Positions 1 through 64,000 of a DNA stretch of 64,000 nucleotides are shown in pieces. Made by a program: the position numbers and the translations under genes. Within the stretch, counting starts at the first letter, position 1. Every line of letters starts with the position of its first letter. The notes under the pieces were generated by a model. The model saw only the letters and a list, made by a program, of their open reading frames with translations. It was not told the origin of the DNA and did no database searches. Source of the stretch: Actinomycetales bacterium (GTDB lineage: Bacteria; Actinomycetota; Actinomycetes; Actinomycetales; Cellulomonadaceae); contig JAHLLI010000019.1 of the NCBI GenBank assembly GCA_020444245.1, positions 1 through 64,000 of the forward strand, given 5' to 3'.

Positions 1-1020
1 CGTCGCCGGCCCGGCGCCGACGCCCTGGTCACCGCGGTGATCCGGGTCGCGTCGGCGGCGCGGGCGGGCGCTGCACCCGCCGCTGCGTGGGCCGGCCTCG
101 GGGTGCGGTGCGTCGACGGCGTCCCCGTGGCGCGCGACCTGGTGGCGCTGGGCGGAGCGCCGGCCACGGTGGCCGCGGTCCGGGCGGCTGCGGGCGTCAC
201 CGCGCGGTCCGGTGCGCCGCCCGCTGCCGTGCTCGAGTCGCTGGCCGCCGCGCTGGAGCGCGAGGCCGAGCTGGACGTGCGGCGCCGGGCCGCGCTGGCC
301 GGGCCTTCGGCCTCCGCACGGCTGCTGGGCTGGTTGCCGGTGGTCGGGCTGCTGCTCGGAGCCGCGGTGGGGGCGGACCCGTTCGCGGTGCTGCTGGACG
401 GCGGCGCCGGGAGCGCGCTGCTGGCCGCCGGGGCCGGGGCCGCGGTGGTCGGGCGGGCCTGGACCGCACGCCTGGTGAGCGCAGCGTCGGCCGCGGGCCG
501 GGACGACGGCGGGCCGGGGCGTGCCGCTCGGCTGCCCACCGGACGTCGGCTGGCCGCTCTGCGCGGGTCCGGGCAGGGCGCCGTCGAGGTCCCCGTCGCC
601 GCGGCCCTGGAGCTCGTCGCGGCGGCGTGCGCCGCGGGTGCGACCGTCCCGGGTGCGCTCGAGGTCGTGGGCGCGGCGACGCGGGGTCGGCGTGGCACCG
701 CGCTGGTGGAGGCCGCGGCCCTGCTCAGGCTCGGCGCGAGCTGGTCGGAGGCATGGGCCGGCGCGCCCGGGGCGCTGCGACCGCTCGCGGACGCACTCGC
801 ACCGGCGTGGCGGGCCGGTGCCGGTCCGGTCGGCCTGCTGCATGTCGCCGCCCGTGAGCGCCAGCGCGAGCAGACCGCCGCGGCGACCCAGGCTGCCGGC
901 CGCCTGGGGGTGCGGCTGCTCGTGCCGCTCGCCCTGTGCCACCTGCCGGCCTTCGTGCTGGTGGGTCTGGTGCCGGTGCTCATGTCGCTGGCCCGGGGTG
1001 CGCTGTCGGGAGCGGTCTGA
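1..1020 (+). CDS. Tad pilus inner-membrane platform protein with two T2SSF domains (5' partial)
   Basis: Type II secretion F-family protein of the Tad/Flp pilus, the inner-membrane platform working with the TadA ATPase. The frame is open to base 1, and the first codons already look like the helical start of a T2SSF domain, so the gene begins upstream; a GTG at 37 is the first start candidate inside the window. Two T2SSF-like units can be seen, roughly residues 1-150 and 195-325 counted from that GTG, each a helical bundle followed by hydrophobic segments. Actinobacterial loci usually have separate TadB and TadC proteins, so this looks like a fused TadB-TadC. The downstream pilin and TadE genes support the role. 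The family assignment is firm; the fusion is inferred. Confidence 0.8.
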   Translation, partial: RRRPGADALVTAVIRVASAARAGAAPAAAWAGLGVRCVDGVPVARDLVALGGAPATVAAVRAAAGVTARSGAPPAAVLESLAAALEREAELDVRRRAALAGPSASARLLGWLPVVGLLLGAAVGADPFAVLLDGGAGSALLAAGAGAAVVGRAWTARLVSAASAAGRDDGGPGRAARLPTGRRLAALRGSGQGAVEVPVAAALELVAAACAAGATVPGALEVVGAATRGRRGTALVEAAALLRLGASWSEAWAGAPGALRPLADALAPAWRAGAGPVGLLHVAARERQREQTAAATQAAGRLGVRLLVPLALCHLPAFVLVGLVPVLMSLARGALSGAV

Positions 1021-1151
1021 GCCACCCCGCTGCTGCTCGAGGCAGGTGTCGCGACCCGTGCGCGCCGTCCACAGCCCGGCGCCGCACGCACGTCTCCACC
1101 GCTTGCCGGGCCGCGTCTGCCGGCCGCCGCGCGCGGCACCGAGGCTGGCGG

Positions 1152-1172
1152 TCTGCCGGGTGGGCCGGCAGA
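1152..1172 (+). promoter_or_regulatory. Stem-loop abutting the pilin ribosome binding site
   Basis: An 8-bp perfect inverted repeat (TCTGCCGG, 5-nt loop, CCGGCAGA) ends two bases into the GAGGAGG Shine-Dalgarno of the DUF4244 pilin gene. It could stabilise a processed pilin mRNA, attenuate read-through from the platform gene or modulate initiation. The function is inferred from position only. Confidence 0.4.
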
Positions 1173-1187
1173 GGAGGAGGAACCACC

Positions 1188-1499
1188 ATGGGAGACCGGG
1201 GACGACGGGTCGTGCGGCGCGTGGGCGAGAGCGGTTCGGGCACGAGCGGTTCGGGCGCGAGCGGTGGGGGCGAGGACCACCTGGACCGGGGCCGTGTCGG
1301 TCGACTCCGTCCGGGCGGGTGGGCGCGCCGCCGCGCCGCTCTGCTCCGCGAGAGTGCCGACACGGGGATGGCCACCGTCGAGTACGCGATCGTCACCGTC
1401 GCAGCTGCGGCCTTCGCGGGTCTGCTGCTGCTCATCCTGCGGAGCGACGAGGTCCGGGACCTGCTGTTCGGCATCGTGCGCGGGGCGCTGTCGACGTGA
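1188..1499 (+). CDS. DUF4244 protein, Flp-type pilin
   Basis: A 103-residue protein with a basic, glycine/serine-rich leader followed by a short motif around residues 57-65 (DTGMATVEY) and one hydrophobic helix of about 20 residues. This is the layout of Flp/DUF4244 pilins: cleavage before the helix, with the conserved glutamate of VEY five residues into the mature protein. The ATG at 1188 has a strong GAGGAGG ribosome binding site. It lies between the T2SSF platform gene and two TadE-like genes, which fits the major pilin of a Tad system. The unusually long leader of about 58 residues is typical of the DUF4244 group. The tight-adherence role is family knowledge, not shown here. Confidence 0.8.
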   Translation: MGDRGRRVVRRVGESGSGTSGSGASGGGEDHLDRGRVGRLRPGGWARRRAALLRESADTGMATVEYAIVTVAAAAFAGLLLLILRSDEVRDLLFGIVRGALST

Positions 1500-1915
1500 C
1501 CGCCGGCCGCACCCGCCGGGGCGGGCGCCCGGGCACCGGCCGCTGCGTGGCCGCCCGCGCCGACGCGGGTGCCGTCACGTCACGCGCCGACGCGGGTGCC
1601 GTCACGGCCGAGCTCGCCGTGGCGCTGCCCGCGGTGGTGCTGGTCGTGGCCGTGGTCCTGGTGACGCTGGCGGCCGGCGGCCTGCAGCTGCGTACCGCGG
1701 AGGCGGCACGGACCGGTGCCCGGCTCGCCGCGCTCGGCGTGAGCGACGCCGAGGTGCTGGCCGGTGTGCGACGCGTGCTGCCCGGAGCGCGCGTCGAGGT
1801 CCGTCGCGAGCCGCCCTGGGTCGAGGTCGAGGTGTCGGCCGCGGCGGCGGGCAGCTGGATCACGTCCGGCCCGCTCGCGGTCGGCTCGGTCGCGGTCGCC
1901 TGGGTCGAGCCGTGA
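1496..1915 (+). CDS. TadE-family minor pseudopilin
   Basis: A 139-residue TadE-like protein. Its GTG start overlaps the stop of the pilin gene, so the two are probably translationally coupled. After a basic leader comes the motif GAVTAE followed by a hydrophobic helix (about residues 43-63), the TadE prepilin-like signature; the rest is a small periplasm-type domain. Immediately before the processing motif, 24 identical bases occur twice with a 27-base period (1556-1579 and 1583-1606), giving RADAGAVT twice; only the second copy is followed by the glutamate. The family call is secure; a role in pilus assembly rests on family knowledge. Confidence 0.78.
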   Translation: MTAGRTRRGGRPGTGRCVAARADAGAVTSRADAGAVTAELAVALPAVVLVVAVVLVTLAAGGLQLRTAEAARTGARLAALGVSDAEVLAGVRRVLPGARVEVRREPPWVEVEVSAAAAGSWITSGPLAVGSVAVAWVEP

Positions 1916-2313
1916 GCCGGCCGGGTCGCCGGTGCCCGAGCGACGCGGGGTCGGGGACCGTCGTCGTGCTGGCGGTGATCGCCGTGCTCGTCGCCGGCGC
2001 CGCGGCGCTCGCGGTCGTGGTGCGCGGCCAGGCGCACGCCGCCGCCGCCCGGGCCGCCGCGGACCTCGCCGCACTCGCCGCGGCCGACGCGGTGGCGCTC
2101 CCCGACGGCCTGGTCCTGGCCGTGGGGCCGGGGCCCGGGACCGCGGCCGCCTGCGACCGCGCTCGTGAGGTCGCGGGCCGCAACGGTGCCCGGGTCACGT
2201 CCTGCCAGGTCGAGGCGGCCGGGGTGGTGGTCGTGACCGTGCGCACGCCCGGTGCGTGGCCGGTGGAGGCGTCGGCCCGGGCGGGCCCGAGGTCCGCGGC
2301 GCCCGGACCGTAG
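1912..2313 (+). CDS. Rv3654c-family TadE-like protein
   Basis: A 133-residue protein whose GTG start overlaps the stop of the TadE gene. It has a short basic N-terminus with the motif SDAGSGTV, one transmembrane helix (about residues 16-38), then an alanine-rich helix full of AAADLAAL-type heptads, as in the mycobacterial Rv3654c family that closes Tad operons. Two cysteines in the C-terminal part could form a disulfide outside the membrane. It is the last gene of the Tad operon here; the helicase gene converges on it from the other strand about 55 bp away. Confidence 0.72.
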   Translation: MSRPGRRCPSDAGSGTVVVLAVIAVLVAGAAALAVVVRGQAHAAAARAAADLAALAAADAVALPDGLVLAVGPGPGTAAACDRAREVAGRNGARVTSCQVEAAGVVVVTVRTPGAWPVEASARAGPRSAAPGP

Positions 2314-2367
2314 GCGGCGTCGGCTCACGCGGCTCCGCGATCCGACGCGCCCGGGTCGGAGGCGGGC

Positions 2368-4755
2368 TCAGGCGTGGCGCAGGACGACGTCGAGCAGCCG
2401 CAGCGCCCCCGCCTTGTCCAGCGGGTCGTTGCCGTTGCCGCACTTGGGCGACTGGACGCACGCCGGGCACCCGGTCGCGCAGCGGCACGCGGCGATCGCG
2501 TCGCGGGTGGCGGTCAGCCACCGTGACCCCAGGTGGTAGCCGCGCTCGGCGAACCCGGCGCCGCCCGGGTAGGCGTCGTGCACGAACACCGTCGCGCAGC
2601 CCGTGTCCGCGTGCAGGGCGGTGGACAGCCCGCCCAGGTCCCACCGGTCGCAGGTCGCCAGCAGCGGCAGCAGCCCGATCGAGGCGTGCTCGGCGGCATG
2701 CAGGGCGCCGGGGGCCGAGCCGTCGTCCAGCAGTGCCGCCTCGAGCACCTCGAGCGGGGCCGTCCACCAGACCGCGGTGGTCCGCATCGTGCGCGGCGGC
2801 AGGTCCAGCACCTCGCCGCCGACGTTCGCCAGGTCCGGCAGGCGGCGCTTGGTGAAGGAGGTGACCTGCTCGGTCGTGTCGACGGTGCCGAAGCCCCACG
2901 TGACAGGTCCGGCGCGCCGCTCCTCGCGGACCTCGCGGATCTCGACGGTGCTCACCCAGTGAGCCCACGTGCGGTAGTCGACGTCGCGCTCGCGCACCAG
3001 CGCAACCGGCCCGTCGAGGTCCAGGTGCTCGACCACATGGGTCCTGCCCTGGTGCACGTACACCGCGCCTTCGTGCACCTGGGCGTCGGCGCTCGCGGCG
3101 TCGACGGTGCCGAGCATCCGGCCGGTGGACTCCTCGACGACGCGCACCGGGTCGCCACCGGTGCCGCGCAGGTCGGTGAGCCGCGTCGCGGGGTCCGCGT
3201 GCGTCCAGTACCAGCCCGAGTCCCTGCGGCGCAGCGCGCCGCGCTCCACCAGCACGTCCAGCAGCTCGCGGGTGCCGGGGCCGAACAGTGGCAGGTCCTC
3301 GCTGCGCAGCGGCCGCTCGGCCGCCGCGGCGCACAGGTGCGGGGCCAGCACGTAGGGGTTGGTCGGGTCGAACACCGTGGCCTCGACCGGCACCCCGATC
3401 AGCTCGTCGGGGTGGTGCACCAGGTAGGTGTCCAGCGGGTCCTCGCGGGCCACCAGCGTGACCAGGCCCTCGGCGCCCGCCCGCCCGGCCCGCCCGGCCT
3501 GCTGCCACAGCGACACCCGGGTCCCGGGCCAGCCTGCGATGAGCACCGCGTCCAGCCCGGAGATGTCCACGCCGAGCTCGAGGGCGTTGGTGGTGGCCAG
3601 GGCACGCAGGTCCCCGGACCGCAACGCCCGCTCCAGCTCGCGCCGCTCCTCGGGCAGGTACCCGCCGCGGTAGGCCGCGACCCGGTCACCGAGGCCGGGC
3701 TCGACGTCGTCCAGGTGCTCGCGGGCCATCGCAGCGACCGACTCCGCACCGCGCCGCGACCGCGTGAAGGCCAGGGCGCGCGCCCCACCGGCCACCAGGT
3801 CCGCGAGCAGCTCGGCCACCTCGCTCAGCGCGGAGCGGCGTGCAGCGGAGGGTGTCGCGTCGACGGAGGGCTCCTCCGGGACCGTCGTGCCGGGCCCCGC
3901 GTCCCGCAGCGCGGCGACCGCGTCCAGCAGCGACCTCGACCCGGGCAGCTCCGGCGGTTGCCAGAGCACGAGTGTGGTCCGGCCGCGGGGCGCGGCGTCC
4001 TCGGTCACCGCGACGACGTCCTCGGGTGCGACGCCCAGCAGCCGGGCCGCGGTCGCGCCGGGGTCGCCCGTGGTCGCCGACGCGAGCACCACCACCGGGT
4101 CCGCGCCGTACCCCCGCGCCAGGCGCAGCAGACGTCGCAGCACGGCGGCCACGTGCGCGCCGAACACCCCGCGGTAGGCGTGCGCCTCGTCGAGCACCAC
4201 GACCCGCAGGCCGCGCAGCAGGCGCAGCCAGCGCCGGTGCCCCGGCAGCAGCGAGAAGTGCAGGAAGTCGGGGTTGGTCAGCACCACGTCGGCGTGCTCG
4301 GTGACCCAGCGCCGCGCGGTGGGGTCGGTGTCGCCGTCACAGGTCGCCACCCGCACGTCGCGGACCCGCGCGGCGGACAGCAGGCGCTCCAGCCCGGCGA
4401 GCTGGTCGGCGGCGAGCGCCTTGGTGGGGGACAGGTACAGCACGGTGCCGCGGCGCAGCCCCGGCTCGCGCACCGCGGTCAGAGCCGGCAGCCAGAACGC
4501 CAGCGACTTGCCCGAGCCCGTCGAGGTGGCCAGCACGGTGTGCCGCCCGGAGCGCACCGCGTCGGCGGCGGTCACCTGGTGCCGCCACGGGCGCTCGACG
4601 CCGAGCTCGCGGTAGCCGGCGACCAGGTCGGCGTCCGCCCAGGTGGGCCAGTCGGTCGCGACGCCCTCGCGCGCCGGCAGGTGCTCGACGTGGGTGGCCC
4701 GGTCCGCCCGACGCCCGCCGGCGAGCAGCACGTCCAGCAGCGCGTCCGGGGTCAC
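2368..4755 (-). CDS. DEAD/DEAH-box helicase with DUF1998 zinc domain
   Basis: A superfamily 2 helicase of about 795 residues. Motif I (TSTGSGKS), DEAH box, helicase C-domain motifs (ALEL.VDISGLD, QQAGRAGR) and a C-terminal four-cysteine cluster (CRCATGCPAC...C) are all visible, the order seen in the Hrq1/SftH-like DUF1998 family. The GTG at 4755 is preferred because family similarity starts there; the frame stays open upstream to an ATG at 4872. Homologues sit next to bldG and the Tad genes in other actinobacteria, as here. A role in DNA repair or unwinding is plausible from the family but unproven. Confidence 0.88.
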   Translation of the reverse strand: MTPDALLDVLLAGGRRADRATHVEHLPAREGVATDWPTWADADLVAGYRELGVERPWRHQVTAADAVRSGRHTVLATSTGSGKSLAFWLPALTAVREPGLRRGTVLYLSPTKALAADQLAGLERLLSAARVRDVRVATCDGDTDPTARRWVTEHADVVLTNPDFLHFSLLPGHRRWLRLLRGLRVVVLDEAHAYRGVFGAHVAAVLRRLLRLARGYGADPVVVLASATTGDPGATAARLLGVAPEDVVAVTEDAAPRGRTTLVLWQPPELPGSRSLLDAVAALRDAGPGTTVPEEPSVDATPSAARRSALSEVAELLADLVAGGARALAFTRSRRGAESVAAMAREHLDDVEPGLGDRVAAYRGGYLPEERRELERALRSGDLRALATTNALELGVDISGLDAVLIAGWPGTRVSLWQQAGRAGRAGAEGLVTLVAREDPLDTYLVHHPDELIGVPVEATVFDPTNPYVLAPHLCAAAAERPLRSEDLPLFGPGTRELLDVLVERGALRRRDSGWYWTHADPATRLTDLRGTGGDPVRVVEESTGRMLGTVDAASADAQVHEGAVYVHQGRTHVVEHLDLDGPVALVRERDVDYRTWAHWVSTVEIREVREERRAGPVTWGFGTVDTTEQVTSFTKRRLPDLANVGGEVLDLPPRTMRTTAVWWTAPLEVLEAALLDDGSAPGALHAAEHASIGLLPLLATCDRWDLGGLSTALHADTGCATVFVHDAYPGGAGFAERGYHLGSRWLTATRDAIAACRCATGCPACVQSPKCGNGNDPLDKAGALRLLDVVLRHA

Positions 4756-4981
4756 GCGACGATCGTGCCACCGGCCGGTGTCACCGCCGACGTGCACGGG
4801 CGCGTGATCCGTCTGCCACCGGCGTCCACCTCGCCACGCGGGGCTCGCCGATCGGGTGGGCCGGGATGTCACCCGATCGGCCTAGCGTGCTCCTCGCTGG
4901 TGAGACCATCGACCCAGGAAACGAGTGACCCCGGCCGTACCCGTGGTGTTGACTAGCGGGACCGAGCAGAAGGAGGACCGC

Positions 4982-5314
4982 GTGGACGTGTCCGTCACGA
5001 GCCGCCAGAGCGGCGACCGGACCGTGATCGAGGTCAAGGGCGAGATCGACGTCTACACCGCGCCCGCACTGCGTGAGGAGATCTCCTCGCTGGTCGACGC
5101 CGAGCACACCACCATCGTCGTGGACCTCACGCAGGTGTCGTTCATGGACTCCACCGGACTGGGCGTGCTGGTCGGCGCGCTGAAGAAGGTCCGCACCCTC
5201 GGTGGAGACCTGTCCCTGGTGATCAACGAGGAGAAGATCCTCAAGGTGTTCCGGATCACCGCGCTGACCCAGGTGTTCTCGATCCACCCGACCTTGGAGG
5301 AGGCGCTCGCCTGA
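4982..5314 (+). CDS. bldG: BldG-like anti-sigma factor antagonist (STAS)
   Basis: A 110-residue STAS protein. EIDVYTAP near residue 21 and [10 protein letters not shown] near residue 55 match BldG/SpoIIAA proteins; Ser57 is the expected phosphorylation site for a partner anti-sigma kinase. The GTG start follows AAGGAGG by a good distance. Divergent orientation to the DUF1998 helicase and closeness to Tad genes match the Streptomyces bldG neighbourhood. In that family the protein binds anti-sigma factors when unphosphorylated and so controls stress or developmental sigma factors. No kinase is encoded next to it, so the partner is elsewhere. Confidence 0.88.
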
Positions 5315-5334
5315 GGCGACGCCCGCATCACCGC

Positions 5335-5402
5335 AGGGCCCGGCCACGGCGGCCGGGCCCTCGCTGCGTCTCGGGCCCGGCGCCCCCTGCGCGCCGGGCC
5401 CG
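5335..5402. terminator. Two GC hairpins between convergent genes
   Basis: An 11-bp perfect stem (5335-5345 with 5351-5361, 5-nt loop) is followed by a 12-bp perfect stem (5372-5383 with 5391-5402, 7-nt loop). They lie between the stop codons of bldG (+) and the first sigma-partner gene (-), so one hairpin can serve each strand. There is no T-tract, which is common in high-GC actinobacteria. Confidence 0.75.
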
Positions 5403-5408
5403 AACGGC

Positions 5409-6968
5409 TCACTCGGCGCGGATGTCCCACAGGCCCGTGACGACGCCACCTCCCGTGAGGTCGCCGACGGAGACCGTCACGCTGAAGCCGTGGCCGTCGA
5501 ACCCCAGCAGCGAGGAGCCCGGTCCCGAGTTCGACTCGGTGATGCCCGCCGCCGCGAGGGCCTGGCGGACCTGGTCCTGCGCCTTCGACGCCGAGTCGCC
5601 GAACGTCGTGACGGCCGTCCACTCGTGAGGGTCGGTCTGCCGGGTCTGGACGACCGCGACACCCTGCGGGAGCGTGGCGCCGTCGCCGACGATCGGGACC
5701 GCTGCCGGGATCGGCTGCGGGTCGGTGGTCGCCCAGACCGGCGCGGCGATCAGGCTCACGCTGGGGTCGGTGGCTTCCAGCATCGGCGCGGTGTCCAGGC
5801 CCAGGTCGGCGCGGACCCACAGCTCGTAGGCGCCGCTCAGCGGCCCACCCGTGCGGCAGTCGGTCAGCCCGGACAGCGGTTCCATGAACGGCAGCTGGGC
5901 GTTGGGACCCGCGTTGCCGGCCAGGCCGGGAGTGACCGGGAACGTCGCGTCACCCTGGGCGACCACCGCGCCACCCTGGACCGCGACCCAGGTCACGCGG
6001 TCCTGCCCGACGCGCGCGACAGTGGTCGAGACGAAGGCGGAGGCGGTGAAGCTGTCCTCGGCCGGCGCGGTGGCCGGGTCCGGATGGAGGTCGAAGGACA
6101 GGTCGCCTCCGGCGGGCACGATCGTGGTGTACAGCTCCAGCGGTCCCTGCGGCGTCGCCGACAGGCCCGAGGCGTCCGCGCCGCAGGTGGGCAGCGCCGG
6201 CGCGGCGGCGGGCTGCTCAAGCGGTCCGCCGAGCCGTACCCCGGCCGGCGACGCGGCGACCAGCAGGGTGCCGGGTCCGCCGAGTGTCGTGCTGCCCCAC
6301 TTCTGGGGGCTGAGCTGCGCGACGGCGAACAGCTGGTAGGCGCCGGGCTTGAGCAGCGACGTCCCGCCCGGGCCCGGGGCGGTGTCCACCCCGGGGCAGG
6401 GCCGGAAGAGGGCGGTCGTCACGTCGTGCAGTGACGCGACCTCCCCGGTCCACTGCGCCTCGGCCACGCTGACGACCCGGTCGTCGAGCACCAGGGCGTA
6501 CGTGACCGGGACCCGGCCGGCCATCGCGTAGCCGTCCGGCAGGCCGGTGGTCATCAGGTCGACCTGGACGAGCTGGTCGGCCGGGTTCCCGGAGGCGAGG
6601 CCGGACCCCAGGACCGAGCTGCTGAACCAGAGCTGTGGGTTCGTGGCCCTGTCGAGCTGGGGCGTCGGGTCGCCGCAGGCCGGGACGGCGGCGACGGTGG
6701 TCGCCGCCCCCCAGCCCGCAGACGTCGGCGACGAGGTCGATTCGGTGGTCGCGGGCGGAACCGGTGTGGCGTCGATGGACCCGAGCGCGACCCCGCCCGC
6801 CGCGAGGAGCGCGACGACGGCGGCCGCAGCGACGGTCGTGACCGCGGTGAACCGGCGGCGACGGCGGCGGGCCTCCGCCAGGACCGCGCCGAGATCGAGC
6901 CCGGTGCCGGCACCGTGCACATCGGCGGAGCGCCCGGCGATCCGGGCCAAGGCGTCGGTGAGGTTCAT
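5409..6968 (-). CDS. Single-pass membrane protein, putative sigma-factor partner (unit 1)
   Basis: A 519-residue protein with a cytoplasmic N-terminus of about 39 residues ending in a run of arginines, one transmembrane helix (about 40-62), a Thr/Ser/Pro linker and a large extracellular part. The outer region contains repeated modules with conserved cysteines (CGADASGL, LTDCRTG) also found in the product of 7665-9125, so the two are paralogues. The ATG overlaps the stop of the sigma gene 6965-7525 by four bases. Position and topology suggest an anti-sigma or signal-sensing partner, but there is no zinc HxxxCxxC anti-sigma motif and no recognised domain; the function is inferred from context. 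Confidence 0.72.
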   Translation of the reverse strand: MNLTDALARIAGRSADVHGAGTGLDLGAVLAEARRRRRRFTAVTTVAAAAVVALLAAGGVALGSIDATPVPPATTESTSSPTSAGWGAATTVAAVPACGDPTPQLDRATNPQLWFSSSVLGSGLASGNPADQLVQVDLMTTGLPDGYAMAGRVPVTYALVLDDRVVSVAEAQWTGEVASLHDVTTALFRPCPGVDTAPGPGGTSLLKPGAYQLFAVAQLSPQKWGSTTLGGPGTLLVAASPAGVRLGGPLEQPAAAPALPTCGADASGLSATPQGPLELYTTIVPAGGDLSFDLHPDPATAPAEDSFTASAFVSTTVARVGQDRVTWVAVQGGAVVAQGDATFPVTPGLAGNAGPNAQLPFMEPLSGLTDCRTGGPLSGAYELWVRADLGLDTAPMLEATDPSVSLIAAPVWATTDPQPIPAAVPIVGDGATLPQGVAVVQTRQTDPHEWTAVTTFGDSASKAQDQVRQALAAAGITESNSGPGSSLLGFDGHGFSVTVSVGDLTGGGVVTGLWDIRAE

Positions 6969-7525
6969 GACCGGCCTCCCTTCGCGTCGCCGGACGGGTC
7001 GAGGTCCACGGCGACGTCCTCGAGGTCGTGCTGCTCGTCGAGCGGGCCGAGCGCCTCGGCGAGCTTGCCCATCGCGTCGGACAGGTACCGCTTGGCGGTG
7101 CCGGCGCTGATGTCGAGGCGCTCGGCGAGGGCGGGCACCGTGAGGTCGTCGTAGAAGCGCAGCACGACGCAGGCCCGCTCGCGGGGGCTGAGCGCCGTCA
7201 GGGCGGCCTGCACGTCGACCGCCTCGTCGATCGCCTCGCCGGCACTGGGCGAGGTCGACTCGGGCAGCGCCGCCAGGTGGCGCCTGCGGCGCCAGACCGA
7301 CTCGCGACGGTGCTCGTCGAGGTAGGCGTTGAGCACCGCGCGGCGCACGTACGCCTCGGTCGCGGCGGCGTTCGCCAGCCGGCGCGGCCGCGCCCAGGTG
7401 CGCGCCAGGGCCTCCTGGACCAGGTCCTGCGCCCGGGCCTGGTCACCGGTCAGCAGGTACGCGTACCCGACCAGGGCCGCGCCGCGTTCGGTGGCGACTG
7501 CCGTCAGGTCGTCGTGCCAGGCCAT
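6965..7525 (-). CDS. SigE-family ECF RNA polymerase sigma factor (unit 1)
   Basis: A 186-residue sigma factor with region 2 (AYLLTGDQARAQDLVQEALARTWAR, given here only to its key residues DLVQEA) and region 4 (ALSPRERACVVLRFYDDLT followed by a helix-turn-helix with AKRYLSDA). This is the actinobacterial SigE-family/SigK-like pattern. It is followed with a four-base overlap by its membrane partner gene. An ECF-like promoter lies about 28 bases upstream, suggesting autoregulation. It is one of three tandem sigma genes and is much closer to the second copy (9122-9658) than to the third. Confidence 0.88.
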   Translation of the reverse strand: MAWHDDLTAVATERGAALVGYAYLLTGDQARAQDLVQEALARTWARPRRLANAAATEAYVRRAVLNAYLDEHRRESVWRRRRHLAALPESTSPSAGEAIDEAVDVQAALTALSPRERACVVLRFYDDLTVPALAERLDISAGTAKRYLSDAMGKLAEALGPLDEQHDLEDVAVDLDPSGDAKGGRS

Positions 7526-7552
7526 GCCTCACCCCCTGCTTCCATCCTTCAC

Positions 7553-7586
7553 GACGAACGACGGGGGTCGGATCGTTGGGGGTCCG
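7553..7586 (-). promoter_or_regulatory. ECF-like promoter of sigma unit 1
   Basis: On the minus strand AACG (7574-7577) and CGTC (7553-7556) are 17 bases apart, resembling the AAC/CGTC boxes used by ECF sigma factors. The -35 side belongs to a 13-base block, CGGACCCCCAACG (7574-7586), repeated exactly in front of the second sigma gene. Confidence 0.5.
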
Positions 7587-7664
7587 GTGGACGGGCCGGA
7601 GCCACTGGGGTCCCGGTCGATCGGAGACCCGAGCCACCGGTGGCGCGCCGAACGGGCGGGGCGG

Positions 7665-9125
7665 TCAGCAGGCGGCGCCGGCCATCGCGGTGGCGAGCTC
7701 CACGGCGGCCGGGAGGTCGGTCGACTGCAGGTCGGCCGCGTCGGTCACCTGCACCGAGTAGGTGAGCTCGCCGCAGCTGAACTCGACGCCGAGCCCACCG
7801 TCGGAGTCCGCGGCCACGGTCCCCGGGACGGCGCCGAGGTCGACCGGTTCGCGCGCCGTCCACGCCGAGCCGGTCGACGGGCCGTGGACCTGCAGCAGCG
7901 CCTCCTGGCCGTGCCAGAGGCCCCAGACGTTCGCGACGTCGCCGACGTTGCGCTCCGCCGGTCCGGCGTTCTCGACCCCGGCCCGCGTCGCGACGTCGAC
8001 CAGGGTGGTCTCGCGCGCCGAGGCCGGCGGTGGCTCGACCGCCACCCACCCGGACTCGGCGCCCGGGCCCGAGCCGTCCTGGTCGGAGGTCACCGTCCAG
8101 TCGGCGAACGTGTCGCCGCCCGTCTCGTTGGAGACGTCGACCGTCACCGTGTACCCCGCACCGAGGAAGCGGGCGGACGTCCACGACGGGCGCTGCGGGT
8201 CGGTCTTCTCGCCCACGGCGGTGAAGCCGGCGGCGAGCAGGGCGTCGTGGATCGTCGGGTACGCGTCGCGGACCGCGCCGCCGACGCTGACCACGACCTG
8301 CCACTGGGCGGGACCCGTCTGGCGCTCGAGCACGACCCGGTCCTCGAGGCCGAGCTGCCGGCCGTCGCCCACCAGCGGGATCGCCGCGGGGACGGGCGCC
8401 GGGTCGTCGGTGGCCCACAGCGGCTCGGCGACCAGCGTGGTGCTGCCAGCGCCGGTACCGAGGTCGGCGCGCAGCCACAGGTCGTAGGCACCCGTCAGCG
8501 GGTCGCCGGTGCGGCAGTCCGTCAGGTCCGTCAGGCCCACGTCGAGGCCGAGGTCGTCGTACCCGCCCGGGTCGAGCGTGTGCGTCGCCGCGGGCATCGT
8601 GGTGCCGGCGTCGGCCACGGCGCGTCCGTCCTGGACCGCGACCCAGTGCACGGTGTCGGTCCCGCCGCGCGGTGTCGCGGGCCCGGCGCCCTTGGCGACC
8701 ACCGCGTAGAGCCGCAGGCCGCCATCCGACCCGTCGGGGCTCAGCGAGCCGAGCAGGGTGAGCCCGTCGACCGAGATGGTGTCGAGGCCGGACGCGTCCG
8801 CCCCGCAGCCCAGCCAGGTGCCTGCACGGTCGGTCGACGTGTCGCCGGTCGGGGTCGGTGTCGGGCTCGGCGACGTGGCCACCGGGCCGATTGGCGGCGG
8901 GTCCGCGCGGTGCAGCACCGCGGCCCCGCCGGCCACCACCAGCCCGACGGCGGCGCCGGCGACCACCGTCGTCGCGACGAACCGTCGCCGCCGCCGACCC
9001 GTCTCGGTCAGCAGCACGTCGAGCGCGTCCGACGGCGCGCCTGCACCGTCCTGGGCGCCACCGATGTGCGCGTGACCGGCGGCGCCGCGCGCGATCTGCT
9101 CGAAGGCGTCGGGGAGGTCTCTCAT
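7665..9125 (-). CDS. Single-pass membrane protein, putative sigma-factor partner (unit 2)
   Basis: A 486-residue paralogue of the 5409-6968 product. It has a cytoplasmic N-terminus (about 48 residues), an arginine run, a transmembrane helix (about 49-71), a Pro/Thr linker, and an outer region with the same CGADASGL and LTDCRTGDPL-type blocks and a shared stretch around PVPAAIPLVGDG. The start is placed at the ATG overlapping the upstream sigma stop by four bases; the frame is open far upstream but that part lies over the sigma gene. No catalytic motif is visible. It is probably the regulator or sensor of the sigma factor encoded just before it. Confidence 0.7.
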   Translation of the reverse strand: MRDLPDAFEQIARGAAGHAHIGGAQDGAGAPSDALDVLLTETGRRRRRFVATTVVAGAAVGLVVAGGAAVLHRADPPPIGPVATSPSPTPTPTGDTSTDRAGTWLGCGADASGLDTISVDGLTLLGSLSPDGSDGGLRLYAVVAKGAGPATPRGGTDTVHWVAVQDGRAVADAGTTMPAATHTLDPGGYDDLGLDVGLTDLTDCRTGDPLTGAYDLWLRADLGTGAGSTTLVAEPLWATDDPAPVPAAIPLVGDGRQLGLEDRVVLERQTGPAQWQVVVSVGGAVRDAYPTIHDALLAAGFTAVGEKTDPQRPSWTSARFLGAGYTVTVDVSNETGGDTFADWTVTSDQDGSGPGAESGWVAVEPPPASARETTLVDVATRAGVENAGPAERNVGDVANVWGLWHGQEALLQVHGPSTGSAWTAREPVDLGAVPGTVAADSDGGLGVEFSCGELTYSVQVTDAADLQSTDLPAAVELATAMAGAAC

Positions 9126-9658
9126 CGCCGATCCCCTTCCGTGAGCCGCACGGTGAGCTGTTCGGGCGCGGCCCCCACGGGCCCGAGCGCGGCCTCGAGC
9201 TTGCCCAGCCCGTCGGACAGGTAGCGCTTGGCCGCGCCCTCGCTGATGCCGAGGCGCCCGGCGAGGGCCGGCACCGTCAGGTCGTCGTAGAACCGCAGCA
9301 CGACGCACGCCCGCTCGCGGGGTGACAGGCCGGTCAGCGCCTCCTGGACATCGAGCTGGTCGTCGGTACGGGTGGTCGGGTCCGGCGTGGTCGTCGGGCC
9401 GACCGCCAGGTGGCGCTTGCGGGCCCACGAGGTCGCCCGTCGCCGCTCGTCGAGGAAGACGCTGAGCACGGCACGTCGTACGTAGGCCTCGGTGGCCTGC
9501 GGGCCGTGGGCCCGGCCGGGACGCGCCCAGGCGCGCGCGAGGGCCTCCTGCACCAGGTCGTTCGCGCGGGGGAGGTCGCCGCAGAGCAGGTACGCGTAGC
9601 CGACCAGCGCCGGGCCGCGCTCGGTGGCGAGCGTCGTCAGCTCGTCGCGCCAGCCCAT
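9122..9658 (-). CDS. SigE-family ECF sigma factor (unit 2)
   Basis: A 178-residue sigma factor with region 2 (LVQEALARAWAR) and region 4 (LSPRERACVVLRFYDDLT, then a helix-turn-helix with AKRYLSDG). It is highly similar to the first sigma of the array, with the whole region 4.1 identical over at least 18 residues, so the pair arose by recent duplication. It overlaps its membrane partner gene by four bases. An ECF-like promoter sharing a 13-base identical block with unit 1 lies upstream. The target regulon is unknown. Confidence 0.88.
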   Translation of the reverse strand: MGWRDELTTLATERGPALVGYAYLLCGDLPRANDLVQEALARAWARPGRAHGPQATEAYVRRAVLSVFLDERRRATSWARKRHLAVGPTTTPDPTTRTDDQLDVQEALTGLSPRERACVVLRFYDDLTVPALAGRLGISEGAAKRYLSDGLGKLEAALGPVGAAPEQLTVRLTEGDRR

Positions 9659-9681
9659 GATCGCCCCCTCTCACCTGCTCA

Positions 9682-9714
9682 AACGATGCAGGCCGGCGAA
9701 CCGTTGGGGGTCCG
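9682..9714 (-). promoter_or_regulatory. ECF-like promoter of sigma unit 2
   Basis: On the minus strand AACG (9702-9705) and CGTT (9682-9685) are 16 bases apart. The -35 side is part of CGGACCCCCAACG (9702-9714), identical to the block upstream of sigma unit 1 and at nearly the same distance from the start codon (43 against 48 bases). Confidence 0.5.
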
Positions 9715-9756
9715 CGGTGCGCCCGGAACCCGCGTGGAGATCTTTGCGGACCGCGC

Positions 9757-11145
9757 TCAGTACGGCCAGGTACCGGGGTAGGCGTCCGGGCCGACGGCGA
9801 GGACCTGCGCCACCCAGAAGATCCCGGTGCTCGACCACGGGGCGACACCGGTCCCGGAGACGTTCTGCTGGACCTTCACGTAGAGCGCCCACACGCCGTC
9901 GGGGACGGTCGTCGACCCGTCGCACCAGGTGATCGGGAGGTCCATCGACAGCGGACCGTTCCAGGCGAACGGCGTGACCGGGCCGGCGAGCAGGCCGGCG
10001 ACCGGACCGGAGGAGAGCATCGGACCCGTGCCCCAGATCGCGTGGTCGCCCGGGGTCGCCGGAGCGACCACCGCGTCGAGGACGGTGATCTCCGAGCTCT
10101 CAGGTCCTGGCCAGGAGTCGGTGTCGGCCCACCACCCGGCCTCGGTCCTGAACCACAGCGTCGCCTGGCCCGAGGGCAGGGCGCGGTACCAGGTCGAGGT
10201 CTCGGCGACGTAGTGCGTGCCACCGGTGATCACGGGGTTCGCGCCGGCGATCGCGTCGAGCTGCGCGGTCGAGGACCCGCACCTGTCGAGGTCGAGCCGG
10301 TACTGCTCGGCGGGGATGTCGAGCTGCGGGGGCAGGCCGAGATCCTCCCCGACGGACGGTTGCTCCGGTGGCGCGCCGACGGTCACCAGCCACGCTCCCC
10401 GGTTGGTGAGCGGCGTGCCGTCGTGGACCATCCGGCCCTCGAACCACAGGGTGTACGAGCCCGCCGGTGGGCTCGACCCGGCGTCCGGCGTGCCGGGGCA
10501 CATCACGAACGGGATGTCCATGGCGAGGGGGGCGCTGGCGCCCGGCGCCCCCATCGTGCCGTCGATCAGGACCTGTGCCGACGGAGCGCGCAGCGGCGCC
10601 GCGGGGACCGCGATGACCGTCGACTCGGCACTCGTGCTGAGGTCGGCAGCGTTCGTGAGCACGGCTTCGAGGGGGGCGACGCTGACCCGGTCGCCGGCCC
10701 ACTGCTGGGACGTGCCGAAGGTCACCACGGTGTGCACGTCCTCGCCGGGCTCTGAGCTCGGCGCCCCGACGTCGGCCATGGTCAGGTCGGTGTCGTAGTC
10801 GTACATGGTCGGGCCGCGGGTGGTCCCGCACGCGCTCAGGTCCGGTTCGAAGGGGCTCTCCGTCGGCTCCGGCGCCGAGGTCGGCGTCGGGTCCGGCTCG
10901 CTCGTCGCGCTCTGGGTCGGCACGACCACTGGCGGCGCCGGGTCGGGGTGCAGGTCTCCGATCAGGGCGATGCCGCCGAACGTGAGCGCCGCCACCGTGG
11001 TGGCGCCGACCGCGCCCAGGGCCGTCGCGCGCGCGGCACGCCGGCGGTGGGCGCGCCGGAGCAGCTGCTCGATCGGGAACCTCGTCGCGCGGACCTCGGG
11101 GTCGGACCCGAGATCCCGCATCCCGCGGTGCAGGTCGTAGTCCAT
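9757..11145 (-). CDS. Single-pass membrane protein, putative sigma-factor partner (unit 3)
   Basis: A 462-residue protein with an N-terminal cytoplasmic part, a basic HRRRAARA segment, a transmembrane helix (about residues 40-62), a Thr/Pro/Glu-rich linker and a large extracellular region of repeated immunoglobulin-like or beta-rich texture with scattered cysteines. It starts one base after the stop of sigma gene 11147-11692. The architecture matches the other two partners, but the sequence has diverged and lacks the CGADASGL block. There is no recognised domain. The sigma partner role is inferred from the repeated gene order. Confidence 0.68.
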   Translation of the reverse strand: MDYDLHRGMRDLGSDPEVRATRFPIEQLLRRAHRRRAARATALGAVGATTVAALTFGGIALIGDLHPDPAPPVVVPTQSATSEPDPTPTSAPEPTESPFEPDLSACGTTRGPTMYDYDTDLTMADVGAPSSEPGEDVHTVVTFGTSQQWAGDRVSVAPLEAVLTNAADLSTSAESTVIAVPAAPLRAPSAQVLIDGTMGAPGASAPLAMDIPFVMCPGTPDAGSSPPAGSYTLWFEGRMVHDGTPLTNRGAWLVTVGAPPEQPSVGEDLGLPPQLDIPAEQYRLDLDRCGSSTAQLDAIAGANPVITGGTHYVAETSTWYRALPSGQATLWFRTEAGWWADTDSWPGPESSEITVLDAVVAPATPGDHAIWGTGPMLSSGPVAGLLAGPVTPFAWNGPLSMDLPITWCDGSTTVPDGVWALYVKVQQNVSGTGVAPWSSTGIFWVAQVLAVGPDAYPGTWPY

Positions 11146-11146
11146 C

Positions 11147-11692
11147 TCAGCTCCTCCGTGCCGGAGCGCTCGCCGGTCGCGCGGGCAGGACGGCGACCGA
11201 GTCGTCGTCGTGGGCCGCGAGCGGCCCGAGCCGCGTCTCGAGCTTGTGCAGGGCGTTGCTCGCGTACCGCTTCACGGTGCCGACGGCCAGGTTCATCCGG
11301 TCGGCGACCTCGGCGAGCGGCAGGTCCTCGTAGTACCGCAGCACCACGGTGGTGCGTTCCTGGGGCGACAGGGTGTCCAGCGCGGCGCGCAGGTCGAGGC
11401 GCCTCTCGACGTCGACGGGGGGCTGGTCCGGCGAGACGAGCAGGTGCCGCACGCCGCGCCACCGGCGCCTCCTCCGGAAGCCGTCGACGTGGAGCGTGAC
11501 GATGGTGCGGCGTACGTAGGCCTCCGCGGTCTCGGGCGTGAAGCCCGTGCGCAGCCGTCCGAAGACCTTGACCAGCGCGTCCTGGACGAGGTCCTGAGCG
11601 CTGGGCAGGTCGCCGGTCAGGAGATAGGCGAACGCCGTGAGGTCGCCGCCGCGCTCCTGCGCGAGATCGGCGAGCACCTGGTCCCCCTGCAT
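11147..11692 (-). CDS. SigE-family ECF sigma factor (unit 3)
   Basis: A 181-residue sigma factor with region 2 (DLVQDALVKVFGR) and region 4 (LSPQERTTVVLRYYEDLP, then a helix-turn-helix ending TVKRYASNALHKLE). It is more distant from the other two array members, so it is either the older copy or from another subfamily. It is preceded by the clearest ECF promoter of the three, and its own partner gene follows after one base. The conserved unit structure suggests each sigma is controlled by its own membrane protein. Confidence 0.88.
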   Translation of the reverse strand: MQGDQVLADLAQERGGDLTAFAYLLTGDLPSAQDLVQDALVKVFGRLRTGFTPETAEAYVRRTIVTLHVDGFRRRRRWRGVRHLLVSPDQPPVDVERRLDLRAALDTLSPQERTTVVLRYYEDLPLAEVADRMNLAVGTVKRYASNALHKLETRLGPLAAHDDDSVAVLPARPASAPARRS

Positions 11693-11745
11693 GGCGTCCT
11701 CGCCTCCCCTGGTAGGACCACGCCCATCGTCACAGACACCACGTA

Positions 11746-11769
11746 GACGTCCGTGCGACGCACGGGGTT
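11746..11769 (-). promoter_or_regulatory. ECF-like promoter with palindrome in the spacer, sigma unit 3
   Basis: On the minus strand AACC (11766-11769), a 16-base spacer and CGTC (11746-11749) match the classic ECF promoter. The spacer is almost filled by a perfect 7-1-7 palindrome (11751-11765, CCGTGCG A CGCACGG), which could be an operator. The leader to the ATG at 11692 would be about 45 bases. Confidence 0.55.
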
Positions 11770-11983
11770 GTAGATGGACGGCGGTTCACCCCGACGGGTG
11801 AGCGACCGGGGCAGGCAGGGGGCGGTCGCCGGCGACGTCCGTCCGGGCGCCACCGACGCCGGGTGCTCGGCCGCCCGCGGTGGGCGGCGCGGGGCCGCGC
11901 CCGTAGACTCCCTCCGCGGCGTTACCCACGCCCGGCAACGGCGCCGATCGGCGAACCCGCGCGCCACAACGACTGGAGGTCGG

Positions 11984-14275
11984 ATGCCCACGCTCGGGAG
12001 CTCGAGCATCGTCATCGTCGCCGTCATCGCAGCGATCGCCCTCGTGGCCCTCGGGTTCGCGGTGGTCCTGCGCCGCCAGGTGCTGGCCGCTCCTGAGGGC
12101 ACCGCGCGCATGCAGGCCATCGCGCAGGCCGTGCAGGAAGGTGCGTCGGCCTACCTGAACCGGATGTTCCGCACCCTCGTGCTGTTCGCGGCCGTGGTGT
12201 TCGGCCTGCTGTTCCTGCTGCCCGGCGACACCGGGATCAAGGTCGGGCGGTCGATCTTCTTCCTGGTCGGTGCGGGGTTCTCCGCGTCGATCGGGTACCT
12301 GGGCATGTGGCTGGCGGTGCGCGCCAACGTGCGTGTAGCCGCCGCGGCACGCGAGGCCGACGGGCGCAGCGAGGGCGCGCGGATCGCGTTCCGCACCGGT
12401 GGCGTGGTCGGGATGGGCGTGGTGGGCCTCGGCCTGCTGGGCGCGACCGGCGTGGTGCTCATCTACCGCGAGCAGGCGCCTGCGGTGCTCGAGGGCTTCG
12501 GGTTCGGCGCGGCGCTGCTCGCGATGTTCATGCGGGTGGGCGGCGGCATCTTCACCAAGGCCGCCGACGTCGGCGCGGACCTGGTGGGCAAGGTCGAGCA
12601 CAACATCCCCGAGGACGACCCGCGCAACGCCGCGACCATCGCCGACAACGTCGGCGACAACGTGGGCGACTGCGCCGGGATGGCCGCCGACCTGTTCGAG
12701 TCGTACGCGGTGACGCTGGTGGCCGCGCTCATCCTGGGCAAGGTGGCGTTCGGTGAGCAGGGGCTGGTCTTCCCGCTGATCGTCGCCGGGATCGGAGCGG
12801 TGGTCGCCGCGCTCGGTGTGCTGCTCACCAGGGTCCGAGGGGCCGAGTCGGGGCTCCGGGCCATCTACCGGGGCTTCTACCAGGCGGCGGTCGCCGGTGC
12901 AGCGCTCACCGCGGTCGCCGCCTTCGTGTACCTGCCCAGCCGGTTCTCGGACCTGAGCGGGATCTCGACGGACCTGGCCGACCACACCGGCGACCCGCGA
13001 CTGGTCGCGACGCTCGCCGTGGTGATCGGCGTGCTGCTGGCGGGGATCATCCTGTGGCTCACCGGGTACTTCACCGGGACCACCTCCAACCCGACGATCC
13101 ACGTCGCCCGCACCACCCTGACCGGGCCCGCGACGGTGGTGCTCGCGGGGGTCGGGGTCGGGTTCGAGTCCGCGGTCTACACCGCGGGCATCATCGCCGC
13201 CGCGATCTGCGCGGTGTTCCTGATCTCCGGTGGCTCGATCACGCTGTCGCTGTTCCTCATCGCGCTCGCCGGGTGCGGGCTGCTCACCACGGTCGGCGTG
13301 ATCGTCGCGATGGACACGTTCGGGCCCGTCAGCGACAACGCGCAGGGCATCGCCGAGATGTCCAAGGACGTCGACGAGCGCGGCGCGCAGATCCTCACCG
13401 ACCTGGACGCGGTGGGCAACACCACGAAGGCGATCACCAAGGGCATCGCGATCGCGACCGCCGTGCTCGCGGCGACCGCGCTTTTCGGGTCGTACACCGA
13501 CGCGGTCAGGACCGCCGTGGAGTCGATCGGCGGCGCTGCCCAGGCGACCGGGCTGGGCCTGGCCATGCTCTCCTACCAGGTCATCTCGCCGATCACGCTG
13601 GTCGGCGTGGTGCTCGGCGGCGCGACCGTGTTCCTGTTCTCCGGGCTGGCGATCGACGCGGTGACCCGCGCCGCCGGGGCGATCGTGTTCGAGGTGCGCC
13701 GCCAGTTCCGCGAGATGCCCGGGATCATGACCGGCCAGACCCGGCCGGACTACGGCAGGGTCGTGGACATCTGCACGCGCGACTCGCTGCGCGAGCTGGC
13801 CACACCGGGCCTGCTCGCTGCGTTCGCGCCGATCGCCGTCGGCTTCGGCCTGGGGGTGGGCCCGCTGGCCGGGTTCCTCGCCGGGTCGATCGCCACGGGC
13901 GTGCTCATGGCCGTGTTCCTGGCCAACTCGGGCGGCACCTGGGACAACGCGAAGAAGATCGTCGAGGACGGCCGGTTCGGCGGCAAGAACTCCGAGGCGC
14001 ACGCCGCCGCGGTGATCGGCGACACCGTCGGCGACCCGTTCAAGGACACCGCCGGCCCCGCGATCAACCCGCTGATCAAGGTGATGAACCTGGTCGCGCT
14101 GCTCATCGCGCCGGCCGTGGTGCACCTGTCGGTGGGGATCGACGTGAACCACGGTGTGCGGCTGGCCATCGCGACCGTGGCGATGCTCATCGCGTTCGGC
14201 GCCGTGATCCTGTCCCGGGTGCGCGCCGCGATGGTGGACCGCGAGGGCCGGCTGGAGCGCGAGGCGGCCGACTGA
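11984..14275 (+). CDS. hppA: Membrane proton-translocating pyrophosphatase, K+-independent
   Basis: A 763-residue integral membrane enzyme that hydrolyses pyrophosphate and pumps H+. The substrate motif DVGADLVGKVE, the IADNVGDNVGDCAGMAADLFE block and the C-terminal DTVGDPFKDTAGPA-type motif are present. At about residue 482 the diagnostic GNTTKA has lysine, the mark of K+-independent H+-pumping enzymes. About 16 hydrophobic segments can be seen. The ATG is preferred because it has a GGAGG site and the sequence starts with a membrane helix. A TAGACT box (11904-11909) may be its -10 element. It stands alone between the sigma array and a lipoprotein gene. Confidence 0.95.
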   Translation: MPTLGSSSIVIVAVIAAIALVALGFAVVLRRQVLAAPEGTARMQAIAQAVQEGASAYLNRMFRTLVLFAAVVFGLLFLLPGDTGIKVGRSIFFLVGAGFSASIGYLGMWLAVRANVRVAAAAREADGRSEGARIAFRTGGVVGMGVVGLGLLGATGVVLIYREQAPAVLEGFGFGAALLAMFMRVGGGIFTKAADVGADLVGKVEHNIPEDDPRNAATIADNVGDNVGDCAGMAADLFESYAVTLVAALILGKVAFGEQGLVFPLIVAGIGAVVAALGVLLTRVRGAESGLRAIYRGFYQAAVAGAALTAVAAFVYLPSRFSDLSGISTDLADHTGDPRLVATLAVVIGVLLAGIILWLTGYFTGTTSNPTIHVARTTLTGPATVVLAGVGVGFESAVYTAGIIAAAICAVFLISGGSITLSLFLIALAGCGLLTTVGVIVAMDTFGPVSDNAQGIAEMSKDVDERGAQILTDLDAVGNTTKAITKGIAIATAVLAATALFGSYTDAVRTAVESIGGAAQATGLGLAMLSYQVISPITLVGVVLGGATVFLFSGLAIDAVTRAAGAIVFEVRRQFREMPGIMTGQTRPDYGRVVDICTRDSLRELATPGLLAAFAPIAVGFGLGVGPLAGFLAGSIATGVLMAVFLANSGGTWDNAKKIVEDGRFGGKNSEAHAAAVIGDTVGDPFKDTAGPAINPLIKVMNLVALLIAPAVVHLSVGIDVNHGVRLAIATVAMLIAFGAVILSRVRAAMVDREGRLEREAAD

Positions 14276-14308
14276 GCCCGCACCCGCCGAGGTTCGGGGA
14301 GGCGTCGG

Positions 14309-14950
14309 TCAGCGGCGCGTGTAGACCTGGGTCGACGTGATCCCGTTCTGCTCGTCGGTCATGGTGAAGGTCGACGCGTCGCAGGTGAACGTCTGGGCGT
14401 TGGTGAACGAGGAGAGCGACGCCATGAGGTCGTCCGTCGACGTCCCGAGGTCGAGCGGCTGGCCGTCGACGGTCGCGATGATCTCCGCGTTCGCGCCGGA
14501 GAGGTCGAAGCGACCGACCGTGATCTCGTCGCCCGAGACCCGGTAGACCGCCGAGCCCTCGCCGTCGAACCGGATCAGCTCGACCAGCTCGGAGCCGTCG
14601 AGGTCCATCTGCAGGGTGATCTGCACGGCGTCGTAGTGCAGCATGGCGTGCTTGCCGTCGAGCGAGAGGGTCGTCGAGCCGATCACGTCGACCGAGGCGG
14701 AGCCCGCGGGGACGCCCATCGCCTCGAGCGCCGAGCGCACACCCGCCGCGGAGTCGTACTCCCAGTCGCCGAGCAGGCACTCGGTCGCGGACGTGGGAGT
14801 GGGACTCTGCGTGGCGTCGGGCGCGGGGGGCTGCGGAGCCCCACCGTCGCCGGGCAGCCCTTGGCCGGTGGTCGCGCAGCCGGCGAGCGCGAAGGCCAGG
14901 GCCGCGGCGGCCGGCCACGGACGGGTGGTGGGCAGGACGGGCAAGCGCAT
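14309..14950 (-). CDS. Hypothetical lipoprotein
   Basis: A 213-residue protein with a signal peptide and lipobox LAGC near residue 24, then a Pro/Thr-rich linker and a globular domain of about 160 residues rich in beta-type stretches. The ATG at 14950 has an AGGGGG site and gives a normal signal peptide, so longer frames upstream were not used. It converges with hppA and is divergent from the methyltransferase gene. The sequence does not point to a known enzyme; the repeated pattern of short strands (TLSLDGKHAMLHY, VYRVSGDEITVG) suggests a lipocalin-like barrel, but that is only an impression. Confidence 0.7.
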   Translation of the reverse strand: MRLPVLPTTRPWPAAAALAFALAGCATTGQGLPGDGGAPQPPAPDATQSPTPTSATECLLGDWEYDSAAGVRSALEAMGVPAGSASVDVIGSTTLSLDGKHAMLHYDAVQITLQMDLDGSELVELIRFDGEGSAVYRVSGDEITVGRFDLSGANAEIIATVDGQPLDLGTSTDDLMASLSSFTNAQTFTCDASTFTMTDEQNGITSTQVYTRR

Positions 14951-15084
14951 CTGGAATCCCCCTGGTGGACATGCCACGGGGTGCGACCGCGGCGTCCCCA
15001 GAATGATCGGCACGCGAGGCGGCCAGGACCAGGGAACGAAGTCCCGCGGGACGCAGCGGCCGCTGCGGACGGTTGAATGTCACC

Positions 15085-16710
15085 GTGTCCGACCAGAACC
15101 GCGCATGGCTGTCCGGCCCGGGCCGCGCGCCGTCACATCCACCGGCGGACCCGCTTCCCGCGCCGCCGCGGGTCGCAGCCGTGCTCGGCCCGGAGGTGGG
15201 TCGGCTCGCCGAGGACCTGGCGGGCCTGGCGCCGGATCCGGTCGCGGCCGTCGAGGAGCTGCTGGGCCCGGTCGCTGCGGCGGCCCTGCACCGTGAGGAG
15301 CCGGCGGCCGCCCTCGCGGCGACGCGCGTCGCCGCCGGCCCGCTGGCCGCCTGGGTGCGGGCGTTCGTGCTCGGCGCCGCGGTACCGCGCCGCGCGCTGG
15401 CCACCGCCGTGCCGCGGACGGGGGTCGACGGCCTGGAGCGCCTCGGCCTGGTGGTGACCGCCGGTGCCGGCGACGACGACGAGGTACGTGCCACCGTCGA
15501 CCTGCGCCCCGTCGGGGTGGACGACGCGCACGATGCCGCGTGGTGGCTCGCCTCCGACCAGGGCGCGAGCGTGACGGGTGCGGTGCTGGACCCCGGGCAC
15601 GTGCTCGGTGTGGGCGGCGCCTCGGTGACCCTCGCCGGGCTGACCGTGCGCGACCATCGGGCCCGTGCCCTGGACCTGGGCACCGGGAGTGGGATCCAGG
15701 CGCTCGCCGCCGGCCGGCACTGCGACGCGGTGGTCGCCACCGACGTCTCGGAGCGTGCCCTGGCCTTCGCGCGGTTCAACGCGGCGCTGGCCGGTGCGGA
15801 CCTGGACCTGCGCCTGGGCTCGTTGCTCGAGCCGGTGCGCGGCGAACGGTTCGACCTCGTGGTGTCCAACCCGCCGTTCGTCATCACGCCCCGTGGGCTG
15901 GTGGCCTCCGCCATGCTGCCCGCCTACGACTACCGCGACGCCGGCCGGGCGGGCGACGCGCTGGTCGCCGAGCTCGTGGCCGGCATGGGCGACGTGCTCG
16001 CACCCGGCGGCGTGGCCCAGCTGCTCGGCAACTGGGAGCACCGGGCGGGTGAGGACTGGACCGAGCGCGTCGGGTCCTGGCTGGACGCGTCGGGCCTGGA
16101 CGGCTGGGTGGTCCAGCGCGAGGTGCTCGACCCCGCGCGGTACGCCGAGCTGTGGCTGCGCGACGGTGGTGCGGTGCGCGCCCAGGACCCGGCCGGCTGG
16201 GACGCCGCCGTGACGGGGTGGCTGGCAGACTTCGCGGCGCGCGGCGTGCAGGGCGTGGGCCTGGGCTTCGTGGTGCTGCGTCGCCCGGCGGGGCGCCCGG
16301 GGATGCGCAGGGTGGAGGAGCAGACCGGCCCGGTCGCCGGGCCGCTGGGGGACCATGTCCTGACGGTGCTGGCAGCGCACGACCTGCTGTCCGGCCTGGA
16401 TGACGACGGCCTGGCCGGGCTGCGGCTGCTGGTCGCGCCGGACGTGACCGAGGAGCGGCACCTGCGCCCGGGTGACGCGGGCCCGCGGGTGATCCTGCTG
16501 CGTCAGGGCGGCGGGCTCGGCCGGGTCGTGACGGCGGGCACGGCACTGGCCGGCCTGGTCGGCGCGTGCGACGGCGAGCTCACCGTGGGCCAGCTGGTCG
16601 GCGGTCTCGCGGCGGTGCTCGAGGTGGGCGTGGACGAACTGCGCGCCGAGCTGTTCGGGCAGGTCCGGGCCCTGGTCGCCGACGGGTTCCTGCGACCGGT
16701 CGCGCCCTAG
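15085..16710 (+). CDS. Class I SAM-dependent methyltransferase, DUF7059-like N-terminus
   Basis: A 541-residue protein. The middle carries the SAM-binding motif LDLGTGSG (about residues 195-202), the acidic VVATDVSE strand, and NPPF (about 262-265), the catalytic motif of enzymes methylating planar amino groups in RNA, DNA or protein. An N-terminal domain of about 170 residues and a C-terminal domain of about 130 residues flank it, as in actinobacterial DUF7059-type methyltransferases. The GTG at 15085 was chosen over a TTG four codons earlier; neither has a good ribosome site. The substrate is unknown. Confidence 0.82.
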   Translation: MSDQNRAWLSGPGRAPSHPPADPLPAPPRVAAVLGPEVGRLAEDLAGLAPDPVAAVEELLGPVAAAALHREEPAAALAATRVAAGPLAAWVRAFVLGAAVPRRALATAVPRTGVDGLERLGLVVTAGAGDDDEVRATVDLRPVGVDDAHDAAWWLASDQGASVTGAVLDPGHVLGVGGASVTLAGLTVRDHRARALDLGTGSGIQALAAGRHCDAVVATDVSERALAFARFNAALAGADLDLRLGSLLEPVRGERFDLVVSNPPFVITPRGLVASAMLPAYDYRDAGRAGDALVAELVAGMGDVLAPGGVAQLLGNWEHRAGEDWTERVGSWLDASGLDGWVVQREVLDPARYAELWLRDGGAVRAQDPAGWDAAVTGWLADFAARGVQGVGLGFVVLRRPAGRPGMRRVEEQTGPVAGPLGDHVLTVLAAHDLLSGLDDDGLAGLRLLVAPDVTEERHLRPGDAGPRVILLRQGGGLGRVVTAGTALAGLVGACDGELTVGQLVGGLAAVLEVGVDELRAELFGQVRALVADGFLRPVAP

Positions 16711-16751
16711 GGCCCGTCGGCGCTCCCCGGTTCCGCAGAGGTGCGCTCGCC

Positions 16752-17114
16752 CTACCGGGGCGTCTGCTGGTGCAGCACGAGCCGCCAGCCCTCGACCCGT
16801 TTGACGTAGACGCTGCACACCCAGGCCGAGTAGCGGGCCGGCCCGCGCCGGGCGACCACGCCGTAGGTGACCAGGCCCACGCCGGTGCGCGGCAGCACGG
16901 CGTCGACCTCCTCCAGGACGAACCCGTCCCAGGGCGCCCCGCCCATCGCGTGCAGCGCGCGGTCCCGGTCGGTGATCCGCAGGCCACCGGGCAGCAGCAT
17001 CGTCACCTCGTCGTCGAGCACCTCGCGGTAGAACGCGTCGGCGGCGTCCGGGCTGTCGCTCAGCGCCCGCCAGCCGCGCTTCTCCAGGTCGAGCAGGTCG
17101 TCGCGATGGCTCAT
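16752..17114 (-). CDS. NTF2/SnoaL-like domain protein
   Basis: A 120-residue protein with the cone-like NTF2 pattern: N-terminal helices (LLDLEKRGWRALS), DEVTMLLPGG, then beta strands ending in GWRLVLHQQTP, as in DUF4440/SnoaL-like proteins. Such proteins bind small ligands or act as small isomerases or hydrolases; nothing here fixes the role. The ATG at 17114 gives the usual family length. It is a single gene, divergent from the export cluster that starts at 17210. Confidence 0.75.
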   Translation of the reverse strand: MSHRDDLLDLEKRGWRALSDSPDAADAFYREVLDDEVTMLLPGGLRITDRDRALHAMGGAPWDGFVLEEVDAVLPRTGVGLVTYGVVARRGPARYSAWVCSVYVKRVEGWRLVLHQQTPR

Positions 17115-17209
17115 CGACCCACGGTACGTCGACCACAGGCGGCGCACAGGCGGGTGACATCTCGGCCACACGTCGCGTCCCTAGCCTCGCGGCGGCGGAA
17201 GGAGCATGC

Positions 17210-18427
17210 ATGCTGCGTGCGATACGGCGGCCGCGGGTGCTGGTGCCCGCGGTTGCGGCGGTGCTGGTCGCGGCGGTCGCGGTCTGGTGGTTCGGGTTCC
17301 GGGAGCGGGCCGTGGCGGCCACCCCCGAGGCGACGACGCAGTCCGTGGCGGCCTCGGTCACGACCCTGGAGAAGTCGGTGTCGGCGAGCGGCACGGTCAC
17401 GCCGACCGTCTCCGAGGACGTCAGCTTCGAGGTCAGCGGGACGGTGCTCAGCGTCGACGTCGCGGCGGGTGACACGGTCGAGGCCGGCCAGAAGCTCGCG
17501 ACCGTCGACACGCTCCAGCTCAACGCGAACCTGCTCGAGGCGAAGGCGACGCTGGCGACCGCCGAGGCGACCCTGTCCGACCTCGAGGACGCCGACGACG
17601 GCTCCGACGTCGCACAGGCCCAGATCGATGCGGCCTCGGCGCAGGTGGACGTCGCGAAGGCTGCGGTGTCCGACGCCGAGGACGCGATGGCCGGGGCCAC
17701 GCTCGTCGCGCCGGTCGCCGGGCTGGTCACCACCGTCGACCTCGCGGTCGGCGACGCGGTGACCGGTACCTCGGCGGGCGCCGGGGGCAGCGTGGGCGCC
17801 GTCGGCGCGGTCGCCACGACGGGCGGCACGGCTCAGTTCGTCATCGTGGGGACCGACTCCTGGCAGGTCGAGGTGAGCGTCGACGACGCGGACGTGGCGC
17901 TCATCGCGGTGGGCGACCAGGCCGAGCTCACGATCGACGGGGCCGACAAGGTCTTCGGGACGGTCTCCGAGATCGGGCTGCTGTCGACGAGCTCGTCGGG
18001 CGTGGCCGCGTACCCGGTGACCATCGACGTGACGGGCAGCCCCGAGGGCGTCCACGACGGGGTGTCGGCCGACGTGTCGATCGTGTACGAGCGGCGCACC
18101 GACGTGCTGACCGTGCCGTCCGCGGCGGTCCGCACGGTGGACGGGTCCTCCGTGGTCCTCACCAAGGACGCGGAGGGCAACGAGGTCGAGACCCCGGTCG
18201 AGGTCGGCGAGACCGTGGGCGAGCTGACGGAGATCACCTCCGGTCTCGCCGAGGGCGACCAGGTCCTGGTCACCGTCGTGAACCAGACGCAGCGCTCCGG
18301 CCAGGACCGGACGGGTTTGGACGGTCAGCTCCCCGAGGGGTTCCCGAGCGACTTCGACCCGTCCCAGTTCCAGCCGCCGGGTGGCGGGCAGGGCGGCTTC
18401 CCGGGCGGGGGGCTGGGCAATGGCTGA
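17210..18427 (+). CDS. MacA-like membrane fusion (adaptor) protein
   Basis: A 405-residue HlyD/MacA-type adaptor with one N-terminal transmembrane helix (about 9-29), the lipoyl half-motif (SGTVLSVDVAAGDTVEAGQ), a helical hairpin around residues 105-160 and the second lipoyl half plus beta-barrel (LVAPVAGLVTTVDLAVGD). The glycine/proline-rich C-terminus is low complexity. The ATG follows GGAAGGAG; a TAGCCT box at 17182-17187 may be its -10. Its last eight bases overlap the ATPase gene, so adaptor, ATPase and permease form one operon. In family systems the adaptor couples the ABC permease to substrate export. Confidence 0.85.
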   Translation: MLRAIRRPRVLVPAVAAVLVAAVAVWWFGFRERAVAATPEATTQSVAASVTTLEKSVSASGTVTPTVSEDVSFEVSGTVLSVDVAAGDTVEAGQKLATVDTLQLNANLLEAKATLATAEATLSDLEDADDGSDVAQAQIDAASAQVDVAKAAVSDAEDAMAGATLVAPVAGLVTTVDLAVGDAVTGTSAGAGGSVGAVGAVATTGGTAQFVIVGTDSWQVEVSVDDADVALIAVGDQAELTIDGADKVFGTVSEIGLLSTSSSGVAAYPVTIDVTGSPEGVHDGVSADVSIVYERRTDVLTVPSAAVRTVDGSSVVLTKDAEGNEVETPVEVGETVGELTEITSGLAEGDQVLVTVVNQTQRSGQDRTGLDGQLPEGFPSDFDPSQFQPPGGGQGGFPGGGLGNG

Positions 18428-19172
18428 GGCGCTCGCGGCCCAGGTGCGGTCGGCGAGCGTCGGCACGGAGCCGGTCATCGAGCTCGTCGGCGCCGGGAAG
18501 ACCTACCGCACCGGGGCCATCGAGTTCGAGGCGCTGCGTGAGGTGGACCTGCGGATCGGTGCGGGGGAGTACGTCGCGGTGGTCGGGCCGTCGGGTTCGG
18601 GCAAGTCGACGCTCATGCACCTGATCGGCTGCCTGGACACCCTGACGGTGGGCAGCTACCGGCTCGCCGGGGAGGACATCAGCGAGCTCACCGAGGTCGA
18701 GCTGGCCCGGATCCGCAACCACCGGATCGGCTTCGTGTTCCAGCAGTTCCACCTGCTGCCGTCGCTGTCGGCCTGGCGCAACGTCGAGCTCCCGATGCTG
18801 TACGGCAGGGTCCCGCCAGGCGAGCGCAGGGAGCGCGCGGTGGACGCCCTGGAACGGGTCGGCCTCGGCGACAAGCTGCACAACCGCCCTGGCGAGCTCT
18901 CCGGCGGCCAGCAGCAGAGGGTCGCGGTCGCCAGGGCCCTGGTCGGCGAGCCCGACCTGCTGCTGGCCGACGAGCCGACGGGCAACCTCGACTCGGCGTC
19001 GACGGCCGACGTGCTGGCGTTGCTCGACGAGCTGAACGGCCAGGGGCGCACCATCGTGCTCATCACGCACGAGCCGGACGTCGCCGCGCACGCGGACCGC
19101 GTGGTGCGGGTACTCGACGGGCAGGTGCGATCCGACGAGCCGTCGGCAGGGCGTCGGGCAGGTGCACGATGA
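18420..19172 (+). CDS. MacB-type ABC transporter ATPase
   Basis: A 250-residue nucleotide-binding protein of the LolD/MacB class: Walker A GPSGSGKST, Q-loop VFQQFHLLP, signature LSGGQQQRVAVARAL, Walker B LLLADEPTGNLD and the switch histidine in ITHEPD. The start overlaps the adaptor gene by eight bases and the stop overlaps the permease start by four, so the three are translated together. It powers the permease encoded next. Confidence 0.93.
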   Translation: MAEALAAQVRSASVGTEPVIELVGAGKTYRTGAIEFEALREVDLRIGAGEYVAVVGPSGSGKSTLMHLIGCLDTLTVGSYRLAGEDISELTEVELARIRNHRIGFVFQQFHLLPSLSAWRNVELPMLYGRVPPGERRERAVDALERVGLGDKLHNRPGELSGGQQQRVAVARALVGEPDLLLADEPTGNLDSASTADVLALLDELNGQGRTIVLITHEPDVAAHADRVVRVLDGQVRSDEPSAGRRAGAR

Positions 19173-20401
19173 GCTGGGCCGAGACGCTGCGCACCGGGCT
19201 CGCCGCCATCCGCACCCACGGCCTGCGCTCCACCCTGACGGTGCTCGGGATCCTCATCGGGATCGCCGCGGTCATCCTCACGGTCGGGCTCGGTCTGGGC
19301 ACCCAGAAGGACGTGTCCGAGCAGATCAGCTCGCTGGGCTCCAACCTGCTCATCGTCACCCCGGGCAGCAGCCTCTCCCTGGAGGGCCTGCGCGGCGGGT
19401 TCGGCACCAGGCCGACGCTCACCCGGGACGACGCCGAGGCGCTCGCGTCGAGTGTGAACACGCCCGACGTGGCCGGTGTCGCCCCGGAGAAGTCGACCTC
19501 GCTGTCGCTGGAGACCTCCCAGACCAACTGGACGACGACGGTGGTCGGGACCACCGAGGACTGGCCGTCGGTCCGGGGCCGCACGCTGTCCTCGGGTTCC
19601 TTCTTCACCGCCGCCGACGACGCGGCGGCCGCAGCGGTCGTGGTGCTCGGGTCGAGCACGGCCACCGAGCTGTTCGGCACCACCGATGTGGTGGGCCAGT
19701 CGGTCACCATCTCCGACGTCACGTTCACGGTGGTCGGGGTGCTGGCCGACGCCGGTGCCTCTGACTCGACGGACCTGGACGACATGGCCGTCATCCCCCT
19801 GACCACCGCCTCCCAGCAGGTGATCGGCGGGCGCGACCGCAACTCTCTGACCACGGTCTACGTCCAGGCGGCGTCGACCGAGCAGCTCTCGGCGGCGTAC
19901 CAGGAGACCGAGACCCTGCTGCTCAACCTGCACGGCATCTCGAGCGCGGACAGCGCTGACTTCACCATCAACAGCCAGGACGCCCTGGTCAGCACGGCGA
20001 CGGCGGTCTACCGGACGCTGACGGTGCTGCTCACCGGGATCGCGGCGCTGTCGCTGCTGGTCGGCGGGATCGGCGTGATGAACATCATGCTGGTCTCGGT
20101 CACCGAGCGGACCCGCGAGATCGGCCTGCGCAAGGCGCTGGGAGCGCCACCGTGGGCGATCCGGCGCCAGTTCCTGGCGGAGGCCGCGGTGCTCGGCCTC
20201 GCCGGCGGCGTGCTCGGAGCGGTGCTGGGGATCCTGGCCGCCCGCGTGCTGCCGGACCTGCTCGACACCTCGATCGTCGTCTCCGGCCTCGCGGTCGGAG
20301 GCTCGGTGGTCGTGGCCATAGGGATAGGCCTGACATTCGGCGTGTACCCGGCGACGCGCGCAGCGCGCCTGGCGCCGATCGACGCGCTGCGCAGCGAGTG
20401 A
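19169..20401 (+). CDS. MacB/FtsX-type ABC transporter permease
   Basis: A 410-residue permease with an N-terminal transmembrane helix (about 22-45), a large extracellular MacB periplasmic-core domain (about 50-275) and three C-terminal helices forming the FtsX domain, with the family stretch TERTREIGLRKALGA between the first two. This is the mechanotransmission ABC architecture that exports peptides, lipids or drugs rather than importing. It is the third gene of the operon; the lipoprotein gene follows after 13 bases. Confidence 0.92.
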   Translation: MSWAETLRTGLAAIRTHGLRSTLTVLGILIGIAAVILTVGLGLGTQKDVSEQISSLGSNLLIVTPGSSLSLEGLRGGFGTRPTLTRDDAEALASSVNTPDVAGVAPEKSTSLSLETSQTNWTTTVVGTTEDWPSVRGRTLSSGSFFTAADDAAAAAVVVLGSSTATELFGTTDVVGQSVTISDVTFTVVGVLADAGASDSTDLDDMAVIPLTTASQQVIGGRDRNSLTTVYVQAASTEQLSAAYQETETLLLNLHGISSADSADFTINSQDALVSTATAVYRTLTVLLTGIAALSLLVGGIGVMNIMLVSVTERTREIGLRKALGAPPWAIRRQFLAEAAVLGLAGGVLGAVLGILAARVLPDLLDTSIVVSGLAVGGSVVVAIGIGLTFGVYPATRAARLAPIDALRSE

Positions 20402-20414
20402 GCGGAGGACGATG

Positions 20415-21305
20415 ATGAGACGACGCTGGGTGGCAGCGCTCCTGCTGCCGGGTGTGCTGGTTCTGGCCGGGTGCGGAGGGGGCGCCACGGCGTCCACGAG
20501 CAGCGCGGCCGGCGACGGGTCCACCGAGGGCACGGTCCAGGACGGTTCCGGTCAGGGCGGCCCGGCGGGACAGGGCGGGTCCGGCGGGTTCGGCGCCGCG
20601 CCGGGCGGCGGGGTGTTCGGCCTGATCGCCGCCGTCAGCGGCACGACCATGCAGGTCCAGTCCGACGTGCAGACCGCGGTGTCGTGGACCGATGCGACGA
20701 CGGTGAGCCGACAGGTCACCTCGGACCTGTCGGCGGTCACGGTCGGGTCCTGCGTGGTGGCGATGGTCGACGACGCCACGGCGGACACCCCGGCCGCGAC
20801 GAGTGTGGCGGTCAGCGAACCGGTGGACGGCCAGTGCTCGGCCGCCGGGTTCGGTGGCGGCGGGATGCCGCCCGGCATGTCGGGCGGGGACGGGAGCGGA
20901 CTGCCGAGCGACTTCCCGACGGACATGCCCAGCGGCATGCCGACGGACATGCCGAGCGACATGCCCAGCGACTTCCCGACGGACATGCCCAGCGGTGCGG
21001 TGCCGGGCGGCGGTGCCTCCGGCGCACCGGGCGGCGGCTTCGGCGGGGCGATCGTCGCGGGGTCCGTCACGGCGGTGGACGCCGGCTCGGTCACCGTCGA
21101 GCAGGAGTCGGGGTCCACGACGGTCTCGGTGGGCGCGGACGCGACGGTCACCGCGACCCGGTCGGCGGACGCCACGGCGATCGCGGTCGGCCTGTGCGTC
21201 AGTGTCCGCGGCGAGACCGACGACCGTGGCGGGATGACGGCCACGGCACTCACGCTCTCCGACTCGGTCGACGGGGCCTGCACCGGGGGCCGTCGTGGTG
21301 CATGA
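20415..21305 (+). CDS. Lipoprotein with two DUF5666-like domains and a repeat linker
   Basis: A protein of about 296 residues with lipobox LAGC, a glycine-rich segment, then two similar beta-rich domains (about 70-135 and 205-285) of the pattern GxVxAVxGxTxxVQ...SCVV..., which resembles DUF5666. They are separated by a proline/aspartate/methionine repeat (20904-20997). Two ATGs stand side by side; the second has better spacing to GGAGGA. Position in the MacAB-like operon suggests it is a surface partner or cargo-binding component of the exporter. The domain naming is tentative. Confidence 0.65.
   Translation: MRRRWVAALLLPGVLVLAGCGGGATASTSSAAGDGSTEGTVQDGSGQGGPAGQGGSGGFGAAPGGGVFGLIAAVSGTTMQVQSDVQTAVSWTDATTVSRQVTSDLSAVTVGSCVVAMVDDATADTPAATSVAVSEPVDGQCSAAGFGGGGMPPGMSGGDGSGLPSDFPTDMPSGMPTDMPSDMPSDFPTDMPSGAVPGGGASGAPGGGFGGAIVAGSVTAVDAGSVTVEQESGSTTVSVGADATVTATRSADATAIAVGLCVSVRGETDDRGGMTATALTLSDSVDGACTGGRRGA
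20904..20997 (+). repeat. Tandem 12-base repeat coding PS(D/G)(F/M)PTDM
   Basis: About eight degenerate copies of a 12-base unit encode four-residue blocks such as PSDF, PTDM and PSGM, forming a flexible linker between the two domains of the lipoprotein. The simple period makes copy number likely to vary between strains. Confidence 0.75.
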
Positions 21306-21312
21306 GGTTGGC

Positions 21313-23241
21313 GTGGTGTCCCCGCGGCGGCGCAGGCGGGTGTCGGCGCGGGTCAGGACGGTGGTGGCGGCGGCGACCGCTGTCGTCGTGCTGGCAGCCG
21401 GCACGGGTGTCGCGCTCGCGGTGACGCGCAGCGGCGGCGAGCGCTACCGGACGGCCGTGGCCGGGCTCGGGTCGGTGGTGCAGACCATCGACGTGACGGG
21501 CACCCTCTCCTCGGCCGACCGCGTCGACGCGTCGTTCTCGGTCGCCGGCACGGTCGGCACCGTGGACGTCGCCGTCGGCGACACCGTGGCCGCCGGTGAC
21601 CAGCTCGCGAGCCTGGACCTGACCTCCCTGCAGGACTCGCTGGACCAGGCCGAGTCCGACCTCGCCGACGCGCAGCAGCGCCTCGAGGACGACCTCGACG
21701 CCCAGACAAGCACCACGTCGAGCACCGGCACGACCGCGCCCAGCGGCACGGGCCAGGTCTCGGGAGATCAGGGCACCTCGGTCGACCAGGCGGCGCTCGC
21801 CGCGGCGGTCGCCAAGGTCGAGGCCGCGCAGCAGGCGCTGCTGGCCCAGCGCGCCACGGCCCAGCAGGCGCTCGCCGCGAGCGCCGCGGCCCTCGCGGCC
21901 GCCCGCACGACGTGCGCGCCGGTCACGGGCGACGCGCCGGTGAGCGACCCGACACCGACGCCCCCGGTGAGCCCGACGGGTGACCCGACGGCGGACCCGA
22001 CGGGTGACCCCACGGCGGACCCGACGGGTGACCCGACGGGTGACCCCACAGCGGACCCGACCGGCGACGGTGACTCTGCCCCCACGTCGGACGAGGTCAC
22101 GGCCTGCACCACGGCGCTGGGCGACGTGCTCACCGCACAGCAGGCCGTCGACGCGGCGCAGCAGGCCCTTCTCGACCGCGCCGACGACCTGGACCGCGCC
22201 GTCGCCGACCTCCAGGAGCTCGTGACCGGCGAGTCGGCGGCGCCGGGCGGTGGCACCTCGGGGCTCCCGTCGGGCGGTAGCACCCCGCCGACCGGCGTCG
22301 CGCCTGCCTCGGTCGAGGTCCTCACCGCTGAGGTCGCGGTCACCGACGCGGTCTCCACGACGAGCACCTCGACGGCGAGCACCTCGACGGCGACCTCGAC
22401 GAGCGTTCAGGCCGTGTCCACCGTGAGCGCAGCGACGGACCCCGGTCCGCAGTCGGGCAGCTCGGGAACGTCGGCGAGCGTGCCGACCGCAGCTGACATC
22501 CTCGCCGACCGGGCGGCCATCGACGCGGCCGAGGCGCAGGTGGCGATCGCGAAGGACGCGCTCGGGCGCAACGCGCTCACGTCGCCGATCGCCGGAACGG
22601 TGGCGCAGGTCGCGATGGCACCGGGCGACGCGGTGACCGCGTCCTCGACGACGTCGGTGATCACGGTGATCGGTGACACGGGCTTCCTGGTCACCACCTC
22701 CGCGAGCGCCGCACAGGTGGACCTGCTCGAGGTCGGGCAGACCGCGACCGTGACCGCCTCCAGCACGGACCGGGTGCTCGACGCGACCGTGAGCAGCATC
22801 GGGGTGCTCAACGAGTCGACCACCGGCGAGCCGGCGTACCCGGTGGTCCTCGCGCTCGACCCGACGGACGAGCCGTTGTTCAACGGCGGCACGGCCGAGG
22901 TGAGCATCACCGTGGGCGGCACCGACGAGGCGCTCACGGTGCCGACGTCCGCGGTCCACGTGGACGGCTCCACGGCGACCGTGCAGGTGCTGGCCGGCGG
23001 CAACGTCACGGACGTGACAGTCGGCGTCGGGGCGATCGGCGCCGAGCTCACCGAGATCACCTCCGGCCTCGAGGCGGGCGATGTCGTCGTCCTTGCGGAT
23101 CTCGATGCGCCGATCGACACCGGCGACGCCTCCACCGGCAGCGGCGGCCTGGCCGGCTTGTCCGACTCGACGACGAACGTGCCCGGAGGATCTGGCGGCC
23201 TGCCGGTGGGCGGCGGGTTCGGTGGTCCGCCCGGCGGCTGA
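21313..23241 (+). CDS. Second HlyD/MacA-like adaptor protein with repeat insertion
   Basis: A protein of about 642 residues with one N-terminal transmembrane helix (about 13-35), lipoyl-type half-motifs (near GTVGTVDVAVGDTVAAG and SPIAGTVAQVAMAPGD) and a beta-barrel and membrane-proximal region like the first adaptor. A long insertion between the coiled-coil arms holds an acidic PTGDPTAD repeat and Ser/Thr-rich linkers, making it about 240 residues longer than usual. The start is uncertain: GTGs at 21295, 21313 and 21316 are in frame and none has a strong ribosome site. It follows the lipoprotein gene without a gap, so it belongs to the same export cluster. Confidence 0.78.
   Translation: MVSPRRRRRVSARVRTVVAAATAVVVLAAGTGVALAVTRSGGERYRTAVAGLGSVVQTIDVTGTLSSADRVDASFSVAGTVGTVDVAVGDTVAAGDQLASLDLTSLQDSLDQAESDLADAQQRLEDDLDAQTSTTSSTGTTAPSGTGQVSGDQGTSVDQAALAAAVAKVEAAQQALLAQRATAQQALAASAAALAAARTTCAPVTGDAPVSDPTPTPPVSPTGDPTADPTGDPTADPTGDPTGDPTADPTGDGDSAPTSDEVTACTTALGDVLTAQQAVDAAQQALLDRADDLDRAVADLQELVTGESAAPGGGTSGLPSGGSTPPTGVAPASVEVLTAEVAVTDAVSTTSTSTASTSTATSTSVQAVSTVSAATDPGPQSGSSGTSASVPTAADILADRAAIDAAEAQVAIAKDALGRNALTSPIAGTVAQVAMAPGDAVTASSTTSVITVIGDTGFLVTTSASAAQVDLLEVGQTATVTASSTDRVLDATVSSIGVLNESTTGEPAYPVVLALDPTDEPLFNGGTAEVSITVGGTDEALTVPTSAVHVDGSTATVQVLAGGNVTDVTVGVGAIGAELTEITSGLEAGDVVVLADLDAPIDTGDASTGSGGLAGLSDSTTNVPGGSGGLPVGGGFGGPPGG
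21973..22068 (+). repeat. Tandem repeat coding PTGDPTAD
   Basis: Seven to eight copies of a 12-base unit alternate between PTGD and PTAD codons inside the second adaptor gene. The low-complexity acidic stretch is likely an extended surface spacer and a hotspot for slippage. Confidence 0.75.
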
Positions 23242-23309
23242 GGTCACTCACAGCATGCGTCCAGGTTCGCTCCAGCGTCGTGCCAGGTGCGCCCGCGAGG
23301 TTGGAACCC

Positions 23310-23774
23310 GTGCCGAACGCTGAGGACCCGCAGCGCCCGTCGCCGGCTCACCCCGAGACGGCGGCTCCGGAGGGTGCCGGGTCGGCATCGGCGGCCGCCG
23401 CGCCACGTCCCATGGCCGGCGAGCAGCAGTCGGGCGCTGCGCCTCTCCTGGGTGCGACGCAGCCGTCCGGCGCGCAGCCCTCGGCCGGGCCCGTTCCCCC
23501 TACGGGCCCGGCCCAGTGGCTGCCGGTCGCGCCCCCGCCGGTCCGGAGCCCGACGCCGTGGTGGGTGGCGCTGGTGGCCGTGCTCACCGGGATGCTGCTG
23601 CTCGGTTCCGGAGTCGCACTCGGGCTGGGCATCGGGTACGTCACCGGGACGCACCATGAGCGCGAGGAGCTGGTCGGCGACCAGCTCCAGGACCACGGTG
23701 GCGACGGCGGGTTCGGCCAGCCCGGCCGGCAGGGCAGCGCGGGCGACCGCGACGGCTTCGACAACGGCGGCTGA
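23310..23774 (+). CDS. Small single-pass membrane protein, proline/alanine-rich
   Basis: A 154-residue protein: a long Pro/Ala/Gly-rich cytoplasmic stretch (about 1-75), one transmembrane helix (about 80-105, rich in Leu, Gly and Val) and a short charged, glycine-rich tail. The GTG at 23310 follows GAGGTTGG and was preferred over a GTG ten codons earlier. It is the last + strand gene of the export cluster, 69 bases after the second adaptor; whether it is part of the transporter is unknown. It has no recognised domain. Confidence 0.55.
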   Translation: MPNAEDPQRPSPAHPETAAPEGAGSASAAAAPRPMAGEQQSGAAPLLGATQPSGAQPSAGPVPPTGPAQWLPVAPPPVRSPTPWWVALVAVLTGMLLLGSGVALGLGIGYVTGTHHEREELVGDQLQDHGGDGGFGQPGRQGSAGDRDGFDNGG

Positions 23775-23777
23775 GGC

Positions 23778-25162
23778 TCAGCGCCGCATCACGGCGCCGT
23801 GCCGGTCGGTGAACTGCCAGGCGCCGTCGACCCGTGCGACACCCAGCGCGAGCCGGTGCACGAGCTCGTGGTGGTGGTAGCACAGCAACACGCCGTTGTC
23901 GGGTTCCGTCCGGCCGCCGTCGCGTGCCCAGTGCCGCACGTGATGCACCTCGCTGATCCGCGGCGGGGCGGTGCAGCCGTCGAACGCGCAGTGACCGTCG
24001 CGGGCGACCACCGCCGCGCGGACCGGCCCCGAGAAGACCCGCTGCGTCCGGCCGACGTCCAGCACCTCACCACCCGGCCCGAAGAGGATGCGGTGCAGCT
24101 CGCCGTCGCACGCGAGCCGGTCCAGCACCGCGCGCGGCACGACGGTGCCGTCCTCGAAGAAGGCGCCGCGGCGCAGGTCCTCGGGGGTGAACCCGGACGG
24201 CGGCCGGTCGCCGGTCGCCGTTCCGGCCTCTCGCGCCAGTGCCTTCTCGACCAGACGCGCCAGCGTCTCGTGGTCGACGTGCACGGCGACCCGCGGCCGG
24301 GCGACACGGCCCGCGCCCACCGGGTGGTGCTCCAGGACCGTCCGCGCGAGGTCCGCCAGGGCCTGGGCCCGGCGCTGGGCCGTGCTGCGCGGGTCGCCTG
24401 CCGCCGGGACCGGCGTCACGGCGGCGAGCGCTGTCGAGAGCTGCTGCCCGTGCTCCACGGTGAGCATGCCGTCGACGTGGTACCCGTCCGGCAACCGTGA
24501 CAGCGTCAGGTGCTCACGCTCAGCCGCCTCGCGGAAGCCGCGCTCGTCGGAGTCCGGGTCCGCGCGGTGCGACCAGACCCGCAGGACCGCGCGGAGGTCG
24601 TCCACGGCGAGCCCGCGAGCCTGGTCGAGCAGGAACGCCTCGTTGCAGCCGTGGTCGGGGTCGGCGAGCACGGCGCGGCGCGCGTCACTCGTCGCGGCTC
24701 GGCCCAGGGCGCTCGCGGCCTCCGAACCGACCTCACCCGAGCGCGCGGCGTCGAGCGTGCGAGGGAGGTGGTCGTGCAGGGTGCGGGCGACCCGCACCCG
24801 GGACCGTGCCGCACCGACCGACAGGCCCAGCCGCCGCGCGACCCAGCGCGCGTACGTCGCGTCCCGTCCAGCGCCCAGCGTCCGTCGCGCTCGATCCGGG
24901 GCAGCAGCCCGGTGACCCCCGCCGTCGCCCGCTCCGCGACCGAGTGCAGCACCGAGGCGATCTGCTCCGCGCCACGGCCCGGCACGTCGTCGGGGTCGGC
25001 GGCGAGGACGGCGTCGAGCGCCGAGCACAGGGCCGCCACCGCCGAGCCGAGCGGCCCAGGAAGCTCTCCCGCGTCGGCACCGCCCGGTCCTGCGGTGCCG
25101 ACGCCCGGGCCGGTGCTCGTCCCAGCCGGCGCGAGCGGAGGCGCCGCGGCGACAGCGGTCAT
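23778..25162 (-). pseudogene. DUF222/HNH endonuclease gene with a frameshift
   Basis: The two halves of one DUF222-HNH (REP13E12-like) protein lie in different frames. Codons from the ATG at 25162 read the DUF222 start (AVAALCSALDAVLAADPDD, GRWALDG); from about 24,865 downward the sequence continues in another frame (ARWVARRLGLS ...) to the HNH core, where HCAFDGC, SEVHHVRHW and LLCYHHHELVH are intact. Adding one G in the run at 24863-24865 restores a single frame of about 461 residues. The ATG has an AGGGGG site. It is either a real single-base loss or a sequencing error in a short G run. DUF222/HNH genes are multi-copy in actinobacteria. Confidence 0.8.
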
Positions 25163-25378
25163 CACGCCCACCCCCTGCTCCATGCCCGGACACCTCGTCA
25201 GAGCGGCCTGACCACTGCCCGGCCGATGGATCCATCGTCCCACCGACCACCGACACAGAAATGGACCAGAGGCCATTCCTACGACCATCGCTGGAATGCC
25301 GGAGGAATCCACAGGCCCGCATTCTGCGACTTTTTCCACAGGGCGGTGGTGTGCCCCGGCGCTCGCCCGCGTGCCGTC

Positions 25379-25520
25379 TCAGCCGGCGGCCCGCATGATC
25401 CGGTCGAGCCTGCGCCGGCCCCACCGGCTCGTCGCCGGGTCGGACTCGGCGTAGTACCAGACCAGCCCCATGGCCTGCTGGAACGCCCAGGCCGTCCACC
25501 GGGCACACTCATCGCATGGG
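25379..25520 (-). pseudogene. Possible C-terminal relic of a protein gene
   Basis: This is the only content seen in the gap 25,163-25,515. In one minus-strand frame about 44 codons look protein-like (WTAWAFQQAMGLVWYYAESD, then RWGRRRLDRIMRAAG and a stop at 25379-25381), with the tryptophan and tyrosine content of a folded protein. There is no usable start codon before the frame runs into the HEAT-repeat gene. It may be the end of a decayed gene; the evidence is weak. Confidence 0.25.
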
Positions 25521-26334
25521 CGTTGCGGAGCTGCTGTTGGCCGGCCAGGCGGATACCGCGGCGTTCGACGCCGCCGTGGAGGCCGCGGACGGCACCGACA
25601 TCGCAGCCGTCCTCTCGCTGGTTGGCCACCCGGACCCGGAGGTGCGTCGGGTCATCGCCGTGACGCTGCCACTGCTGACCCACGGCGACGAACCGACGGA
25701 GGAGATGGTCGACGCCACCATCGAACTCACGCTCGACACCGACAAGCGTGTGCGGGACTACGCCTGCTTCGCGCTTGCGGAGCAGTGGCGAGAGGTGGAC
25801 ACACCTGCTCTCCGGGACGCTCTGGTAGCGCGGCTCGACGACCTGGACCGGGACACTCGGTCGGAGGCCCTCGTTGGCTTGGCCTACCGCGGCGACTCGC
25901 GCGCCGTGCCGCGGGTTCGCGATGCCCTGGCGCGACCTAGCGGCAACCTGTGGCGCCTGGAGATGGTCGCGGCGGGGGCGCTGTCAGACCCGCAGCTCCA
26001 CGACCTGGTCCAGCGCCACCAAGCCGGATGGGCGACCGATCAGGACCGACGAACCGCCGACGCGGTCAGGCGCCTTACCGACCCCGCCGGTCCTGGAGCA
26101 GACGTCCTCGACGGCGTAGCCCAGCTTCACCGGCGGCGGGCGCATGGCAGAGCCGATGGCGACGCCCTGGGCTCGTGGCATCTGATGTCCGAGATGCTCG
26201 ACATCGCACCGCACCGCGCCCGGGAGTTCCTCGAAGGCGTACTCACCCAGCTGGCCGGCGATGAAGCGGCGGAGCGCGAGTTGCGGGAGCGCTCGGCTCT
26301 GGCGCAGCTCGCGGCGGAGGGCAGCAGCGCCTGA
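25516..26334 (+). CDS. HEAT-repeat protein
   Basis: A 272-residue all-helical protein with HEAT/PBS-lyase-like repeats, for example HPDPEVRRVIAVTLP, DKRVRDYACFALAEQW and DLDRDTRSEALVGLAYRGD, about residues 35-135, then a helical C-terminal half. HEAT proteins are scaffolds that bind other proteins or peptides; no partner is evident here. Codon use is a little less GC-biased than in neighbours, and it sits next to a possible gene relic and a frameshifted HNH gene, so it may have arrived by transfer. The ATG has no strong ribosome site. Confidence 0.75.
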   Translation: MGVAELLLAGQADTAAFDAAVEAADGTDIAAVLSLVGHPDPEVRRVIAVTLPLLTHGDEPTEEMVDATIELTLDTDKRVRDYACFALAEQWREVDTPALRDALVARLDDLDRDTRSEALVGLAYRGDSRAVPRVRDALARPSGNLWRLEMVAAGALSDPQLHDLVQRHQAGWATDQDRRTADAVRRLTDPAGPGADVLDGVAQLHRRRAHGRADGDALGSWHLMSEMLDIAPHRAREFLEGVLTQLAGDEAAERELRERSALAQLAAEGSSA

Positions 26335-26482
26335 GGCGAGTCGCGTTCAGCTGTCCGGCATGCATCGTCATCGGGCCATGGTGCTGGCCCCGCGCCCGGG
26401 GGAGCGCGACCTCATGGCCGGTACCCGGCTCGTTCTCCCGGCGCCCGGTCCCGTCGGCTGCTCGATCAGTGGGCGACCCCGC

Positions 26483-28012
26483 TCACGCCGCCGCGCGTAG
26501 CCGGACCGTGAAGGTCGTCGCACCCGGCGTCCCGTCCACCTCGATCCGCCCGCCGTGCGCGGACACGACCGCGTCGACGATCGCCAGGCCCAGCCCGGTC
26601 GACCCCGTTCCCGGCGACCTCGCGGCGTCCCCGCGGGCGAAGCGCTGGAACAGCCGGGGTGCCAGCTCGGGGGCGATGCCGGGCCCGTCGTCGCCGACCT
26701 GCACGACCACCTCGTCGTCGACGCGGCGCACCCTGACGGTGACCGTGGTGCCCGGCGGGGTGTGCACGCGGGCGTTGGTGAGCAGATTCGCCAGCACCTG
26801 ACGCAGCCGGTGCTCGTCACCGACGACGAGCGCGGGCTCGGCTTCCAGGTCCTGCTCTGCGAGGTCCACCCCGAGACCGTCGTCCGGGCTACCTCCCACG
26901 TCCAGGTGCCACACGTGGTCGGGGCCCGCGACGTGCGCGTCGGCCACCGCGTCGACGGCGAGCGCCGCGAGGTCCACCTCGTCGCGGTCCAGCGACCGCC
27001 CGGCGTCCAGCCGGGCGAGCAGCAGCATGTCCTCGACCAGCGCCGTCATCCGGACCGACTCGGACTCCACCCGCTCCATCGACCGCACCACGTCCTCCGG
27101 CAGGTCCTCGGGCAGCCGGCGGACCAGCTCGGCGTAGCCGCGGATCGACGCCAACGGAGTGCGCAGCTCGTGGCTCGCGTCGGCGACGAACTGGCGCACC
27201 TGCGTCTCGGACTCGTGCCGCGCGGCGAGCGCCGCCTCGACGTGACCGAGCATCCGGTTCAGCGCGGTCGCCACCTGGCCGACCTCGCTGGTGTCGTCGG
27301 CGTCCTGGGCGGGCACCCGTTCCAGGGTCACCACACCCCGTTCGAGCGGCTGCTCGGAGACCCGGGCCGCCGTCGCCGCCACCCGCTCGAGGGGCACCAT
27401 CTCGCGGCGCACCAGTGCGGTACCGGCGATCGCGGCGACCGCCAACCCGGCGACCACGATGATGATCTCGCCGACCAGGTACGCCTTCACGGTCGACGTC
27501 GTCTCGGCCATGGACAGCCCGGTGACCAGCGTCCTGCCGTTCGTGGCGTGCGCGATCACCCGGTAGGTGCCCAGGTCGGCCACGGTGACCGTGTGCGGCC
27601 GGCCGTCCGCCGGCACCGCGAGCAGGTCGGCCCGCTGCGTCGCGTCCAGCTGCTGGAAGCCCTGCTGGTCGATGAGCCCGCCGCGCACCGTGCCGCCGCT
27701 CGTCTCGACGGTCACCGTCCCGGTGCTCTGACCGGGTGCGCCGAGGGCCGGCGGAAGGCCGCCCGGCAGCGAGTCCGCGTCCGTGTCGGCGCTCGTGCCG
27801 ACGTCCGGTGCGGTGCGTGGCTCGAAGGCCGCCGCGCGGTCGCTGGTGGCCAGCAGCCGCGCGTCGAGCTGGCCGACCAGGGTCCCGCGCAGTGCGAGCG
27901 TGGACACCAGGCCCATCGTCGCGGCGACCACTGCCACCAGTCCGATCGCCACCGCCACCAGGCGGCGCCGCAGCGAGGCACGCCGCCGCTGCCGGCCCGG
28001 TGGCTGGGTCAT
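26483..28012 (-). CDS. Two-component sensor histidine kinase
   Basis: A 509-residue kinase with transmembrane helices at about 16-40 and 179-202 enclosing an extracellular sensor of about 135 residues, then HAMP (about 203-260), HisKA with His281 in the motif ASHELRTPL, and HATPase_c with N-box NLLTNA, GDDGPGI and GTGSTGLGLAI. The ATG overlaps the stop of the response-regulator gene by four bases, so kinase and regulator are a pair. It resembles TrcS-like OmpR-partner kinases. The signal is unknown. Confidence 0.93.
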   Translation of the reverse strand: MTQPPGRQRRRASLRRRLVAVAIGLVAVVAATMGLVSTLALRGTLVGQLDARLLATSDRAAAFEPRTAPDVGTSADTDADSLPGGLPPALGAPGQSTGTVTVETSGGTVRGGLIDQQGFQQLDATQRADLLAVPADGRPHTVTVADLGTYRVIAHATNGRTLVTGLSMAETTSTVKAYLVGEIIIVVAGLAVAAIAGTALVRREMVPLERVAATAARVSEQPLERGVVTLERVPAQDADDTSEVGQVATALNRMLGHVEAALAARHESETQVRQFVADASHELRTPLASIRGYAELVRRLPEDLPEDVVRSMERVESESVRMTALVEDMLLLARLDAGRSLDRDEVDLAALAVDAVADAHVAGPDHVWHLDVGGSPDDGLGVDLAEQDLEAEPALVVGDEHRLRQVLANLLTNARVHTPPGTTVTVRVRRVDDEVVVQVGDDGPGIAPELAPRLFQRFARGDAARSPGTGSTGLGLAIVDAVVSAHGGRIEVDGTPGATTFTVRLRAAA

Positions 28013-28770
28013 GCCTCGGCGCCGGGCGCGGGCTTGAGCACGTAGCCCACGCCGCGCAGGGTGTGCAGCATCGGTTCGCGACCCTTGTCGATCTTCCGGC
28101 GCAGGTAGGACACGTACAGCTCGACGATGTTCGCCTGCCCGCCGAAGTCGTACTGCCACACGCGGTCCAGGATCTGGGCCTTGGAGAGCACGCGCTTGGG
28201 GTTGCGCATGAAGTAGCGCAGCAGCTCGAACTCGGTCGCCGTCAGATGGATGTCCTGACCTGCGCGGCTGACCTCGTGGGAGTCCTCGTCCAGGGACAGG
28301 TCGCCGACCCGCAGCACGGCGTCCTCGCGGGCGGAGGTCGCCCCGGCCCGGCGCAGCAGCGAGCGCAGCCGCGCCACGACCTCCTCCAGGCTGAACGGCT
28401 TGGTGACGTAGTCGTCGCCACCGGCGGTCAGGCCGGCGACCCGGTCCTCGATGGCGTCCTTGGCGGTGAGGAACAGGACCGGGACGTACGGGTGGGTGGC
28501 GCGTACCCGGCGCAGCACCTCCAGGCCCGACAGGTCCGGCAGCATGACGTCGAGCAGGATGACGTCCGGCTCCCAGGACTTGGCGGCCTTCACCGCGGCG
28601 AACCCGGTCAGCGCGGTCTGCACCTCCCAGCCCTCGTAGCGCAGCGCCGTGGACAGCAGCTCGCCGATCGTGGGCTCGTCGTCGACCACGAGGGCGCGCA
28701 CGGGGCCGCCGTCGGGACGGGTCAGGTGGTCGTGCGCTCCGCGCTGGCGGGGGTGGGTGGCCGTCGTCAT
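28009..28770 (-). CDS. OmpR/PhoB-family response regulator
   Basis: A 253-residue regulator with a receiver domain (acidic pocket VVDDE, phospho-acceptor Asp74 in LLDVMLPD, Lys in YVTKPF) and a winged-helix domain with LTATEFELLRYFM, NIVELYVSYLRRKID and LRGVGYVL. The winged helix resembles the mycobacterial TrcR/MprA group. Two ATGs three codons apart are possible; the second (28770) is used. It is transcribed first, with the kinase following in a four-base overlap, and is divergent from the STAS gene at 28929. Confidence 0.93.
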   Translation of the reverse strand: MTTATHPRQRGAHDHLTRPDGGPVRALVVDDEPTIGELLSTALRYEGWEVQTALTGFAAVKAAKSWEPDVILLDVMLPDLSGLEVLRRVRATHPYVPVLFLTAKDAIEDRVAGLTAGGDDYVTKPFSLEEVVARLRSLLRRAGATSAREDAVLRVGDLSLDEDSHEVSRAGQDIHLTATEFELLRYFMRNPKRVLSKAQILDRVWQYDFGGQANIVELYVSYLRRKIDKGREPMLHTLRGVGYVLKPAPGAEA

Positions 28771-28928
28771 GCGTCCCATCGTCGCGCGCGGGCCTGCAGT
28801 TCGTCTGGGCGACACCTGTGAGAACACTGTGTGACGCTCACAGCCGCCCGACCGGCGGCACCCAGCCGCCGCCCAGCGGGCCGGACGAGGGTGGGACTCC
28901 TCAGGCACCGAGCCACCGGAGGTCCGTC

Positions 28929-29258
28929 ATGACGATCACCAGCGTCCACGTCCCGGACCCCACCACGACTGCCGACCCCGCGTGGCTCACCGTCCAGGTC
29001 CGGCCCGCCGGCTCGTTCGGCCGGCGCGACGTCGGCCGCCTGCGGGCCCTGCTCGAGGCGCTGTCCGCCTGCGCCTCGATCGTCGTGATCGACCTCGGCG
29101 CCACCCGGTTGCGCAGCCCCCGAGCCGTGGCGGTCATCGAGGACGCGGCCCGGCGACTCGACCGCGCGGGTGGGTGCCTGGTGTGCGTGAACGCCGACCC
29201 CGAGGCCCGGGAGTGCCTGGGCAACGCCGGGCACGTCGCGGTGCTGCCCGGCCCCTGA
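28929..29258 (+). CDS. STAS-domain protein without the usual phospho-serine
   Basis: A 109-residue protein with the STAS fold pattern (FGRRDVGRLRALLEALSA, IVVIDLGATRLRSPRAVAVIEDAARRL). Against BldG the serine phosphorylation site of DSTGLG is replaced here by R-S-P-R, so the serine is displaced and followed by proline. The ATG follows CGGAGG. It is divergent from the two-component system and just upstream of two PAP2 genes. It may be a constitutively active antagonist or a protein that no longer binds an anti-sigma kinase. Confidence 0.65.
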   Translation: MTITSVHVPDPTTTADPAWLTVQVRPAGSFGRRDVGRLRALLEALSACASIVVIDLGATRLRSPRAVAVIEDAARRLDRAGGCLVCVNADPEARECLGNAGHVAVLPGP

Positions 29259-29300
29259 TGGCCGTCGCGCCCGCCGCGCGGCGGCCCTAGGGTGTGGCGC

Positions 29301-30176
29301 GTGGCACCTGACCGACCGCGCGCCCGGGTCGCAGGCCCGCCGGGGACTCTCGCACTGGGCGTGGCGCTGGCGGCCGGTGCCGCGCTCGCCGCGGCCCTCG
29401 GGTGGTTCGCGGCGGTCCACTGGGCACCGGTCCGGATCGCGGACGCGCTCGGCTCGATCGGGGCGCTGGATGCCTCCGACGCCTGGCACCGCACCGCCGA
29501 CGCCCTCCTGTCGCTGGTCCGGGTGCGGTACCTGGCGCTGGTGGTGGTCGCTGCGGGCGGCCTGCTGTGGCTGCGCGGCCGACGCTGGTCAGCCCTGGTC
29601 CCGCTCGTCGTGGTCGGCGGCGCGAACCTGATGAGCGACGCCCTCAAGTCGGTCCTGCCGCGCGAGGACATCGGCGTCGGCGACGTCGGCCTGGGCTCCT
29701 GGCCCAGCGGGCACACGACGGCGGTGGCGTCGGCCGCCTTCGCCCTGGTGCTCGCCGCCCCCCGGCGCGCGAGGCCGGCCCTCGCGGTGCTCGGCACGGC
29801 TGTCGCGGTGGTCGTCGGCAGCGCCAACATCGGGGTCGGGGGCCACCGGCCCGGCGACGTGTGCGGCGGCGTCCTCCTCGCCGCCGCGTGGGCGTTCGCG
29901 GCCGCCCCGTTCGTCGCCGACGGGTCCGGGACGTCGCGCGCCGGGCGCGCCGTCGCGACAGGCCTGGCGGCGATCGGCGTCGCCGCGGCGATCGGGGCGG
30001 TCGTCGGGGTGGCGGGCCTGGCGCACCTGGCCGTGGTCGCCGACGCGACGGCCGCTGACGCGGCCGGTGCGCTGCGCACGGCCGTCCTCGCGGTCCTGGC
30101 CTGCACGGCCCTGACGGCGGCCGCGCTCGAGCTCGTCCTCGGGCGTGCCGCGGCGGACACCACGCCGCCCGAGTGA
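29301..30176 (+). CDS. PAP2-family membrane phosphatase (first copy)
   Basis: A protein of about 291 residues with six hydrophobic segments and the three phosphatase motifs: KSVLPRED (weakened motif 1), SWPSGHTTAVAS (motif 2 with catalytic His) and GGHRPGDVCGG (motif 3). The family removes phosphate from lipid phosphates such as undecaprenyl or phosphatidyl phosphates. The GTG at 29301 is favoured because TAGGGT lies seven bases before it, as for other genes here that look leaderless; a GTG three codons earlier is possible. A second PAP2 gene follows. Confidence 0.8.
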   Translation: MAPDRPRARVAGPPGTLALGVALAAGAALAAALGWFAAVHWAPVRIADALGSIGALDASDAWHRTADALLSLVRVRYLALVVVAAGGLLWLRGRRWSALVPLVVVGGANLMSDALKSVLPREDIGVGDVGLGSWPSGHTTAVASAAFALVLAAPRRARPALAVLGTAVAVVVGSANIGVGGHRPGDVCGGVLLAAAWAFAAAPFVADGSGTSRAGRAVATGLAAIGVAAAIGAVVGVAGLAHLAVVADATAADAAGALRTAVLAVLACTALTAAALELVLGRAAADTTPPE

Positions 30177-30191
30177 CCTACGGTGGGGCCC

Positions 30192-31049
30192 GTGGTCGAG
30201 ACGAGCCCTGCACCGCCAGCCTCTCTCGGGCACCGTGCGCCCGCGCTCGTGGTCGCGCTCCTGGCCGGGGTGGGCGTCGCGTTCGTGCACCTCGCGTTCG
30301 TCACGTCGGTCACCGGTCGCCAGGTCGACGGTGCGGCCCTGAGCGGGGCCGAGAAGGTCAGCGGGCCGGTGTGGGAGGCCGCGGCGCACGTGCTCGACGT
30401 GGTCTCGATCCCGTTCGTCATCGTCGTCGTGCTGGTGACGATGCTGATGGCCGTGCTCCGGCGCCGGGTGGCGCTCGCGGCCCAGGTCGCGGCGCTGGTG
30501 ATCGGGGCGAACGTCACGACCCAGATCCTCAAGTCCTACCTGGTGCGGCCCGACCTCGGGCTGGCGGACCGGATCGCCAACTCCCTGCCGAGCGGGCACA
30601 CCACCGTCGCGGCCTCGGCCGGTGCCGCACTGGTGCTGGCAGTCCCGCGTCGCTACCGGGCGGTGGCCGCGGCGATCGCCGCCGGGTACACCACCGTCAC
30701 GGGGGTTGCGACCCTCATCGCCGGCTGGCACCGACCGTCGGACGCGGTCGCCGCGATCGGGGTGGTGCTGGCCTGGGCCGGGCTGGTGGCGGCCTTCGGG
30801 CCCCGCGGCTCCGGCTTCGGCCAGGCCGGCCACGTGCGTGGCCCGGCCGCGCTGCTGGTGGGCCTCGCCCTTGTGCTCGGGGGCCTGAGCGCCGTCGCGT
30901 TCCTGCAGGTCTCCGAGGCCCCGGCGCTCACCGACAGCGTCCTGGTCACGGCCGCCGCAGGTGGCTCGCTGGGCATCGCGGCGGCCGCGTGCGGGGCGTT
31001 CGGCGTGCTCGTCGCGATGGTCGCCGCGGCTGATCCCGCCGACCGCTGA
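30192..31049 (+). CDS. PAP2-family membrane phosphatase (second copy)
   Basis: A protein of about 285 residues with six transmembrane segments and a full PAP2 triad: KSYLVRPDLG, NSLPSGHTTVAASAG and AGWHRPSDAVAAIG. It follows the first PAP2 gene closely and is probably an old tandem duplicate; motif 1 is better preserved here. The start at GTG 30192 lies seven bases after TACGGT; a GTG three codons earlier is possible. It lies upstream of topA but with its own spacing of about 90 bases. Confidence 0.82.
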   Translation: MVETSPAPPASLGHRAPALVVALLAGVGVAFVHLAFVTSVTGRQVDGAALSGAEKVSGPVWEAAAHVLDVVSIPFVIVVVLVTMLMAVLRRRVALAAQVAALVIGANVTTQILKSYLVRPDLGLADRIANSLPSGHTTVAASAGAALVLAVPRRYRAVAAAIAAGYTTVTGVATLIAGWHRPSDAVAAIGVVLAWAGLVAAFGPRGSGFGQAGHVRGPAALLVGLALVLGGLSAVAFLQVSEAPALTDSVLVTAAAGGSLGIAAAACGAFGVLVAMVAAADPADR

Positions 31050-31140
31050 GCCCTGGGCCCAGGTCCCCGCGCGCGGTGCGAGACCTCGGCGTCCAGCGCC
31101 AGATGTGCGTAGAGTGCGCCACCGAACCCCTGGAGGACAC

Positions 31141-33861
31141 ATGCCCCGCAAGCTCGTGATCGTGGAGTCGCCGGCGAAGGCGCGCACGATCGCCGGCTAC
31201 CTCGGCGACAGCTACACGGTCGAGGCGTCCGTGGGCCACATCCGCGACCTGCCGCAGCCCTCCGAGCTGCCGGCCGACATGAAGAAGGGCCCGTTCGGCA
31301 AGTTCGCGGTCGACGTGGACCACGGGTTCGAGCCCTACTACGTCGTCGACCCCGACAAGAAGAAGAAGGTCGCGGACCTGCGCCGCGCCCTCAAGGACGC
31401 CGACGAGCTCTACCTCGCCACCGATGAGGACCGCGAGGGTGAGGCGATCGCCTGGCACCTGCTGGCCGAGCTCAAGCCCAAGGTCCCCGTCAAGCGCATG
31501 GTGTTCCACGAGATCACCCGTGAGGCGATCCAGCGAGCCCTTGAGGCGACCCGCGAGGTCGACGAGCGTCTGGTCGACGCCCAGGAGACCCGCCGCATCC
31601 TCGACCGCCTCTACGGCTACGAGGTCTCCCCGGTGCTGTGGCGCAAGGTCCGCCAGGGCCTGTCCGCCGGGCGTGTGCAGTCCGTCGCGATGCGGATGGT
31701 CGTCGAGCGCGAGCGCGAGCGGATGGCGTTCCGGGCCGCCGAGTACTGGGACGTGACCGGGTCCTTCGCGCACCCCGAGCCCGCCGCCGCCGAGCAGGAG
31801 GGCGCGTTCGCCGCGCGGCTCGTCGCGCTGGGCGAGGCCAGGGTGGCGACCGGCCGGGACTTCGACGACCGCGGCACGCTGACCACCCGCGGTGCGGTGC
31901 AGCTGGACGAGGCGGCCGCCACCGCCGTCGCCGGCGCGCTGGCCGACGCGGCCTTCGCCGTCACGAGCCTGGAGACCAAGCCGTACACCCGCCGGCCCGC
32001 GGCGCCGTTCACCACCTCCACGCTCCAGCAGGAGGCCAGCCGCAAGCTGCGGATGGGCTCGCGGGCCGCGATGCGCACCGCCCAGTCGCTGTACGAGAAC
32101 GGCTACATCACGTACATGCGGACGGACTCCCCGGTGCTGTCGGCGCAGGCGGTCACCGCCGCCCGGCGCCAGGCCGCCGAGCTGTACGGCCCGGAGTACG
32201 TCCCGGACGCCCCGCGCACCTACGGGGCCAAGGCCAAGGGTGCCCAGGAGGCGCACGAGGCGATCCGGCCCGCCGGGGACTCGTTCCGCACGCCTGCCCA
32301 GGTCTCGCGCGAGCTGTCCGGCGACGAGTTCCGGCTCTACGAGCTGATCTGGAAGCGCACCGTCGCCTCCCAGATGGCCGACGCGCGCGGCTCGACCGCG
32401 ACCGTCCGGCTGTCCGCGGACGTGGAGGCCGACGGGCTGCCCGCGTCGGTGGGTCGGCGGACCACCGCGGTGTTCGGCGCCTCGGGCACCGTCATCACGT
32501 TCCGCGGCTTCCTCGCCGCCTACGAGGAGGGCCGCGACGCCGAGCGGTACGACGACGACGGCCGCTCGAAGGGCAACCAGCGCGAGGAGCGCCTGCCCGC
32601 GATGGCCGAGGGCGACGTGCTCGCCGGGGCGGACCTGACCGCGGACGGGCACCGCACCTCCCCGCCGCCGCGCTACACCGAGGCCAGCCTGGTCAAGGCG
32701 CTCGAGGAGCGCGGCATCGGCCGCCCGTCGACGTATGCCGCGACCATCTCGGTGATCCAGGACCGCGGGTACGTGACCAGCCGCGGCCAGGCCCTGGTGC
32801 CGAGCTGGCTGGCGTTCGCGGTCACCCGGCTGCTCGAGGAGAACTTCGACCACCTGGTCGACTACGACTTCACCGCGGCGATGGAGACCGACCTCGACGC
32901 GATCGCGGCCGGTGAGAAGGAGCGCGTGGCCTGGCTCACCGAGTTCTACTTCGGCAGGGGCGACGACGTCGGGCTGCGCGACCTGGTCGCCGGCCTCGGC
33001 GAGATCGACGCCCGCCAGGTCAACTCCATCCCGATCGGCGACGACCTCACGCTGCGCGTCGGCCGCTACGGCCCCTACCTCGAGGGCACGGTCGACGGCG
33101 AGGACCGGCGCGCTTCGGTGCCCGAGGACCTCGCCCCGGACGAGCTGACCGTCGAGAAGGCGCGCGAGCTGCTCGCCGCCCAGCCCGAGGGCGACCTCGA
33201 GCTCGGGGTGGACCCGGCCACGGGCACCACGATCGTCGCGAAGAAGGGCCGCTACGGGCCCTACGTCACCGAGCTGCTCCCGGAGCCGGAGCTCGACCCC
33301 GACCTGACGCCGGCCCAGCGCAAGAAGGCGCTCGCAGGTGTGCCCAAGCCGCGCACCGCGTCGCTGCTGTCCTCGATGCAGCTGGAGACGGTGACCCTCG
33401 ACGACGCGCTGCGGCTGCTGTCCCTGCCGCGTGTCGTGGGCACCGACCCGGCGACCGGTGAGGAGATCACCGCGCAGAACGGTCGCTACGGGCCGTACCT
33501 GAAGAAGGGCACGGACTCGCGCTCGCTGCCCAGCGAAGAGGCGATGTTCGACATCACGCTCGACGAGGCGCTCGCGCTGTACGCCCAGCCCAAGCGCGGC
33601 CGAGGTGCGTCCGCGAGCGCGCCGCTGCGCGAGCTCGGCGAGGACCCGGCATCCAAGAAGCCCGTCGTGGTCAAGGAAGGCCGGTTCGGGCCGTACGTCA
33701 CGGACGGCGAGACCAACGCCACGCTGCGCAAGGACGACTCGGTCGAGCAGATCACGCTGGAGCGGGCCGCGGAGCTGCTCGCCGAGAAGCGCGCGAAGGG
33801 CCCGGCCAAGCGCGGCGGGCGCCGCACCTCCACACGCTCGAAGACCTCGACCAAGCGCTGA
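31141..33861 (+). CDS. topA: DNA topoisomerase I
   Basis: A 906-residue type IA topoisomerase that relaxes negative supercoils. The TOPRIM domain begins at residue 1 (LVIVESPAKA..., ATDEDREGEAIAWH) and the active-site tyrosine is Tyr325 in the motif YITYMRTDS. The C-terminal part holds four Topo_C repeats (the GRYGPYL/GRFGPYV pattern) and a lysine/arginine-rich tail in place of zinc fingers, as in other actinobacteria. The ATG has GGAGGA, and TAGAGT (31110-31115) may be the -10. topA, tmk and holB lie close together, as usual in this phylum. Confidence 0.97.
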   Translation: MPRKLVIVESPAKARTIAGYLGDSYTVEASVGHIRDLPQPSELPADMKKGPFGKFAVDVDHGFEPYYVVDPDKKKKVADLRRALKDADELYLATDEDREGEAIAWHLLAELKPKVPVKRMVFHEITREAIQRALEATREVDERLVDAQETRRILDRLYGYEVSPVLWRKVRQGLSAGRVQSVAMRMVVERERERMAFRAAEYWDVTGSFAHPEPAAAEQEGAFAARLVALGEARVATGRDFDDRGTLTTRGAVQLDEAAATAVAGALADAAFAVTSLETKPYTRRPAAPFTTSTLQQEASRKLRMGSRAAMRTAQSLYENGYITYMRTDSPVLSAQAVTAARRQAAELYGPEYVPDAPRTYGAKAKGAQEAHEAIRPAGDSFRTPAQVSRELSGDEFRLYELIWKRTVASQMADARGSTATVRLSADVEADGLPASVGRRTTAVFGASGTVITFRGFLAAYEEGRDAERYDDDGRSKGNQREERLPAMAEGDVLAGADLTADGHRTSPPPRYTEASLVKALEERGIGRPSTYAATISVIQDRGYVTSRGQALVPSWLAFAVTRLLEENFDHLVDYDFTAAMETDLDAIAAGEKERVAWLTEFYFGRGDDVGLRDLVAGLGEIDARQVNSIPIGDDLTLRVGRYGPYLEGTVDGEDRRASVPEDLAPDELTVEKARELLAAQPEGDLELGVDPATGTTIVAKKGRYGPYVTELLPEPELDPDLTPAQRKKALAGVPKPRTASLLSSMQLETVTLDDALRLLSLPRVVGTDPATGEEITAQNGRYGPYLKKGTDSRSLPSEEAMFDITLDEALALYAQPKRGRGASASAPLRELGEDPASKKPVVVKEGRFGPYVTDGETNATLRKDDSVEQITLERAAELLAEKRAKGPAKRGGRRTSTRSKTSTKR

Positions 33862-33876
33862 CGCCGGCCCCGTCGG

Positions 33877-34809
33877 TCAGTCGAGCAGGGGGCCGCGGAG
33901 GGCGGCCAGGCGGTCGGCGTCGGCGAGCCAGGCGCGGGTGCCGGGGGCCGTGACCGACGCCGAGGCGACGGTGGCCGCCCAGGCCAGCGCGTCGTCGACC
34001 GCCGTCCGGCCCCGCGTCGCCAGCCACGCGGCGAGCGCGCCGTGCAGCACGTCGCCGGCTCCCAGCGTGTCCGCCACGTCGACCTCGGGGACGTCGACCG
34101 TGCGCCGCCCCGTGGCGTCGAGCACGTCGATCGGCGCCCCGCCCCGCGACCGTGCGACCACGCCGGGGCCCAGCCGTGCGACCGCCGCCACCGGGTCGGC
34201 GGCGCTCGACGCGCGCGAGCGGCGGCCCAGCACCACCTCGGCCGGCACCGCCAGGTCGGCGGACAGCACCGCCCAGTCCACGAGGGCCAGGAGGCGTTCG
34301 AGCCCCGGCTTCCACGAGCCGCCGTCCAGCAGCACCGGCACGCCCGCGTCGCGGGCCGCCGCGGCGACCGGGACCGCCAGATCCAGGTGGTGACCGTCCA
34401 CGAGCACCGCGTCCGCGTCCGCGACCAGCCCGGCGGCCTCCTCCGGGGTGAGCGGTGCCGGGGTCGAGCGGGTCGCGTTGACCGACACCACTGCCCGCTG
34501 CCCGGTGCCGCGGGTGACCAGCACGGTGGAGATGGCCGGGGCGTCGTCCAGCCCGGCGAGGTCCACCAGGTCCACGTGGTGCGCCGCCAGGTCCCCGGCG
34601 ACCAGGCGCCCGAGCGGGGCGTCCCCGACCCGCGTCACCAGCCGCGCGCCCACGCCGAGCGCCGCGGCGGTCACCGCCGCGTTGGCGGCCGGACCGCCGG
34701 CGGCGACCAGCAGGTCGTCGGCGACGAGCTTCTCGTCCGCGGCGGGGACGTGGTCGACGGTCTGCACCACGTCGAGCACCGCGAGCCCGCAGGCCAGGAC
34801 CGTTGCCAC
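33877..34809 (-). CDS. PfkB-family carbohydrate kinase
   Basis: A 310-residue ribokinase-like enzyme. The N-terminal GLAVLDVVQTVDHVPAADEK and AAGGPAANAAVTAAALG motif binds the sugar; the DTLGAGDVLHGA motif near residue 235 carries the catalytic aspartate and anion hole. It is divergent from a Gfo/Idh/MocA oxidoreductase, 38 bases apart, so the two may act in the same sugar pathway. The substrate cannot be told from the sequence. Confidence 0.87.
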   Translation of the reverse strand: MATVLACGLAVLDVVQTVDHVPAADEKLVADDLLVAAGGPAANAAVTAAALGVGARLVTRVGDAPLGRLVAGDLAAHHVDLVDLAGLDDAPAISTVLVTRGTGQRAVVSVNATRSTPAPLTPEEAAGLVADADAVLVDGHHLDLAVPVAAAARDAGVPVLLDGGSWKPGLERLLALVDWAVLSADLAVPAEVVLGRRSRASSAADPVAAVARLGPGVVARSRGGAPIDVLDATGRRTVDVPEVDVADTLGAGDVLHGALAAWLATRGRTAVDDALAWAATVASASVTAPGTRAWLADADRLAALRGPLLD

Positions 34810-34847
34810 ACGGGGCAGGCTAGTGGCCGGTCCGCTAGCGTGCCCGC

Positions 34848-35900
34848 GTGACCAACCCAGGCTCCTCGAGCGCCAACGGCCCCTCCGTCCCCGACCCGAT
34901 GGCCGCGCCGCCGCTGCGCTGGGGGGTGCTCGGTCCCGGCGGCATCGCGCACAAGCTGGCCGACAACGTCGCGCGCTTCACCTCCGGCGAGGTGGTCGCC
35001 GTCGGGTCCCGCTCGATCGAGCGGGCCGAGCGCTTCGCCGCCGAGCTGGGCGTGCCGCAGGCCTACGGCTCCTACGAGGCCCTGGTCGCCGACCCCGCGG
35101 TGCAGGCCGTCTATGTCGCCTCGCCGCACTCCGAGCACCGTGACCACGCGCTGCTCGCGATCGCCGCGGGCAAGCACGTCCTGGTCGAGAAGGCGTTCAC
35201 CCTGAACGCCGCGCAGGCCGAGGAGGTGTTCGCGGCGGCGCGCGCCGCCGGGGTCTTCGTCATGGAGGCGATGTGGACCCGCCACCTGCCGCACGTCGCG
35301 GCGATCCACGACGCGGTGGCGCGGGGCGAGATCGGCGAGGTCGTCTCGGTGCTCGCCGACCACGGCCAGAACATGCGTCGCCACCCGCCGACCCACCGGA
35401 TGCACGCCGTGGAGCTGGCCGGCGGGGCGCTGCTCGACCTCGGGGTGTACCCGGTGTCGTTCGCCCACGACGTGCTGGGCGCGCCCGACCGCGTGCACGC
35501 CACCGGCTCGCTCACCGAGACCGGCGTGGACGGTCAGATCTCGATCGCGCTCGGGCACGGCGCGCGCACCCAGTCCAGCCTGCACACCACGCTGTGGGCG
35601 GCGACGGCGAACACCGCCGTGATCGCCGGCACGGAGGGCCGCATCGCGGTGGCCCGCACGTTCTACGGGCCGACGTCGTTCTCGGTCCGGCGCGACGACG
35701 GCACCTCGTGGGTCTACGACCGGACCGTCCCTGCCGGGCCGTACGGCGGGGGGTTCCAGTACCAGGCGGCCGAGGTCGCCCGGCGGGTGGCCGAGGGCGC
35801 CACCGAGTCGGAGCGGATGACCTGGCAGGACACCCTGGACGTGATGCGCACCATGGACGAGGTGCGGCGCCAGATCGGTCTGCGGTACCCGGGCGAGTGA
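34848..35900 (+). CDS. Gfo/Idh/MocA-family oxidoreductase
   Basis: A 350-residue NAD(P)-dependent oxidoreductase: Rossmann motif WGVLGPGGIAHKLA near residue 24, the conserved EK dipeptide in VEKAFTLN (about residue 116) and the C-terminal substrate domain. It resembles scyllo-inositol/trans-1,2-dihydrobenzenediol dehydrogenases. TAGCGT lies six bases before the GTG start, suggesting a leaderless transcript. It is divergent from the PfkB kinase. The substrate is probably a cyclic polyol or sugar. Confidence 0.87.
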   Translation: MTNPGSSSANGPSVPDPMAAPPLRWGVLGPGGIAHKLADNVARFTSGEVVAVGSRSIERAERFAAELGVPQAYGSYEALVADPAVQAVYVASPHSEHRDHALLAIAAGKHVLVEKAFTLNAAQAEEVFAAARAAGVFVMEAMWTRHLPHVAAIHDAVARGEIGEVVSVLADHGQNMRRHPPTHRMHAVELAGGALLDLGVYPVSFAHDVLGAPDRVHATGSLTETGVDGQISIALGHGARTQSSLHTTLWAATANTAVIAGTEGRIAVARTFYGPTSFSVRRDDGTSWVYDRTVPAGPYGGGFQYQAAEVARRVAEGATESERMTWQDTLDVMRTMDEVRRQIGLRYPGE

Positions 35901-35933
35901 GGGCCGTCGGCGCCGCGCACTAGCCTTGCCCGC

Positions 35934-36593
35934 GTGAGCCTGCCGACCACGCCCTCCGGTCCCAGCCCGACCGGGGTGTTCTGCTCGTTCGAGGGTGGCG
36001 ACGGCGTCGGCAAGAGCACCCAGATCGAGCTGCTCGCCGCGTGGCTGCGCGGCCACGGCCTCGAGGTGCTCACCACGCGCGAGCCGGGCGGCACCGAGCT
36101 GGGCCTGGAGCTGCGGGCCGCGGTGCTGCACGGTGGGCACGTGAGCGCCCGCACGGAGGCGCTGCTGTACGCGACCGACCGCGCCCACCACGTCGACACC
36201 GTCGTCCGGCCGGCGCTCGAACGCGGCGGTGTGGTGCTCACCGACCGGTACCTCGACTCCTCGGTGGCCTACCAGGGCGACGGGCGCGCGCTCGGCGCGA
36301 GCGAGGTCGAGGCGCTGTCCCTGTGGGCCACGGAAGGGCTCATCCCGCACGTGACGGTGCTGCTCGACCTGGACCCGGAGGTCGGGCTCGCCCGCCTCGC
36401 GCACCGTTCGGCGCGGCCCGACCGGCTGGAGAGCGCCGGCATGGACTTCCACCACCGCACCAGGGCCGCGTACCTGGCACGGGCAGCGGCGGACCCGGGC
36501 CGCTGGCTGGTGGTCGACGCGGCCGCACCCGTCGAGGAGGTCGCAGCCGCGGTCCGGGCCCGGGTCGCGCCGTTCGTGGGGGTCCCCACGTGA
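35934..36593 (+). CDS. tmk: Thymidylate kinase
   Basis: A 219-residue P-loop kinase converting dTMP to dTDP. The P-loop EGGDGVGKST, DR of LTDRYLDSSVAYQG and the TREPGGT motif are all present. TAGCCT lies seven bases before the GTG, again fitting a leaderless start. The gene's last four bases overlap the holB start, an order common in actinobacteria. Confidence 0.95.
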   Translation: MSLPTTPSGPSPTGVFCSFEGGDGVGKSTQIELLAAWLRGHGLEVLTTREPGGTELGLELRAAVLHGGHVSARTEALLYATDRAHHVDTVVRPALERGGVVLTDRYLDSSVAYQGDGRALGASEVEALSLWATEGLIPHVTVLLDLDPEVGLARLAHRSARPDRLESAGMDFHHRTRAAYLARAAADPGRWLVVDAAAPVEEVAAAVRARVAPFVGVPT

Positions 36594-37741
36594 GCGTGTG
36601 GGACGGGGTGGTGGGCCAGGAGGCCGCCGTCGCCGTGCTGCGCGGCGCCGTCACCGACCCGTCCGCGATGACCCACGCGTGGCTGATCACCGGCCCCCCG
36701 GGCTCGGGGCGGTCCAACGCGGCGCGCGCGTTCGCCGCTGCGCTGCAGTGCCCCACCGGGGGCTGCGGTGCGTGCCCGGCCTGCGCCACCGCGCTCGCGG
36801 GCACCCACGCGGACGTCACCGTGGTGGCCACCGAGAAGGTGACCATCTCGATCGACGAGGTCCGCGACCTCATCGGCGTCGCCCAGCGCTCCCCGTCCCA
36901 GGGCCGGTGGCGGGTGATCATCGTCGAGGACGCTGACCGGATGACCGAGCGGACGTCCAACGTGCTGCTCAAGGCGATCGAGGAGCCGCCGCCACGCACC
37001 GTGTGGCTGCTGTGCTCCACCAGCCCGCAGGACGTCCAGGTCACCATCCGCTCGCGGTGCCGGCCGCTCGCCCTGCGGGTGCCGTCGGTCGGGGCGGTCG
37101 CGCGGCTGCTGGTGGAGCGCGACGGGGTGGACCCGGCCGTCGCGGACGTCGCCGCACGCGCCGCGCAGAGTCACATCGGGATGGCCCGGCGCCTGGCCCG
37201 CGACCCGGAGGCGCGCGACCGCCGCCGGCGCACGCTCGAGCTGGTCTCGGCGATCCGGGGCGTGGGCGACGCGGTGCTGGCCGCCGCGGACCTGGTCGAG
37301 GTGGCCCAGGCCGAGGCCAAGGCCGCGACCGAGGACCGCGACGCCGCCGAGAAGGCCGAGCTCCTGCACACCCTCGGCGCGCAGGACGCGACCCGGCTGC
37401 CGCCCACGTTGCGCGCCCAGGTGCGTCAGCTCACCGAGGAGCAGAAGCGCCGCGCCACCCGCGCGCAGCGCGACGTGCTGGACCGGGCGCTGCTCGACCT
37501 GCTGTCGCTGTACCGGGACGTCCTCGTGGTCCAGCTCGGCGCGGACGTGGAGCCGGTCAACGTCGAGCACACCGACCAGGTGGCCGCGCTCGCGGCGGAG
37601 TCCACCGCGGAGCAGACCCTGCGCCGGATGGACGTCGTCGGTGAGGCGCGCACCCGGCTCGCGGGCAACGTGGCACCGCTGCTGGCCATGGAGGCGATGG
37701 CGGTCGCGCTGCGTCCCCAGGGCGGTCGCGCACCCGAGTGA
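36590..37741 (+). CDS. holB: DNA polymerase III subunit delta'
   Basis: A 383-residue clamp-loader subunit. The N-terminal VVGQEAAVAVLRGAV, a P-loop-like GPPGSGRS (arginine in place of lysine, normal for delta' in this group), four cysteines in the zinc module, EDADRMTERTSNVLLKAIEEPP and the sensor-1 STSPQD are visible. It starts with a GTG overlapping the tmk stop, so the genes are co-translated. It acts at the replication fork with DnaX and delta. Confidence 0.93.
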   Translation: MSVWDGVVGQEAAVAVLRGAVTDPSAMTHAWLITGPPGSGRSNAARAFAAALQCPTGGCGACPACATALAGTHADVTVVATEKVTISIDEVRDLIGVAQRSPSQGRWRVIIVEDADRMTERTSNVLLKAIEEPPPRTVWLLCSTSPQDVQVTIRSRCRPLALRVPSVGAVARLLVERDGVDPAVADVAARAAQSHIGMARRLARDPEARDRRRRTLELVSAIRGVGDAVLAAADLVEVAQAEAKAATEDRDAAEKAELLHTLGAQDATRLPPTLRAQVRQLTEEQKRRATRAQRDVLDRALLDLLSLYRDVLVVQLGADVEPVNVEHTDQVAALAAESTAEQTLRRMDVVGEARTRLAGNVAPLLAMEAMAVALRPQGGRAPE

Positions 37742-37799
37742 TCCACCCGAACGGTGGGAGCCGGCCGTGCCGCCCGGCATGACCGGTTACCGTTAGCCG

Positions 37800-39338
37800 G
37801 TGCCCGCCCGTCGCCTCGCCGTCGCGCTCGCCGTCGTCGCCCTCGCGCTCGCCGGCTGCGCCGCACCAGTCCAGCAGACCACCCCGGACGAGCCGGCGAC
37901 GGCCACCTCGTCCGCGCCCTCGTCGGCACCCGTCGGGGGCGACCTGGAGTCGTTCTACGGGCAGGACATCAGCTGGAGCGCGTGCGGCGACTTCGAGTGC
38001 GCGACCGTCACCGCACCGCTGGACTGGACCGACCTGTCCGCGGGAACCATCAGCCTCGCCCTCGAGCGCCGCCCGGCCGACGACCAGGCGAACCGGATCG
38101 GCTCGCTGCTGATCAACCCGGGTGGTCCCGGCTCGTCCGGCATCGACTTCCTCCAGTACGTCACGACCAGCGTGGTCGGGGCCGACGTCCTGGCCGCCTA
38201 CGACGTGGTCGGCTTCGACCCGCGCGGCGTCGGCAAGTCCAGCGCGGTCAGCTGCGGGCCGGACTCCCAGGTCGACGCCTACCTCACCGCCGACCGCCCG
38301 ATCCACAGCCAGGCCGACCTGGACGCGGTGCGCGCCGAGGCGACCACCTTCGGTCAGGAGTGCCTGGACGACACCGGGGCGCTGCTCGGCCACGTCGACA
38401 CCGTCAGCGCTGCGAAGGACATGGACCTGATCAGGGCGGTGCTGGGCGACGACCAGCTGCACTACCTGGGGTTCTCCTACGGGACGTTCCTGGGCTCGAC
38501 GTACGCCGAGCTGTTCCCGGACAAGGTCGGCCGCCTGGTGCTCGACGGCGCGCTGGACCCGTCGCTGACCAACGACGAGGTCTCGCTGCAGCAGGCCGCC
38601 GGCTTCGAGCAGGCGCTGCACTCCTACGTCAGCTACTGCATGGCCACGTCCGGCTGCCCGCTCACGGGCACCGTCGAGCAGGGCATGCAGCAGATCGCCG
38701 ACCTCGTCGACCGAGCCGAGCAGCGACCGATCGACGCCGGCAACGGCCACACCGTCAACGGGTCGCTGGCGTTCTACGGCGTGATCGTCACGCTCTACAA
38801 CGACGACTACTGGCCGCTGCTCACCTCCGCGCTGAGCGAGGCGATCGTCCAGAACACCGCGAGCCAGCTGTTGGAGTACGCCGACGTGTACCTGGACCGC
38901 ACGGTCGACGGGCAGTACCTGTCGAACTCCAACCTCGCGTTCCAGGCGATCAACTGCTTGGACTACCCGACCACGACGCGCGACTACCAGCAGATGGTCG
39001 CCTTCCGTGACGAGATCGCCAAGGTCGCCCCGACGTTCGCCACCTGGTTCGCGATGTCCCCGGGCTGCGAGACCTGGCCGTTCCAGTCCCAGCGCACCCC
39101 GGCCCCGGTGCACGCCGCCGGCGCCGCGCCGATCCTCGTGATCGGGACCACCGGGGACCCCGCGACGCCCTACGAGTGGGCCCAGGCGCTGGCGTCCCAG
39201 CTGGACTCCGGCGTGCTGCTCACCTGGAAGGGCGAGGGCCACACCGCCTACGGCCGCGCGGGGTCCTGCATCAGCGACGCGGTGGAGACCTACCTGCTGA
39301 AGGGCACCCCGCCGCCGGCCGGGACCACCTGCGGCTGA
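37800..39338 (+). CDS. Secreted alpha/beta-hydrolase, tripeptidyl-aminopeptidase type (lipoprotein)
   Basis: A 512-residue exported hydrolase with lipobox LAGC near residue 20, then the alpha/beta fold: oxyanion NPGGPGSSG, nucleophile serine in GFSYGT, aspartate in GTTGDPATPY and histidine in GEGHTAYG. The C-terminal segment around the last two residues of the triad matches the TAP-like domain of SlpD/SlpE mycelial peptidases. Such enzymes trim tripeptides from exported proteins. It precedes tRNA-Thr, from which it is separated by about 90 bases. Confidence 0.88.
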   Translation: MPARRLAVALAVVALALAGCAAPVQQTTPDEPATATSSAPSSAPVGGDLESFYGQDISWSACGDFECATVTAPLDWTDLSAGTISLALERRPADDQANRIGSLLINPGGPGSSGIDFLQYVTTSVVGADVLAAYDVVGFDPRGVGKSSAVSCGPDSQVDAYLTADRPIHSQADLDAVRAEATTFGQECLDDTGALLGHVDTVSAAKDMDLIRAVLGDDQLHYLGFSYGTFLGSTYAELFPDKVGRLVLDGALDPSLTNDEVSLQQAAGFEQALHSYVSYCMATSGCPLTGTVEQGMQQIADLVDRAEQRPIDAGNGHTVNGSLAFYGVIVTLYNDDYWPLLTSALSEAIVQNTASQLLEYADVYLDRTVDGQYLSNSNLAFQAINCLDYPTTTRDYQQMVAFRDEIAKVAPTFATWFAMSPGCETWPFQSQRTPAPVHAAGAAPILVIGTTGDPATPYEWAQALASQLDSGVLLTWKGEGHTAYGRAGSCISDAVETYLLKGTPPPAGTTCG

Positions 39339-39367
39339 GGCCCGCGGCGGTGCACCCCGAACGCGCT

Positions 39368-39396
39368 TTGGAGCGCGGTGGGCGCGCCGGTACAGT
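39368..39396 (+). promoter_or_regulatory. Housekeeping promoter of tRNA-Thr
   Basis: TTGGAG (39368-39373), a 17-base spacer and TACAGT (39391-39396) form a near-consensus sigma-70 type promoter. The start point would fall about 23 bases before the tRNA. A small hairpin, CGTCGG/CCGACG (39407-39423), lies in the leader. Confidence 0.7.
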
Positions 39397-39425
39397 AGGC
39401 CGCGCTCGTCGGCCGGCCCGACGAC

Positions 39426-39498
39426 GCCGCCTTAGCTCAGTCGGCAGAGCGTCTCACTCGTAATGAGAAGGTCGTGGGTTCGATTCCCACAGGCGGCT
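39426..39498 (+). tRNA. tRNA-Thr (anticodon CGU)
   Basis: A complete cloverleaf: acceptor GCCGCCT/AGGCGGC with a discriminator T, D-arm with AGCTCAGTCGGCAGAGC, anticodon stem TCTCA/TGAGA with loop CTCGTAA (anticodon CGT), and T-arm GTGGG-TTCGATT-CCCAC. CCA is not encoded. No integrase or duplicated 3' end is seen next to it. Confidence 0.97.
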
Positions 39499-39568
39499 CC
39501 CTCGGGACAGGCGATGTGGCTCGTCCCCTCAGCCGCGGACGCGGCCGTCCTTCTCGGTGGGCACGGGC

Positions 39569-39892
39569 TCAGTGGCCGTGCGGCACACCCTGCTCGTGCA
39601 GGCGCTCGTGCTCCTCGCGCGCGGCCTGGCGGGCCGCGATGCGCGCAGCGACCTCCTCGCGGCGCAGCGGCGGCACCGTGGTCGGCGGGTTGCGACGCTC
39701 GGGGAGGTCGGCGAGCGCCTGGGCGGTCGCGGCGGCGACGGCGGCGACCGCCGTGTCGAACGCCGAGCGGGTCACGTCGGTGACCTTGGTGATGCCGGTG
39801 ACCTTGCGGACGTACTGCACCGCCGCGGCCTCGATCTCGTCAGCGGTGGCGGGCGGCTCGAGCCCGCGCAGCGTGGTGATGTTGCGGCACAT
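39569..39892 (-). CDS. DUF2277 protein
   Basis: A 107-residue protein starting MCRNITTLRGLEPPAT with VQYVRKVTG, the diagnostic motif of DUF2277. The second half is helical and charged. The family has no known function. It converges with the tRNA gene and is divergent from the hydrolase gene at 40004. Confidence 0.85.
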   Translation of the reverse strand: MCRNITTLRGLEPPATADEIEAAAVQYVRKVTGITKVTDVTRSAFDTAVAAVAAATAQALADLPERRNPPTTVPPLRREEVAARIAARQAAREEHERLHEQGVPHGH

Positions 39893-40003
39893 GCGCCGAC
39901 GGTACGCGGACGGGTCGGCGGGCGCCCGACGTGCCCTCCGTGGTCCGCGGGTGTCGGTGGCGGGTGCCATGCTCCCGGGCACGACGAATCGACGGAGGAC
40001 CCG

Positions 40004-40828
40004 TTGCTCCCGCTGCTGGACCACACCGACCTCGGCTCCGGGATCCCGCTCCTGGCCATCCACGGCTGGACCCCGGACCGCCGCCTGATGCAGGGGTGCC
40101 TGGAGCCCGTGTTCGCCCGGGTCCCCGGGTACCGGCGCCTCTACCCCGACCTGCCGGGCATGGGCAGTACGCCGGCGGCGGGCGTCGACAGCTCCGACGA
40201 CGTCCTCGCCGCCGTCGACGCCTTCGTCACCGCGACCATCGGGGACGAGCCGTTCGCCGTCGTCGGCGAGTCCTACGGCGGCTACCTTGCGCGGGCGCTG
40301 CTCAACGCGCGCGCCGACCAGGTCCTCGGTCTCGCCCTGATCTGCCCCGTGGGCGCCGCGCTCGAGCCCGAGGACCGGACCGTCCCCGAGCACGAGGTCA
40401 TGGTGTCCACCCCCGGCCTGCTCGACGGGCTGCCGGACGAGGTCGCGGAAGGGTTCGCATCGATGGCGGTCGTGCAGGATCCCGCGACGCTCGCGCACTA
40501 CCTGGCCGACGTCCAGCCCGGTCTGGACGCCGCGGACCGGGCCGCCATGGCGCGGATCCGAGCGCGGTGGGCGTTGTCCGACGACCCCGACGCGGCCGAC
40601 GCACCGGTGTTCGCGGGGCCCGTCTCGATCCTCCTGGGTCGTCAGGACTCCGCCGTCGGCTGGGTCGACCAGCTCGGGTTCGTCGAGCGCTACCCGCACG
40701 CGAGCCTGGCCGTGCTCGACGCCGCGGGGCACAACCTCCAGATCGAGCAGGCCGGGCCGTTCGAGGCCCTCATGGTGGAGTGGCTCACGCGGGTCTCGCG
40801 CGCCGCCACGCGAGTAGCCTCGAGGTAG
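40004..40828 (+). CDS. Alpha/beta-fold hydrolase
   Basis: A 274-residue hydrolase with LLAIHGW (oxyanion), nucleophile elbow GESYGGYLA, acid in GRQDSAVG and histidine in AAGHNLQIEQ. The start is a TTG at 40004 placed seven bases after GGAGGA, the only start with a good ribosome site. It is related to small-molecule esterases/lyases of the proline-iminopeptidase-like group. The substrate is unknown; its neighbours (DUF2277 and a beta-CASP hydrolase) do not help. Confidence 0.82.
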   Translation: MLPLLDHTDLGSGIPLLAIHGWTPDRRLMQGCLEPVFARVPGYRRLYPDLPGMGSTPAAGVDSSDDVLAAVDAFVTATIGDEPFAVVGESYGGYLARALLNARADQVLGLALICPVGAALEPEDRTVPEHEVMVSTPGLLDGLPDEVAEGFASMAVVQDPATLAHYLADVQPGLDAADRAAMARIRARWALSDDPDAADAPVFAGPVSILLGRQDSAVGWVDQLGFVERYPHASLAVLDAAGHNLQIEQAGPFEALMVEWLTRVSRAATRVASR

Positions 40829-40878
40829 CGCCGGCGGCGGCGCGGGCGTGCCGGGCGCCGGTGGCGGAGGAGCGCCCG

Positions 40879-42252
40879 ATGGCCACCACGCTGAGGTTCC
40901 TCGGTGCCGCCGGCACGGTCACGGGCAGCAAGACGCTGCTCGACACCGGCCGCTCCCAGGTGATGATCGACGCGGGACTCTTCCAGGGCCTGCGGGACCT
41001 GCGCCGCCGCAACTGGGAACCCCTCCCGTTGCCCGCCGCCGAGATCGACGCCGTCGTGCTCACGCACGCGCACCTCGACCACAGCGGGTACCTGCCCGCC
41101 CTGGTCGACCAGGGGTTCTCCGGTCCGATCGTCACGACCCGCTGGACCGCGGAGCTCGCCGAGATCGTGCTGCGCGACAGCGCCCACCTGCAGGAGGAGG
41201 ACGCCGCCTACGCCGCCACGGCGGGCTACTCGCGGCACGCGCAGCCCCGCCCGCTGTACGACTCCGCCGACGTCGCGCGGTGCCTGCCGCTGTTCCACCC
41301 GACCCCGCTCGGCACCACGGTGACGCCCTGCCCGGACGTGCAGGTCCGGCTCCAGTCGGCCGGCCACATCCTCGGCTCGGCGACCGCCTTCGTCGAGGCG
41401 GCGGGGCGGCGCGTCGTGGTCAGCGGCGACCTCGGCCGCCCGTCCCACCCCCTGCTGGCGCCACCCCTCCCGCCGCCCGCGTGCGACGCCATCGTGGTGG
41501 AGTCCACCTACGGCGACCGCACCCACGCCGGCGACGACCTCGCCACCCTCGCCGACGTCGTCACCCGCACCATCGACCGCGGCGGCTCGGTGGTCATCCC
41601 GTCCTTCGCCGTCGACCGGACGGAGGTCGTGCTCGTCGCCCTGCGCCGGCTCGCCGAGCAGGGCCGCATCCCGAACGTGCCGGTGTACGTGGACAGCCCC
41701 ATGGCGCTCAGCGCGCTCGCGGTCTACCGGCGCGCGCTCGCCGAGGGCGACCCAGAGCTGCGCCCCGGCCTCGGCGGTCCCGACGTGTTCGACGCGGGCG
41801 AGCTGCGCGAGGCGCACACCGCGCAGGAGTCGCGCGCGCTCGACCCACCGCCCCAGCCGAGCATCGTCATCTCCGCGTCGGGCATGGCGACCGGCGGTCG
41901 CGTGGTGCACCACCTCAAGCAGCTGCTGCCGGACCGCCGCAACGCCGTGGTGCTCGTCGGGTACCAGGCCGAGGGCACCCGCGGCCGCGACCTGACCGAG
42001 GGCGCCAGGCAGCTCAAGATGCACGGGCACTACGTCGCGGTGCGGGCCGAGGTCGTCGCCCTGCACGCCTTCTCGGTGCACGCCGACGCCGGCGAGATCC
42101 TCGACTGGCTGCGCGGCACACCCGAGCCGCCGGAGGTGGTCTACGTCGTGCACGGCGAGCCCCGGAGCTCCGCGGCCCTCGCGGAGCGGGTGCGCGACGA
42201 GCTGGGCTGGGTCGCCGTGGTGCCCAGGGACGGCGAGCTCGTCCACCTCTGA
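40879..42252 (+). CDS. Metallo-beta-lactamase/beta-CASP RNA-processing-type hydrolase
   Basis: A 457-residue beta-CASP protein with the metal ligands H63-x-H65-x-D67-H68 (THAHLDHSG), VESTYGDRTH, SGMATGGRVVHHLK and the RMMBL-type end with HAFSVHADA. These motifs are those of KH-less CPSF73-like ribonucleases. The ATG has GGAGGAG. It may be a nuclease acting on RNA, but the family also includes DNA-acting enzymes. It is a single gene between a hydrolase and the carotenoid genes. Confidence 0.85.
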   Translation: MATTLRFLGAAGTVTGSKTLLDTGRSQVMIDAGLFQGLRDLRRRNWEPLPLPAAEIDAVVLTHAHLDHSGYLPALVDQGFSGPIVTTRWTAELAEIVLRDSAHLQEEDAAYAATAGYSRHAQPRPLYDSADVARCLPLFHPTPLGTTVTPCPDVQVRLQSAGHILGSATAFVEAAGRRVVVSGDLGRPSHPLLAPPLPPPACDAIVVESTYGDRTHAGDDLATLADVVTRTIDRGGSVVIPSFAVDRTEVVLVALRRLAEQGRIPNVPVYVDSPMALSALAVYRRALAEGDPELRPGLGGPDVFDAGELREAHTAQESRALDPPPQPSIVISASGMATGGRVVHHLKQLLPDRRNAVVLVGYQAEGTRGRDLTEGARQLKMHGHYVAVRAEVVALHAFSVHADAGEILDWLRGTPEPPEVVYVVHGEPRSSAALAERVRDELGWVAVVPRDGELVHL

Positions 42253-42358
42253 GCGCTCCGGGCCCGAGGGCGCGTGGCGGGTCGCAAGGTCCCATGCGGG
42301 TGCCGGTGCGGCGCGACTAGCGTCGCTGTGACCCCGCTGAGCACCGTCGGAGGCCGCG

Positions 42359-43291
42359 ATGCCGCAGCGTCACGCTGCACCCGGGTCGGACCTGGCCCGA
42401 TCCATCACCCGCCGCGCGAGCAGGCAGTCGTACCTGACCATCCGGACGCTCGCCGACCCGGCGTACCGGGCCGACGCCTACGCGCTGTACGCCTACTTCC
42501 GGTGGCTCGACGACGAGATCGACGAGCGGCTCACGACGCCCGACGCGCGGCTGGCCCTCGTCGAGCGCCAGCGCGGCCTGGTCGCCGCCGCGTCCGCCGG
42601 CGCACCGCTGCCCGCGCTCGACCCGCACGAGGTCCTGCTCGCCTCGCTGCTCCTCGCGGACGGCCGTCCGCGCCGGGACGCGGGCGGTGCGCTCGCGTCG
42701 GTCACCGCGATGCTCGACGTCATGGAGTTCGACGCCCGGCGCCGGGGCCGTGCGGCCGGCGCCGCGGAGCTCGACCGCTACACCGACGACCTCGCCGTCG
42801 CGGTCACCGAGGCGCTGCACCACTGCATCGGCCACGGCTGCGCCGCCCCCACCGACGAGACCCGCTACGTCGCGGTGCGCGGCGCACACGTCGCCCACAT
42901 GCTCCGTGACCTGCGCGAGGACCTCCGCGCCGGCTACGTCAACGTCCCGGCCGAGGTCGTCGGCGACCGCGAGCCGACCGCTGGAGCGCTGTGCACGCCA
43001 GCGCTGTGCGACTGGGTCCGCGAGCGCGTCGACCTCGCGCGCGAGAACTTCCGGGTCGGCCGGGAGTACCTCGCGCGGCTCGAGAGCCGCCGGTGCCGCC
43101 TGGCCGGGCACGCCTACCTGGCGCGGTTCGAGTGGGTGCTCGACACCGTCGAGAGCGACGGCTACCTGCTGCGCGAGTGCTACCCGGAGCGCCGGACCGT
43201 GCGGGGCGGGCTCGCCATCGCGCGCCGCGCGGTGGGCTCGGCGCTCGGGGCGCGACCGGAGACCCACGAGCTCGTGCGGAGCGTCGGGTGA
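42359..43291 (+). CDS. crtB: Phytoene/squalene synthase family protein
   Basis: A 310-residue trans-isoprenyl-diphosphate condensing enzyme. The first aspartate motif is DDEID (about residue 50) and the second is LRDLREDLRAGYVNVP (about residue 180). The ATG has CGGAGG. Its stop overlaps the start of the desaturase gene, so together they form a carotenoid operon. Whether it joins two GGPP (C40) or two FPP (C30) cannot be settled here because no prenyl transferase or cyclase is encoded next to it. Confidence 0.85.
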   Translation: MPQRHAAPGSDLARSITRRASRQSYLTIRTLADPAYRADAYALYAYFRWLDDEIDERLTTPDARLALVERQRGLVAAASAGAPLPALDPHEVLLASLLLADGRPRRDAGGALASVTAMLDVMEFDARRRGRAAGAAELDRYTDDLAVAVTEALHHCIGHGCAAPTDETRYVAVRGAHVAHMLRDLREDLRAGYVNVPAEVVGDREPTAGALCTPALCDWVRERVDLARENFRVGREYLARLESRRCRLAGHAYLARFEWVLDTVESDGYLLRECYPERRTVRGGLAIARRAVGSALGARPETHELVRSVG

Positions 43292-44826
43292 GCCGCCCGC
43301 ACGTCGTGGTGATCGGCGCCGGTGTCGGTGGGCTCAGTGCGGCGATCCACCTGGCCCGACGGGGGATGCGCGTCACCGTCGTGGAGAAGAACGCCACGCC
43401 CGGCGGGCGGCTGGGCAGCTACGAGCGCGACGGCCACGTGTTCCCCACCGGGCCGACGCTGCTGATCATGCCGCTGCTCTACCGCAGCGAGCTCGCCGCG
43501 CTGGGCGCCGACCTCGACGCGGACCTCCAGCCGCAACGCGTCGACCCGTCGTACCGGATCGTGTTCGACGACGGCGAGCGCCTGGACATGACCTCCGACC
43601 TCGCGGCGCTGAGCGCGCAGCTCGACGCCATGGAGCCGGGCGCGTCCGGCGGGCTGCTGCGCTACCTGGACGAGGGGCGCCGGCACTACCACCTGGGCAT
43701 GCCCAGGCTCGTCGAGCGGGACTTCCGGCGGGCGCGCGACTTCTTCCGCCCCGCCAACGCGGCGCTGATGTTCCAGGTGCACGCGCTGGCGCCGCACTAC
43801 CGGCACATGAGCGCGTTCTTCGACTCCCCGCGGCTGCGTGCGGCGTTCACGTTCCAGGACGTCTACATGGGCCTGAGCCCGTTCCACGCGCCGGCGACGT
43901 TCTCGCTCACGCCGTACAGCGAGCTCGCGCACGGGGTCTGGTACCCGCGCGGCGGGATGACCCGGCTGACCGACGTGCTCGTCGGGCTCGCCGAGGAAGC
44001 CGGCGTCGAGATCGTGTGCGGCGAACCCGTGCAGCGGATCGAGGTCGCGGGGTCCGTCGCTCAAGGCGTGGTGCTGGCCGACGGCCGGCTGCTCGCGGCA
44101 GACGTGGTGCTCGCGAACGCCGACCTGCCCTACGTCTACCGGGACCTGCTGCCCGCCGGACCTGCCGACCGGCTCGCCGCCGCCGCGGTGAGCCGGCGCC
44201 GGTTCGCCGGCTCGGCGATCAGCTTCTTCTGGGCGCTGGACCGGCCGGTCCCGCAGCTGGGCCCGCACACCCTCGTGCTGGCCGACGACTACCGGGAGAA
44301 CTTCGACCGGATCGACCGCAACGAGCCGCTGCCCGACCTGCCGAGCGTCTACCTGCACGCCCCGGCCCGGCTCGACCCCGCCGCTGCTCCACCGGGGCGC
44401 GACACGGTCGTCGCCGTGGTCCCCACCGGACACATGGCCTACGACGGCCGCGACCCGGCCCGGCAGGCACGTGAGGCCGAGACCTGGGACGTGGCCCGGC
44501 GCCGCGCGCGTGAGGCGGTCCTCGCCCGGCTCGCCCTGCTCGGGGTCGCCGACGTCGACGCACACCTGCTCCACGAAGGGACCGCGACGCCGCTGACCTG
44601 GCGGTCGGAGCACAACCTGGTGCGGGGCGCGACGCACGGGCTCGCGCACACGGTGACCCAGCTCGCCTACCTGCGGCCGCACAACAGGCACGCGCGGTAC
44701 CGCAACCTGTACTTCGCGGGTGCGTCGACGCACCCGGGGACCGGCGTCCCGACCGCACTCGTCTCGGGTCGGCTGGCCGCGGAGCGCATCGCGGACGAGC
44801 AGCAGGCTGCGGCGCCGGCCGGGTAG
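43288..44826 (+). CDS. crtI: Phytoene-desaturase-type FAD oxidoreductase
   Basis: A 512-residue CrtI-type enzyme with the dinucleotide fold VVVIGAGVGGLSAAIHLARRG near residue 7 (the key glycines are G-x-G-x-x-G), GGRLGSYERDGHVFPTGPT, and the C-terminal FAGASTHPGTGVPTALVSG that closes the FAD site. It introduces double bases... more precisely double bonds into phytoene or diapophytoene. The GTG start overlaps the crtB stop. The product carotenoid (lycopene or a C30 polyene) is not determined. Confidence 0.88.
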   Translation: MSRPHVVVIGAGVGGLSAAIHLARRGMRVTVVEKNATPGGRLGSYERDGHVFPTGPTLLIMPLLYRSELAALGADLDADLQPQRVDPSYRIVFDDGERLDMTSDLAALSAQLDAMEPGASGGLLRYLDEGRRHYHLGMPRLVERDFRRARDFFRPANAALMFQVHALAPHYRHMSAFFDSPRLRAAFTFQDVYMGLSPFHAPATFSLTPYSELAHGVWYPRGGMTRLTDVLVGLAEEAGVEIVCGEPVQRIEVAGSVAQGVVLADGRLLAADVVLANADLPYVYRDLLPAGPADRLAAAAVSRRRFAGSAISFFWALDRPVPQLGPHTLVLADDYRENFDRIDRNEPLPDLPSVYLHAPARLDPAAAPPGRDTVVAVVPTGHMAYDGRDPARQAREAETWDVARRRAREAVLARLALLGVADVDAHLLHEGTATPLTWRSEHNLVRGATHGLAHTVTQLAYLRPHNRHARYRNLYFAGASTHPGTGVPTALVSGRLAAERIADEQQAAAPAG

Positions 44827-44913
44827 GGGCCGTCCGCCACCACGCCCGTGCCGCGACGACGTCCCGCAGGGAGGTCCGCCGAGGTCTGGGCGCGTGCCCG
44901 TCGTGCGGGACGC

Positions 44914-45150
44914 TCAGTCCTCCGGGACCGGTGAGACCCGGCAGCCGTGCACGCCGCACACGGCGTACGCGATGGGCCCGATGAAGCTCACCCCGATCAG
45001 CGCGGCCCACAAGCGCTTGGTGCCCTTGAGGTGCGTGGCCGGTCGGACGGCCAGGTCGGCCCAGGCGGTCGCCGCCATCGAGAGCTCGATGGCCGCGGCG
45101 ACGAGGAGCGCCGTGCGACTGCGAGGGGTGAGGTCCCGCCACTTCTTCAT
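44914..45150 (-). CDS. Small two-helix membrane protein, PLDc_N-like
   Basis: A 78-residue protein with two hydrophobic helices. The second, LWAALIGVSFIGPIAYAVCG, carries the W...GPIAY pattern of the PLDc_N membrane domain common in small actinobacterial proteins. The ATG at 45150 follows GGAGG. The role is unknown; proteins of this kind often occur as membrane anchors. Confidence 0.6.
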   Translation of the reverse strand: MKKWRDLTPRSRTALLVAAAIELSMAATAWADLAVRPATHLKGTKRLWAALIGVSFIGPIAYAVCGVHGCRVSPVPED

Positions 45151-45301
45151 GATCGGCTCCCTCCGGGTTCCGATGGCTCCAGAGTCGCGCCGGGCATGAT
45201 CGGGGGCGAGAGGCCAAGGTCCCTGCACAGGTGGCTCGGCGACCGGCCGCCAGGGCCGAAGGTCCGGAGTGCGTGGCCCGGCGCTGCGGGGCGTGGTGCG
45301 C

Positions 45302-46339
45302 TCAGTAGTCGACGGCGCAGGTGGTGAAGGTGAACGACTGCGTCCCGGCGATCGTCGACGGGGCGGTGGACGTCACGGTGAAGGTCGTGGGACTCGTCTG
45401 GGTCCGGGCGACCATCCACTCGGTCACGCCGTAGGTCCACGCGTCGCGCACGCCGCCGCCCTCGGCGAGCCGCGCGATCGCCGGGGCCATGTCGACCTGG
45501 GCGGTCCAGCCGACGTAGAACTGGGACGTGCCGTTGCCGGTCACGGTCGTGTCGAGGCAGGCCCACGTGGTGGTCCACTGCGTCGCGCTCGGTGCGGTCT
45601 GCACGGTGTACGCCGACGGGGTGTCCACGCCGGCCGGCAGCGACCAGTCGCACACCTCGACCCGGTAGGACTGCCCCGCGACGATGGTCCGCCGACCGCC
45701 GTTGTTGGTGCCCTCGACCCCCGCGAAGCCGGGGGAGGGCTGGTTGGGCGCGATCCGGTACCGCCAGCCGTCGCTGCCGGCGAGCTGGAGGGTGTGGTGG
45801 CTCGCCCCGTTGAACGGGGGCTGGGACAGGTCGATCGTCAGGCCCCACACCACAGGGACGGAGGAGGTCGTGGTCACGGTGCCGTGGAAGCAGGCCTGCG
45901 TCGGGTTGTTCGACACCAGGTCCCACGTCACCTCGGTCAGGGTGGTGTCCGGGTTCGCGGGGTAGACGGGGCCCGGGGTGGGCGCCGCGTAGGCGACAGC
46001 GAGCGGCCACCCGGCGACCGTCGCGACCGCCGAGGTCGCGCCGGACGTGGTGACCGGGACGGTGGCGACCGCGCCCGAGACCGTCGCCGAGCCGGAGGCC
46101 ACCGCGCTGCCCGAGGACGTCAGCGTGGTGAGCTGCACGGGCATCCCGTCGCACGCGGTGGACGCGAGCGTGACCGTCACCGTCCCGGCGGCCGCGACCG
46201 CGCTCGCGCCGCCCGGGCAGGGATGCGTCGCGGACGTCGCCGTGATGCCGCGACCCGTCACGGTGAGCGAGGAGGCGGCGGCCAGCCCCACGCCGACGGC
46301 GAGGAGCGCCACCCCCACGAGCACGAACACCCGGCGCAC
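45302..46339 (-). CDS. Hypothetical exported protein
   Basis: A 345-residue protein with a signal peptide (residues 1-24), then a Ser/Thr/Gly-rich beta-type region to about 120 and a C-terminal domain rich in tryptophan and aromatic residues (WDLVSNNPTQACFHG, VVWGLTIDLSQPPFNG, WRYRIAP, YVGWTAQVD). The style recalls carbohydrate-binding modules of secreted cellulases but I cannot assign a family. Six cysteines may form disulfides outside the cell. It is alone between a small membrane protein and a DUF4173-like gene. Confidence 0.6.
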   Translation of the reverse strand: MRRVFVLVGVALLAVGVGLAAASSLTVTGRGITATSATHPCPGGASAVAAAGTVTVTLASTACDGMPVQLTTLTSSGSAVASGSATVSGAVATVPVTTSGATSAVATVAGWPLAVAYAAPTPGPVYPANPDTTLTEVTWDLVSNNPTQACFHGTVTTTSSVPVVWGLTIDLSQPPFNGASHHTLQLAGSDGWRYRIAPNQPSPGFAGVEGTNNGGRRTIVAGQSYRVEVCDWSLPAGVDTPSAYTVQTAPSATQWTTTWACLDTTVTGNGTSQFYVGWTAQVDMAPAIARLAEGGGVRDAWTYGVTEWMVARTQTSPTTFTVTSTAPSTIAGTQSFTFTTCAVDY

Positions 46340-46522
46340 GGCGCCTCCGCCTCACCACGCAGGTCCACTGGCGCACCATGGTAGGGCGGTGTGGCCACGT
46401 GCACGGACCTCTCACGCCGCGCACAGATCGCCCACAGGTGTGGTGGCACCTGCACATGATCGTCCCGAGGCCCTCGCGCAGGTCCGCAGACAGCGGGCCC
46501 GCCCGGTTCCTAGCGTGAGGGC

Positions 46523-48070
46523 ATGTCCGCCGCGTCCCCGCCGCCACCCCCACCACCGGCCCCGGCCCCGGGAGCCTGGTCGCCGCCCAGGCGGCCGGCG
46601 CCGGCCGCCTGGGGGCCCCGCCCGCCCGGCCCGTGGCAGGTCGCGGCCACCCAGGTCTGGCGCGACGGCAGCCGCCCTCTGCCGCGGGCGGCCCTGGCCG
46701 GCGGCGCGGTCGCCGGCGTCGTGGGCGGTGCGCTGCTGGTCGGCCACCGTCCGGGTCTGGGCGCGGCACTGGTGGCGCTGGCCGCCTGGATCCCGGCGGC
46801 CGGGGTGCTGGTACGGCGCCGGGCCTGGGGCGACCTGACCACCGCGACCCTCGCGGTCGCGCTGCTGGCCACGGTCGCGCTCCGCGACGCCACGTGGGTG
46901 GTCGGCATCGCCGCGACGACCGGCGTCGCGGCGATGCTGGTCGCGGTCACCGGGGCGCGGCACACGCGGGCCGTGCTGCTGGCCCCCGTGGCGGCGGTGC
47001 TCGGCGGCCTGCGGCTGCTGCCGGGCACCACCCGGCTCGCGCGACGGGCCGTCGGGCTGCGTCGTGAGGTGGTGCTGCGGGTGCTGAGGTCCGCGGCCCT
47101 GACGCTCGTGGTCGTGGTGGTGTTCGGGGCGCTGTTCGCCAGCGCCGACGCGGTGTTCGCCGCGTACCTGCCGCGGCCGGACCTGGGCCGGCTCCCGGCG
47201 AACCTCGTGGTCGGAGCCATGGTGGGCCTGGCCGCGCTCGCTGCCGCGCACCTGGCCGTGGCGCCCCCCGCATGGCCCGGGCCGACCGCTGCCGCGCGGG
47301 CGCGGCTCGCCGACTGGCTCGCGCCGGTCGTGGCCCTGGACCTGGTGGTGGCGGCCTTCCTCGCGGTGCAGGTGGGCGGACTGCTCGACGGCCACGCGCA
47401 CGTGCTGGCCACGACCGGGCTGACCTACGCGCAGTACGCCCGCGCCGGCTTCGGACAGCTGGTGGTCGCCACCGCGCTGACCCTGGTGGTGGTCGCGGTC
47501 GCCGCCCGCCGCGCACCCCGGCAGACCCCCGCCGAGCGTCGGCTGACCGGCGCGGCACTGGGTGTGCTCTGCGTCGGGACGCTGGGCGTGGTCGCCTCCG
47601 CGCTGCGCCGGATGACGCTGTACGTCGACGCGTTCGGTCTCACCCGGCTGCGTCTGCTGGTGCTGGTCGCCGAGGTCGTGCTGGGTGTGCTGCTGGTCCT
47701 GGTCCTGGTGGCGGGCGTGCGCTGGCGGGCGGGCTGGTTGCCCAGGGCCGCGGTGCACGCGGTGGTGGTCGGGGTGGTGGCTCTGGTGCTCGCCAACCCG
47801 GACGCGCTCATCGTGCGCTTCGACGCGGCGGCGCAGGCTCCGCTGGACGTGGACTACCTGTCCGGGCTGTCCGCGGACGCGGTGCCCGCCGCGGCCACGG
47901 TGGACGAGCCGTTGCGCTCCTGCCTGCTCCAGCTCGCCGCGTCCGACCCGCCCGCCGACGACGGCTGGGTCTCGTGGAACGCGGGCCGCGCGGCCGCTGC
48001 GCGGGTGCTCGCCACCGACGTCCCGAGCGCCGGCGCGGACGCCTGCGACTTCGTGCTGAGCGGTGGGTGA
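46523..48070 (+). CDS. DUF4153/DUF4173-like polytopic membrane protein
   Basis: A 515-residue protein with a proline-rich cytoplasmic start (1-40), about eleven hydrophobic segments and the C-terminal motif NPDALIVRFDA...LDVDYLSGLSADAVP that marks DUF4173. TAGCGT lies six bases before the ATG, a leaderless arrangement. It stands beside a glycosyltransferase gene; together they could act in envelope glycan work, but the function of the family is unknown. Confidence 0.8.
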   Translation: MSAASPPPPPPPAPAPGAWSPPRRPAPAAWGPRPPGPWQVAATQVWRDGSRPLPRAALAGGAVAGVVGGALLVGHRPGLGAALVALAAWIPAAGVLVRRRAWGDLTTATLAVALLATVALRDATWVVGIAATTGVAAMLVAVTGARHTRAVLLAPVAAVLGGLRLLPGTTRLARRAVGLRREVVLRVLRSAALTLVVVVVFGALFASADAVFAAYLPRPDLGRLPANLVVGAMVGLAALAAAHLAVAPPAWPGPTAAARARLADWLAPVVALDLVVAAFLAVQVGGLLDGHAHVLATTGLTYAQYARAGFGQLVVATALTLVVVAVAARRAPRQTPAERRLTGAALGVLCVGTLGVVASALRRMTLYVDAFGLTRLRLLVLVAEVVLGVLLVLVLVAGVRWRAGWLPRAAVHAVVVGVVALVLANPDALIVRFDAAAQAPLDVDYLSGLSADAVPAAATVDEPLRSCLLQLAASDPPADDGWVSWNAGRAAAARVLATDVPSAGADACDFVLSGG

Positions 48071-48128
48071 CGCTCGGGTATCGTCGCGATGGCCGCGGTC
48101 CCCGCGGCACTACGCCGAAGGAGTGCGA

Positions 48129-48878
48129 GTGCTCGTCACTGTCCTGGTCCCCTCCTTCAACGAGTCAGGCAACGTCGAGCCGCTGGTGCGCGGCCTGGAG
48201 GCGGCCCTCGACGGCATCGATGCCGACGTGCTCTACGTGGACGACTCCACCGACGACACCCCCGACGTGGTGCGGGGGGTCGCTGCCGGGGCAGGGCTCC
48301 CGCTGGCCGTCCACCACCGGGACCGAGGCGTCGGCGGGCTCTCCGGCGCGGTGGTCGAGGGGCTGCGGCGCGCTCGCGGGACGGTCGTCGTGGTGATGGA
48401 CGGCGACCTGCAGCACCCGCCCGACGTGGTGCCGACGCTGATCGGCAGGATCGAGGCGGGCGCGGACATCGCGGTGGCCTCGAGGTACGTCCCCGAAGGG
48501 AACGCCGGGGGCCTGTCGTCGGCGGTCCGCCGTCTGGTCTCGACGTCGGCGACGGCGCTGTCGCGCGCGACCCTGCCTCGGGCGCTCGCGGACTGCTCCG
48601 ACCCGATGACCGGCTTCTTCGCGGTGCGTGCCGATCGCCTCAACCTCGAGCGCCTCGACCCGTCCGGCTTCAAGATCCTGCTGGAGATCCTGGCCACCCA
48701 CGACCTGGCGGTCGCAGAGGTGCCGTTCACCTTCGGCCGGCGCTACGCCGGGGTCTCCAAGGCGACGATGCGCCAGGGCGTCCTCTTCCTGCGCCAGCTG
48801 CTGGCCCTGCGGAGGCTGGCCCGCCGCGGCGTGCCGGCCAAGGTCGGCGGTCAGCCGCCGAGCACGACGTCCGCGTAG
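48129..48878 (+). CDS. Family 2 glycosyltransferase, polyprenol-phosphate mannosyltransferase type
   Basis: A 249-residue GT2 enzyme: VLVPSFNES start, VDDSTDDT, MDGDLQHPPDV (DxD region) and a C-terminal RRYAGVSKATMRQG. This is the DPM1/GtrB-like pattern that moves a sugar from GDP- or UDP-sugar to a polyprenol phosphate on the inner side of the membrane. There is no GtrA or membrane domain. The GTG at 48129 has GAAGGAG at proper spacing; a GTG two codons earlier is possible. Its last 28 bases overlap the end of the nuclease gene on the other strand. Confidence 0.85.
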   Translation: MLVTVLVPSFNESGNVEPLVRGLEAALDGIDADVLYVDDSTDDTPDVVRGVAAGAGLPLAVHHRDRGVGGLSGAVVEGLRRARGTVVVVMDGDLQHPPDVVPTLIGRIEAGADIAVASRYVPEGNAGGLSSAVRRLVSTSATALSRATLPRALADCSDPMTGFFAVRADRLNLERLDPSGFKILLEILATHDLAVAEVPFTFGRRYAGVSKATMRQGVLFLRQLLALRRLARRGVPAKVGGQPPSTTSA

Positions 48879-49675
48879 CCGCTGAGCTCGACGCCGTAGC
48901 CGGTGCGCGCGACCGCCGCGGCTGCCCGCGCGGCGGGCAGACGGTCGGCCGCGACGAGCGGGCCCAGGTCGAGCCCTGTCAGGTCGGCGAGGCGGCCGAC
49001 GGGCACCTGGTAGGTCCGGTAGCCGCCGAGGTCCGGCTCCACTGCGGACGCCGCGCTGCCGAGCACGGCGTCCAGCAGCGCGCTCTGGTCCAGCAGGTAC
49101 CCGGTGGCGGCCAGCGAGCCGTCCGCGCCGGTCCACGCCGCGACCTTCCAGAAGGCGCGTGGCAGCCGGCAGCCCCGGTACCCCGGGTCGTCGTCGGCGA
49201 GCACCGGACCGGTCAGGACGGTCAGCCGCGCCCCGGCGGCGTCGGCCGCGCCCAGCACGTAGTCCTCCAGCCCCAGCCACAGGTCCTTGCTCTGGTTGAA
49301 CACCGCCACCTGCGGGGCGGCGTTGGCGTAGCTGAAGGTCTGCCGCGAGGCGAGTGCGGCCACCGCGGGCTCGCCCCAGCAGGGGTCGCGGCGCCGCACC
49401 AGGTGGCCACGGTCCAGGGGGTTGTCGGCGTACACCGCGGCACCGGTCTGCTGCTCGGCCGGCACCCGCGGGTCCAGGTGCCACCGCGCGCCCTCGCGCG
49501 GCACGTCGACCAGCGTCGCCCCGTCGATGTCGACGACGGCCGCCGCGGCCAGCCGGCGATCGGGCCGCAGCAGGACGGTGTGGTGGGTGGCCGGGAGCTC
49601 GACCACTGCGGCCGCGACGCTCGGCAGGGGCACCGTCGTGCCGAGGAACTCCGGATCCGCCCCCATGCGACCCAT
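48851..49675 (-). CDS. NucA-type DNA/RNA non-specific endonuclease, no signal peptide
   Basis: A 274-residue protein carrying the beta-beta-alpha-metal nuclease motif: NPLDRGHLVRRRD with His91, then TFSYANAAPQ (Asn118) and FNQSKDLWLGLEDYVL (Asn127), aligned with the DRGH / N / N-W-LE pattern of NucA and Serratia nucleases. There is no signal peptide or inhibitor gene nearby, unlike most secreted family members. It overlaps the end of the glycosyltransferase gene and lies just outside the left end of the integrated element. A start three codons later (49666) is possible. Confidence 0.8.
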   Translation of the reverse strand: MGRMGADPEFLGTTVPLPSVAAAVVELPATHHTVLLRPDRRLAAAAVVDIDGATLVDVPREGARWHLDPRVPAEQQTGAAVYADNPLDRGHLVRRRDPCWGEPAVAALASRQTFSYANAAPQVAVFNQSKDLWLGLEDYVLGAADAAGARLTVLTGPVLADDDPGYRGCRLPRAFWKVAAWTGADGSLAATGYLLDQSALLDAVLGSAASAVEPDLGGYRTYQVPVGRLADLTGLDLGPLVAADRLPAARAAAAVARTGYGVELSGYADVVLGG

Positions 49676-49707
49676 CGTCGCAGCGTCACGCCCGCCGTGG
49701 GACGCGC

Positions 49708-49771
49708 TCAGCGCTCGCGCTCCGCGTCGCGGCTCGGTTGGACCCTCTTGGGCTCGCCCGGCATCTTCGGG
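49708..49771 (-). pseudogene. Displaced original 3' end of ligD
   Basis: Read on the minus strand in the ligD frame this gives the same MPGEPKRVQPSR as the current gene, then DAERER and a stop (49708-49710). It is the native ligD tail, separated from its gene by the integrated element; the intact gene (59163-60236) now ends with sequence supplied by the element. Confidence 0.85.
49728..49771. repeat. attL core, 44-bp direct repeat
   Basis: Identical over all 44 bases to 59195-59238, with mismatches on both sides (T against G before, G against T after). It starts CGCGGCTCGGTTGG and ends CATCTTCGGG. The repeat is the coding sequence for the C-terminus of LigD. Confidence 0.95.
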
Positions 49772-49784
49772 GTGCCGACCTCGT

Positions 49785-49848
49785 GAGCGCTGTGCTCACC
49801 TGCGGAAACGCTGGTCACGGTGGAGCGCTGTGGCGCCAGTTATCAGGA
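49785..49848. promoter_or_regulatory. Candidate integrase arm sites or operators, left end
   Basis: GAGCGCTGTG occurs twice (49785-49794, 49823-49832) and GTTATCAGGA once (49839-49848). The first copy lies in an inverted repeat GTGAGC-GCTGT-GCTCAC (49783-49799). Matching sequences occur at the right end (59119-59142). They also lie just upstream of the HTH gene and could be its operators. Confidence 0.45.
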
Positions 49849-49869
49849 GAGATCCGGGAGGAATCCACG

Positions 49870-50106
49870 ATGAGCACCACGACCACCGACGCGACGTACC
49901 GTCGCAGCACGTCCGCAGCCATCCTCGAGTACGTCACCAGGGACGGCCGCCCGGTCGCCCAGGTTGCCCGGGCCGCCGGCATGCTGCCGGACACGCTGCG
50001 GGCCAAGCTGCGCGGCCAGCGGCCGATCTACATCCCCGAGCTCCTGGCGCTGGCTCAGTCGTTCGGGATGAGCCCGAGCGCGTTCGCGCGAGAGGCGGGG
50101 TTGTGA
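49870..50106 (+). CDS. Small helix-turn-helix protein of the element
   Basis: A 78-residue protein with a Cro/CI-like helix-turn-helix (VAQVARAAGMLPDTLRAKLRG, key residues Q-A-x-x-A-G) in the middle. The ATG has GGGAGG. It is the first gene inside the left att and is transcribed opposite to the rest of the element, the usual place for a repressor or excision regulator. It is 4-base coupled to the zinc protein gene that follows. Confidence 0.65.
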   Translation: MSTTTTDATYRRSTSAAILEYVTRDGRPVAQVARAAGMLPDTLRAKLRGQRPIYIPELLALAQSFGMSPSAFAREAGL

Positions 50107-50606
50107 TGGCGGCGAGGCGAAGCGGCAACGTCCAGACGCAGCGGAAGGGCGGGCAGGCCCTGTGCTGCGAGTGCGGCAACCTCAAGGCGCTCCCCCGTCC
50201 TGCCCGTGCCTCGGGTGCCGAGCGCAACCTGCCGTGTGAGGTCTGCGGGCAAGAGACCAAGCACGCCACCGTGGTCGACGCCTCAGTCGCTGACTACCGG
50301 GAGCAGATGAACCAGAGGCGGACGCGGCTCAGCGTCCCCGATCAGATCGCCCTCCTGCGCTCGTGGGGCGTGGACGTCGAGGAGCGCGGCGCGGAGAACG
50401 ACAGCCGGGGACAGGCGCGCATTGCCGACGTGAGGTGGTTCTCCGACCCGGACCGGTTCGAGGTCACCACCTACAGCGGCGCGGAAGGGCTCGCTGAGAC
50501 GCTCGAGAAGATCGCGACGATGGTCACCGACCCGCGGGGATCGCGTTGGTTCATCGAGCGCGACGAGGGCGGCGAGACCTGCGGCGGCTGCTCCTGGGTC
50601 CGCTGA
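50106..50606 (+). CDS. Zinc-ribbon protein of unknown function
   Basis: A 166-residue protein with CCECGN (about 22), CEVCGQ (about 46), a helical middle (VPDQIALLRSWGVDVEE) and a C-terminal CGGCSW. Paired CxxC motifs suggest a structural zinc. The ATG overlaps the HTH stop by one base, so the two are co-translated, suggesting a common regulatory or excision task. No known family was recognised. Confidence 0.65.
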   Translation: MAARRSGNVQTQRKGGQALCCECGNLKALPRPARASGAERNLPCEVCGQETKHATVVDASVADYREQMNQRRTRLSVPDQIALLRSWGVDVEERGAENDSRGQARIADVRWFSDPDRFEVTTYSGAEGLAETLEKIATMVTDPRGSRWFIERDEGGETCGGCSWVR

Positions 50607-50618
50607 CACACGACGAAG

Positions 50619-50649
50619 CGCTGCCCCTGCCCAATGGGTGGGGGCAGCG
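50619..50649. terminator. Bidirectional terminator between convergent genes
   Basis: CGCTGCCCC (50619-50627) pairs perfectly with GGGGCAGCG (50641-50649), and four further bases inside extend the stem. It lies between the stops of the zinc protein (+) and the PASTA lipoprotein (-). Confidence 0.75.
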
Positions 50650-50683
50650 TCGAGTATCACGGCTCAGGGGAACAGGCTGGCGG

Positions 50684-51298
50684 TCACGACGCTCGCTCTG
50701 GGCATGCCCTCGCGAAGGCAGCATTCTTGTACGCGCGGATTGCATCGTCCTGCTCGACGGTCCGGTTGCGTCGCGTGGGCGAGTAGCCGAGCAGCGGTGC
50801 GATGGCGTCATTCAGCTCAAGGTTGGTCATCTCGGCGTCCGCGGCACACAGCCCTGTGTCGGTCGACAGATCGAAGCCCGCAGTGGGTGCGCTCACCGTC
50901 GGTGTGGGCGTCGGCGATGGCTGATCATCCGCGCCGACGAACACGGAGACGGCACGATTGGAGTGCACGTCGTCACCGGCCGTCGGGTAGGTCCGGATGA
51001 CAGGACGGGTCGCGGCGTCAGTGGCGGCTAGCTCGGCACCGTCGGACATCGCGATGAAGGTGACGGTCATTCCGGCGTCAGCTAGCTGCATCGCTGCGTC
51101 GGCGCCGAGCAGCCCAGCCAGGTCAGGTACGGCCGTCGGGCTCGTCGTGGGTGCCGAGGCCATGGCCGCCGGGGTCTGTGTCGGCGGCGGAGCCTCACTC
51201 GTGCTGCCGCATCCGGCCACCAGGGCGAGCGCCAGTAGCGCAGTGAGTCCCCGTGCCCGCTGGTCACCTGAGGATCCTGCCCCGGGGCGCCTGCGCAT
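50684..51298 (-). CDS. PASTA-like lipoprotein carried by the element
   Basis: A 204-residue protein with a signal peptide and lipobox LVAGC near residue 30, a Thr/Pro linker, a PASTA-like domain (VPDLAGLLGADAAMQLADAG ... IRTYPTAGDDV, about 58-115) and a C-terminal helical region with two cysteines (DTGLCAADAEM, AFARACP). The ATG at 51298 is preferred over a GTG six codons earlier. It is an export-competent gene in a mobile element, so it may be a cargo gene altering the cell surface, for example superinfection exclusion. Confidence 0.68.
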   Translation of the reverse strand: MRRRPGAGSSGDQRARGLTALLALALVAGCGSTSEAPPPTQTPAAMASAPTTSPTAVPDLAGLLGADAAMQLADAGMTVTFIAMSDGAELAATDAATRPVIRTYPTAGDDVHSNRAVSVFVGADDQPSPTPTPTVSAPTAGFDLSTDTGLCAADAEMTNLELNDAIAPLLGYSPTRRNRTVEQDDAIRAYKNAAFARACPERAS

Positions 51299-51430
51299 GT
51301 TGCCTGGTGTGAGCACGCTTCTCCCGTGTCGGGCGGCCGATCGGTGTCCGGTTGTCCTACGCCTAGCCTACGCGGGCCACGATCCCGGCGATGCGTCGGC
51401 GGGCGTCGGCGCATCACGCCGGAGTGCCGG

Positions 51431-51826
51431 TCACCGGGGCCGTTGCTCCTGACTTGCGTCCGGCACCAGGGTCAGAGCGCCCCTGGCGATCTGCTGGCGC
51501 ATCTCGTTGATCTGCCGTTGCGAATCGGACGCGGTCGAGGCCGGCCCGGGCTTGCGGTGCTCGGCCGGGGGGACGATCTGTAGCGCCTCGAGGTACTTCA
51601 GGAACGAGCCGAGCGAGATGTTGTCGTGCGCGGGGATCCTCGGCCGGGCGCCGGTCTGTGCGGCGTCATCCTGTGCCCACCTGACGATCACGTCCCAGGC
51701 GTCGATCTTGGCCGCGAGGGCGCGGGCTGCGGCCACAGCGGCTGCGTCGCGGGTCGTGAGGTGCGTAGCGGCCGCGATCGAGCCCTCAAGCGCCTCCGAG
51801 AGCGACCCCTCAGGCCTGGCCGTCAT
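51431..51826 (-). CDS. Probable small terminase subunit
   Basis: A 131-residue protein with helices LAAKIDAWDVIVRWAQDDA and a motif PAHDNISLGSFLKYLEALQIVPP that I recognise from actinophage small terminases. The ATG follows GGGAGG. It is the last minus-strand gene of the morphogenesis-like run and lies next to a 256-base noncoding stretch with three long stem-loops. No large terminase is in the element, so if the call is right it would redirect a helper phage's packaging motor. An alternative is an unrelated DNA-binding protein. Confidence 0.55.
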   Translation of the reverse strand: MTARPEGSLSEALEGSIAAATHLTTRDAAAVAAARALAAKIDAWDVIVRWAQDDAAQTGARPRIPAHDNISLGSFLKYLEALQIVPPAEHRKPGPASTASDSQRQINEMRQQIARGALTLVPDASQEQRPR

Positions 51827-51960
51827 CGCCCGGCTCCCTCCCCCCGGGTTCGTCCCTCGCGCGCGCGCGACCCTGTCGCGACCCAGGAGGGAGAGGACGC
51901 GCCCCCCGAAGGGTCGTCCCCCCGGAGCCCTCAGGCGACATTTTTCATGGGTGGCGGCAG

Positions 51961-52080
51961 CTCCGACGTTTCCACCCGTCGGAGCCGCCGCGTTGCCTGA
52001 GAGCGTCATGTGCTCGCCCGAGCCGCTCTCAGGCTGCGACGCCCGGCAACCAAGGGGAGGAGCCCCAACCGGGCGTCGCA
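51961..52080. other. Cluster of three long stem-loops upstream of the terminase-like gene
   Basis: Three perfect inverted repeats in a row: 51961-51968 with 51977-51984 (8 bp, loop 8); 51996-52005 with 52024-52033 (10 bp, the loop itself holding GCTCG/CGAGC); 52035-52046 with 52069-52080 (12 bp, the loop holding GGGG/CCCC). They fill the noncoding gap between the helical-protein gene and the terminase-like gene. They could be terminators for the late operon, a cos/pac-type packaging site or a replication origin. Confidence 0.65.
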
Positions 52081-52082
52081 GG

Positions 52083-52850
52083 TCATGAGGCCTTCGCCTG
52101 GCGCATGTCGGCGACCTCGCTGGGGGTGTTGAGCCGGAGCCCGCCCGCGGCCAGCGCGAACCAGTCGACACCGGCGTCGGTGCGGTGCTCGAGGTAGTGC
52201 GCACCGTCGTCGCTCCAGTTGCCGGCGGCGGCGAAGTACACGCTGAGGTCTGGTGGCTCGGGGCTGGCGGTGGCGGTCTCGACCTCGAAGGCCCGCAGCA
52301 GCCGTCTCAGAGCGGTGTGGTAGCGGTCCAGCTTGGCCCAGGCAGGTCGGGTGGCTCGCCATGCCGCTGAGGCGGCCTCGTCGGCGAAGTCGATCACGTC
52401 GTCGCTGGTGGTGCGCATCGTGAACCCGTACTCGCGGGCGGCGGTCACCAGCGCGGCGGCGGGCTTGTCGAACTCCTCGCGCTGTCCGGCGATGATGTCG
52501 TCGATCAGCGGCAGGCAGGCGGCCTGCACTTCGCTCACGAGCTGGGACTCGAAGGTGATGAGCCCGCTGTCCAGGCCCGCGCTCCGGCCCGTGTTGAAGC
52601 CGTCGGGCGCCTTGTGTCGGCGGATCGACCGCATCACGATGTCGTCCCGCACGTCGGCCTCGGCGAGCTCGAGGAGTGGGGTCGGCTTCTCGGCGACGAA
52701 CTCCGCGGCGATGGTGAGCAGCCGCTCTCCACGCACGAGCGGCTCGGGTGCGGGAGCGCCCAGCGCGTCGAGCGCCGCCCTCATCTCGGCGAGCCGGGCA
52801 CCGGTCGGTCCGGGGTGGAACGGGTTGGGGTTCCACTCAGGCGTCGTCAT
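52083..52850 (-). CDS. Helical protein of unknown function
   Basis: A 255-residue mostly helical protein, acidic, with no cysteine pair or enzymatic motif that I recognise. It ends in the first of the stem-loops. Its gene overlaps the 63-residue gene upstream by 14 bases. By position in the morphogenesis-like run it might be a particle or packaging component, but nothing in the sequence proves this. Confidence 0.6.
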   Translation of the reverse strand: MTTPEWNPNPFHPGPTGARLAEMRAALDALGAPAPEPLVRGERLLTIAAEFVAEKPTPLLELAEADVRDDIVMRSIRRHKAPDGFNTGRSAGLDSGLITFESQLVSEVQAACLPLIDDIIAGQREEFDKPAAALVTAAREYGFTMRTTSDDVIDFADEAASAAWRATRPAWAKLDRYHTALRRLLRAFEVETATASPEPPDLSVYFAAAGNWSDDGAHYLEHRTDAGVDWFALAAGGLRLNTPSEVADMRQAKAS

Positions 52851-53028
52851 CGGGAGCCTCCTTGATCAGGCCGAGTGTGAGCAGGTGTTCGATCTGCCCG
52901 CGGCGGGTGCCGGTGGGCAGCGGCTGGCCCCGGTAGACGTGCTCCTGCCCGCCGGTGGCACCCACGGCGACCACGCACTTCGCGGTGACGACGTAGCGGG
53001 CCCGTGTGCCGAAGACGTAGTGGTCCAT
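52837..53028 (-). CDS. Small 63-residue protein
   Basis: MDHYVFGTRARYVVTAKCVV is the start; a beta-rich N-terminal half is followed by a helix (GQIEHLLTLGLIKEA) ending in an acidic tail. Genes like this often sit between capsid decoration and tail-joining genes in actinophages. The function is unknown. Confidence 0.5.
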   Translation of the reverse strand: MDHYVFGTRARYVVTAKCVVAVGATGGQEHVYRGQPLPTGTRRGQIEHLLTLGLIKEAPDDDA

Positions 53029-53045
53029 GCCCTCTCGCCTCCGGA

Positions 53046-53405
53046 TCAGATGTAGAGGACGTCGACGACGTCCAGGTCGGCGGCGGTGGTGAGGGCGATC
53101 CCGATGGGCTTCGTCCCGGCGCCGATGGTGGCGACCTTCCCGGCGATCGCGGTGATGACCCGGTCACCGGCGGCGATCGCACCGGCGGCGATGAGCGGGT
53201 GTACCCCGTTGCCGCGGAGGAAGACCGTGACGTCCTCGCCGATCGCGGCGTCGAAGCCAGCGGTGCCGATCGCGAGCTCGTCGTCGCCCGCCGGGCCCAC
53301 GGTGCGGTCGCCGGTCACGACGACCTCACGGCCGCCCGTCACTGCGGCGGACGCGGAGAACGTCACGGCCTGGCCGGGCTTGAACTTGGGCAGGTAGTCG
53401 GCCAT
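53046..53405 (-). CDS. DUF2190-like capsid decoration protein
   Basis: A 119-residue protein starting FKPGQAVTFSASAAVTGG with repeats of short beta strands (RTVGPAGDDELAIGTAGFDAAIGEDVTVF, IAAGDRVITAIAGKVATIGAGT). This is the pattern of DUF2190/lambda gpD-like capsid decoration proteins of actinophages. The start at 53405 is taken because an ATG four codons earlier would overlap the next gene more. It is followed by small head-associated-looking genes. Its presence without a major capsid gene suggests decoration of a helper's capsid. Confidence 0.65.
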   Translation of the reverse strand: MADYLPKFKPGQAVTFSASAAVTGGREVVVTGDRTVGPAGDDELAIGTAGFDAAIGEDVTVFLRGNGVHPLIAAGAIAAGDRVITAIAGKVATIGAGTKPIGIALTTAADLDVVDVLYI

Positions 53406-53689
53406 CAGTCGGTCCACCCGGCCCGGGCCATCAGCTCGTCCGCGGTGGCTAGCGGGGCATGCGCGCGCTCAGGCGGCGGCTCGTCCCATCCGGCCTTGGC
53501 CACGAGCGTCCGCTCGGCGGTGCTCAGGCTCGTGCTCGTGCCGCCCTTGACCCTTGCGGCGGCACGGTCGAGCAGGCGACCGTAGGCGGCCCGGGTCATC
53601 GGGTAGTCCCGACCCCGGTGCCTGACGACGACCCGCTGGGCGCTCTCGGCGTGCTCGCTGCGCTCGGCCTGGGTGGGGTGCTGCGTCAT
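53405..53689 (-). CDS. Small phage-like protein, 94 residues
   Basis: A charged, helical protein (HRGRDYPMTRAAYGRLLDRA) whose stop overlaps the next start by one base and whose start overlaps the upstream stop by four. It lies in the run with the decoration protein. I do not recognise a family; its content resembles small proteins in actinophage head clusters. Confidence 0.5.
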   Translation of the reverse strand: MTQHPTQAERSEHAESAQRVVVRHRGRDYPMTRAAYGRLLDRAAARVKGGTSTSLSTAERTLVAKAGWDEPPPERAHAPLATADELMARAGWTD

Positions 53690-54066
53690 GACTCCTCCTG
53701 CGGATGTGAGATAGCGCGCGGGCCGCTGGCCTGGTGCGCGTCCTCCGCTGGAGGTGACGTGCTCGGATCGGACGCCGCTGGCGCTTCCCTATCCGGCTCT
53801 CCGAGACTACCGCGTGAGGCCGACAGGTGGGGTTTGCGACGCACCAGATCCTCGACCTGGAGCTCGAACTCGCGGAAGTCGAGCCGCCCCTCAGCGGTGG
53901 TGACCGCGTCCATGCCGATGAAGGCGTGGAAGTCGTCCGGGTCGGCCAGTCTGCCGTCGAGCAGCACCCGCACCGCGAACGTGTTCAGCTCGGCGATGTA
54001 GGACTCGGCACGACGCAGCTGGGCCCGGTATCTCGCCGCCTCGCGTGAGGCCCGCAGTGCGCTCAT
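53686..54066 (-). CDS. Phage-like helical protein, scaffold-type pattern
   Basis: A 126-residue protein with an N-terminal helix and the motif LADPDDFHAFIGMDAVTTAEGRLD followed by VEDLVRRKPHL. This pattern is common in short hypothetical proteins next to capsid genes of actinobacterial prophages. The C-terminus is a disordered, proline/serine-rich tail. It overlaps both neighbours by four bases. The link to assembly is inferred from that resemblance. Confidence 0.55.
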   Translation of the reverse strand: MSALRASREAARYRAQLRRAESYIAELNTFAVRVLLDGRLADPDDFHAFIGMDAVTTAEGRLDFREFELQVEDLVRRKPHLSASRGSLGEPDREAPAASDPSTSPPAEDAHQASGPRAISHPQEES

Positions 54067-54791
54067 CGGTGACGGGACGGAGAGGAGGGGCGGTGAGGTC
54101 TGCGGCGTGATGGGCTCAGCAGGTCACCACGGACGTCCACGGGCGCGACGTCGGCCAGGTACTCCGGCGCGATCACGTGGGCGGGCAGGGCGGTGTGCAG
54201 GTCCGTGTAGGAGCACAGGAGCGCGTCACCGGGCACGCGCGCGACCCACGTCGGGCCGTAGCGCGAGGCGAGCAGCAGGGACGGTGTCCACGTGAGCCCG
54301 TCGCGGCGATCCGGGGTGGCGCCGCGGTAGAGCGTCAGGAAGCCGCGAGGACGCGCTGCGGGCTGGGCCTCGTTGAGGTAGGGGTGCTCCCTGAACCGAT
54401 CTGCCCACCAGGTGCGATCTGCGTGCGTGTCCTTGGCCATGAGCTGCCGGTGGGGTGGGTGCAGTACCCACATCAGACCCGGAACGTTGGCATGGGCCAC
54501 CTCGACGTCGGTCTCGAAGCGCCGGGCGAGGTACGTCACGTACTGGTGCGCGATCCGGTAGATCGGCTCGTCCGCGCCGGCGTGGCGCTTCCAGATCTCG
54601 GCTGGCGCCTGTCGCTGGAACGTCGCCACGGCCAGGTGGAGCGCGAGCATGGCGACGTTGCGAGGTTCCCCCTCCTGGCGCGTGGGTGCGGGCCGCACGG
54701 CGGGCGGTAGCGCGGCCGACACCCTCGCGAGGGCGTCGGACACCTCGAGCAGCGCATCGCGGGCGGCCTCATCGGCGGGCGTCAGGCTCAT
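54063..54791 (-). CDS. Protein with ADP-ribosyltransferase-like motif pattern
   Basis: A 242-residue protein. The middle contains LTLYRGATPD, then GLTWTPSLLLASRYG and WVARVPGDALLCSY, spacing reminiscent of the R ... S-T-S ... E layout of small phage ART-fold proteins. The catalytic glutamate is not obvious, since the motif after the barrel reads HVIAPEYLADV. The ATG at 54791 is used. It overlaps the genes on both sides by four bases. It may be a modifier of host or helper proteins; the assignment is weak. Confidence 0.45.
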   Translation of the reverse strand: MSLTPADEAARDALLEVSDALARVSAALPPAVRPAPTRQEGEPRNVAMLALHLAVATFQRQAPAEIWKRHAGADEPIYRIAHQYVTYLARRFETDVEVAHANVPGLMWVLHPPHRQLMAKDTHADRTWWADRFREHPYLNEAQPAARPRGFLTLYRGATPDRRDGLTWTPSLLLASRYGPTWVARVPGDALLCSYTDLHTALPAHVIAPEYLADVAPVDVRGDLLSPSRRRPHRPSSPSRHR

Positions 54792-54946
54792 CGGGTCTCC
54801 TCCTGCTCGGTCTTGCGCAGCTCGACAGCGCCGCATCCGAGGCAGCGCGCGATGGCGATTCCGTGCACGGCACGGGAGTGCTCGACGGTCCAGCCCGGCC
54901 GTTGGCAGCCCGGGCGGTGGACGCTCGTGGTGGTCTGGGTGGTCAC
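54788..54946 (-). CDS. Small zinc-knuckle protein, 52 residues
   Basis: A GTG-started protein with cysteines at C14, C38 and C41 (HRPGCQRPGW ... CLGCG) and a short, charged tail, overlapping the WhiB stop by four bases. Too short for a firm family call; such small zinc proteins are usual in actinophage early regions. Confidence 0.5.
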   Translation of the reverse strand: MTTQTTTSVHRPGCQRPGWTVEHSRAVHGIAIARCLGCGAVELRKTEQEETR

Positions 54947-55233
54947 GCTGCTGTCTCCTTGGTCTCTGCGGCCTTGCGCCGCTCGTGCTCGGTCATGGCG
55001 CCGTAGACGCCGGCCTCCTTGGGCCACGCGAGCCCGTAGGCCTGGCACGCGATGACACCAGCGCATCCGACGCACAACCGCGCTGCGAGATCCTGGGCCT
55101 CGTGGTCGTCGGACGTCCAGATGCCGCGCTCAGGCACCGGGACCTCACGGCAGGGCACCCGGGCGCCGTTGTCGGCCAGCTGCTCGAGGTAGGCCAACAA
55201 CTCGGCGCGGGCCTCGTGGCGGTCGGCGGTCAT
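54943..55233 (-). CDS. WhiB-family Fe-S transcriptional regulator
   Basis: A 96-residue protein with the four WhiB cysteines C28, C54, C57 and C63 (spacing x25, x2, x5) and the following GVYGAMTEHERR in place of the usual G[VI]WGG loop. The ATG is at 55233. WhiB proteins bind a 4Fe-4S cluster and contact the main sigma factor. In phages such copies shut down or divert host transcription, so here it is probably the element's switch to control host or helper genes. Confidence 0.82.
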   Translation of the reverse strand: MTADRHEARAELLAYLEQLADNGARVPCREVPVPERGIWTSDDHEAQDLAARLCVGCAGVIACQAYGLAWPKEAGVYGAMTEHERRKAAETKETAA

Positions 55234-55463
55234 GACGTCGCCTCGCACGTCGGATGGCGCGGATAGGTCACCTTGTCGATGGGCCAGCCGCAGAGCTCGC
55301 ACTTGAACGCGAGGTTCGGCCAGAGGTGAAACTCCTGGTCAGAGACCCGCTTCGGCTTCCGAGTGGCGCGAGTGGCGCGACTTCTGTATCTCTTCTCACC
55401 CGGCCGCGCGTAGGGCGAACCTGGAACTACGCCACTTGCGCCACTTGTGGGTCGGCTCACCAT
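55230..55463 (-). CDS. Small zinc-binding-type protein, 77 residues
   Basis: A basic protein with a C-terminal CELCGW...HPTC zinc-like motif and an arginine/lysine-rich middle. The ATG overlaps the primase gene stop by seven bases and its stop overlaps the WhiB start by four. It is probably a DNA- or RNA-binding accessory of the replication module. Confidence 0.55.
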   Translation of the reverse strand: MVSRPTSGASGVVPGSPYARPGEKRYRSRATRATRKPKRVSDQEFHLWPNLAFKCELCGWPIDKVTYPRHPTCEATS

Positions 55464-56884
55464 GACGACCCCACTTCGTCGTTGTCGTCGGCCGCGAGTC
55501 CTATGCCCTTGCGGACGCGCAGGCCACCCGTGCTCTTTGTGGCCGGATAGCCGCGCCCGTCGATCGCCTCGCCGAACGCGCGCTTGTTGAGCGGGTCGGT
55601 GCCGTCCTCGGCGGCCCAGCGGGTCCAGCGGTCGAACAGCTCAGCGACCGTCACACGCATGTTCGGGTTGATCAGGCAGCACTCGGCGAGGAACCGTCCG
55701 ATGGCGTCGGAGTCGGCCTGGTAGCGCTCGGTGGCCTTGACCACGGCTGAGGGCTCAGCGAGTCCGTTGGCGTGGTAGTCGGCCCACCCTGCGATGGCCC
55801 ACGACAGGATGGCGTCGGCCTCGAGCTCGAGCTTCTCGCCCAGGTGGGTGTCCTGCTCGGCCTTGGGGATCACGACGTCGAACGGCACGACGCGCAACCG
55901 TGCCCACAGCGCCGGGTCGTCGCCGGAGACCCGCGGAAGGTGGTTGGTGACCAGGGCCGGGGTGTGCGACGGGGCGAACTCGACGAAGTCCTGTCGCATG
56001 CGCCGGGCCCGGATGCGATCCCCGCCGGTCAGTCTCTTGACGGTGGCTTCGGCGAGACGGCGTCCTTGGTCGGACTCGGAGACCACGACCCACCGGATGC
56101 CGCGAAGGTCCATCTCACCGGTGGGGTGTGCGCCCTCGCGGGCCATGAACAGGTCGGGCTCAGCGGTCGAGGCGTAGTCCCCCAGGGCCGCGGCCACGGC
56201 ACGGTCGAACACGCCCTTGCCGTTGCGGCCGGTCCCGGTCAGGATCGCCAGGACGTGCTCAAGGACGCGCCCAGCAAGGCCCACGCCCACGTAGCGGCCC
56301 AGGAAGGCGCGCACAGCCTCGTCCGGCAGCACACGGGCCAGGAACGCGTCCCAGGTCGGCCCTGCGGCGTCGGGGTCGTAGGCGGCGCCGGTCACCTTCG
56401 TGATCCGGTCGGCTGGGTCGTGCGGCCGCAGGACCATCGTTTGCAGGTCGAGCGTCCCGTTCGCGCAGTTGAGCAGGTACGCGTCGGCGTCCAGGTCGTC
56501 CACGGTTGCCGCGAACGGCTCGAGGGCAGCTGCGAGCTCGAGGACACCGGCCACACCTGCGGCGGACTCGCACTTGCGCACGTCGGCCCGCAGGTCGCGG
56601 TCGTCCAGCGACTCAGCCAGAGCGGATCTCAGCTCGGCGAGCACTGCGCGCGTGGCCTCCCCGCGGTCGTCCTCGCGCCAGCGGCGGCCATCCCAGACGA
56701 ACCACCCGATGCCGTGAACGAACATCAGCCGGTGACCGTGGCTCGCCGCGAGCCGGTAGGCCATCCGTGCCTGCCCATGGTGGACGCTGGCCGGGGCATC
56801 GCCCCACGGACACCCGCACTCGGTCCGGGCCAGGGTGTGCGCGTCGCACCACTCGGCGGTGTCGTTGACGAAGTCGGCGCTCAC
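55457..56884 (-). CDS. P4-type primase/helicase (D5-like)
   Basis: A 475-residue protein starting at GTG 56884. The N-terminal part matches the D5_N domain (LMFVHGIGWFVWDGRRW, LLNCANGTLDL), then a superfamily 3 helicase with Walker A GTGRNGKG (217-224), Walker B VVVSESD and a C-terminal winged domain. Family members unwind and start replication of P4-like satellites and plasmids. The toprim part of full-length P4 alpha protein is missing, so it depends on a host or helper primase or lacks primase activity. It is the replication gene of the element. Confidence 0.88.
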   Translation of the reverse strand: MSADFVNDTAEWCDAHTLARTECGCPWGDAPASVHHGQARMAYRLAASHGHRLMFVHGIGWFVWDGRRWREDDRGEATRAVLAELRSALAESLDDRDLRADVRKCESAAGVAGVLELAAALEPFAATVDDLDADAYLLNCANGTLDLQTMVLRPHDPADRITKVTGAAYDPDAAGPTWDAFLARVLPDEAVRAFLGRYVGVGLAGRVLEHVLAILTGTGRNGKGVFDRAVAAALGDYASTAEPDLFMAREGAHPTGEMDLRGIRWVVVSESDQGRRLAEATVKRLTGGDRIRARRMRQDFVEFAPSHTPALVTNHLPRVSGDDPALWARLRVVPFDVVIPKAEQDTHLGEKLELEADAILSWAIAGWADYHANGLAEPSAVVKATERYQADSDAIGRFLAECCLINPNMRVTVAELFDRWTRWAAEDGTDPLNKRAFGEAIDGRGYPATKSTGGLRVRKGIGLAADDNDEVGSSW

Positions 56885-57174
56885 GGGCTCACCGCCTCGC
56901 GGGAGAAGCGCTTGGCCAGCTCCCACGCGGCCCATCCCTCGGCCTTGCGCCGGCGGACCTCGGCGACGAACTCCGACCAGGTCAAGCCGTAGGTGGTCGG
57001 CAGGGTCCGGTAGATGGCGGGATCGGGATAGAGCTCGCGGAGATCGGGCGGGAGCGTCGCTACCCTGCGGCCACCGGTCGGCCGTACCGTGGAAGCGATC
57101 CGGGTCGTCACCTGATCTGCTGAGTCGGGCGCTCCTGCGGGGGGGCGCCCTTCTCGCTGTCTGGGGTCGCTCAC
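56881..57174 (-). CDS. Small element protein, 97 residues
   Basis: A protein with a disordered first half and a helical C-terminal half (LTWSEFVAEVRRRKAEGWAAWELAKRFSREA). The stop overlaps the primase start by four bases. Its position directly before the primase suggests a replication accessory; the family is unknown. Confidence 0.5.
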   Translation of the reverse strand: MSDPRQREGRPPAGAPDSADQVTTRIASTVRPTGGRRVATLPPDLRELYPDPAIYRTLPTTYGLTWSEFVAEVRRRKAEGWAAWELAKRFSREAVSP

Positions 57175-57488
57175 GCGGCACCCCCGGAGAGGCGTCGCAG
57201 CTCGGCGTCAGCGGCCTCGCTCTCAGCCGCGAGCGCCTTGGACTTCCGTCGTGCGCGGGCGGACTTGAGCGCGAGGCGCTGGAAGTGTGCCTTGCGGGCG
57301 TGCTCCGCGCGCCGCGCGCGTTCGTCGGGCGACAGGATGCCGTCCGGGTCGACCTGGCGCTCGAACGTCGCCATGAGGGCGGCCCGAGCGGGTGCGGTGC
57401 GGGCGGATCGGTCGGGGGTGAGTGCCCAGGACGTGTGGGCGGCGATCTGCGCTGAGAGGCGACGTTCATTCGACGTCGGTGCGGGCAT
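57171..57488 (-). CDS. Small helical element protein, 105 residues
   Basis: An alanine- and arginine-rich coiled-coil-like protein with HTSWALTPDRSARTAPARAA near its start, a motif seen in many actinophage early proteins of unknown role. The ATG is at 57488 and the stop overlaps the next gene by four bases. It may be an accessory to the primase or a DNA-binding protein. Confidence 0.55.
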   Translation of the reverse strand: MPAPTSNERRLSAQIAAHTSWALTPDRSARTAPARAALMATFERQVDPDGILSPDERARRAEHARKAHFQRLALKSARARRKSKALAAESEAADAELRRLSGGAA

Positions 57489-57580
57489 GCGGACGGACCT
57501 CCGTGGTCAGTCCGGTTGCTCACTCCGGTGTCGAGACGCGGTTCCTCGACATCTGGCGCTAGGCGCTCAAGCGTTCTGCG

Positions 57581-58102
57581 TTAACGGTATCGCACACCGC
57601 CTGTCCCATCGTGACGCATGATGACGACGGCGTGTCGGCCACCGCCATCTGCCACGACATTCAGGAGCGCTGCGTAGGGGAGGTCGTACTGGTGCCCCCG
57701 GCGACACGTTGCCCGGTCGCCCCACGCGACCATCGGGGTCGCTGCGGCCGGAGGATCCGCGAACGAACGTCGACCTCCGGAGTCGCTCTGCCTCACCCAG
57801 AGGACCGGTCGCCCGCTGCTGATCGTCACGTGCGCGATGGTCTCGCCTCGGCAATCTCCGCAGAGGACGCGGACCCAGGCACCACCCTTCGGCGGGCCGA
57901 CTATGCCGCGACTCAGGAGGGCCTTCCCCAGGTTCTCCGCGGTGGTGATGTCGGCTGCCACCTGCTGTGCCGCGTCCATCTGCGGGTGGAACCGCAGCCG
58001 GAACTCGGCGACCTCCTCATCGCTCAGCTCGCGTTCGAGGCGAAGCGTCGGGCCAGACGCGAAGAGGGCCTCGAGTTGCTCCGGCGTCAGGGGATCAGGC
58101 AT
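57581..58102 (-). CDS. Zinc-ribbon protein, 173 residues
   Basis: A helical N-terminal region (SDEEVAEFRLRFHP), then a beta-rich half with CGDCRGE and CRRGHQYD, a zinc ribbon. It overlaps the integrase relic by 16 bases in another frame and ends 92 bases before the next gene. No family recognised; it is likely part of the element's early module. Confidence 0.55.
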   Translation of the reverse strand: MPDPLTPEQLEALFASGPTLRLERELSDEEVAEFRLRFHPQMDAAQQVAADITTAENLGKALLSRGIVGPPKGGAWVRVLCGDCRGETIAHVTISSGRPVLWVRQSDSGGRRSFADPPAAATPMVAWGDRATCRRGHQYDLPYAALLNVVADGGGRHAVVIMRHDGTGGVRYR

Positions 58103-58212
58103 CGCAGGTCCCCCAGGTTGAGCTCGCGCGCCTCGGCCGCTGGGCGCTCCGACGTCCGAGCACGGGTGTAGCGCATGAGCATGTCGGGCTGGGACCAGCC
58201 GGCCACGGCCAT
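58087..58212 (-). pseudogene. C-terminal relic of a second tyrosine integrase
   Basis: A 41-codon frame beginning with ATG reads GWSQPDMLMRYTRARTSER, then EARELNLGDL to a stop. This is the end of a tyrosine recombinase: the GW before the last catalytic region, the nucleophile tyrosine in MRYTRA, and the LNLGDL terminus. It differs from the resident integrase (GWSSDTMLERYG) and has no N-terminal part, so it is the leftover of a former integrase gene. Confidence 0.75.
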
Positions 58213-58213
58213 G

Positions 58214-59110
58214 TCAGACCCGGTCCCCCCGTCGCATCCGTTCGGCCGCCGCCCGGGCCCTCGCGTCGGCCGCGCTCGCGCCGTAGCGCTCGAGCATCGT
58301 GTCGGAGGACCACCCGGCCAGGCGCTTGAGGTCGCGCTCCTGGCCGCCGGCCATGAGGAAGTCGTGGGCGAAGGTGTGCCGGAAGCGGTGCGGGTGCAGG
58401 TCCGTGATCCCCGCGGCCTCGCCGCGCTTGCGGATGACGTCGCGCACGCCGTCGGTGGTCATGGCACCGCGCTGGGACAGGAACAGGGCGTCGAGGTGCG
58501 ACCACCGGGACGTGGCGCGCACGCGCACGTAGCGGTCGAGCGCCTGGGCGGTGCGGGCGCCGAAGTACACCGGGCGGACCTTGTCGCCTTTGCCGCGCAC
58601 CAGGAGCATCCCGGCATCCAGGTCCTTCGCTGTCATCGCGGATAGGCCGCACAGCTCGGACACGCGCACCCCGCAGTCGAGCAGCACCCGGATGATCGCC
58701 ATGTCGCGACGGTCGGCGAAGTCCTTGCCTGCACAGACCTTGACCAGCGCGGCGAGCTCGGCGTCGGTGAGCACCGGCACCGGGCGGTCCTTGGTCCGGG
58801 GCAGGTCGACGCCGGTCATCGGGTTGGTGGGTATCTCGTCCTCGGCCACGAGCCAGCCGCAGAACCGGTGCAGGCCGCGGTAGCGGGTGCGCACGGTGGT
58901 CGCCTCGTGGGTGTCGTTGAGGTCGGCGAGCCAGTCGACGATCTCGCGGCGGCTCAGATGGTCGGCCGTGGCGGGCTTGCCGTGGTCCTCGAGCCAGCGG
59001 GCATAGAACTCCACGCTCTGGCCGTACAGCCGCAGCGTCGCGGGGGACTTGCGCTCGGCGCGCAGGTAGCGGGCGAAGGATGCGCCCAGGTCGCGAAGGT
59101 CTGTCGGCAC
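58214..59110 (-). CDS. int: Tyrosine recombinase (integrase) of the element
   Basis: A 298-residue tyrosine recombinase with a SAM-like core-binding domain (1-105) and the catalytic set R149 (GVRVSEL), K174, H241-x-x-R244 (HRFRHTFAH), W267 and nucleophile Y276 (ERYG). The GTG at 59110 lies six bases after TAACCT on the minus strand (59117-59122), so it may be leaderless. It sits 84 bases from the right att core, as in genomic islands. It is expected to recombine the 44-bp att cores. Confidence 0.93.
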   Translation of the reverse strand: MPTDLRDLGASFARYLRAERKSPATLRLYGQSVEFYARWLEDHGKPATADHLSRREIVDWLADLNDTHEATTVRTRYRGLHRFCGWLVAEDEIPTNPMTGVDLPRTKDRPVPVLTDAELAALVKVCAGKDFADRRDMAIIRVLLDCGVRVSELCGLSAMTAKDLDAGMLLVRGKGDKVRPVYFGARTAQALDRYVRVRATSRWSHLDALFLSQRGAMTTDGVRDVIRKRGEAAGITDLHPHRFRHTFAHDFLMAGGQERDLKRLAGWSSDTMLERYGASAADARARAAAERMRRGDRV

Positions 59111-59116
59111 GGGGCT

Positions 59117-59142
59117 AGGTTATCAGGACAGCAAGCGCTATG
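59117..59142. promoter_or_regulatory. Integrase promoter box and arm-type repeat, right end
   Basis: GTTATCAGGA (59119-59128) and AAGCGCTATG (59133-59142) repeat the motifs of the left end. The minus-strand TAACCT (59117-59122) six bases before the integrase start overlaps the first, so binding there could both assemble the recombination complex and repress int. Confidence 0.45.
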
Positions 59143-59162
59143 CTACGAAGCGCCACGGCACG

Positions 59163-60236
59163 TTAGTCGGTGTTTTCGCTGGTAGATGGCCTAGCGCGGC
59201 TCGGTTGGACCCTCTTGGGCTCGCCCGGCATCTTCGGGTACTCCGGCGGGTAGGGCAGGTCGCCCAGGCCGTGGTCGCGCTCGTCGCGGTCGGCGAGCTC
59301 GAGCAGCGGCCGCAGGGAGTAGCGCGGGCCGGCGCCCGCCTCGAGCGGGGCGAACAGGTCGCCGTGCTCGGCCAGCCGCGCCGGCACGGTGGCCGGGGTG
59401 AAGTCGTCAGGGGCCACGTCGTCGAGCTCGTCCCAGCGCAGCGGTGTGGACACCGTGCCGCGGGCGTTCGCCCGGATCGAGTACGCCGAGGCGATCGTGC
59501 GGTCCCTGGCCATCTGGTTGTAGTCCACGAAGATCGTCTGCCCGCGCTCCTCCTTCCACCAGCGCGTGGTCACCTGGCCGGGCAGGCGCCGCTCGAGCTC
59601 GCGGCCGAACGCGATCGTCGCGCGCCTGGCCTGGGTGAAGGTCCAGCGAGGCTCGATGGGCACGAACACGTGCAGGCCGCGCCCGCCGGAGGTCTTGGGC
59701 CAGCAATCCAGGCCCAGCTCGTGCAGCAGCTCGCGGGCGTGCGGGGCGACCCGGACGGCATCGGAGAAGTCGGTGCCGGGTTGGGGGTCCAGGTCGATCC
59801 GCAGCTGGTCGGGCGCCTCGGTGTCGGCGGCGGTCACCGGCCACGGATGGAACGTCAGGGTGCCCAGGTTCGCGGCCCACGCGACGACGGCGAGCTCGGT
59901 CGGGCAGATCTCGTCGGCGAACCGGCCGCTGGGGAACGCGATGCGTGCCGTGCTCACCCAGTCCGGCGCCCCGCGTGGCACCCGCTTCTGGTAGAAGCCG
60001 TCGCCCGAGGAGTCCACCCGGGTGGACAGCCGTGCCCCGTCGAACCAGCCCTTGGGCCAGCGCTCCAGCGTCGTGGGGCGCTCGCGCAGCGCGCCGAGGA
60101 TCCCGTCGCCGACCGCGACGAAGTACTCCACGACGTCGAGCTTGGTCAGCCCGAGTCCCGGGAGCACGACCCGGTCCGGGCTGGACACGCGCACGGTCCG
60201 GCCGCGCACGTCCAGCTCCACCGCCGGCGCTGCCAT
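59163..60236 (-). CDS. ligD: LigD polymerase-domain protein, C-terminus replaced by the element
   Basis: A 357-residue polymerase/primase of the LigD (non-homologous end joining) type with the metal motif RIDLDPQPG, HVFVPIEP and TIASAYSIRA. The ATG at 60236 is preceded by an in-frame GTG two codons earlier. No ligase or nuclease domain is attached, as in many actinobacterial stand-alone LigD-Pol proteins. The last codons after PSR are new: the element provides ARPSTSENTD before the stop, in place of the original DAERER. Confidence 0.9.
   Translation of the reverse strand: MAAPAVELDVRGRTVRVSSPDRVVLPGLGLTKLDVVEYFVAVGDGILGALRERPTTLERWPKGWFDGARLSTRVDSSGDGFYQKRVPRGAPDWVSTARIAFPSGRFADEICPTELAVVAWAANLGTLTFHPWPVTAADTEAPDQLRIDLDPQPGTDFSDAVRVAPHARELLHELGLDCWPKTSGGRGLHVFVPIEPRWTFTQARRATIAFGRELERRLPGQVTTRWWKEERGQTIFVDYNQMARDRTIASAYSIRANARGTVSTPLRWDELDDVAPDDFTPATVPARLAEHGDLFAPLEAGAGPRYSLRPLLELADRDERDHGLGDLPYPPEYPKMPGEPKRVQPSRARPSTSENTD
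59195..59238. repeat. attR core, 44-bp direct repeat
   Basis: Identical to 49728-49771. It lies within the coding sequence of ligD, covering KMPGEPKRVQPSR on the minus strand, so recombination there keeps the reading frame. Confidence 0.95.
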
Positions 60237-60245
60237 GGGCACACG

Positions 60246-63209
60246 CTAGGGGGCCGTCGCCCGCCGTGCCCGTCGGGCGTCCGGCGTGCGGTCCTCCTGC
60301 CCGGCCGCGCTCGGGTCGGCGCCGGGCGCAGTGCCCAGCAGCCCGCGGCGGTGGGCGACCGCGACGGCCTCGGTCCGGCCGGCGACGCCGAGCTTGGCCA
60401 GCAGGTTGGACACGTGCACGCTGACCGTCTTGCCGCTGATGAACAGCCGCTCCCCGATCTGCCGGTTGCTCAGCCCCTCGGCGACCAGGGCCAGGACCTC
60501 CGCCTCGCGGGCGGTCAGCAGGTCGGTCGTCGGGTGGCCGGCACCGGGCAGCTCGAGGCGCCCGCGCCGGGCGAGCTCCAGGCACGCCCGGTGCAGCGGT
60601 CCGGCGCCCATCTGCTCGGCCGCTCTGGCGGCCAGCCGCAGCTGGTGGCCTGCGCCGTCCCGGTCGCCGGCGCCCAGCAGCGCCTCGGCCCAGCGCCACC
60701 GGCTGCGCGCCTCCTCGTACCGGTACCCGTAGCCGAACGCCTCGGTGGCCGCGCGCCACGGCTCCGGGCCGCTGTCCCCGACCAGCCGGGCGTGCTCGGC
60801 CGCCGCCCGGGCGAGCCACGCGACACCCTCCGGCCCGAGCCGGCCACCCCTCGGGCGGCCACGCTCGGCGGTGCTCCTCGCCCGAGCCAGCAGGCCGTCG
60901 CCGTGCCGCACCGCCAGCGCCTCGTCGACACCGGTCAGTCGCCCGCGTGCCGCGTCGTCCGCGAGGGCGGCGAGGGCCAGGGCGACCAGCCAGATCCCGC
61001 CGAGGAAGTAGTCGTCCCAGGTGCGCCAGAGGTGCTCCAGGGCGCGCTCGGCCTCCGCGACCGCCTCCTGAGGTCGTCCCGCCCAGGTCAGGGCGTCGGC
61101 CCGCACGCCGCCGGCGATGAGGGCGAACTGCCCGTCGGCCTCCCACATGTCGTCGAACGACGCCGCTGCGGCCAGCACGTCGTCCTCGCCGCGAGCCGCG
61201 GCCGCGTACAGGTCGACGAGCGCCAGGGCACGCCCCTGGGCCACGCTCCCGGCGCCGGACGGCGGCCCGACGGGCGACAGGTCACCGGCGGCGAACCGCA
61301 CCAGGCGGTCGAAGAACTGCTGGGCGAGCCCGAACTCGCTCCACAGCAGCCCGGCCGCGCGGGCCCTGGCCAGCCCGTCGTCCAGGGCCTGCTGCGCGAG
61401 GTCCAGCCGGCCGGCGTAGTAGTACGTCGTGGCGAGGTTGTACGAGCAGCGCTGCTCGGTGGTCAGGTCACCCGCGTCGCGGGCCCGCTGCACGGCGGTG
61501 GTCAGCAGCCGCGCAGCGTCCTCGGGGTCGTCGACCGCCAGCACGGCCAGCGTGGCGGCGGCGTCGGCCTCGACGGCCGGCAGGTCGGCCTCGCGGGCGA
61601 GCTCGAACGCCCGCCGGGCGTTCGCCTCGGCCACGGCGTCGAAGTCCCCCTGCTCGGAGTTGAGGACGACGCGGGCGTGGATGGCCAGCGCCCACGCCCG
61701 GTCGAGCGGGTCGGCCCCGGCAGGCAGCTCGGCCAGGGCCCGCTCGGCCTCCGCGAGCGCCGCGACCGGGTCCTGCGGCAGCAGGTAGGTGGCCAGGTCG
61801 GAGTGCAGCCGGGCGCGACCGGCCGCGGGGCTCAGCTCGATCGCTGCGCGCCCGAGCGCGACCGCGCGCTCCGACCGTCCGCAACGGTGCGCCGCCCCGG
61901 CGGCCCGGGCGGCGACCGCGGCCCGATCGACCGGCGGGTCCTCGGTGAGGTCCGCGAGCCTGAGCACCTCCTCCAGGTGCCCGAGCTCCTCGGCCGGCGC
62001 GAACAGGGCCGCGGCCTCGTCGGCGGCGCGGGCTGCGGCACGGGCCGCGGTGGCCAGGTCCCCGGCCTGCCGCGCGTGCTCGGCGAGCCCGGCCGCCGAG
62101 CACAGGTCCGGCTGGTCCCGCAGCACCTCGAGGTAGGCCCGGTTGAGCGCGAGGCGCTCGCCGGGCAGCAGCTCGGCGTCGACCACCTCGGCCAGCAGGG
62201 CGTGGCGGAACTCGACGGTGTCATCGCCCTCGGCGAGCACCTGGGCCGCGACCGCCTCGCGGACCAGCTCGTCGAACACCTCGGCCCGCCCGACGCCGGC
62301 CCACACCGCCCGCAGCAGCGGCTCCCGCACGCGCCGGCCGGCGACCGCCGCGACCCGGGCCAGGCGCTGGACCTCGGCGTCGAGCCGTTCCAGGCGGGTG
62401 TGCAGCACCTCCGCCAGCGTCCACGGGAGCTCGCGCGTGGTCGCGGCCTCGAGCAGCTCCTGCGCGAAGTAGGCGTTGCCCTCGGAGCGCGCCATCACCG
62501 CGCGCAGCCGGTCCTCGGGGACCGGGCCGCCGTGGACGGCGGCGGCGAACCGGCGCAGCTCGTCCGGGGTGAACGGCGGCAGCTCCAGGCGCTGGACGCG
62601 CGGGTTGCGCCACAGCTCGCCCAGCAGCGGGCGCAGCGGGTGGCGGCGGTGCAGGTCGTCGGTGCGGTACGAGGCCACGACGAGCACGTGCTCGCTGCTG
62701 AGCCGGCTGGCCAGGAAGCGCAGCACGTCGCGGGTCGAGGAGTCGGCCCAGTGCACGTCCTCGATCACCAGCAGCAGCGGGCGCTCCGGGGTACCGGCGG
62801 CCGACAGCGCCGCGACGATCCCGTCGAACAGCTGCAGCCGTCCGGCGTCGTCGCCCGGCGTGGCCGTGGCCGGTGGAGCTCCCGGCAGCAGGCGAGCCAG
62901 AGCGGGGCGCGCCGCGATCACGGCGTCCACCGCGGCGGCGCGGCCGGCGAGCTCGCCCAGCGCCTCGGCGAAGGGCAGGTACGGCAGCCCCACCTCGCCC
63001 AGGTCCACGCAGTGCACGGTCAGGACGGCGGCGCCGGAGCGCTCGGCGATCTCGGTGACGTGGCGCAGGAGCCTGGTCTTGCCGACCCCGGCGTCGGCCC
63101 CGAGCAGCACGAGGCGCGGCACGCCGCGCCCCGCCTCGGCCAGGTCGGCCAGGATCTCGGCGACCTGGTCCTCGCGGGCCACGAAGTCGGTGGTCACGCT
63201 GCGGGCCAT
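60246..63209 (-). CDS. LuxR-family regulator with AAA/STAND ATPase domain
   Basis: A 987-residue MalT-like regulator. The N-terminus holds a P-loop LLGADAGVGKT (about 35-45), Walker B LLLVIEDVHWAD and a STAND-type ATPase; the long middle is a helical repeat region; the C-terminus holds a LuxR helix-turn-helix (LTAREAEVLALVAEGLSNRQIGERLF, key residues E-x-E-V...N-x-x-I). The ATG at 63209 is used. Such proteins sense metabolites and activate secondary metabolism or sugar genes. A small ORF with a good ribosome site overlaps its start by 16 bases. Confidence 0.88.
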   Translation of the reverse strand: MARSVTTDFVAREDQVAEILADLAEAGRGVPRLVLLGADAGVGKTRLLRHVTEIAERSGAAVLTVHCVDLGEVGLPYLPFAEALGELAGRAAAVDAVIAARPALARLLPGAPPATATPGDDAGRLQLFDGIVAALSAAGTPERPLLLVIEDVHWADSSTRDVLRFLASRLSSEHVLVVASYRTDDLHRRHPLRPLLGELWRNPRVQRLELPPFTPDELRRFAAAVHGGPVPEDRLRAVMARSEGNAYFAQELLEAATTRELPWTLAEVLHTRLERLDAEVQRLARVAAVAGRRVREPLLRAVWAGVGRAEVFDELVREAVAAQVLAEGDDTVEFRHALLAEVVDAELLPGERLALNRAYLEVLRDQPDLCSAAGLAEHARQAGDLATAARAAARAADEAAALFAPAEELGHLEEVLRLADLTEDPPVDRAAVAARAAGAAHRCGRSERAVALGRAAIELSPAAGRARLHSDLATYLLPQDPVAALAEAERALAELPAGADPLDRAWALAIHARVVLNSEQGDFDAVAEANARRAFELAREADLPAVEADAAATLAVLAVDDPEDAARLLTTAVQRARDAGDLTTEQRCSYNLATTYYYAGRLDLAQQALDDGLARARAAGLLWSEFGLAQQFFDRLVRFAAGDLSPVGPPSGAGSVAQGRALALVDLYAAAARGEDDVLAAAASFDDMWEADGQFALIAGGVRADALTWAGRPQEAVAEAERALEHLWRTWDDYFLGGIWLVALALAALADDAARGRLTGVDEALAVRHGDGLLARARSTAERGRPRGGRLGPEGVAWLARAAAEHARLVGDSGPEPWRAATEAFGYGYRYEEARSRWRWAEALLGAGDRDGAGHQLRLAARAAEQMGAGPLHRACLELARRGRLELPGAGHPTTDLLTAREAEVLALVAEGLSNRQIGERLFISGKTVSVHVSNLLAKLGVAGRTEAVAVAHRRGLLGTAPGADPSAAGQEDRTPDARRARRATAP

Positions 63210-63454
63210 GCCTCCGATCCTGGCAGCGACCTCCGACGTGCACCACCATCGGCGACCGCGCGCAGCGGCGTGGCCGCGGGCGGTGCCTCGACGGCCTGCA
63301 GGGCGGGCCCGGGGGCGGCCGGTCGCGCGCTGCCCGGGCGGGCCTGCCGGGCTCGGCGCGGGGTGCGCCGGCGCTGCGGCCAGGCCTGGCGCGCCTGCTC
63401 CTGCCGGTAGGTGATCTCGGCTTCCAGCGCCGGGCCCCAGGTGGTGATGGTCAT
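63194..63454 (-). CDS. Small basic protein upstream of the LuxR gene
   Basis: An 86-residue, arginine/alanine/proline-rich protein with a GAGGAG ribosome site before the ATG. Its last 16 bases overlap the LuxR gene start, suggesting translational coupling. No domain is recognised; it may be a leader peptide or a small regulator. Confidence 0.5.
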   Translation of the reverse strand: MTITTWGPALEAEITYRQEQARQAWPQRRRTPRRARQARPGSARPAAPGPALQAVEAPPAATPLRAVADGGARRRSLPGSEAWPAA

Positions 63455-63626
63455 GGTCGTCTCCTCGCTTCTCGATGACGACTGTGCCCCTGAGGCGCCC
63501 TGGCGCGGATCGGGAGGTCGACCGATCGTGGGGACCAGGGTGGGCCCGGCCGGGGCTAAGGCACCTCAGACCGCGCGCTCGGGACAATCCTGTGACGGGG
63601 CGGTGAGATCGGGCGTACCGTCGAGT

Positions 63627-64000
63627 ATGGCTACCGACAACGAGGTCACCGGTCACCCGGAACGGACCGAGGAGTTCGACGCCTTCGGCCCGTGGGTCTA
63701 TCAGGTACGCACCGCAGACGAGGTGCCACGACTGTTCCGCCCGTTCGCGGGCGACCCGACGAGCGCCACGATGGTGATCAAGATCCCCAGGCGGATCGCT
63801 CGCCGTGACGCCAACCCACGCATGGACCTGTACGACCACCTGCTGTGCTTGCGCGGGGACACGCTCACTCTGCTGAGCCGGGCCCCGGGCGACGCGGACG
63901 GGGTGCGGCGCCGCGCCGTGACCGCCGAGCAGGTGGTCGCGATCGAGGACAGCGTGGACCTGCTCGACGGCAGGCTCGGGCTGCGCATCGCCGACGAGCG
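63627..64000 (+). CDS. Hypothetical protein, 3' partial
   Basis: An open frame from ATG 63627 runs off the window after 124 codons without a stop. TACCGT lies five bases before the ATG, the same leaderless layout as other genes here. The visible part (FDAFGPWVYQVRTADEVPRLF, MDLYDHLLCLRGDTLTLL) is typical soluble protein sequence, probably a membrane-associated or cytosolic domain. The family is not recognised. Confidence 0.6.
   Translation, partial: MATDNEVTGHPERTEEFDAFGPWVYQVRTADEVPRLFRPFAGDPTSATMVIKIPRRIARRDANPRMDLYDHLLCLRGDTLTLLSRAPGDADGVRRRAVTAEQVVAIEDSVDLLDGRLGLRIADE

Follow-up and report, generated by a model that had tools for sequence, protein, structure and literature searches.

A candidate actinophage satellite integrated in ligD, with scaffold-like proteins that may compete for a helper capsid

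The window analysed here, a stretch of 64,000 nucleotides, contains a segment that lies between two copies of a perfect repeat and interrupts the end of ligD, which raises the question of whether it is a prophage, the remains of one or a satellite that depends on another phage. An earlier note had described a 9,467-bp segment between perfect 44-bp repeats, integrated in ligD, and both points are borne out: the two copies (49728–49771 and 59195–59238) are spaced 9,467 bp apart, and joining the flanks in silico restores an uninterrupted ligD of 355 aa. The repeat occurs at two places only in its own genome, with up to three mismatches allowed. A ligD match is present in 18 of the 19 same-genus genomes searched (own genome among the 18), and the site appears unoccupied in 16 of the 17 others, which show no element-protein match in the 835–1,480 bases past the ligD stop. 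In the seventeenth, G004, a related integrase (69%) and g16 (75%) lie next to the gene on a 3,546-base contig, so that ligD is a recurrent integration site.

As Table 1 shows, the segment is filled by genes, most of them on one strand. Profile matches (Pfam, TIGR01613) confirm the integrase, P4/D5 helicase, WhiB, DUF2190-like protein and small terminase that had been recognized from the translations, and the small terminase subunit (TerS), cement and D5 proteins all score over the curated cut-offs. A 41-aa remnant beside the intact integrase, overlooked by the earlier note, is probably the scar of an integrase exchange. At the place of g10, two sister elements described below have a tail-spike-like or weakly tail-fibre-like gene.

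Table 1. Features of the element and its integration site
Feature	Position	Strand	Basis or remark
att copy, g1/g2 end	49728..49771	.	44-bp perfect repeat; left flank runs into original ligD 3' end
g1, HTH regulator, divergent operon	49870..50106	+	phrog_4583 E 1e-5
g2, protein with Cys pairs, divergent operon	50109..50606	+	
g3, PASTA-domain lipoprotein (cargo)	50684..51316	-	PF03793 28.9 bits (cut-off 23.2)
g4, small terminase subunit (TerS)	51431..51826	-	PF23931 37.4 bits (cut-off 27)
Candidate cos-like packaging site	51855..51947	-	common to DNA upstream of phage terS
g5	52083..52850	-	so far seen in these elements alone; all-alpha model of low confidence
g6	52837..53028	-	homologue of small protein encoded directly downstream of phage MCP
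g7, DUF2190 protein	53046..53405	-	PF09956 41 bits (cut-off 24); phrog_673 E 4e-21
g8, scaffold-tail protein	53405..53689	-	two copies of phage protease C-terminal peptide
g8 C-terminal tail copy, residues 81-94	53408..53449	-	score 55 to L118 tail; 0/1000 shuffles
g8 internal tail copy, aligned residues 52-76, core 57-69	53462..53536	-	second-copy score 47; 2/1000 shuffles
g9, homologue of phage scaffolding-protein C-terminal domain	53686..54066	-	phrog_4708 E 2e-4; HMM matches
g10, no assigned function	54063..54791	-	upstream of g9
g11, small protein	54788..54946	-	translation
g12, WhiB-like regulator	54943..55233	-	PF02467 34 bits
g13, small protein with Cys pairs	55230..55463	-	translation; no family
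g14, D5/P4-family replicative helicase	55457..56884	-	PF08706 132 bits; TIGR01613 314 bits (cut-off 108.7)
g15, no assigned function	56881..57174	-	PHROG and Pfam scans
g16, phage protein	57171..57488	-	phrog_2842 E 1e-9; 75% relative in G004
g17, no assigned family	57581..58102	-	no family at E 0.1
41-aa remnant, C-terminus of another integrase	58090..58212	-	64% over 36 aa, Streptomyces phage Kromp integrase, E 3e-6
Tyrosine integrase	58214..59110	-	PF00589 93 bits; 69% relative beside ligD in G004
att copy within ligD 3' end	59195..59238	.	44-bp perfect repeat
Host ligD primase-polymerase gene	59163..60242	-	PF21686 296 bits; last codons now come from element

When 22 reference phage proteins were compared with the whole window by tblastn, no large terminase (TerL), portal, protease or major capsid protein (MCP) was found (nothing below E 0.04). 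PHROG and Pfam scans of the element ORFs recovered no tail families, and the sole lysis-labelled matches are weak spanin ones of the PASTA lipoprotein g3 (best E 3e-4). The lack of large terminase, portal, major capsid, tail and lysis genes reported earlier thus holds in the tblastn, Pfam and PHROG scans, and hidden TerL, portal or capsid genes, which the earlier note had named as signs of a degraded full prophage, were looked for and not found. In the element's own genome, the PF05065 capsid family has no match, and phrog_2, which we take to be the large terminase, matches only once and marginally (E 0.0025), to a 1,057-aa frame of a different contig. Because these searches recognize no helper prophage there, the nature of the helper is deduced below from relatives.

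The element is one of four that share a g9-g8-g6-g5 cassette. The three others (L088, L023 and L087, the last cut by a contig end) come from two bacterial families and differ from the window in integrase, cargo and site. L088, 10,022 bp long, lies at tRNA-Arg between exact copies of a 27-bp repeat, and the three bounded elements measure 9.5, 10.0 and about 10.8 kb. Neither L088 nor L023 nor the available part of L087 matches the reference TerL, portal, protease or MCP at E 0.01. Within the cassette, g5 is unmatched among 50,697 phage records and 72,556 plasmids, and pattern-limited scans of viral and genome contigs confirmed none beyond the four elements; IMG/VR pattern scans with the g5 and g9 alignments likewise confirmed none. 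A PsyrTA/ShosTA-like defence pair and a tail-spike-like gene are also present among the sister elements. What is read directly in the DNA comprises the boundaries, the vacant sites in relatives, the genes present and missing, the shared cassette, the tail copies and the packaging-site homology. The element might also be a satellite that was formerly mobile and is now immobile: searches of 18 further genomes of the genus gave no TerS, D5 or g9 match, the integrase scar is present, and the own genome is without a recognized helper. We consider such an immobile relic improbable, however, as the integrase, helicase, TerS and g5–g9 are open frames, both att copies are identical and a resident helper is not required, while a sister element in another genus with 84% identity in g9 and 87% in g6, together with the integrase and g16 at ligD in G004, suggests recent movement.

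TerS provides a link to phages. It shares 45–63% identity with six phage or prophage relatives, and in all 19 relatives inspected a TerL gene, similar or identical to the annotated TerL of Min1 or B3, lies downstream of terS; no TerL stands beside the window TerS or anywhere in the window. The doubt that the terminase-like protein might have no phage relation is thereby removed. A second doubt, that homologues might occur only in complete prophages, is answered in part: those relatives of TerS and cement that were inspected do come from full phages, prophages or phage contigs, but g5 has no match in the phage records. About 90 bp upstream of the window TerS also match DNA upstream of terS in phages. 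Compared with the upstream DNA of L005 and L008, the window scores 69 and 61, reached by 0/500 shuffles each; L088, which carries the cos-like block without a TerS match, scores 101 against L008 (0/500), and the comparison of the window with L050 is not significant (6/500). A matrix of the block gives 23.3 for the window versus 30–36 in the five phages from which it was built, the best of 100 shuffles scoring 21.2. The block was not found in L023, in the available part of L087 or in L042, a capsid-bearing kind of element that has a g9-like scaffold.

These similarities could also arise if internal deletions in a prophage had left integrase, replication, TerS and cement genes by chance. TerS (63% to L008) and cement (80–83% to L116, L117 and L123) are indeed near the full-phage versions, and since cement and g6 flank the MCP in phages, their arrangement resembles the loss of MCP from a head operon. 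The phage block TerS-TerL-portal-MCP is not collinear here, however: the order is cement-g6-g5-TerS, whereas TerS precedes cement in phages. Moreover, the cassette recurs at other sites with other integrases, the ORFs are densely packed with the integrase scar as the sole broken gene noticed, and a sister element retains the candidate packaging site without a TerS match. We therefore regard a decayed prophage as very improbable.

The cassette itself suggests what a satellite might do to its helper. Homologues of g9 directly precede the MCP in prophages; its predicted structure has a pLDDT of 78.5, with Foldseek matches to scaffolds that are all weak (best scaffold E 0.25) and nothing relevant from PDB. 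The peptide in g8 is the end of the ClpP-type maturation protease of certain actinophages, present in one terminal and one internal copy. Scored against 85 phage tails, the g8 tails of the four elements give best values of 55, 46, 52 and 73, reached by 0, 5, 0 and 0 of 1000 shuffles, while the highest of 52 control proteins of ≤300 aa scores 40; the second copy in L087 is equalled by 25/1000 shuffles with this tail set, which is larger than those used below. The likeness is limited to the short tail: g8 goes undetected by an HMM built from the C-terminal 85 residues of 13 proteases. Against 13 reference tails the window g8 stands out for two only, L008 (0/300 shuffles) and L006 (2/300), and a position-specific matrix of 10 tails clearly separates L088 and L023 from controls but scores the window at 7.9 and L087 at 5.4, both under the 8.6 of the top control among 116. 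Which phage subtype the g8 tail matches varies from element to element. For the window, g7 points the same way: labelled cement/decoration in Pfam versus head scaffolding in PHROGs, it is 80–83% identical to the cement of L116, L117 and L123, phages with the same tail type, and its six best of 70 matches are all from AGW-tail phages.

The proposal that the element is a satellite of an actinophage is thus supported by a cassette without capsid, portal or TerL in three further elements (one incomplete), by a packaging-site-like block in phages and a sister without a TerS match, by the TerL neighbours of all 19 inspected TerS relatives and by the tail and cement match to one phage subtype. We consider it probable that the element is an integrated actinophage satellite, for which we propose CpmB-like capsid competition and use of the helper packaging system. 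The helper would be an actinophage of the TerS-TerL-portal-ClpP-type protease-DUF2190-MCP type, like L008 or L114–L123. Excision at the att in ligD (44 bp) would be the work of the integrase and replication that of the D5 helicase; helper TerL, together with satellite or helper TerS, would use the cos-like site beside terS for cutting and packaging the element. On the assumption that phage protease tails bind capsid protein, g8, with its two tail copies, and g9 would bind the helper capsid protein in competition with the helper scaffold, as CpmB does in SaPI1, assisted by g5, g6 and g7, and divert it into shells that fit about 10 kb. Of this scheme we infer induction and excision, the binding of capsid protein, the small capsids and interference.

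The same proteins might instead sabotage helper assembly, with g8, g9 and g7 leaving head size unchanged and several copies co-packaged in normal heads. PICMIs use concatemer packaging. The cos-like site would permit packaging without small heads, and PICMIs are described as being without capsid-remodelling genes (PMC10803314). We nevertheless find this unlikely, since the scaffold-like proteins kept in four elements and the agreement of cement with tail type fit remodelling better than sabotage alone, and the bounded elements range from 9.5 to about 10.8 kb. We judge the chances about even that the four elements form one family of capsid-less actinobacterial satellites that seize helper heads by peptide mimicry. 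In this reading a free-standing protein would carry two copies of the tail by which the protease-scaffold of the helper is presumed to hold capsid protein, with the tail version (AGW, IYG or LFPDERP) tracking helper subtype, a second scaffold-domain protein in each element and a helper packaging site in at least two.

To our knowledge, the capsid redirectors described so far are few, among them CpmB, Ccm, Rcm, a PLE protein and Sid. If mimicry operates, the tail would predict which phage each satellite parasitises, and because a short C-terminal peptide can be read and matched in satellite and phage genomes, helper specificity would be predictable and testable. Actinobacteria, with their many sequenced phages, would also gain a satellite class missed by a capsid-gene definition, and given the defence pair and tail-spike-like gene of its sisters, the class may disseminate genes for phage defence and surface binding.

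PICIs are described by a specific att not used by prophages, no structural or lytic genes, an own replication gene, a TerS homologue or helper cos/pac, unique genes, a size of about 15 kb, phage-dependent induction, interference and packaging in particles (PMC6092414). Like SaPI1 and other PICIs, the element combines an integrase and its own att with a replication gene (the D5/P4 helicase, TIGR01613 314 bits), a PF23931 TerS with the shared candidate cos-like block, and no TerL, portal or capsid gene (PMC6092414). By the phage-record, plasmid and contig searches g5 is unique to these elements, and g7, the scaffold-like g8 and g9, and g6 are exceptions in kind to the lack of structural genes. 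In SaPIs, a capsid-binding RIIK motif at the C-terminus is common to CpmB and the scaffold of 80alpha, and the two proteins compete for capsid protein (PMC5644958). The g8 tail matches phage protease tails in the shuffle comparisons above, with weaker or negative results from the HMM and the position-specific matrix. Here, however, the copied tail is that of a maturation protease with a scaffold-like region and occurs twice per protein, g9 adds a scaffold domain on a protein of its own, a DUF2190 gene and g5 are present as well, no SaPI-specific family appears in PHROG, Pfam or NCBIfam scans, and the elements are about 9.5–10.8 kb rather than about 15 kb.

The phiRv elements are about 10 kb. 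The Mycobacterium candidate PICIs and phiRv1/phiRv2 are likewise actinobacterial and integrase-bearing, some with terminase and scaffold genes, but the candidates are defined, as described, by an MCP besides the integrase (PMC10654092); no MCP was found in the window element, L023 or L088, nor matched in the window or own genome, whereas L042 belongs to the kind that bears a capsid gene. The view that such satellites are poorly described in actinobacteria therefore needs qualifying: Mycobacterium and Actinomycetota PICIs are published, the mycobacterial ones being defined by the capsid gene missing here. MulchRoom and MiniFlayer of Streptomyces are also satellites of actinophages, yet are reported to have large terminase, portal and capsid genes of their own and to be without key replication genes, so that the division of labour is reversed (PMC10690885). 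Finally, P4 uses a capsid size-determining scaffold (PMC7552001) and shares the P4-family helicase (TIGR01613) with the element, which gave no Sid or Psu family in scans and instead carries copies of a scaffold tail together with a site that actinophages also have.

The perfect 44-bp repeat that the earlier note had placed at the ends of the element is present, and no further copy is found in the 4.41-Mb genome with up to three mismatches allowed. The right copy lies inside the 3′ end of the ligD primase-polymerase gene, and joining the flanks in silico gives a continuous ligD of 355 amino acids with its last stretch altered. A ligD match is seen in 18 of the 19 genus genomes searched, the element's own included, and in 16 of the 17 others the element proteins have no match in the 835–1,480 bases searched past its stop. 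The flanks are seen near each other only in G006 (locus L097), where one neighboring gene is missing as well. In genome G004, the ligD neighborhood holds an integrase and a g16 homologue that are 69% and 75% identical to those of the element, on a contig of 3,546 bases, and the site is therefore recurrent for this integrase type. TerS, the D5 helicase and g9 have no match in the G004 genome; from their absence and the contig end, this locus is possibly a different element sharing the integrase type. A 41-aa C-terminal remnant of a second tyrosine integrase, matching the C-terminus of a Streptomyces phage integrase at 64%, lies directly downstream of the intact integrase; it is probably the scar of an integrase exchange.

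Features of the element and of related loci, with positions on the respective sequence
Locus	Gene	Feature	Position (strand)	Family or remark
Window		44-bp repeat, left copy	49728–49771	
Window		44-bp repeat, right copy	59195–59238	
Window	g3	PASTA lipoprotein	50684–51316 (−)	PF03793, above curated cut-off
Window	g4	TerS		PF23931, above curated cut-off
Window	g7	DUF2190/cement		PF09956, above curated cut-off
Window	g12	WhiB		PF02467, above curated cut-off
Window	g14	D5_N helicase		PF08706, above curated cut-off; P4-family model TIGR01613
Window		Integrase		PF00589, above curated cut-off
Window		Predicted stacked hairpins	51950–52082	Between g5 and packaging site
Window		Integrase remnant	58090–58212 (−)	
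L005		Lipoprotein gene	16957–17598 (−)	Among prophage head-tail genes
L023		PsyrTA/ShosTA-like defence pair	7447–9182 (−)	Downstream of g5
L042		Capsid-bearing element	6209–15366	
L045		Transposase-like gene, named by reading	13565–14809 (+)	Splits TerL region of G1287 prophage
L088		GC-rich direct repeats, 25–40 bp	8757–8906	Cluster
L088		Pectate-lyase-fold tail-spike-like gene	9470–10990	PF12708, 63.8 bits
L195 (G004 C341)		Integrase and g16 homologue	1516–3546	At ligD
B3		CCTCTCxCCCC-type block	4–43	Linear record

The absence of large terminase (TerL), portal and major capsid protein (MCP) genes, claimed from the sequence alone, also stood, as a tblastn search of the whole window with 22 reference phage proteins returned no match below E 0.04; nor did it reveal a maturation protease. 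In the whole genome, capsid family PF05065 has no match, and phrog_2, which we take to be the TerL family, has a single marginal match within a 1,057-aa frame that is probably not a terminase. Among eight element proteins screened for defence genes with PADLOC, g3 alone matched (PD-T4-6, E 8e-6). A lipoprotein gene of L005, a locus with a TerS relative, has a short match to g3 (35% over 49 aa). The RNA-element search found no Rfam families. Sequence reading had hinted at an ADP-ribosyltransferase for g10, for which Pfam, PHROGs, NCBIfam, phage tblastn and PDB sequences gave no support. A divergent capsid protein may be encoded by g5, a reading that its two-sequence model does not support (entirely alpha-helical, with long helices in hairpins; pLDDT 55.5).

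The terminase-like protein proved to be phage-related, with relatives in Min1 and in Propionibacterium phages B3, E1 and Anatole; further relatives occur on three IMG/VR contigs, in the own-family prophage L008, and on 13 genome contigs. A weak match in prophage L090 (34%, E 8e-4, within another frame) was excluded from the counts. TerL lies downstream of TerS in all 19 loci inspected (the 13 genome loci, L005–L008, Min1 and B3, with E1 and Anatole outside this set), with an HNH gene between the two in B3. TerL is annotated in Min1 and B3, and the other 17 match those at 30–84% over at least 470 residues. Pfam is weak on TerL (20.1 for L008 with a cut-off of 23.7, no score for L005–L007), and clear Pfam matches are given by the L008 portal (PF06074, 199 bits) and the L005 MCP (PF25209, 60 bits). 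The Min1-like phage order is TerS, TerL, portal, ClpP-type protease, a DUF2190 gene of ∼120 aa, MCP, and a small gene. The element reads g9, g8, g7 (DUF2190), g6, g5, packaging site, TerS, an arrangement that loss of genes from within the phage order would not produce.

Phage DNA located 5′ of terS aligns with the noncoding sequence that separates g5 from TerS, in L005 with 84.5% identity over 58 bp (E 1e-8), and also in L008. The recurrent phage block consists of CCTCTCxCCCC, a spacer, and GGGGGTCGCGCG. A block of this type at bases 4–43 of the linear B3 record suggests a cos end, assuming that B3 is cos-type and that its record starts at a physical end. A scoring matrix was derived from five phages, whose own scores of 30.1–36.0 are high by construction. 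Of the 13 prophage loci in genomes, nine exceed 24 with it, one scores 20.7, and three fall below 15; L007, whose contig begins 55 bp ahead of TerS, scores 11.9. The window site reaches 23.3, whereas the highest of 100 shuffles gives 21.2 and the remainder of the window 13.9. The sister element L088, which lacks a g4 match, has a site scoring 34.2 at 180 bp past g5. In pairwise alignment, the window site scores 69 with L005, 61 with L008, 36 with Min1 and 69 with L088 (each 0/500 shuffles), and 29 with L050, reached by 6/500; the L088 site scores 101 with L008, 67 with L005, 53 with Min1 and 46 with L050 (each 0/500). The maximum over 96 other window pieces is 37 against L008 and 30 against L005. 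A putative site common to the phages, the TerS-bearing element, and L088 is the strongest single argument for packaging by a helper. The strong hairpins folded in silico next to the window site may be terminators or part of the packaging site.

From HMM matches and gene position, g9 appears to be scaffold-like. The g9 HMM matched 11 of 378 second-family genomes, and besides L023 six of the ten matches were read, namely the five best and G271. L044–L047 are head operons in which a g9-matching gene of 180–234 aa follows genes of TerL and portal size and lies directly 5′ of the capsid gene; the latter is Pfam-confirmed in L044 and L047, and that of L046 is 31% identical to that of L047. In L043, an AT-rich locus, gene calling yielded one gene only. 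In L045, a transposase-like gene splits the TerL region of the prophage (see the table). In the own family, L089–L092 likewise show the g9 match before the capsid gene (E 2e-7 to 3e-3). The homologues have in common a block of about GxLxDxxD..F...DGx.D....L..L..xPxL. The structure model is confident for residues 1–80, and fold matches are weak: neither BFVD nor PDB gave a significant one, with nine scaffolding proteins among the 50 BFVD rows listed of 56 (best of these E 0.25) and a mitoribosome chain as the best PDB match (E 0.71).

The proteases of L008 type combine a ClpP domain with a region matching Mu-like protease I, which in Mu also serves as scaffold. Among the 80 L008-protease relatives taken from IMG/VR, the C-terminus was read in 76, four loci having no complete tail; L185, L187, L192 and L193, non-protease-like or weakest, were dropped, and the remaining 72 were joined with 13 reference tails to a set of 85 for ungapped BLOSUM62 comparison. 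The best scores of g8 are 55 in the window (ATADELMARAGWTD vs STGDQLAAKAGWTD), 46 in L087, 52 in L088 (ASSEDAIYRAIYGEP vs ASADDALYGSIYGTP) and 73 in L023 (ARDDDAEYLALFPDERP vs ASGDDAEYYALFPDERP), reached by 0, 5, 0 and 0 of 1000 shuffles, respectively. Second, non-overlapping copies score 47, 41, 46 and 70 in the same order (2, 25, 1 and 0 per 1000), and 52 control proteins taken from the four elements, none longer than 300 aa, score no higher than 40. In every element, one of the two copies terminates 0–2 residues from the C-terminus. These observations suggest that g8 carries the protease tail twice, with other tests weaker or negative: an HMM of whole 85-residue protease C-termini did not find g8, the 13 reference tails alone make g8 stand out vs L008 and L006 only, and a 10-tail matrix (Doggs, Sahara and phi16 omitted as unalignable by eye, two others hand-shifted) gave 7.9 for the window and 5.4 for L087, with one of 116 controls at 8.6. 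Tails of the AGW version number one in the 10-tail set and 13 of 76 in the larger set.

The putative cement protein g7 matches the gene just past the protease in 70 of the 76 loci. Its six best matches, 72–83% identical, are all in AGW-tail phages, and the mean is 133 bits over 13 AGW loci vs 71 over 57 others (Mann–Whitney p 1.6e-6, shared descent ignored). The g7 cement and g8 tail matches thus both indicate one helper subtype. In 10 loci, g6 matches ∼1.3–1.5 kb past the protease stop, the slot after MCP (E 5e-6 to 9e-4). PHROGs names the g7 family head scaffolding (phrog_673, E 4e-21) and Pfam cement, and one of these labels is probably wrong. The ∼120-aa DUF2190-type gene before MCP is called "scaffolding protein" in eight of nine phage records (L048, L064–L071), that of phi16 being hypothetical.

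The earlier note proposed to look for the same gene set between short repeats in other Cellulomonas-like genomes; part of the element's genes (g9, g8, g6 and g5 or their likenesses) recurs between short repeats in L023 and L088. A g5 homologue (33%, E 5e-18) in a genome of another family led to L023, with an integrase, a replication-initiator-like gene, g9, a g8-like protein, g6, g5, and a PsyrTA/ShosTA-like defence pair (PsyrA E 4e-48, PsyrT E 9e-8). A 19-bp repeat with one mismatch, spaced 10,797 bp, marks its ends; it falls within an ATPase gene judged TadA/CpaF-like by reading. A g9 HMM run over 220 own-family genomes gave two more elements. L087 is 84% (g9), 51% (g8), 87% (g6) and 77% (g5) identical as far as the contig end; L088 is 57% (g9), 36% (g6) and 43% (g5) identical, its g8 recognized from position and tail only, and an exact 27-bp repeat at tRNA-Arg bounds it with a spacing of 10,022 bp. 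In the slot of the L088 tail-spike-like gene, L087 has a weak tail-fibre match; such genes could change the surface bound by the particle. The L088 repeat cluster may be an origin of replication or a site bound by a regulator. Neither g7 nor g4 has a match in L087, L088 or L023. A panel of 24 reference proteins, covering TerL, portal, protease and MCP, finds no match at E 0.01 in L023, L088 or L087, the last being incomplete, so that absence is unproven for it. A degraded prophage is very unlikely from the gene order, the sister elements, and the lack of TerL, portal and MCP matches. A fifth element, L042, bounded by a 47-nt, 91% repeat at tRNA-Lys, encodes a g9-like scaffold and an MCP (PF05065, 96 bits), and no TerL is found in it except a 26-residue match at E 0.009; it is possible that L042 links capsid-bearing and capsid-less satellites.

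Among the genomes covered, g5 occurs in 2/396 of the order and 1/394 of the class, each of these counts including the own genome, and in 2/81 genomes of another genus searched. At E 0.01, g9 is found in 15/220 own-family genomes, three of satellite type (own, G082, G025), and four of the other twelve were read (L089–L092). IMG/VR scans with the single g9 sequence, a g5 alignment and two g9 alignments, and a genome-contig scan with a two-row g5 alignment, found no relatives; such contig scans depend on a short conserved pattern, so that some relatives may escape them. No relatives of g5, g9 or g10 were found in phages, or of g5 in plasmids. In G159 C1 (L020–L022), three D5 helicase matches of equal score and length are perhaps three copies of one element.

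We regard the window element as a phage satellite with little doubt. Most likely, it would excise from ligD, replicate by means of its D5 helicase, be packaged by the helper TerL at the common site, and divert helper capsid assembly through g8 and g9. Use of the helper packaging site is probable from the shared block; binding of g8/g9 to the helper capsid protein is rather favored; and small capsids are about as likely as not. A SaPI1 study reports that CpmB and the 80alpha scaffold both carry, within their last 16 residues, a C-terminal RIIK motif, and that CpmB competes with this scaffold for the capsid protein, a precedent for the proposed g8/g9 role (PMC5644958). In the literature covered, which included few subscription papers, we found no description of a capsid-less actinobacterial satellite with duplicated scaffold tails. 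Mycobacterium candidate PICIs were defined in one study by an integrase and a capsid gene (PMC10654092), the Streptomyces satellites MulchRoom and MiniFlayer have their own TerL, portal and capsid genes (PMC10690885), and PICIs are reported to carry either TerS or the helper cos/pac (PMC6092414). On sequence grounds, we file the element as a phage satellite that would work like a cos-type PICI.
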